Below are positions 1 through 18,880 of a stretch of DNA of 18,880 nt, piece by piece; position 1 is the stretch's first letter, and each line of letters starts with the position of its first letter. Position numbers and translations under genes: made by a program. The stretch comes from Oscillospiraceae bacterium. Lineage in GTDB: Bacteria; Bacillota; Clostridia; Oscillospirales; Ruminococcaceae. The stretch is taken from the NCBI GenBank assembly GCA_017394475.1, contig JAFPYQ010000309.1:1-18880 (forward strand), read 5' to 3'. Under the pieces are notes generated by a model, which did not search any database, had not been told where the DNA came from, and saw only the letters and a list, made by a program, of their open reading frames with translations.

Positions 1-1
1 T

Positions 2-328
2 ATTCAAAAACTGTTCTTTGGTACATACTGCTATCCGACAGCTGGTTATGTTAAGGCTCCGATGACAGTATTTGAGATGAGAAACATGGAATCTAATTGT
101 GATACTCCGTCGGTATTGACTGATGATTTCTCAACAGGTGACGGTACTTATGTATCAGGTGGCGGCAAAATTTTCTGGTATGGTTCTGTATTCTGCAAAC
201 AGTTTACTTCCGAAGCAAATAAAGTTGGCCTTGTATATATCCCCAACGGCGGCGGAAGCGGCGGTTCTTCCACACCTCCCGGTGATCCTCTTTACAAGTG
301 GCCCGGTCAGTATTACATCTATGATTAA
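2..328 (+). CDS. C-terminal end of a surface or pilus-associated protein (5' partial)
   Basis: The reading frame is open from the first bases of the window, so this is the last ~108 residues of a longer protein that starts upstream. An internal ATG at 62 is not needed as a start because the frame continues before it and no ribosome-binding site precedes it. The visible part is rich in Gly, Ser, Thr, Tyr and aromatic residues. A Gly/Ser/Pro stretch lies near the end, before a short aromatic tail ending YYIYD. There is no transmembrane segment, cysteine cluster or catalytic motif that I recognise. Twelve bases separate it from the next gene, a prepilin-like protein, so it probably belongs to the same pilus or pseudopilus operon and may be the exposed domain of a large pilin-like protein. 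Function is inferred from context only. Confidence 0.6.
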   Translation: MQKLFFGTYCYPTAGYVKAPMTVFEMRNMESNCDTPSVLTDDFSTGDGTYVSGGGKIFWYGSVFCKQFTSEANKVGLVYIPNGGGSGGSSTPPGDPLYKWPGQYYIYD

Positions 329-340
329 GGAGGAGATATA

Positions 341-802
341 ATGAAAGTAAAAGCGTTCACACTTGTTGAGTGTCTTATTGCGATGTTCATCCTCGGCATA
401 TCTTCTCTGCTCCTTTGTCAGGGTTATACACAGCTTATGAGGCTGACTAACAAGACCAATACTATCAATACCAGTATTGGTCAGCAAAGGGCGAATGCTG
501 AACTTGCTGCGGGCGCCGCAGACTCCAAGTCCAAGCTGCTCCGTAAGGATGATAAGGTCAAGGTACAGCTTACTGTGATCGGTATCGACAGCAACACCGA
601 TGACACTAAGAAAGAGGTCATGAACTATTCTTCCAGAGAGAAAAGAAAGTTTACAGGTGACTTTACAAAGGGTTACGAAGGCAAGATGAATGTCTATGAG
701 GTAACTGCTTACGGCTATGATGCTACGGGTAAAGGAAGCAACACTATAGGTGAAGATGATAAGGACGGAGCAGATGTCCGCTTTATCTACTTCGGTAAGT
801 AA
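341..802 (+). CDS. Type IV prepilin-like protein (minor pilin or pseudopilin)
   Basis: This is a 153-residue protein with a class III prepilin signal at its N-terminus. It has a short basic leader (MKVKA), then FTLVE followed by a hydrophobic helix to about residue 27. In this family prepilin peptidase cleaves just before the Phe, the conserved Glu at mature position 5 is present (FTLVE), and the helix packs into the pilus core. The residue before the cleavage site is Ala instead of the usual Gly, which is tolerated in some minor pilins. The remaining ~120 residues are polar and Lys/Asp rich, consistent with a small exposed domain. A GGAGG site 7 bases before the ATG supports the start. It sits 12 bases before a second prepilin-like gene, so both are probably co-translated parts of a type IV pilus or pseudopilus on the cell surface. 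Which pilin subtype it is cannot be told. Confidence 0.82.
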   Translation: MKVKAFTLVECLIAMFILGISSLLLCQGYTQLMRLTNKTNTINTSIGQQRANAELAAGAADSKSKLLRKDDKVKVQLTVIGIDSNTDDTKKEVMNYSSREKRKFTGDFTKGYEGKMNVYEVTAYGYDATGKGSNTIGEDDKDGADVRFIYFGK

Positions 803-814
803 GGAGGGTGATTT

Positions 815-2053
815 ATGAAGAAATTCAGAGGAATTACCCTGGTGGAGCTCCTTGTTGCCATGGCGGTCTTTTCGATAATCATGGTAGGTGTCATGAATAT
901 GATACAGCCTGTTCAGCAGACTGCTACCGAGACCAAGATACTAAACTATCAGAAGACCAATGAAGAGACTGTTATAACATATATCGGTGAACAGCTGAGA
1001 TATGCCAATAACATCCTTATAGCCGAACAGGGTGCTGAGTACGATCTTGATGACGGTACAGAGATCACTTACAATGGTGGTCAGAAACTTTCAGGCAAGG
1101 GAAACAAGATCCAGTCTCCAAAGGATGCAGTTATAGCTTTCAACATCGGGATGGGTATATCAACACAGTATAAGAAGGCTGATAAAACTCCCGAGATAAT
1201 AAAGCCCACCAGTGCAAAGTGCGGTCAGTTCTATCATGTTCTTATATGGGACGGCAAAAATGAGATCAAGATAGATGATACAACAGGTGCTACATTCAAA
1301 GGGCGTCTCTATGCTGCATACAACGCTGCTGACAATGATGTAGGCTGGGCAGTGGACGGAACAGGTGCAAACAAAGCGAAATCCCTGTTCAATGTCAACA
1401 ATACCAATTTCGAGCAGGCTGTAAAGGATAATGCACTTTATCCTGTTTTCGGAAAAGGATATTTCGGCCCCTCCGATATGTACCTTCAGATGAATATTGA
1501 CGGCAACGGAGATCTTTTCCTGAAATGCACAAGTGACTATTATCCCAGTGCAGGTCAGAGAAACAGAAGAGACAATACAAGGTCTGATGCTAATCCCAAT
1601 AAGTCCAAGTTCAATTCAAGCGACAAGAATCCTACAGTAGGTACCTATGAACTGAGGAACTATCGCACAGAGGATTATAACAAGACTACCGGCAAGATAG
1701 TTTATACAAACAAGTCTTACAACAATAATATACGATTCCTGTCACGTAAGTCTACAACAGCGAAAACCGGCATCAAGGCTACCAGGACTGGAACATCAGA
1801 AGATGTAGGAAATATCTTCTATATCGTTTATACCACCGATGAGGATCTCGACAACATCATGAATTACGGTTACAGAGGCGACAGCACAGAGATTGCTGAT
1901 CGTAAATGGGGATATCATGATTATGATTTCTCGATAAATAGCTTACCCAAAGCAAGGTATAACGTAGATATTTCAACACACGATGAGCACAAAAATCAGC
2001 TTAAGGACAAGAAGTATCAGGATGCTTCCGAAGAATGGGTAATATCCACATAA
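815..2053 (+). CDS. Large type IV prepilin-like protein
   Basis: The 412-residue product begins with a canonical prepilin signal: leader MKKFRG, then ITLVE with Gly at -1 and Glu at +5, then a hydrophobic helix to about residue 29. The soluble part is long (about 380 residues) compared with ordinary pilins of 130-200 residues. It is rich in Asn, Asp, Lys and Tyr, with few cysteines, and resembles large PilW- or PulJ-type minor pilins whose extra domain sits at the pilus tip. I do not recognise the exposed domain. The start follows a GGAGG site. A strong terminator begins four bases after the stop, so this is the last gene of the pilin operon. In Ruminococcus, type IV pili have been linked to adhesion to cellulose. 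That role for this gene is inference. Confidence 0.8.
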   Translation: MKKFRGITLVELLVAMAVFSIIMVGVMNMIQPVQQTATETKILNYQKTNEETVITYIGEQLRYANNILIAEQGAEYDLDDGTEITYNGGQKLSGKGNKIQSPKDAVIAFNIGMGISTQYKKADKTPEIIKPTSAKCGQFYHVLIWDGKNEIKIDDTTGATFKGRLYAAYNAADNDVGWAVDGTGANKAKSLFNVNNTNFEQAVKDNALYPVFGKGYFGPSDMYLQMNIDGNGDLFLKCTSDYYPSAGQRNRRDNTRSDANPNKSKFNSSDKNPTVGTYELRNYRTEDYNKTTGKIVYTNKSYNNNIRFLSRKSTTAKTGIKATRTGTSEDVGNIFYIVYTTDEDLDNIMNYGYRGDSTEIADRKWGYHDYDFSINSLPKARYNVDISTHDEHKNQLKDKKYQDASEEWVIST

Positions 2054-2056
2054 AGT

Positions 2057-2096
2057 CAAAACAAAGGACAGTCTCAGGCTGTCCTTTGTTTTTTTT
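2057..2096 (+). terminator. Intrinsic terminator of the pilin operon
   Basis: A perfect inverted repeat pairs 2060-2071 with 2079-2090 (arms AACAAAGGACAG and CTGTCCTTTGTT) around a 7-base loop. It extends by A-T pairs into an uninterrupted run of T from 2089 to 2096. The A-rich 5' side also makes it a plausible terminator for transcription from the other strand. Confidence 0.92.
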
Positions 2097-2314
2097 CGGT
2101 GGATCACAGCAGGTCAGTGTAAGAAAAGTTCCATTTAACGTCTCTTTGATCTATGTAACCCTTTACAAAAATCACAATATTAAATACATTTTTATAATCA
2201 ACAAAAGTTAGCAATGATTAACTCGCGATAATCGCGTAAAATCGGTATATTATCGCTGCACGGTGGTAAATTGTAAAAAAATATCGTAAATGGGCTGTTG
2301 TTGACAATTACCAC
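2097..2314. promoter_or_regulatory. AT-rich upstream control region with candidate operator palindromes
   Basis: No gene is seen here. The stretch holds a 13-base palindrome at 2224-2236 (CGCGAT, A, ATCGCG). It also holds a near-perfect inverted pair, GTGGTAAATTGT at 2263-2274 against ACAATTACCAC at 2304-2314, which ends where the -35 box of the downstream promoter begins. A TTGACA at 2301-2306 lies inside the second arm but has no good -10 at 17 bases. The octamer CTGCACGG occurs at 2256-2263 and again at 2380-2387. These look like binding sites for a regulator of the malate-fumarate operon. The regulator is unknown, and I found no clear Rex-type site. Confidence 0.45.
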
Positions 2315-2343
2315 TTGATTTTTGGTTACAAATGTGTTACAAT
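2315..2343 (+). promoter_or_regulatory. Sigma-A-type promoter of the mdh-fumC-hdr-flx-frd operon
   Basis: The -35 box is TTGATT (2315-2320) and the -10 box is TACAAT (2338-2343), separated by 17 bases. A TG one base upstream of the -10 makes it an extended -10. The predicted transcript starts near 2350, leaving a leader of about 225 bases before the malate dehydrogenase ATG. The heptamer GTTACAA is repeated 11 bases apart (2325-2331 and 2336-2342), overlapping the -10, and may be a helical-turn-spaced regulator site. Confidence 0.65.
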
Positions 2344-2349
2344 AGTTAT

Positions 2350-2574
2350 AAGCGTGTATTGGCGGCAAATATTGTCTACCTGCACGGCTTGTACAATTTA
2401 TGTTTTTATAAAAATATAGGTCTGTCCGCAGGGACGGTCGGCAACGGCCGGTCGGCAAGCGTGGGTATAACTGCGTAAAGGGCATCTGCCCTGCGTTTTT
2501 ATGCTCTGATGTGAGCCGGTGGTACCGCAGATCGTCTGTACTGCAGATATACCGATTAGAAAGCAGGAGCGTTT
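2350..2574 (+). promoter_or_regulatory. Structured mRNA leader, candidate attenuator or riboswitch
   Basis: This long leader is GC-rich in its middle within an otherwise AT-rich intergenic region. CGCAGGG (2427-2433) can pair with CCCTGCG (2489-2495), which is followed at once by five Ts (2496-2500). A competing small hairpin, AGGGC at 2479-2483 with GCCCT at 2488-2492, uses the same bases. A second CTGCG (2471-2475) could also capture CGCAG of the 5' arm. Between them the nonamer GGTCGGCAA is repeated at 2436-2444 and 2450-2458. Mutually exclusive helices ahead of a U run are typical of transcription attenuation. I could not match it to a known riboswitch class. The 3' end carries the ribosome-binding site (AGGAG, about 6 bases before the ATG). 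Confidence 0.5.
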
Positions 2575-3516
2575 ATGAGCAACAAGGTAACAATTATCGG
2601 TGCCGGCAGTGTCGGCTCTACAATCGCCTATACCATGGTCGTAAACAACATCGCCTCTGAGATCGTCCTTATTGATATCAATAATGACAAGGCAATGGGC
2701 GAGGCTATGGATATCAGGCAGGGTGTTCCGTTCTGCTCTCCTTGCAAGGTCTATGCCGGCACTTATGAGGATGCCAAGGATTCAAATGTAGTCATCCTCA
2801 CCTCAGGCGTTGCAAGAAAAGCAGGTCAGTCAAGGCTTGACCTTGCCCAGATCAATGTGGATATCACCAAGACGATCATCCCCCAGATCACAAAGAATGC
2901 ACCCGATGCGATCTATATAATCGTATCCAATCCTATCGACATCCTCACCTACCAGTTCCACAAGTTCTCGGGTCTCCCCGCTAACCATATCATCGGTTCC
3001 GGTACCACTCTGGATACTTCAAGACTCCGCACAGGTCTTTCTGAGGCTTTCGGCATAAGCCAGCAGAACGTTCATGCCTATGTTCTCGGTGAGCACGGCG
3101 ACAGTGCATTCGTGCCCTGGTCACTGGCTAATGTGGCAAGCATGCCCATAGAGGAATATATAAGCTCCCTTCCCGCCGAGAGCCGTCCTACACTGGATTA
3201 TGATGCTATCGAGGAATATACACGCAAATCCGGCGGCATGATCATCAAGAACAAGGGCGCTACCTTCTATGCTATCGCCATCAGCGTATGCCATATCTGC
3301 AAGTGCCTGTTCAGCGGTATAGACACCACTCTCACAGTTTCCACCATGATGAACGGTGAGTACGGCATTGATGACGTATGTCTCTCTGTCCTTTCCATCG
3401 TCGGCCGTGATGGTCTTACCTGCAAGCTCAATGTTCCCCTCACTAACGAGGAGACCGAGAAGCTCCGCCACAGCGCTGAGTGCCTCAAGAGCATAATCAG
3501 GGAACTCAAGTTCTGA
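2575..3516 (+). CDS. mdh: NAD-dependent malate dehydrogenase (lactate/malate dehydrogenase family)
   Basis: The 313-residue enzyme has the full lactate/malate dehydrogenase fold. The dinucleotide loop GAGSVGS spans residues 9-15, and Asp34 ends the second strand, which favours NAD over NADP. Catalytic and binding residues are present: Arg87, Asn119, Asp147 and Arg150, and the catalytic His174 in GEHGDS. The key discriminator is the substrate loop GVARKAGQSR. At the position that is Gln in lactate dehydrogenases (Gln102 in classical numbering) it has Arg81, as in malate dehydrogenases, which pairs with the second carboxylate of oxaloacetate. I therefore call it malate dehydrogenase, reducing oxaloacetate to malate with NADH in the cytosol. 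Homology-based annotation may label it lactate dehydrogenase. Its place before fumarase and fumarate reductase supports the malate role. It is the first gene of the operon, and its start is fixed by AGGAG. Confidence 0.88.
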   Translation: MSNKVTIIGAGSVGSTIAYTMVVNNIASEIVLIDINNDKAMGEAMDIRQGVPFCSPCKVYAGTYEDAKDSNVVILTSGVARKAGQSRLDLAQINVDITKTIIPQITKNAPDAIYIIVSNPIDILTYQFHKFSGLPANHIIGSGTTLDTSRLRTGLSEAFGISQQNVHAYVLGEHGDSAFVPWSLANVASMPIEEYISSLPAESRPTLDYDAIEEYTRKSGGMIIKNKGATFYAIAISVCHICKCLFSGIDTTLTVSTMMNGEYGIDDVCLSVLSIVGRDGLTCKLNVPLTNEETEKLRHSAECLKSIIRELKF

Positions 3517-3553
3517 TAAGCCGCAAGGCAGATAGAAAGGCAGATCAAAAAAG

Positions 3554-4930
3554 ATGGAATACAGAATTGAACATGATTCGATGGGCGAGGTAAAGGTTCC
3601 TGCCGACAGATACTGGGCTGCCCAGACAGAGCGCAGCCACGAGAACTTTCTGATCGGTGTGGGCATAGAGACCATGCCCAGAGAGATCACTAAGGCGTTC
3701 GGTTACCTCAAGAAGGCGGCAGCCATCGCCAACCATGAACTCAAACCCGAAAAGATGACGGATGAGAAGCTGAAGGCTATATCTCAGGCTTGTGATGAGG
3801 TAATAAGAGGGTCCCTCAATGACCACTTCCCCCTCGTTGTATGGCAGACAGGCTCCGGCACACAGTCCAACATGAACGCCAACGAGGTCATCGCCAACAG
3901 AGGCAACGAGATCGCAGGCAGCAAGCTCCTTCATCCCAATGATGATATAAATATGTCCCAGTCCTCCAATGATACGTTCCCGACTGCTATGCACATATCA
4001 GCCGTGATCGCTATCGAGGACAAGGTGATCCCCGCAGTCGATGAGCTCATAGCTACATTCAGGAGGCTCGAAGCAGAGCACGAAGGGATAGTCAAGAGCG
4101 GACGCACACACCTTCAGGATGCTACTCCCATCGCATTCTCTCAGGAGATAAGCGGATGGAGATCCTCCCTTGAAAAGGATAAGAAGCTCCTTGAGATAGC
4201 TCTTCCCGAGCTCAAGGAACTGGCTCTCGGCGGTACTGCCGTAGGCACAGGCCTCAATACTCCCAAGGGCTTTGATGTGAAAGTAGCAGCGGCTGTTTCC
4301 GAGCTCACAGGAAAGAATTTTGTGACAGCTCCCAACAAGTTCCATGCTCTCACCAGCAAGGATGAGATCGTATTCGCACACGGTGCCCTCAAAGCACTTG
4401 CTGCTGATATGATGAAGATCGCAAACGACGTTCGCTGGCTGGCAAGCGGCCCCAGAGACGGCCTCGGTGAGATAACCATACCCGAGAATGAACCCGGTTC
4501 ATCCATCATACCCGGCAAGGTAAATCCCACTCAGTGCGAACAGGTCACTATGGTGGCTGTACAGGTAATGGGAAATGATGTTGCTGTTGGAATGGCTGCA
4601 TCACAGGGCAACTTTGAACTCAATGTGTTCATGCCCGTATGTGCATACAACTTCCTCCAGTCCGCAAGACTTCTTGCAGAATCCATAACCTCCTTCAACA
4701 AGAACTGCGCGGTTGGCATAAAGGCAAACAAGGATAAGATGCATCACAATCTGCACAACTCCCTGATGCTCGTAACTGCTCTCAATCCCTATATCGGATA
4801 TGAGAACGCAGCCAAGACCGCCAAGAAGGCTTTCAAGGACAATATCTCCCTCAAGGAGGCTTGCGTGGAACTCGGGTTCCTCACTGCAGAGCGCTTTGAC
4901 GAGGTATTCCACCCTGAACAGATGATCTGA
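3554..4930 (+). CDS. fumC: Class II fumarate hydratase
   Basis: This enzyme interconverts malate and fumarate, here probably dehydrating malate in the reductive direction. The length of 458 residues is typical for the iron-independent, homotetrameric class II enzyme of the fumarase/aspartase superfamily. Signature segments are in place: GSGTQSNMNANEV near residue 100, the TH pair in SGRTHLQD with His186, and the mobile catalytic loop GSSIIPGKVNP at 315-325 with Ser316/Ser317, Lys322 and Asn324. The threonine-histidine and GSS loop distinguish the superfamily, and overall similarity fits fumarase better than aspartase or argininosuccinate lyase. The gene begins 37 bases after mdh. It ends 67 bases before hdrB, with a hairpin but no terminator between, so it should be on the same transcript. 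Confidence 0.94.
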   Translation: MEYRIEHDSMGEVKVPADRYWAAQTERSHENFLIGVGIETMPREITKAFGYLKKAAAIANHELKPEKMTDEKLKAISQACDEVIRGSLNDHFPLVVWQTGSGTQSNMNANEVIANRGNEIAGSKLLHPNDDINMSQSSNDTFPTAMHISAVIAIEDKVIPAVDELIATFRRLEAEHEGIVKSGRTHLQDATPIAFSQEISGWRSSLEKDKKLLEIALPELKELALGGTAVGTGLNTPKGFDVKVAAAVSELTGKNFVTAPNKFHALTSKDEIVFAHGALKALAADMMKIANDVRWLASGPRDGLGEITIPENEPGSSIIPGKVNPTQCEQVTMVAVQVMGNDVAVGMAASQGNFELNVFMPVCAYNFLQSARLLAESITSFNKNCAVGIKANKDKMHHNLHNSLMLVTALNPYIGYENAAKTAKKAFKDNISLKEACVELGFLTAERFDEVFHPEQMI

Positions 4931-4940
4931 CGAATCATAC

Positions 4941-4967
4941 TGCTGATGCCGCTCATGCGGCACAGCA
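4941..4967 (+). other. Intercistronic hairpin without a U run
   Basis: Arm 4941-4952 (TGCTG, A, TGCCGC) pairs with 4957-4967 (GCGGCA, CAGCA) around the loop TCAT, with one bulged A. No T run follows, so it is unlikely to terminate. It more likely protects or marks an mRNA end between the malate/fumarate genes and the hdr-flx-frd genes and could set their relative expression. Confidence 0.6.
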
Positions 4968-4997
4968 GCACAATATTTGAAAAGGGGAAATTTATAG

Positions 4998-5777
4998 ATG
5001 AAATACAGTTATTTTCCCGGCTGTACGCTCAAGAGCAAGGCGACCGAGCTTGACAAGTATGCAAGAGACTGCGCTGCTGTTCTGGGCTTTGAGATGGAGG
5101 AAATAGAGAACTGGCAGTGCTGCGGCGGCGTGTATCCCATGGCTCGCGATGAGATCGCCACCAAGCTCTCTTCTGTCCGCGCTCTTGCTGATGCAAAGGC
5201 ACATGGCCGGAAGCTGCTCACCCTCTGCTCTGCCTGCCACAATGTGATAAAGCAGGTAAACAACGACATTCTCACCGATAGCGATATCTGCAGCAGGGCT
5301 AACAACTATCTTAAACTGGACGACCCCTACAACGGCGAAACAGAGGTAGTACACTACCTTGAAGTCCTTCGTGATGAGGTGGGATTCGGCGAGCTCAAAA
5401 AGGCTGTCAAGAATCCTCTCAAGGGCAAAAAGATCGCCGCGTATTACGGTTGTCTTCTTTTGCGTCCGGGCGCTGTCATGGCTATGGACGATCCCGAGAA
5501 CCCCAGGATCATGGAAGATCTTATAAGGGCTCTGGGTGCTGAACCTGTTATCTATCCTCAGAGGAACGAGTGCTGCGGCGGCTATCTCTCTCTTGATGAT
5601 CCCGAGGCTGTTGCAAAGCGCAGGAAGAAGATCGCAGACAGTGCGAAGGAATTTGGTGCTGATATGTTTATCACTGCCTGTCCTCTTTGTATGTACAATC
5701 TCAACAAAGCAGACAGCAGCGTGCCTGTTTATTATTTCACCGAGCTTCTTGCCGAAGCCCTCGGCGTAAAGGAATAG
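4998..5777 (+). CDS. hdrB: HdrB-like subunit with two CCG domains
   Basis: The 259-residue protein consists of two cysteine-rich CCG domains. The first has Cys9, Cys41-Cys42 (CCGG), Cys77 and Cys80. The second has Cys152, Cys192-Cys193 (CCGG), Cys228 and Cys231. In methanogen HdrB these ten cysteines bind two non-cubane [4Fe-4S] clusters that split the CoM-S-S-CoB disulfide, and all are present here. Length and spacing match HdrB. This organism should not make the methanogen heterodisulfide, so the substrate is unknown. HdrB may pass electrons to the FrdB-like subunit encoded downstream, or act on another disulfide. Thiol:fumarate reductase TfrB of methanogens fuses an FrdB-like part to an HdrB-like part, which makes a contact with the fumarate reductase plausible. 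It is translated from an AAGGGG site and followed 14 bases later by hdrC. Confidence 0.9.
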   Translation: MKYSYFPGCTLKSKATELDKYARDCAAVLGFEMEEIENWQCCGGVYPMARDEIATKLSSVRALADAKAHGRKLLTLCSACHNVIKQVNNDILTDSDICSRANNYLKLDDPYNGETEVVHYLEVLRDEVGFGELKKAVKNPLKGKKIAAYYGCLLLRPGAVMAMDDPENPRIMEDLIRALGAEPVIYPQRNECCGGYLSLDDPEAVAKRRKKIADSAKEFGADMFITACPLCMYNLNKADSSVPVYYFTELLAEALGVKE

Positions 5778-5791
5778 GAGGATTTTTCAAC

Positions 5792-6169
5792 ATGGATAAA
5801 AGAGAAGAAATCCTGCTTATCAGCGGAGTAGATCCGAAGAAATGCATGCGCTGCGGCAAGTGCAGTGCTACCTGCCCCTCCTATGATGAAATGGAATACC
5901 ATCCTCATCAGTTCGTTTACATGGTGGAAACAGGCAACATAGAGCCGCTGCTCGAAAGCAAGTCCCTCTATAAGTGCCTTTCATGCTTTGCATGCATCGA
6001 AAGATGTCCCAGGGATGTGGAACCCGCCAAGCTCGTAGAGGCTGTAAGGCTCTGCGCTATCAGGCAGAAGGGCGCTAATCACATCAAGGCGGAGGATGTT
6101 CCGGAGCTTGTGGATGAAGATACACCTCAGCAGCTCCTGATGAGCGTATTCCGCAAATATTCGAAGTAA
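5792..6169 (+). CDS. hdrC: HdrC-like ferredoxin subunit
   Basis: The start chosen is the ATG at 5792, about 9 bases after a clear AGGAGG overlapping the hdrB stop. A longer frame begins inside hdrB but lacks a start signal. The 125-residue product carries two classical [4Fe-4S] motifs, Cys18-Cys21-Cys24-Cys28 and Cys62-Cys65-Cys68-Cys72, each followed by Pro or Arg-Cys-Pro context. This is the normal size for HdrC, which wires HdrA to HdrB in heterodisulfide reductase. No membrane segment is visible, so this is the soluble HdrABC type and not the cytochrome-linked HdrDE type. It is flanked by hdrB and hdrA with gaps of 14 and 12 bases. Confidence 0.92.
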   Translation: MDKREEILLISGVDPKKCMRCGKCSATCPSYDEMEYHPHQFVYMVETGNIEPLLESKSLYKCLSCFACIERCPRDVEPAKLVEAVRLCAIRQKGANHIKAEDVPELVDEDTPQQLLMSVFRKYSK

Positions 6170-6181
6170 GGAGGGAATGAA

Positions 6182-8200
6182 ATGCATAGAATAGGCGTAT
6201 TTGTATGCCACTGTGGTACCAACATCGCAGCTACTGTCGATGTAAAGGCAGTTGCGGAAGCAGCTCTCAATGAGACAGGCGTTGTTTTCTCCGCAGATTA
6301 TCAGTATATGTGTTCTGAAGCAGGACAGACCCTCGTTCAGGATACCATAAAGGAGCACAAGCTCACAGGCGTTGTAGTCTGCTCCTGTTCACCCAGAATG
6401 CATGAGGCAACATTCCGTAAGGCTGCTGCCAAGGCTGGTCTCAACTCCTACATGGTGGAGATCGCCAACATAAGAGAGCAGTGCTCCTGGATCCATAAGG
6501 ACATGATGTCCGGTACCGAGAAGGCTGTTATACTCATGCGTGCGGCTGTGGCAAAGGTAAAGCTCAATGCTCCTCTCACACCCGGTCAGACACCTGTTAC
6601 AAAGCGCGCGCTGGTAATCGGCGGCGGTATCGCAGGCATCCAGACCGCTCTTGACATCGCCGAGGCAGGCTTTGATGTTGATATAGTTGAAAAGCAGCCC
6701 ACTATCGGCGGTAAGATGACCCAGATAGACAAGACCTTCCCCACACTCGACTGTGCATCCTGCATACTCACACCTAAAATGGTGGACTGCGCACAGAACG
6801 AGAAGATACACATCTACTCCTACAGTGAGGTGGAGAGCGTTACAGGCTTTGTGGGCAACTTCACGGTAAAGATAAAGCGCAAGGCTCGTTATATAGACGA
6901 GAAGAAGTGCACAGGCTGCGGCGAATGTATCGAAAAATGCCCCATGAAGAAAGTTCCCAACGAGTTCAACCTGGGACTTGACAACAGAAAGGCCATCTAC
7001 ATTCCCTTTGCACAGGCTGTGCCCAAGGTAGCTACCATCGATTCCAACTACTGCATCAAGCTCAAGACCGGCAAGTGCGGTCTTTGCTCCACAGTCTGCG
7101 GCGCAGGTGCTATCGACTACACTCAGCAGGATACGATCATCGAAGAAAAATACGGTGCTATCGTGGCTGCAACGGGCTACAACCCCATCAATATCGAGAA
7201 ATTCGATGAATTCGCATATTCTCAGAGCCCCGATGTTATCACATCCCTTGAACTTGAAAGACTGATGAATGCGGCAGGTCCTTCCAACGGAACACTTGTC
7301 CGTCCTTCCTACCTTTCAAATCAGCATGATCCCGAGGCTCATCCCCATACCATCGTATTCGTTCAGTGCGTAGGCTCACGTTCTACGGAGTGCAGGAAGG
7401 GCAGCAAGGAATACTGCTCCAAGATCTGCTGCATGTACACTGCAAAGCATGCGATGCTCATAAGGGAGAAATATCCCGATACCGATGTATATGTATTCTA
7501 TATAGATGTCCGTACTCCCGGTAAGCTCTTCGATGAGTTCTACCGCAGAGCTGTTGAACAGTATGGCGTACACTACATCAAGGGCATGGTCGGTAAGGTG
7601 GCTCCCAAGGCCGACGGCAAGCTGAATGTCCAGGCATCCGACCTTATCTCCAACGAGCAGCTCCACATAGATGCGGATCTCGTGGTGCTCGCTACTGCCA
7701 TAGAGCCCGATAAGTCAGCAAGATCCATCGGTACTATGCTCACTGCATCGATGGATACCAATGACTTCTTCACCGAGGCTCATCCCAAGCTCAGACCCGT
7801 TGAGAGCCCCACAGCAGGCGTGTTCCTTTCGGGTGTGGCACAGGGTCCCAAGGATATCCCCGAGACAGTTACCCAGGCGAGTGCTGCTGCCGCAAAGGTG
7901 ATAGGCATACTCGTGAAGGATCAGCTCACAGGCAACCCCTGCGTTGCCCATTCCGACGAGCTCATGTGCAACGGCTGTTCTGCCTGCGAAAAGGTCTGCC
8001 CCTACGGTGCTATCACATATTCCGACAAGGAATTCAGGCAGCCTGACAGGACAGTTGCTATCCGCAGAGTCGCAAGCGTCAACCCCGCAGTTTGCCAGGG
8101 ATGCGGTGCTTGTACTGTTGCCTGCCCGTCCGGAGCTATGGATCTCAAGGGCTTCTCAAATCAGCAAATTATGGCGGAGGTTGATGCAATATGCAGGTAA
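6182..8200 (+). CDS. hdrA: HdrA-like flavin-containing electron-bifurcating subunit
   Basis: This 672-residue protein has the usual HdrA length and plan. The N-terminal part has Cys9 and Cys11 (VCHCGTN), Cys44, Cys67 and Cys69. A FAD-binding Rossmann motif GGGIAG lies at 147-152, followed by the HdrA-specific LDCASC segment near 190. A ferredoxin-type insertion has CTGCGECIEKCP at 243-254 and further cysteines near 290-310. Two C-terminal [4Fe-4S] motifs are CNGCSACEKVCP (596-607) and CQGCGACTVACP (638-649). In characterised complexes, HdrA FAD splits electron pairs between a high-potential branch (HdrC-HdrB) and a low-potential branch to ferredoxin. The last 10 bases overlap flxD, which implies coupled translation and close partnership with that electron-input subunit. 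Bifurcation activity itself is inferred from the family. Confidence 0.92.
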   Translation: MHRIGVFVCHCGTNIAATVDVKAVAEAALNETGVVFSADYQYMCSEAGQTLVQDTIKEHKLTGVVVCSCSPRMHEATFRKAAAKAGLNSYMVEIANIREQCSWIHKDMMSGTEKAVILMRAAVAKVKLNAPLTPGQTPVTKRALVIGGGIAGIQTALDIAEAGFDVDIVEKQPTIGGKMTQIDKTFPTLDCASCILTPKMVDCAQNEKIHIYSYSEVESVTGFVGNFTVKIKRKARYIDEKKCTGCGECIEKCPMKKVPNEFNLGLDNRKAIYIPFAQAVPKVATIDSNYCIKLKTGKCGLCSTVCGAGAIDYTQQDTIIEEKYGAIVAATGYNPINIEKFDEFAYSQSPDVITSLELERLMNAAGPSNGTLVRPSYLSNQHDPEAHPHTIVFVQCVGSRSTECRKGSKEYCSKICCMYTAKHAMLIREKYPDTDVYVFYIDVRTPGKLFDEFYRRAVEQYGVHYIKGMVGKVAPKADGKLNVQASDLISNEQLHIDADLVVLATAIEPDKSARSIGTMLTASMDTNDFFTEAHPKLRPVESPTAGVFLSGVAQGPKDIPETVTQASAAAAKVIGILVKDQLTGNPCVAHSDELMCNGCSACEKVCPYGAITYSDKEFRQPDRTVAIRRVASVNPAVCQGCGACTVACPSGAMDLKGFSNQQIMAEVDAICR

Positions 8201-8628
8201 ACGGAGAATTCAGACCCCTGATAGTTGCATTTTGCTGCAACTGGTGTTCCTATGCCGGCGCAGACCTTGCCGGTACCAACAGACTTAATTATCCTGCCGA
8301 TGTAAAGATAATCCGTGTTCCCTGCTCATGCAGAGTAAACCCCATGTTCGTTCTCAGAGCATTTCAGAGGGGCGCTGACGGAGTTATCCTCTGCGGCTGC
8401 CATCCCGGTGACTGCCACTATACATCAGGCAACTACTTCACAAGGCGCAGAATGACACTCCTTTTCTCCATGCTCGATTATTTCGGCATAGAAAAAGAGC
8501 GTACCCGTGTTGAATGGGTATCTGCAGCCGAGGGTGCGAAATTCGCAAAAACAATGAATGAATTTGTCGAGGCTGTTACAAAGCTCGGTGAGAACAAGAG
8601 ATTGGAGGATCTGAGATGCAAGAAGTAA
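8191..8628 (+). CDS. flxD: FlxD / MvhD-like [2Fe-2S] electron-transfer subunit
   Basis: The 145-residue protein matches the MvhD/FlxD family, with the signature CCNWCSYAGAD at residues 15-25. Further conserved cysteines are Cys45 and Cys47 (PCSCRV) and Cys68, Cys70 and Cys75 (CGCHPGDC). In methanogens MvhD carries a [2Fe-2S] cluster and hands electrons from the hydrogenase to HdrA. In bacteria with FlxABCD it does so from the NADH-oxidising Flx subunits. The start lies inside hdrA, with GGAGG 10 bases upstream. The end overlaps flxC by 13 bases, so hdrA, flxD and flxC form a translationally coupled string. No hydrogenase subunits (MvhA or MvhG) are encoded nearby, which supports NADH rather than hydrogen as donor. 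Confidence 0.9.
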   Translation: MQVNGEFRPLIVAFCCNWCSYAGADLAGTNRLNYPADVKIIRVPCSCRVNPMFVLRAFQRGADGVILCGCHPGDCHYTSGNYFTRRRMTLLFSMLDYFGIEKERTRVEWVSAAEGAKFAKTMNEFVEAVTKLGENKRLEDLRCKK

Positions 8629-9590
8629 TAGATACCGCTAAAAGGCTCTTGTCGGACGGCACCGTTAATCGCGTAGCAGGCTGGAAAGCAGGCGAATTCC
8701 CCTACGATGTCACTCCCGCTGTGTTCACCACTGTCGAGGAGATAGACAACGGCTTTATATACAACGATTTCTGCGCGCCTAATCTTTCTAAGTACCTTAT
8801 CAAGGAATCACACAAGGAAGGCAAGATCCTGGTGTTCCTCAAGCCCTGCGATACATACAGCTTCAATCAGCTGCTCAAGGAGCACAGGATACTCCGCGAG
8901 AACGTGTACATCGTAGGCGTGCCCTGCACAGGCAAGGTGGATATAGGCACAGTCCGCGCTATGGGCATCAAGGGCATCACCGATATGGAAAGTGACGGCG
9001 AGAACGTTACCATACACACCCTTTACGGTGACAAGGTAGTTCCCAAGACCGAGACCCTCGGTGATAAGTGCAGGACCTGCAAGTCCAAGAAGCATGTCAT
9101 CTATGATGAGCTCATAGGCGAGGACGGCGAGGTGAACAACGACGGAGCACGCTTTGAGCTGGTAGAAAAGCTCGAGAAGATGACTCCCGATGAGCGATTT
9201 GAATTCTGGAGAGGCGAGCTCTCCAAGTGCATCCGCTGCAATGCCTGCCGCAATGTATGTCCCGCATGTTCCTGCGAGAACTGCGTATTTGACAACCCGG
9301 GTTCCGGCATCCAGCAGAGAGCAGCAACTGACAGCTTTGAGGAGAACATGTTCCACCTCATCCGCTCATTCCATGTTGCAGGCCGCTGCACAGACTGCGG
9401 AGAATGCACAAGAGTATGTCCTCAGAACATACCTCTCCACCTTATCAACCGTAAATATATCAAGGATATAAACGTATTCTACGGCGAGTACCAGGCAGGT
9501 GAGGACGTAATGTCCAGAGCACCCCTCAATGCCTATACATTCACCGACTGTGAGCCGGGTATCGTTTATGAAAGAGGAGGTAATGAATGA
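8616..9590 (+). CDS. flxC: FlxC-like iron-sulfur subunit (F420 hydrogenase beta/ferredoxin type)
   Basis: This 324-residue protein carries an N-terminal region like the beta subunit of F420-reducing hydrogenases. It has a CRTC pair (Cys152, Cys155) and then two [4Fe-4S] motifs, Cys205-208-211-215 and Cys258-261-264-268. Between these lies an extra cysteine run (CPACSCENC). This matches the iron-sulfur subunit FlxC of the flavin oxidoreductase module that accompanies HdrABC in Desulfovibrio and other anaerobes, where it relays electrons between the NADH-oxidising FlxA and FlxD/HdrA. The start follows GGAGG inside the end of flxD, and the stop overlaps the flxB start by four bases (ATGA). The exact partner of each cluster is not known from sequence, and C-letter naming follows position and domain content. 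Confidence 0.83.
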   Translation: MQEVIDTAKRLLSDGTVNRVAGWKAGEFPYDVTPAVFTTVEEIDNGFIYNDFCAPNLSKYLIKESHKEGKILVFLKPCDTYSFNQLLKEHRILRENVYIVGVPCTGKVDIGTVRAMGIKGITDMESDGENVTIHTLYGDKVVPKTETLGDKCRTCKSKKHVIYDELIGEDGEVNNDGARFELVEKLEKMTPDERFEFWRGELSKCIRCNACRNVCPACSCENCVFDNPGSGIQQRAATDSFEENMFHLIRSFHVAGRCTDCGECTRVCPQNIPLHLINRKYIKDINVFYGEYQAGEDVMSRAPLNAYTFTDCEPGIVYERGGNE

Positions 9591-10609
9591 TGTTCAGACT
9601 TCCCATAAACGAGCTTGACGGATTTTTTGCAAAGATCGCCGCAGGGCGCAGACTCTATCTGCCCGTGGATCAGAATGACGGCACATCCGCATTTGCAGAG
9701 TGGAGCGAGGGGACAAAGATGTCTGAAAACCTCAACACACTCCGCAGCGCAAAGTCATTCTTCTTCCCCCAGGTCACAAATCTCTGTGACTTCAATGTGA
9801 AGGACAAGGAGATAGAGGTAATAGACAACCGTGCTGACAGTGAGGATTTCGCTGTTTTCGGTGTCCGCGGCTGTGATGCAAGGGCATTCACCATACTTGA
9901 CAAGGTATTCCTTGTTGACCCTATCGACAGCTACTATGCCACAAGGCGTGAGCATGGCGTCATCATCACCCTTGCCTGCACTATGCCCGAAGAGCACTGC
10001 TTCTGCAATGTTTTCGGCATTGATGCCACATCACCCGAGGGAGATGTGACCACCTGGAAAACAGACAGCTACCTGTACCTGAATGCAAACACCGAAAAGG
10101 GCGAGGCATTCATCGCAGGCATAAAGGATATTCTCGAAGAATGCGCAGCTGATGAGGTAGAGGCACAGCGCGCAAAGACCAAGGAGATCATGGCAAAGCT
10201 TCCCTTTGCAAATGTTTCCACGGAATATTTCGAGAAGAACACACTGCTTGACATATTCAATTCCGAAAAGTGGGAAAAGCTTTCCGAGGCGTGCATCGCC
10301 TGCGGTACCTGCACCTTTGTGTGCCCCACCTGCCAGTGCTACGATATCAAGGACTTTGACACAGGTCACGGCGTAAAGCGTTACCGTACATGGGACTCCT
10401 GCATGTATGCCGATTTCACGAAAATGGCGGCTGCAAACTCCAGAAATTCCCAGATGCAGCGTTTCAGGCAGAGATTCATGCACAAGCTGGTATACTTCCC
10501 CGACAATAACAACGGTGAATTCGGCTGTGTAGGATGCGGACGCTGTCTCACAAGATGTCCCATTTCCATGAATATCGTAAAAGTCATAAAGACCTTCGGG
10601 GAGGAATAG
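9587..10609 (+). CDS. flxB: FlxB-like iron-sulfur subunit (sulfite reductase subunit A-like)
   Basis: The 340-residue protein resembles anaerobic sulfite reductase subunit A and FlxB. A long N-terminal part contains the segment VFGVRGCDARAF near residue 90. A C-terminal ferredoxin domain follows, with CIACGTCTFVCP at 236-247, more cysteines in TCQC (249, 251), and CVGCGRCLTRCP at 314-325. In the Flx module it links the flavin subunit FlxA to the remaining iron-sulfur chain. No siroheme sulfite reductase subunit (AsrC) is encoded here, so a role in sulfite reduction is not supported. Either of two adjacent ATGs (9587, 9590) could be used. The first gives the four-base overlap with flxC typical of coupled translation. 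Confidence 0.85.
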   Translation: MMFRLPINELDGFFAKIAAGRRLYLPVDQNDGTSAFAEWSEGTKMSENLNTLRSAKSFFFPQVTNLCDFNVKDKEIEVIDNRADSEDFAVFGVRGCDARAFTILDKVFLVDPIDSYYATRREHGVIITLACTMPEEHCFCNVFGIDATSPEGDVTTWKTDSYLYLNANTEKGEAFIAGIKDILEECAADEVEAQRAKTKEIMAKLPFANVSTEYFEKNTLLDIFNSEKWEKLSEACIACGTCTFVCPTCQCYDIKDFDTGHGVKRYRTWDSCMYADFTKMAAANSRNSQMQRFRQRFMHKLVYFPDNNNGEFGCVGCGRCLTRCPISMNIVKVIKTFGEE

Positions 10610-10612
10610 TCA

Positions 10613-11440
10613 ATGCATAACGAAACGCTTATACCAAAGATAGGTGTCGTTACCGATATAAGGCAGGACACTCCCGATGTCAAGACTTTCAGAGTTGTCG
10701 GGACGGACGGCAAGAAGCTGTTCGAGCACATTCCCGGGCAGTGCGCGATGGTATCTATGCCCGGCGTGGGCGAGGGTATGTTCTCCATAACCTCATCCCC
10801 CACAAACACCGAATTTATGGAGTTTTCCATTAAGAAATGCGGAACTCTCACATCATGGCTCCACTCTATGGATGTAGGCCAGCAGATAACAGTAAGAGGC
10901 CCCTACGGCAACGGTTTCCCCGTGGAGACCACCTTCAAAGGCAAGGATCTGCTGTTCATCGCCGGCGGTATAGGTCTTGCACCTCTCCGCTCGGTAATAA
11001 ACTATGTCCGCGACAAGCGCGAGAATTACGGTTCTGTACAGATAATCTACGGTTCCCGTTCAAAGGATGATCTTGTGGATTATCAGGAGATCCTCGACGA
11101 ATGGATGAGCTGCCCTAATACCGAGGTCAACCTCACCATCGACCGCGAGCAGGAGGGCTGGGACGGCCATGTAGGCTTCATCCCCAACTATGTCAAGGAG
11201 CTCGAGCCCGATACCTCCAAGACTGTCGTTATGTGCGGACCTCCCATCATGATCAAGTTCACACTTGCAGGTCTCAAAGAACTGGGATTTGTGGATACCA
11301 ACGTATTCACCACTATGGAACTGCGCATGAAGTGCGCTATCGGCAAATGCGGCCGCTGCAATATCGGCAACAAGTATGTCTGCAAGGACGGACCGGTATT
11401 CAGCTTTGACCAGCTCAGCGAGCTGCCGAATGAGTACTGA
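10613..11440 (+). CDS. flxA: FlxA-like FAD/NAD(P)H oxidoreductase subunit
   Basis: This 275-residue protein is a ferredoxin-NAD(P) reductase-fold enzyme of the AsrB/PyrK group. The FAD region comes first, with a GPYGNGFP segment near residue 100. It is followed by the nucleotide-binding loop FIAGGIGLAP around 115-124 and a C-terminal [2Fe-2S] motif: Cys241, Cys246, Cys249 and Cys257, ending YVCKDGPVF. In FlxABCD-HdrABC complexes this subunit oxidises NADH and feeds electrons through FlxB and FlxC to FlxD and HdrA. NADH rather than NADPH is assumed from the family and not proven by a visible residue. The start is three bases after flxB with a GGGGAGG site overlapping its end. The next gene, frdB-like, begins 27 bases later. 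Confidence 0.88.
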   Translation: MHNETLIPKIGVVTDIRQDTPDVKTFRVVGTDGKKLFEHIPGQCAMVSMPGVGEGMFSITSSPTNTEFMEFSIKKCGTLTSWLHSMDVGQQITVRGPYGNGFPVETTFKGKDLLFIAGGIGLAPLRSVINYVRDKRENYGSVQIIYGSRSKDDLVDYQEILDEWMSCPNTEVNLTIDREQEGWDGHVGFIPNYVKELEPDTSKTVVMCGPPIMIKFTLAGLKELGFVDTNVFTTMELRMKCAIGKCGRCNIGNKYVCKDGPVFSFDQLSELPNEY

Positions 11441-11467
11441 TACAGTTCTTCAAAAGGAGCAGATATA

Positions 11468-12154
11468 ATGGAAAACATGGTTAATATATTCCTGTTCGGC
11501 AAGCAGTACAGCGTACCTGCAAGCCTTACGATAATGAAAGCAATGGAATACGCAGGCTACAAGCTCGTAAGAGGCTGCGGCTGCCGCAACGGTTTCTGCG
11601 GTGCCTGCGCTACCATCTACAGGATAAAGGGAAAGCAGGAGCTTTTCACATGCCTTGCCTGCCAGACACAGGTACAGGACAATATGTACATAGCTACACT
11701 GCCTTTCTTCCCGCTCATCAAGCAGGTCTATGACATCAACACCATCCCTACCAACCAGCAGGTGATGATGCAGCTTTATCCCGAGATCTATGCCTGTGTG
11801 GGATGTAATGCCTGCACAAAGGCTTGTACTCAGAAGCTCAATGTAATGCAGTATATCGCTTATGCACAGAGAGGCGACTTTGCAAAGTGCGCAGAGGAAT
11901 CCTTCGACTGTGTAATGTGCGGCGTATGCTCATCAAGATGTCCTGCAGGCATCTCCCATCCTCAGGTGGGTATGCTGGCAAGGCGTATCAACGGTAAGTA
12001 TCTCCAGCCCAAGACCCAGCACCTTGAGGACAGGGTAAAGGAAATACACAACGGCGATTTCAAGGAATTCCTCGATGAGCTCATGGCTGAATCCCGCGAA
12101 GAGGGACAGGCTAAGATCATGGAACGCTACAACACAAGAGAGATCGAGCAGTAA
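11468..12154 (+). CDS. frdB: Soluble fumarate reductase iron-sulfur subunit (FrdB/SdhB-like)
   Basis: The 228-residue protein begins with a plant-type [2Fe-2S] domain: Cys39, Cys44 and Cys47 in CRNGFCGAC, plus Cys62. A helical domain follows with two complete cubane motifs, Cys110-113-116-120 and Cys148-151-154-158. This order matches SdhB/FrdB. However, in quinone-linked enzymes the last motif is degenerate and binds a [3Fe-4S] cluster facing the membrane quinone site, and here it looks like a normal [4Fe-4S] site. No FrdC or FrdD anchor is present in the window. I therefore infer a soluble subunit that takes electrons from the Hdr/Flx proteins and passes them to the FrdA-like flavoprotein 15 bases downstream. 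The start has an AAAGGAG site. The C-terminal ~50 residues are charged and probably helical. Confidence 0.87.
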   Translation: MENMVNIFLFGKQYSVPASLTIMKAMEYAGYKLVRGCGCRNGFCGACATIYRIKGKQELFTCLACQTQVQDNMYIATLPFFPLIKQVYDINTIPTNQQVMMQLYPEIYACVGCNACTKACTQKLNVMQYIAYAQRGDFAKCAEESFDCVMCGVCSSRCPAGISHPQVGMLARRINGKYLQPKTQHLEDRVKEIHNGDFKEFLDELMAESREEGQAKIMERYNTREIEQ

Positions 12155-12169
12155 GGGAGGAAAGTTAAG

Positions 12170-13783
12170 ATGTACGAAAGCTACACTACAGACCAGATGC
12201 GTGAGTCTCTGAAAAAAGTTGAGGCGAACCGTGCCGCAAATGCGGCTTATGAGCCTGAAAGAATGACTGCACAGCAGAAAGATGATGTGCTTATGACATA
12301 TCATCCCGACTATATAGTATCCGAATTTGAGGACCTTAAGATCGGCCCCAACAAGGGCGAGAAGGTACCCCACCAGCTTGCTGATCTTCTCCAGGCAAAC
12401 AGCAGGATAGACCCTGCAAAGATAGACCTTGAGAACCCCAAGTATGATGTGGATGTTCTCGTTATCGGCGGCGGCGGAGCAGGTTCTTCCGCAGCTATCG
12501 AGGCTCACGAGGGCGGCGCAGACGTAATGATCGTTACAAAGCTCCGTATAGGTGATGCCAACACCATGATGGCTGAGGGCGGCATCCAGGCTGCCGACAA
12601 GCCCAACGACAGCCCCTGCCAGCACTATATAGATGCTTACGGCGGCGGCCACTTCAAGGGCAAGCCCGAGCTGGTGGCAAAGCTCGTTACAGAGGCTCCC
12701 GATGCTATCAAGTGGCTCAATGAGCTGGGCGTAGAGTTCGATAAGATGCCCGACGGCACTATGGTGACCACTCACGGCGGCGGAACATCCAGAAAGAGGA
12801 TGCATGCCTGCAAGGACTATTCCGGCGCAGAGATAATGAAGACTCTCCGTGACGAAGTGCTCAACCGTCAGATCCCCGTTGTTGACTTCACAGCAGCTGT
12901 TGAGATCATCAAGGACGACAAGGGCGCTGCAGCAGGTGCAGTCCTCATGAATATGGAAACAGGCGAGCTCATGGTAGCAAAGGCTAAGTGTGTCGTTATC
13001 GCAACAGGCGGTGCAGGCAGACTCCATTATCAGGGCTTCCCCACATCCAACCACTACGGTGCTACCGCAGACGGACTTATCCTTGCTTACAGAGCAGGCG
13101 CTAAGCTCCTCTATGCAGATTCCCTCCAGTACCATCCCACAGGTGCTGCATTCCCCGAGCAGATATTCGGCGCACTCGTTACAGAGAAGGTACGTTCTCT
13201 CGGCGCTAAGCTCGTCAATGTTGACGGCGAAGTATTCATGCATCCCCTGGAGACCCGTGATATCTGTGCATCCTCTATCATCAGGGAGTGCAAGGCTCGC
13301 GGCAAGGGCATCAGCACAGGCGACGGCGAAGGCGTATGGCTCGATACTCCCATGATCGAACTCAAGAACGGTGAGGGTACTATTGAAAAGCGCATCCCCG
13401 CTATGCTCAGGATGTTCATGGAGTACGGCATAGATATCCGCAAGGAACCCATCCTTGTATACCCCACTCTCCACTATCAGAACGGCGGTATCGACATCAC
13501 TCCCGACGGAATGAGCGGTGTTGAGAACCTCTATGTTGCAGGTGAGGCAGTAGGCGGTATCCACGGCAGAAACAGACTCATGGGCAACTCTCTCCTCGAC
13601 GTTATCGTATTCGGCAGAAATGCAGGCCGCAGCGTTCGTGAGAAGTTCAAGACCGTTACAGTTGGCAAGCTCACTCTTGAGCATGTAAACGATTTTGCCA
13701 AGGAAATGAAGGCAGCAGGCATCGAGACCGATATAGTTTCTCCCAAGCTCCTTCCCGACTATGCAAGAAAGTTCAACGGCTGA
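12170..13783 (+). CDS. frdA: Soluble fumarate reductase flavoprotein subunit (FrdA-like)
   Basis: This 537-residue flavoprotein reduces fumarate to succinate. It has the FAD loop GGGGAG at 100-105 and the family active-site residues in order: His322 (HPTG), Arg342 (equivalent to the proton-donor Arg of E. coli FrdA), His435 (YPTLHY) and Arg469 (GRNRL). Two features depart from respiratory FrdA. Where the flavin-linking His sits in SHTVAAEGG-type motifs, it has Asn131 (NTMMAEGG), so FAD is probably non-covalent, as in L-aspartate oxidase. About 95 residues of unrecognised, charged sequence precede the FAD domain, and the usual C-terminal extension is cut to about 60 residues after the active-site Arg. 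L-aspartate oxidase is an alternative, but the adjacent FrdB-like subunit and fumarase favour fumarate reductase. The start follows GGGAGG, and a terminator follows the gene. Confidence 0.88.
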   Translation: MYESYTTDQMRESLKKVEANRAANAAYEPERMTAQQKDDVLMTYHPDYIVSEFEDLKIGPNKGEKVPHQLADLLQANSRIDPAKIDLENPKYDVDVLVIGGGGAGSSAAIEAHEGGADVMIVTKLRIGDANTMMAEGGIQAADKPNDSPCQHYIDAYGGGHFKGKPELVAKLVTEAPDAIKWLNELGVEFDKMPDGTMVTTHGGGTSRKRMHACKDYSGAEIMKTLRDEVLNRQIPVVDFTAAVEIIKDDKGAAAGAVLMNMETGELMVAKAKCVVIATGGAGRLHYQGFPTSNHYGATADGLILAYRAGAKLLYADSLQYHPTGAAFPEQIFGALVTEKVRSLGAKLVNVDGEVFMHPLETRDICASSIIRECKARGKGISTGDGEGVWLDTPMIELKNGEGTIEKRIPAMLRMFMEYGIDIRKEPILVYPTLHYQNGGIDITPDGMSGVENLYVAGEAVGGIHGRNRLMGNSLLDVIVFGRNAGRSVREKFKTVTVGKLTLEHVNDFAKEMKAAGIETDIVSPKLLPDYARKFNG

Positions 13784-13789
13784 TAAAGC

Positions 13790-13821
13790 TCTCCGCAGTG
13801 TTATGCACTGCGGAGATTTTC
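13790..13821 (+). terminator. Intrinsic terminator after frdA
   Basis: The arms 13790-13800 (TCTCCGCAGTG) and 13806-13816 (CACTGCGGAGA) pair perfectly around a 5-base loop and are followed by TTTTCT. It begins seven bases after the frdA stop and closes the eleven-gene operon. Confidence 0.88.
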
Positions 13822-13939
13822 TGTCTGCGGACGAAAACGTCAAGATATATTGTTCATATATTGCGGTCATTCAGGGATGTATTTGTGAAAAATAGACAAA
13901 GTTATTTGCCTGATTTACAGCTTTTTGCTGAAATTGTGC

Positions 13940-13968
13940 TTGATATTAGTTGGTGAAAGTGGTATAAT
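13940..13968 (+). promoter_or_regulatory. Sigma-A-type promoter for the cation efflux gene
   Basis: TTGATA (13940-13945) and a perfect TATAAT (13963-13968) are separated by 17 bases. The expected start is near 13975, giving a leader of about 145 bases before the transporter start. Between the frdA terminator and this promoter (13822-13939) I see only AT-rich sequence without a gene. Confidence 0.85.
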
Positions 13969-13985
13969 TATAGCAGTGTTGGAGT

Positions 13986-14092
13986 ATTCGCAGAAAATGA
14001 CAGGTAAGGGTGCCTGCCTCCGGGATAGAGGCTTCATCCCTTAAGAATAACAGATCATGAAAATAACGGAGAATTCAGGATTATTTGCGAAT
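13986..14092 (+). promoter_or_regulatory. Candidate metal-sensing riboswitch (NiCo/czcD-like) upstream of a cation efflux gene
   Basis: A closing helix ATTCGCA (13986-13992) with TGCGAAT (14086-14092) encloses about 93 bases. Inside, AAGGG (around 14006-14010) can pair with CCCTT (14038-14042). Between these, GCCTC (around 14016-14020) pairs with GAGGC (14028-14032). ACAGG near 14000 can alternatively pair with CCTG. The multi-helix form, the CAGGTAAGGGTGCCTG and GGCTTCATCCC segments and the position before a cation diffusion facilitator recall the NiCo (czcD) riboswitch from memory. The GGGGAGUAG signature of the manganese yybP-ykoY class is absent. No U-run terminator is visible before the gene, so control of translation start or of an unseen terminator is possible. 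Class assignment needs a covariance search. Confidence 0.5.
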
Positions 14093-14120
14093 TGACGGAA
14101 AGAAAAGTCAATGAGCGGAT

Positions 14121-15314
14121 ATGAGATATGTAAAGCAGGAAAGAAGATTGACCGATCTACTGTTAAAAAGATTTGTAAAGGATCATGAGAATACAGCCGA
14201 TCCGAAAGTCCGTGCTGCATACGGGCGGCTGGGCGGCACAGTGGGCATCGTGACCAATATCCTGCTTGCGGTGATAAAGTACATCGCAGGCGTGATATCC
14301 GGCTCGGCAGCTATCATATCGGATTCGGTAAATAATTTTTCGGACAGCATAAACAGCATAGTGACCCTTGCAGGCATGTCTGCTGCGGCAAAGCCCGCTG
14401 ACAGGGAGCATCCCTACGGACATGGAAGGACTGAGTATCTCACCGCCCTGTGCATAGGCATAGCCATAGTTTATGTGGGCATATCACTGCTGGTGTCCTC
14501 GGTGAAAAAGGTGATACATCCGGAGCCGGTCACACCCTCTGCGGCAGTGCTCATAGTGCTCGGTATTTCGATACTTATGAAGCTGTGGCTGTCGCTGTTC
14601 AACAAGAAGCTGGGAAAAATGGCGGATTCTTCCGTTCTGATGGCAAATTCCCAGGACTCACGGAACGATATTTTCGCCACAGGTGCAGCCTTTGCGGGAA
14701 CGGCTTCCGCATACTTCACCACCCTTCCCGTGGATGCGGTGATGGGCGCTGTGGTGTCCCTCTATGTAACATATTCGGGATTCGGTATACTGAGAGATAC
14801 CATAGGCGACCTGCTGGGGCGATCTGCTTCGGATGAGACCATAGGCAGGCTCAAAGAGATCGTGAGCAAAGATGACCGCATTCTGGGCGTCCACGATATC
14901 ATGATACACGATTACGGCCCGGGACATTCCCTTGCATCCTGCCATGTGGAAGCGGACAGCAGGGAATCTCTGGTGGAGATACATGACATTATAGATGATG
15001 CGGAGAATGAGGTGTATGAACAGCTGGGGATACTCCTCACCATACATATCGACCCTGTGGATACAGAGGATGATGACCTCATCCGCTGCCGTGATATGAT
15101 CGCAGGATTTGTCCGTACACTGTGCGAAAATGCTGATATCCACGATGTGCGCATCGTCCATAAGCATACAGAGCCGCTGCTTGAATTTGATGTAATTTTT
15201 CCCTATGGGAAGGAAAAATGCAGCAGCGGATACCGCGAAAAGATAGAAAGCTTTCTTGACTGTAATTTCCCCGATCTCAGATACCGCTTCGAGATCGAGT
15301 ATGATAACAGATGA
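14121..15314 (+). CDS. Cation diffusion facilitator family metal efflux transporter
   Basis: The 397-residue membrane protein belongs to the CDF family, which exports divalent metals in exchange for protons as a dimer. About six hydrophobic segments lie between residues 40 and 240, followed by a cytoplasmic domain with His- and Asp-containing stretches. The metal-site pairs are N71-x3-D75 (NNFSD) in the second helix and D179-x3-D183 (DSRND) in the fifth. The Asn-Asp/Asp-Asp set resembles manganese exporters such as MntE more than the His-Asp sites of zinc exporters. The ATG at 14121 has no good ribosome-binding site. A TTG at 14148, five bases after AGGAAAG, would start at MTDLLLKRF, the usual N-terminus of clostridial CDFs, and may be the true start. 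A promoter and structured leader precede it, and the SLOG gene overlaps its stop. Confidence 0.9.
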   Translation: MRYVKQERRLTDLLLKRFVKDHENTADPKVRAAYGRLGGTVGIVTNILLAVIKYIAGVISGSAAIISDSVNNFSDSINSIVTLAGMSAAAKPADREHPYGHGRTEYLTALCIGIAIVYVGISLLVSSVKKVIHPEPVTPSAAVLIVLGISILMKLWLSLFNKKLGKMADSSVLMANSQDSRNDIFATGAAFAGTASAYFTTLPVDAVMGAVVSLYVTYSGFGILRDTIGDLLGRSASDETIGRLKEIVSKDDRILGVHDIMIHDYGPGHSLASCHVEADSRESLVEIHDIIDDAENEVYEQLGILLTIHIDPVDTEDDDLIRCRDMIAGFVRTLCENADIHDVRIVHKHTEPLLEFDVIFPYGKEKCSSGYREKIESFLDCNFPDLRYRFEIEYDNR

Positions 15315-15847
15315 TGGATATAGAAAAGGCTAAGACCTGCTGTTTCACAGGGCACAGACCCGAAAAGCTCCCCGATAACGGGAATGAGAACTCGGTGGTC
15401 ATAAAGGCACTGAAAAGCCGACTGTTCCTTGAAACAAAGAATGCAGTGGCACAGGGGTATAAATACTTCATTACAGGTATGCAGAGAGGCGTTGACCTGT
15501 GGGCAGGGGAGTGTGTCCTCGACCTTATGGGTGAAAATGATATCCACCTCATAGCGGCGATCCCCTATAAGGATTTCGGAAAGAACTATCAGGCGCAGGA
15601 TAAATGGCTGTTCGGACGGATTACCGACAGCGCGGATAAGATAGTCTATATCTCGGAGAAGTATACAAAGGACTGTTATAAACAGAGAAATCTCTATATG
15701 ATAGAGAATTCTTCTATGCTCATAGCGGTAGTGGATGATTATAACAGCGGTTCCGGACAGACCATAGGTCTTGCAAAGAAAAACGGGCTCATCATAAAAA
15801 ATATCCTGATACACGGGAATGAGAACGACCAGTGTACATTTGTGTGA
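15311..15847 (+). CDS. SLOG/YpsA-like (DUF1273) Rossmann-fold protein
   Basis: This 178-residue protein shows the features of the YpsA/DUF1273 branch of the SLOG superfamily: TGHRPEKL near residue 13, FITGMQRGVDLWA near 55, and RNLYMIENSS followed by SGSGQT near 135-155. SLOG proteins have a nucleotide- or nucleotide-derivative-binding Rossmann fold related to DprA and LOG. YpsA affects cell division in some Firmicutes, and other SLOG proteins work as sensors in conflict systems. The true ligand is unknown. The ATG overlaps the transporter stop by four bases (ATGA), so translation is probably coupled to it. A second ATG follows at once (15314) and could be the start instead. No terminator is apparent after it. 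Confidence 0.8.
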   Translation: MMDIEKAKTCCFTGHRPEKLPDNGNENSVVIKALKSRLFLETKNAVAQGYKYFITGMQRGVDLWAGECVLDLMGENDIHLIAAIPYKDFGKNYQAQDKWLFGRITDSADKIVYISEKYTKDCYKQRNLYMIENSSMLIAVVDDYNSGSGQTIGLAKKNGLIIKNILIHGNENDQCTFV

Positions 15848-15884
15848 TGAGACTAAATCTTGATACTCCGCAGATAAAAACCGG

Positions 15885-16102
15885 CGAGGCAGCACCTACC
15901 TTGCCCATGTAAGTATAAACTTTACGGACAAATAAGAGTTACCGGGTAGCAAAATAAAAGCCCTTTGCAAAAATAATTAACGAGGCAGCTGCGGGCTTAC
16001 CCATGTAAGTACAAAGCTTTACGGACAAATAAGGGTTATCGAGTCGCAAAATAAAAGCTCTTTACAAAATAATAAACGAGGTAGCTGCGGGCTTGCCCGC
16101 GG
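15885..16102. repeat. Tandem direct repeat, 96-base unit, two full copies and part of a third
   Basis: Copy 1 spans 15885-15980, copy 2 spans 15981-16076, and a third copy is cut short at 16077-16102. Each begins CGAGG(C/T)AGC. The two full copies share long blocks such as CCCATGTAAGTA, CTTTACGGACAAATAAG and CAAAATAAAAGC, and I estimate about 85% identity with two compensating single-base gaps. Copy 3 ends in GCGGGCTTGCCCGC, a strong palindrome directly before the promoter of the next operon. The gap from 15848 to 16154 holds no other gene that I can support. The unit is too long and too divergent for a CRISPR repeat. Confidence 0.85.
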
Positions 16103-16103
16103 G

Positions 16104-16132
16104 TTGACAAATCCTATGTAATGTGGTAATAT
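16104..16132 (+). promoter_or_regulatory. Sigma-A-type promoter for the two-gene NTase unit
   Basis: A perfect TTGACA (16104-16109) and TAATAT (16127-16132) are spaced 17 bases apart. The predicted start is at about 16139-16140, only about 15 bases before the first gene's ATG. It abuts the end of the tandem repeat. Confidence 0.85.
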
Positions 16133-16154
16133 TTTATAAGTGATCGAGGCTGAA

Positions 16155-16475
16155 ATGGAAAGACAGAAACCTTATTATTTAGACCAGAACGGCTGGTCAA
16201 GTGAAGATTATTACAGCCTGCACAGATATCTGCACAGGCTTATCCTCAAGCATGAGCAGAGAAGCTCGGAAATAGCTCTTATGAATACATCTCTGATGAG
16301 TGAAAAGACTAAAGTGCTGTTGTATTGTATCATAAAGTATTATGGACTTGAAATGTTGTTCAAACTGCCGAACCTCTCGGATATAGCCGATTGTAAGCCA
16401 TTATCCGAACCTCTTGTACTCGGTACGCATGACCTCAGAGAGCCATTTTATTATGATATGAATGTGGTGTTTTGA
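16155..16475 (+). CDS. Unrecognised 106-residue protein paired with a nucleotidyltransferase-like gene
   Basis: The ATG at 16155 is chosen because GAGG lies five bases upstream. A GTG at 16140 in the same frame would coincide with the predicted transcript start. The product is charged, with many Tyr, His and Leu, and probably mostly helical in its first 75 residues (YYSLHRYLHRLILKHEQ, then KVLLYCIIKYYGLEML). It has no signal peptide, cysteine cluster or known motif, and I do not recognise the family. The next gene begins 15 bases after its stop with its own GGAGG site. A small upstream gene tightly linked to a nucleotidyltransferase-like protein is the usual arrangement for type IV or MNT-like toxin-antitoxin units, so it could be the antitoxin. 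That is context-based inference only. Confidence 0.72.
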   Translation: MERQKPYYLDQNGWSSEDYYSLHRYLHRLILKHEQRSSEIALMNTSLMSEKTKVLLYCIIKYYGLEMLFKLPNLSDIADCKPLSEPLVLGTHDLREPFYYDMNVVF

Positions 16476-16490
16476 GTTCGGAGGTTTGAT

Positions 16491-17045
16491 GTGATAGGAT
16501 TAGAAGCATCGCTTGCAGATTTCAATGCAGCGTTGAGTGCTTTGGATAAAAAACTCGGACATCATGGGCTTTCCATTGAGATAAGGGCTATCGGCGGATA
16601 TGCGATGCTATACAATAAATTGCGTATCGGCGGCTATACAATGGATGTTGATACAGCTACCCGTGATATTTCTCCTGAAGTAATGGAGCTTGTAAGAGAA
16701 GTTGCAGAGGAAAAAAGGCTCGATGAAGACTGGATAAATAATGATTCTTATATACTTCCCGAAGTAGTTGATATAATTGACAAGCTGAAATGGCAGAAAG
16801 ATGACAGCTTTGATAATATTGACCTTTATGTGGCAGACATAGGATCACTTCTTATATTAAAGACCCGTGCGGTAGAATATGGTGGACTGGCTCCGAGAAT
16901 AACCGACCAGTCTGATCTGCTTGATATTCTTTCAAATCTTGATATACACAATATTGATGAATTGAAAGCAAATGACCTTACAAAAGGCTTTGAGAAGAAA
17001 TATCCAAGATGTTTTGAGTTTTTGAAGAAAAAAGTTCAGTGGTAA
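16491..17045 (+). CDS. Nucleotidyltransferase-like protein (DUF6036/AbiEii-like)
   Basis: The start is a GTG at 16491, six bases after CGGAGG. The ATG overlapping it is in another frame and is followed at once by a stop. The 184-residue product has a minimal nucleotidyltransferase signature, GGYAM at 35-39 followed by a D52-x-D54 pair (YTMDVDTAT) 13 residues later. This is the layout of the metal-binding Asp pair in pol-beta-type enzymes such as DUF6036 and AbiEii proteins. A conserved-looking LKTRAVEYG helix lies near residue 125, in line with these families, where such a Lys supports the fold. Members often act as toxins or in phage resistance, and some modify tRNA or proteins. With the small upstream gene it may form a toxin-antitoxin or defence unit. 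I rate the fold likely and the role uncertain. Confidence 0.72.
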   Translation: MIGLEASLADFNAALSALDKKLGHHGLSIEIRAIGGYAMLYNKLRIGGYTMDVDTATRDISPEVMELVREVAEEKRLDEDWINNDSYILPEVVDIIDKLKWQKDDSFDNIDLYVADIGSLLILKTRAVEYGGLAPRITDQSDLLDILSNLDIHNIDELKANDLTKGFEKKYPRCFEFLKKKVQW

Positions 17046-17066
17046 ATATGCAAAAGAGGCGTTAGT

Positions 17067-17339
17067 ATGAAAAAAGCAGTTATAACGGTAATAGGCAAGG
17101 ATGCGGTGGGCATACTTGCGAAGGTGAGCACAATATGTGCTGATGCCAAGGCAAATGTAATAGAAGTGACACAGAGCGTGCTGCAGGATATGTTTGCAAT
17201 GATAATGCTTGTGGATATAGATAAGATAGACATTGAATTTTCCGAGCTGGTGGACAGGCTCACAGCGCTGGGCGATGATCTGGGACTGAAGATCCACACC
17301 ATGCACGAAGATATATTCAATACCATGCACACGATATGA
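17067..17339 (+). CDS. UPF0237 family ACT domain protein
   Basis: This is a 90-residue protein made of a single ACT domain, the small amino-acid-binding fold. It begins with a typical ACT strand and loop ([17 protein letters not shown]), and the rest matches the UPF0237 family in length. ACT domains usually bind amino acids and regulate a partner. The ligand here is unknown. The ribosome-binding site is AGAGGCG. It lies 21 bases after the nucleotidyltransferase-like gene, so read-through from that promoter is possible. The family is regularly found directly before UPF0210, as here, which suggests the two proteins work together. Confidence 0.9.
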
Positions 17340-17367
17340 TCGCGCTGCTTTGAGGGACAGACCGGCT

Positions 17368-18723
17368 ATGATAAATGTTTACGATATACTTGAGACTATC
17401 CGCATGATAGATGACGAGTGCCTTGATATCCGCACGATAACCATGGGCATATCTCTCCTTGACTGCATGGACAGTGATATAGACAAGGCCTGCGGCAAGG
17501 TCTATGATAAGATAACACGCTGCGCAAAGGATCTTGTGGCAACAGGCGAGCAGATCGAGAAGGAATACGGGATACCCATAATCAATAAAAGACTCTCCGT
17601 TACTCCTATGTCGATGATATCCGCATCCTGCAAGGGCTCTCCCGTAAAATTCGCACAGTGCATGGATAACGCTGCTAAGCAGGTGGGTGTGAACCTCATC
17701 GGCGGCTATTCTGCACTTGTACAGAAGGGCTTTTCCGCAGGTGAGAGAGAGTTCATCGAAACTATCCCCGAGGCTCTTGCTTCTACCGACAGAGTGTGCT
17801 CCTCGGTAAATATAGGCTCTACCCGCACGGGCATCAATATGGATGCTGTAAAGCTCATGGGTCACATCGTCAAGCGCAGTGCAGAGGCAACTGTGGATAA
17901 CAGATGCTTCGGCGCAGCCAAGCTGGTGGTATTCTGCAATGCCGTGGATGATAACCCCTTTATGGCAGGCGCATTCCATGGAGTGGGCGAACCGGACTGC
18001 ATAATAAACGTGGGCGTTTCCGGCCCCGGTGTTGTTCGTTCCGCACTTTCCAAATACCCCGATGCGGATATAAACGAGCTGGCAGATATCATAAAGAAAA
18101 CAGCGTATAAGATAACAAGAGTGGGTCAGCTGGTGGGCGTTACCGCCTCCGAAAGACTGGGAGTGCCCTTTGGCATAGTCGATCTTTCCCTTGCCCCCAC
18201 CCCTGCGGTAGGCGACAGTGTTGCCTATATTTTGGAGGAGATGGGCCTTGAAAAATGCGGTTGCGCGGGAACTACCGCATGCCTTGCGATGCTCAACGAT
18301 GCCGTTAAAAAGGGCGGCGTAATGGCTTGCTCGCGCATCGGCGGACTTTCGGGCGCATTCATTCCCGTTTCGGAGGATGCAGGCATGATAGCTGCCGCAC
18401 AGAGCGGCTCTCTGCTCATCGAAAAGCTCGAGGCCATGACCGCTGTGTGCTCTGTGGGACTTGATATGATAGTCATCCCCGGCGATACTCCCGATGAGGT
18501 CATCTCGGGCATAATCGCGGATGAGGCAGCCATAGGCATGGTGAACAACAAGACTACCGCAGTCAGGGTGATCCCCGCCATAGGCTGCAAGGAAGGCGAC
18601 GAACTGGACTGGGGCGGACTTTTCGGAAAGGGACCTGTAATGCCTGTCAATACCTTCTCCCCCGCAAGGTTCATCAACAGGGGAGGGCAGATACCTGCTC
18701 CGCTGCACAGCCTGAAAAACTAG
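17368..18723 (+). CDS. UPF0210 (PFL-like, DUF711) family protein
   Basis: The start is set at the ATG at 17368, giving 451 residues and the usual family beginning [12 protein letters not shown] frame-extending TTG at 17350 adds six residues that look unlike the family. A GAGGG lies 11 bases before the ATG. The sequence contains the conserved family stretches [14 protein letters not shown] near residue 21 and [14 protein letters not shown] near 150, and Gly-rich segments near 200-260. The fold is related to glycyl-radical-like barrel proteins by annotation only. I see no catalytic Cys/Gly radical motif and do not claim enzyme activity. It follows the ACT gene by 28 bases, the conserved pairing for this family. 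Function remains unknown. Confidence 0.9.
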
Positions 18724-18734
18724 TGGTCGGTGAT

Positions 18735-18821
18735 CAGTGGTCGGTTTACAAGCCGTTTTATAGTATACAGCATCACTTTATGGGATATAAACCGGACAGA
18801 TATGTCTTTACCTGACCACTG
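18735..18821. repeat. Nested inverted repeat in the UPF0210 downstream gap
   Basis: The outer arms CAGTGGTC (18735-18742) and GACCACTG (18814-18821) enclose inner arms GGTTTA (18743-18748) and TAAACC (18788-18793). On the 3' side a small hairpin, GACAGATATGTC, bulges out, so the whole can fold as a three-way junction. A direct copy of the outer arm, AGTGGTCGG, also occurs at 18722-18730. There is no T run, so it is not a standard terminator. It could be a small mobile-element remnant or a leader structure for the next gene. Confidence 0.6.
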
Positions 18822-18840
18822 TCAACTTTAGAGGTATAAT

Positions 18841-18880
18841 ATGGACGATATAATCTCAACTATCCTCGATATGGACAAGA
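18841..18880 (+). CDS. Start of an unidentified gene (3' partial)
   Basis: An ATG at 18841 with GAGG six bases upstream opens a frame that runs to the window edge (MDDIISTILDMDK). Only 13 residues are visible, too few to identify. It lies after the nested inverted repeat and is probably the first gene of a new unit. Confidence 0.55.
   Translation, partial: MDDIISTILDMDK

Follow-up and report, generated by a model that had tools for sequence, protein, structure and literature searches.

Eleven open reading frames of a gut-type Clostridia genome, all on the + strand at positions 2575-13783 of the window (the whole stretch of DNA that was analysed, 18,880 nt), are likely, with a probability of roughly 0.7, to encode a cytoplasmic electron-bifurcating NADH:fumarate/ferredoxin oxidoreductase ending a fermentative succinate pathway, and the energy surplus of the final step would probably be captured by the operon as reduced ferredoxin. 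The gene set, its order, the cofactor motifs and the co-inheritance of the genes are established from the sequence.

Gene content of the operon

An eleven-gene + strand operon leading from oxaloacetate to succinate had been proposed in the preliminary description of this DNA, and open reading frames, spacing and domains bear this out: the intergenic spacing ranges from -13 to +67 bases, a purine-rich Shine-Dalgarno-like stretch lies 5' of each of the eleven genes, and the Pfam and NCBIfam domains of the products agree with the earlier gene names, most of them scoring far above the Pfam cut-offs. The operon is thus a genuine observation, and its gene set is widespread. With respect to the claim that it runs from one promoter to one terminator, the terminator stands, as a strong intrinsic-terminator-like hairpin of 12 pairs followed by a T-run (13790-13816, + strand). 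The promoter is less secure: the site TTGATT-17-TACAAT with TG (2315..2343, + strand) is a consensus match only, one of 36 promoter-like sites vs 26.7 +/- 5.1 in shuffles. An Rfam scan of the window gave no match at the gathering score.

The product of the first gene (2575..3516), a member of the LDH family, scores above the NCBIfam cut-offs for L-lactate dehydrogenase (374 vs 339 and 341 vs 303.55 bits) and below those for malate dehydrogenase. Malate dehydrogenase is nevertheless the better reading because the substrate-specificity position, at which we take Gln to denote lactate and Arg to denote malate, is occupied by Arg81 and not by Gln, with Arg in all 58 aligned copies (90 loci were searched, 58 of which yielded a copy); a plain lactate dehydrogenase is rejected on account of this residue. 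The second gene (3554..4930) codes for a class II fumarate hydratase, FumC, that scores above its NCBIfam cut-off. Of the two types of PEPCK, the GTP-dependent one (PF00821) was found in 13 of the 14 genomes searched, including G000, and the ATP-dependent one (PF01293) in none of the 14. As a side observation, 1y6j, which is titled lactate dehydrogenase, likewise has Arg at the specificity position.

The following seven genes comprise a complete Hdr-Flx module with the features of FlxABCD-HdrABC. The HdrB-like subunit (4998..5777) has two complete CCG motifs (Cys 9-41-42-77-80 and 152-192-193-228-231), and the HdrC-like subunit (5792..6169), whose start was set at 5792 as the mechanical open reading frame opens earlier, inside hdrB, has two [4Fe-4S] motifs. 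HdrA (6182..8200) has a FAD domain as well as N-terminal, inserted and C-terminal cluster sites, the latter two in ferredoxin domains, and aligns end to end with the solved bifurcating HdrA of a methanogen (5odc_A, 678 bits), with matching FAD motif and cluster cysteines. The Flx subunits are all present (PF00175, PF10418, PF17179, PF13183, PF02662), namely the MvhD-type FlxD (8191..8628, PF02662), the [4Fe-4S] dicluster protein FlxC (8616..9590), the FeS protein FlxB (9587..10609), which is related to the sulfhydrogenase beta subunit, and the FAD/NAD(P)H-binding FlxA (10613..11440), which contains FAD, NAD and C-terminal cluster domains. Hydrophobic segments are absent from all nine Hdr, Flx and Frd proteins.

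Fumarate reductase subunits and proposed electron path

FrdB (11468..12154, 228 aa) carries one [2Fe-2S] and two [4Fe-4S] motifs but is only distantly related to named families, which weighs against the proposed role, and it lies just above the Pfam cut-offs (Fer4_9 28.5 vs 27, Fer2_4 24.1 vs 22.8). It aligns with the 488-position TfrB model over positions 19-168 only and is devoid of a CCG domain; its third cluster motif, Cys148-x2-Cys151-x2-Cys154, is invariant in 15 of 15 sequences and of the [4Fe-4S] rather than the [3Fe-4S] type. The predicted structure of FrdB has a mean pLDDT of 52.

The flavoprotein FrdA (12170..13783) has six residues, His322, Thr338, Glu339, Arg363, His435 and Arg469, which were located by alignment to E. 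coli SdhA, are invariant in 28 of 28 aligned sequences and are presumably catalytic by this correspondence. Alignment to 1nek places Asn131 at what we take to be the position of the covalent-FAD His in complex II, just as the third cluster motif of FrdB presumably corresponds to the [3Fe-4S] site there. The FrdA model has the Frd/Sdh fold with 1kf6 as top structural match; in addition there is a conserved N-terminal extension of about 85 residues, and the part N-terminal of about residue 71 is covered by none of the 50 structural matches listed, which is no proof of a new fold. The best NCBIfam match of FrdA is TfrA, at 335 bits and below the curated cut-off of 718 bits. Among culturable bacteria, Solibaculum mannosilyticum and Clostridium leptum possess homologues of FrdA with 80% identity. 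That FrdA acts on another substrate is highly improbable. One homologue (P0180) bears the database name L-aspartate oxidase and the fold is common to FrdA and 1knp; however, the nadB model reaches only 263 bits, the same assembly has its own, separate NadB-like protein (436 bits, just under the cut-off of 452.75), and a fumarase is encoded in the operon of FrdA. An aspartate oxidase is rejected on the TfrA score and the separate NadB-like protein.

We infer complex formation, electron path, ferredoxin reduction and direction as follows. GTP-PEPCK, encoded elsewhere in the genome, would carboxylate PEP, and malate dehydrogenase and fumarase would make fumarate. FlxA would accept the hydride of NADH and the electrons would pass via FlxBCD to HdrA, where the pair would be split at the FAD: one electron would travel through HdrC-HdrB and FrdB to the FrdA flavin, where fumarate would be converted into succinate, and the other from HdrA to ferredoxin, with the predicted net reaction 2 NADH + fumarate + Fd(ox) -> 2 NAD+ + succinate + Fd(red2-). 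The ferredoxin might then be reoxidised by the bifurcating-type [FeFe] hydrogenase in the genome (group A6, with a NuoF-like partner, in G000) or, in relatives, by Rnf. Oxidation of NADH by Flx and a split of the electrons at HdrA between ferredoxin and fumarate are consistent with every motif tested. No biochemical test of an Flx-Hdr/FrdAB complex was found in the accessible parts of the open-licence PubMed Central literature.

An unlikely alternative is that Flx-Hdr feeds NADH electrons to FrdAB without bifurcation, HdrA acting as a wire in a soluble NADH:fumarate reductase for the disposal of NADH. The operon would still be sensible as a redox sink, subunits for NADH binding, FeS clusters and the fumarate site are all encoded, and the reduction of ferredoxin is a prediction. 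However, for a wire the entire bifurcating architecture retained by HdrA, including its C-terminal ferredoxin domain, would be superfluous. Moreover, in three loci (L121, L123 on a 3.8 kb contig, and L129) HdrC-HdrB alone lies directly 5' of FrdB without an adjoining HdrA, the genomes carrying HdrA elsewhere; this argues against HdrA as a wire and points to a contact between HdrB and FrdB. In Pseudoclostridium thermosuccinogenes, succinate formation nearly stops upon addition of H2 (85%), which the authors, in the accessible text, ascribe to ferredoxin coupling (PMC7282089).

Still less probable is a route via thiols, in which Hdr-Flx would reduce a disulfide, DsrC-like or of low molecular weight, and a Tfr-like unit would re-oxidise the thiols with fumarate, no direct complex being formed. 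The CCG sites are thiol/disulfide sites in Hdr and Tfr, which would suit this chemistry, as would the match of FrdA to TfrA. The available portion of PMC7282089 lets the Flx-Hdr electrons go to ferredoxin '(and thiols)'. However, as FrdB lacks the CCG domain and matches TfrB only in part, thiol oxidation would need HdrB itself and a direct path from HdrB to FrdB is simpler; in addition, none of the eleven genes of the operon was recognised as coding for a thiol carrier.

Conservation and co-inheritance

A search for conserved gene order, proposed as a check in the preliminary description, found hdrBCA-flxDCBA-frdBA, read from core matches of at least 48% identity, unbroken in all 80 named Clostridia loci as far as the contig or fetched stretch reaches, with all nine genes present in 64; these are the best 80 of 573 confirmed stretches. 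Since the order is kept in all of these 80, chance clustering is ruled out for this gene set. Within the class (245 genomes), HdrA is found in 33 of the 34 genomes with FrdB but in only 5 of the 211 others (Fisher statistics that ignore kinship), and in 30 of the 34 the two genes are 3,255-3,467 bp apart on the same strand. It had been stated that frdAB and hdr-flx never being linked would refute the proposal; this is not what is seen inside the class, whereas elsewhere in the phylum 13 of 29 FrdAB loci have no hdr or flx gene nearby, in about 9 kb fetched on each side and with a contig end less than 4 kb away on one side in 4 of the 13. HdrA at E<=1e-60 is lacking, among the matches listed, in 3 of the 30 FrdB genomes of the phylum draw. 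Some of the loci devoid of hdr and flx adjoin cytochrome b561 (L140, L141) or FMN-binding proteins (L122, L135), which suggests that FrdAB can have other donors.

At L130, genes for OGOR and the succinyl-CoA synthetase SucCD adjoin FrdAB, which would fit a reversed reaction where reduced ferredoxin drives the oxidation of succinate (confurcation) during syntrophic growth or the metabolism of peptides; in principle, Hdr complexes can work in both directions. However, this direction seems hardly credible for the operon in the window, as malate dehydrogenase, fumarase and GTP-PEPCK form the standard reductive route to succinate and the eleven genes include none for succinate activation.

In a quick tree of HdrB (121 of 131 matches, 10 below 200 bits being excluded, including rows of the FrdAB genomes G130 and G185; loci fetched only around listed full-length HdrA matches), the FrdAB-linked HdrB form one clade of 40 rows (SH-aLRT 99) composed of FrdAB genomes only. 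It holds 35 of the 36 linked rows, L126 being the sole exception, 5 of the 21 with FrdAB elsewhere in the genome and none of the 64 from genomes without FrdAB. In G010, G185, G210 and G235 FrdAB stands apart, yet the HdrB type of the FrdAB clade is present. The HdrA tree, likewise a quick one, also groups by FrdAB, and linked versus none takes 2 changes in either tree; the AU test of one clade gave p 0.516 for HdrB and 0.67 for HdrA, for a group named after the tree was seen. Because HdrA separates equally, HdrB is not singled out as the coupling signal. Linkage in the class, the HdrB tree and the kept gene order support a dedicated partnership of Hdr-Flx with FrdAB, and the mechanism inferred in the preliminary description is the best of those considered. 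On balance, and at odds slightly better than even, FrdAB of this type may be an interchangeable soluble module for fumarate reduction to which a separate lineage of HdrABC is dedicated. Across the phylum it occurs together with complete Flx-Hdr, with HdrCBA and a giant HdrA-like protein, with only HdrCB, or next to membrane or FMN-binding proteins, and the Hdr lineage of a genome would predict the presence of FrdAB irrespective of the distance between the genes. In that case, a sizeable fraction of bacterial Flx-Hdr complexes, particularly those of gut Clostridia, would have fumarate as their physiological high-potential acceptor.

Known systems and energetic implications

The preliminary description knew of no fumarate version of such a complex; however, the idea of fumarate-coupled Flx-Hdr bifurcation has appeared in print before, for a related bacterium, and the window adds another member. 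As far as its accessible text goes, PMC7282089, citing a preprint by Koendjbiharie and van Kranenburg (2019, 10.20944/preprints201912.0288.v1), presents the same gene set, the same proposal of a ferredoxin-coupled fumarate reductase and RNA data for the 'succinate operon' of P. thermosuccinogenes (CDQ83_RS03365-03315). Like the window, it has a fumarate hydratase gene, Flx-Hdr genes (RS03360-30, seven if the tags step by five) and two fumarate reductase genes (CDQ83_RS03325-20), the order being matched by the locus-tag list; the window differs by the malate dehydrogenase gene at the front and the absence of a transporter-like gene at the end. The RNA of that operon rises about 4-fold at low CO2, not significantly for all subunits, and that of Rnf falls. 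In the available parts of PMC6776889 and PMC5861303 no fumarate-type Flx-Hdr was seen.

Quinol:fumarate reductase or complex II (1kf6, 1nek) shares the fold and catalytic residues of FrdA; in contrast, the operon has no membrane anchor (gaps of at most 67 bases), a [4Fe-4S]-type instead of a [3Fe-4S] motif, and no covalent-FAD His. The thiol:fumarate reductase TfrAB of methanogens (NCBIfam NF004900, NF004898), in which we take the CCG domain to be fused in TfrB, resembles the window in having a soluble pair of the FrdA/FrdB type and a CCG domain through which the electrons pass, whereas in the window that domain is separate, as HdrB, with NADH as the predicted electron source via HdrA; FrdB here has no fused C-terminal CCG domain and FrdA stays below the TfrA cut-off. 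The Flx-Hdr or Hdr-Flox of sulfate reducers was reportedly treated by Ramos in 2015. It is the same seven-subunit NADH module, with DsrC or another disulfide as proposed acceptor according to the accessible part of PMC4215793, a 2014 paper in which redox partners of Flx-Hdr and proof of bifurcation were still being sought.

According to the accessible text of PMC5861303, Clostridia without cytochromes and menaquinone had been considered to depend on substrate-level phosphorylation alone for energy conservation. Should the complex convert the NADH-fumarate gap of about 350 mV into reduced ferredoxin, many gut and rumen Clostridia would gain more energy and H2 from fermentation to succinate than a plain NADH sink would give, and the high-potential acceptor for a major branch of bacterial Flx-Hdr would be named. 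The view that this proceeds without a membrane fumarate reductase is unsupported for the present assembly (72% complete, 477 contigs), in which contig C259 carries an SdhCAB-like set; independence of quinones may hold as far as the menD route is concerned, menD being above the cut-off in none of 14 genomes with weak matches in 13.

A related complex, tfrAB-flxABCD-hdrABC, is suggested in the accessible part of PMC6315080. In tubeworm symbionts and Thioflavicoccus, tfrAB is interspersed with flxABCD-hdrABC and korABCD (PMC6315080, PMC11636981, as far as available), so that Flx-Hdr is clustered with a soluble fumarate reductase as in the window; however, that set functions in the reductive TCA cycle together with OGOR, and the reductase is named TfrAB. 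In Endoriftia the expression pattern of tfrAB is unlike that of the cluster (PMC11636981, as far as available), and in P. thermosuccinogenes a redox potential lowered by Na2S acts opposite to H2 (PMC7282089, as far as available); both observations count against the proposed bifurcation. Locus L130, with OGOR and SucCD by FrdAB, is closer to the arrangement of the symbionts and Thioflavicoccus.

Operon layout and identity of the first gene

With respect to the operon proposed in the preliminary description, the sequence confirms it as genuine: eleven plus-strand genes occupy positions 2575-13783 of the window with intergenic gaps of -13 to +67 bases, in the order malate dehydrogenase, fumarase C, HdrB, HdrC, HdrA, FlxD, FlxC, FlxB, FlxA, FrdB and FrdA, and the operon is widespread in other genomes. 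The assembly is fragmentary (2.26 Mb in 477 contigs, 72% complete). As for transcription from one promoter to one terminator, the terminator is supported by a terminator-like hairpin of 12 pairs 3' of FrdA, but for the promoter there is a consensus match only. On the 5' side lie two pilin-like genes (341-2053), coding for prepilin-like proteins with N-terminal methylation motifs, and a terminator-like hairpin (2058-2092). On the 3' side, a cation efflux transporter of the cation diffusion facilitator type and a YpsA-like SLOG protein (14121-15847) overlap by four bases, and an ACT-domain protein is followed by a DUF711 protein with a TTG start (17067-18723).

The first gene is an L-lactate dehydrogenase according to NCBIfam. 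In this enzyme family, Gln or Arg at the specificity position sets the substrate choice. The residue is Arg in the window (position 81, in 'GVARKAG') and in all 58 copies aligned from the 90 operon loci searched, and it is Gln in the solved lactate dehydrogenase 4m1q and Arg in 1y6j, which is likewise titled lactate dehydrogenase. Because of this Arg and the adjoining fumarase, the gene is read here as a malate dehydrogenase, and the NCBIfam name was set aside.

Linkage of frdBA to hdr and flx genes

In the named collection, an FrdB relative is encoded in at least 573 of 596 matched stretches, and gene-order conservation, a check proposed in the preliminary description, was examined in the best 80 of these: with matches of at least 48% identity, the order hdrBCA-flxDCBA-frdBA is intact in all 80, to the limit of each sequence. 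All nine genes are present in 64 of these best 80 loci, with a fumarase match in 59 and a malate dehydrogenase match in 54 of the 64. Among the matches listed, the named genomes closest in FrdB are Clostridia MAGs, Oscillospiraceae and Ruminococcus included, for the most part of animal gut origin.

As the best 80 loci are close relatives, wider samples were drawn from the class and the phylum. Among 245 genomes of the class, FrdB was found in 34 (that of the window included) and HdrA in 38; 33 of the 34 FrdB genomes also contain HdrA, and in 30 of the 34 HdrA ends 3,255-3,467 bp upstream of FrdB on the same strand, so that the possibility that frdAB and hdr-flx are never linked in related genomes can be dismissed. 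Of the other four, three have HdrA on a different contig and one (75% complete) gave no HdrA match. HdrA without FrdB occurs in five class genomes; the 5,340-base contig of one of them (G327) stops at flxA. In the phylum sample of 299 genomes, FrdB occurs in 30 and HdrA in 111, 27 of the 30 having both.

Beyond the class, 29 FrdB loci were examined. Full Hdr and Flx sets are present at five of them, with frdBA first in four and last in one. At eight, a FlxD match accompanies a large HdrA-like protein; seven of these show HdrC, HdrB and a normal HdrA as well, and the eighth (locus L128) is cut by the contig end. At locus L130 the large protein (11755-15051) is HdrA2-like, with 1098 residues and three matching stretches, and adjoins HdrCBA, FlxD and FrdAB, with genes for OGOR and succinyl-CoA synthetase (SucCD) downstream. 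HdrC-HdrB directly precede FrdB at three loci, and 13 show no hdr or flx gene within the fetched stretch, a contig end lying less than 4 kb away on one side in four of these (L114, L127, L137, L139); in another of the 13, L116, FrdAB adjoins a class I fumarase and malic enzyme. At four more of the 13 the neighbours differ again: cytochrome b561-type membrane proteins directly 3' of FrdA (L140:6753-7742, L141:6727-7713) suggest a membrane-linked version of FrdAB, and FMN-binding-domain proteins with unknown conserved proteins (clusters c41-c44) directly before FrdAB (L122:10178-13794, L135:3762-9316) are possibly a further donor module. Since 13 of the 29 loci show no hdr or flx and some have other neighbours, the association of FrdAB with Hdr-Flx is not obligatory, and this speaks against the claim in its strongest form.

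Phylogeny of HdrB and HdrA

As a test independent of gene linkage, a tree was built of 121 full-length HdrB sequences taken from the fetched loci; a single clade (SH-aLRT 99) holds 40, every one from a genome with FrdAB. It takes in 35 of the 36 sequences with FrdB in the same locus (of these 36, the class of the window contributes 21), five of the 21 from genomes with FrdAB elsewhere, and none of the 64 (61 genomes) from genomes lacking FrdB. In four of those five, FrdAB stands alone in the genome (G010, G185, G210, G235); in the fifth (G091), which has a long branch, it adjoins FMN-binding genes. The 16 outside the clade comprise ten whose genomes possess another Hdr that is linked (G044, G049, G088, G123, G180, G252, G276, G281), one whose FrdAB contig is cut (G254) and five in which FrdAB adjoins b561-type or FMN-binding genes (G033, G039, G075, G080). 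The one linked sequence outside, from L126, also has a long branch. Because the HdrA tree gives the same separation, it is, judging by sequence, the whole Hdr lineage and not HdrB alone that tracks FrdAB; no such statement was found in those parts of the literature that were searched. Many HdrA genes of FrdAB-less genomes (e.g., L180-L200) contain one in-frame, selenocysteine-like TGA, which is marked in none of the FrdAB-linked HdrA sequences among the matches listed.

Proposed bifurcating fumarate reduction and its metabolic setting

HdrA matches the solved methanogen HdrA (5odc_A) over its full length (678 bits) and carries the FAD motif and the inserted and C-terminal ferredoxin domains. 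HdrB has both CCG motifs, its best curated matches being the MFR anchor SdhE and HdrB, each below cut-off. Among solved chains, FlxA is nearest to sulfhydrogenase gamma and FlxB to sulfhydrogenase beta, and FlxD is an MvhD-type adaptor. The conserved N-terminal extension of FrdA (about 85 residues, window 12170-12430), with E18, R21, R31, H45, P46, D47, G59 and G63 invariant in 28 of 28 and a mostly high-confidence predicted structure, is a candidate docking element. About 68 kJ/mol is set free when NADH reduces fumarate, against a cost of about 19-35 when it reduces ferredoxin; on these background potentials the coupled reaction would therefore run downhill.

Bifurcating fumarate reduction is the best explanation of the operon, with a probability of roughly 0.7, and was proposed earlier. 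The available text of PMC7282089 describes a 'succinate operon' of this type in Pseudoclostridium thermosuccinogenes, that of PMC6315080 suggests a Flx-Hdr complex with TfrAB and OGOR, and that of PMC8542988 lists Tfr, Mvh and Hdr as members of one Cloacimonadota cluster; because these precede it, the novelty first claimed for a fumarate-type Hdr system falls. A search of open-licence PubMed Central found no proof of the mechanism. New from the present analysis are the breadth of the distribution, an Hdr lineage dedicated to FrdAB and the exchange of partners.

The preliminary description also assumed that a membrane fumarate reductase was lacking, which is unsupported for the window's genome: contig C259 (L261:157-3538) carries genes for SdhA and SdhB, preceded by an ORF in which four hydrophobic segments are predicted. 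These may encode a succinate dehydrogenase or another fumarate reductase, of the membrane type, contamination being possible on so short a contig. SdhB relatives occur in four of 21 genomes, this one included, and RnfC is above cut-off in 13 of 21, this one not among them. No menD match exceeded the cut-off in 14 genomes searched, 13 of which gave weaker ones. GTP-PEPCK was found in 13 of 14 genomes searched (including that of the window) and ATP-PEPCK in none of 14, in agreement with the succinate route through GTP-PEPCK that the available text of PMC7282089 gives for P. thermosuccinogenes. [FeFe] hydrogenases are present in 13 of 14 genomes; on contig C156 of the window's genome (L262:4239-7894), one of group A6, above cut-off, adjoins a NuoF-like subunit, and the two could in principle spend ferredoxin together with NADH.
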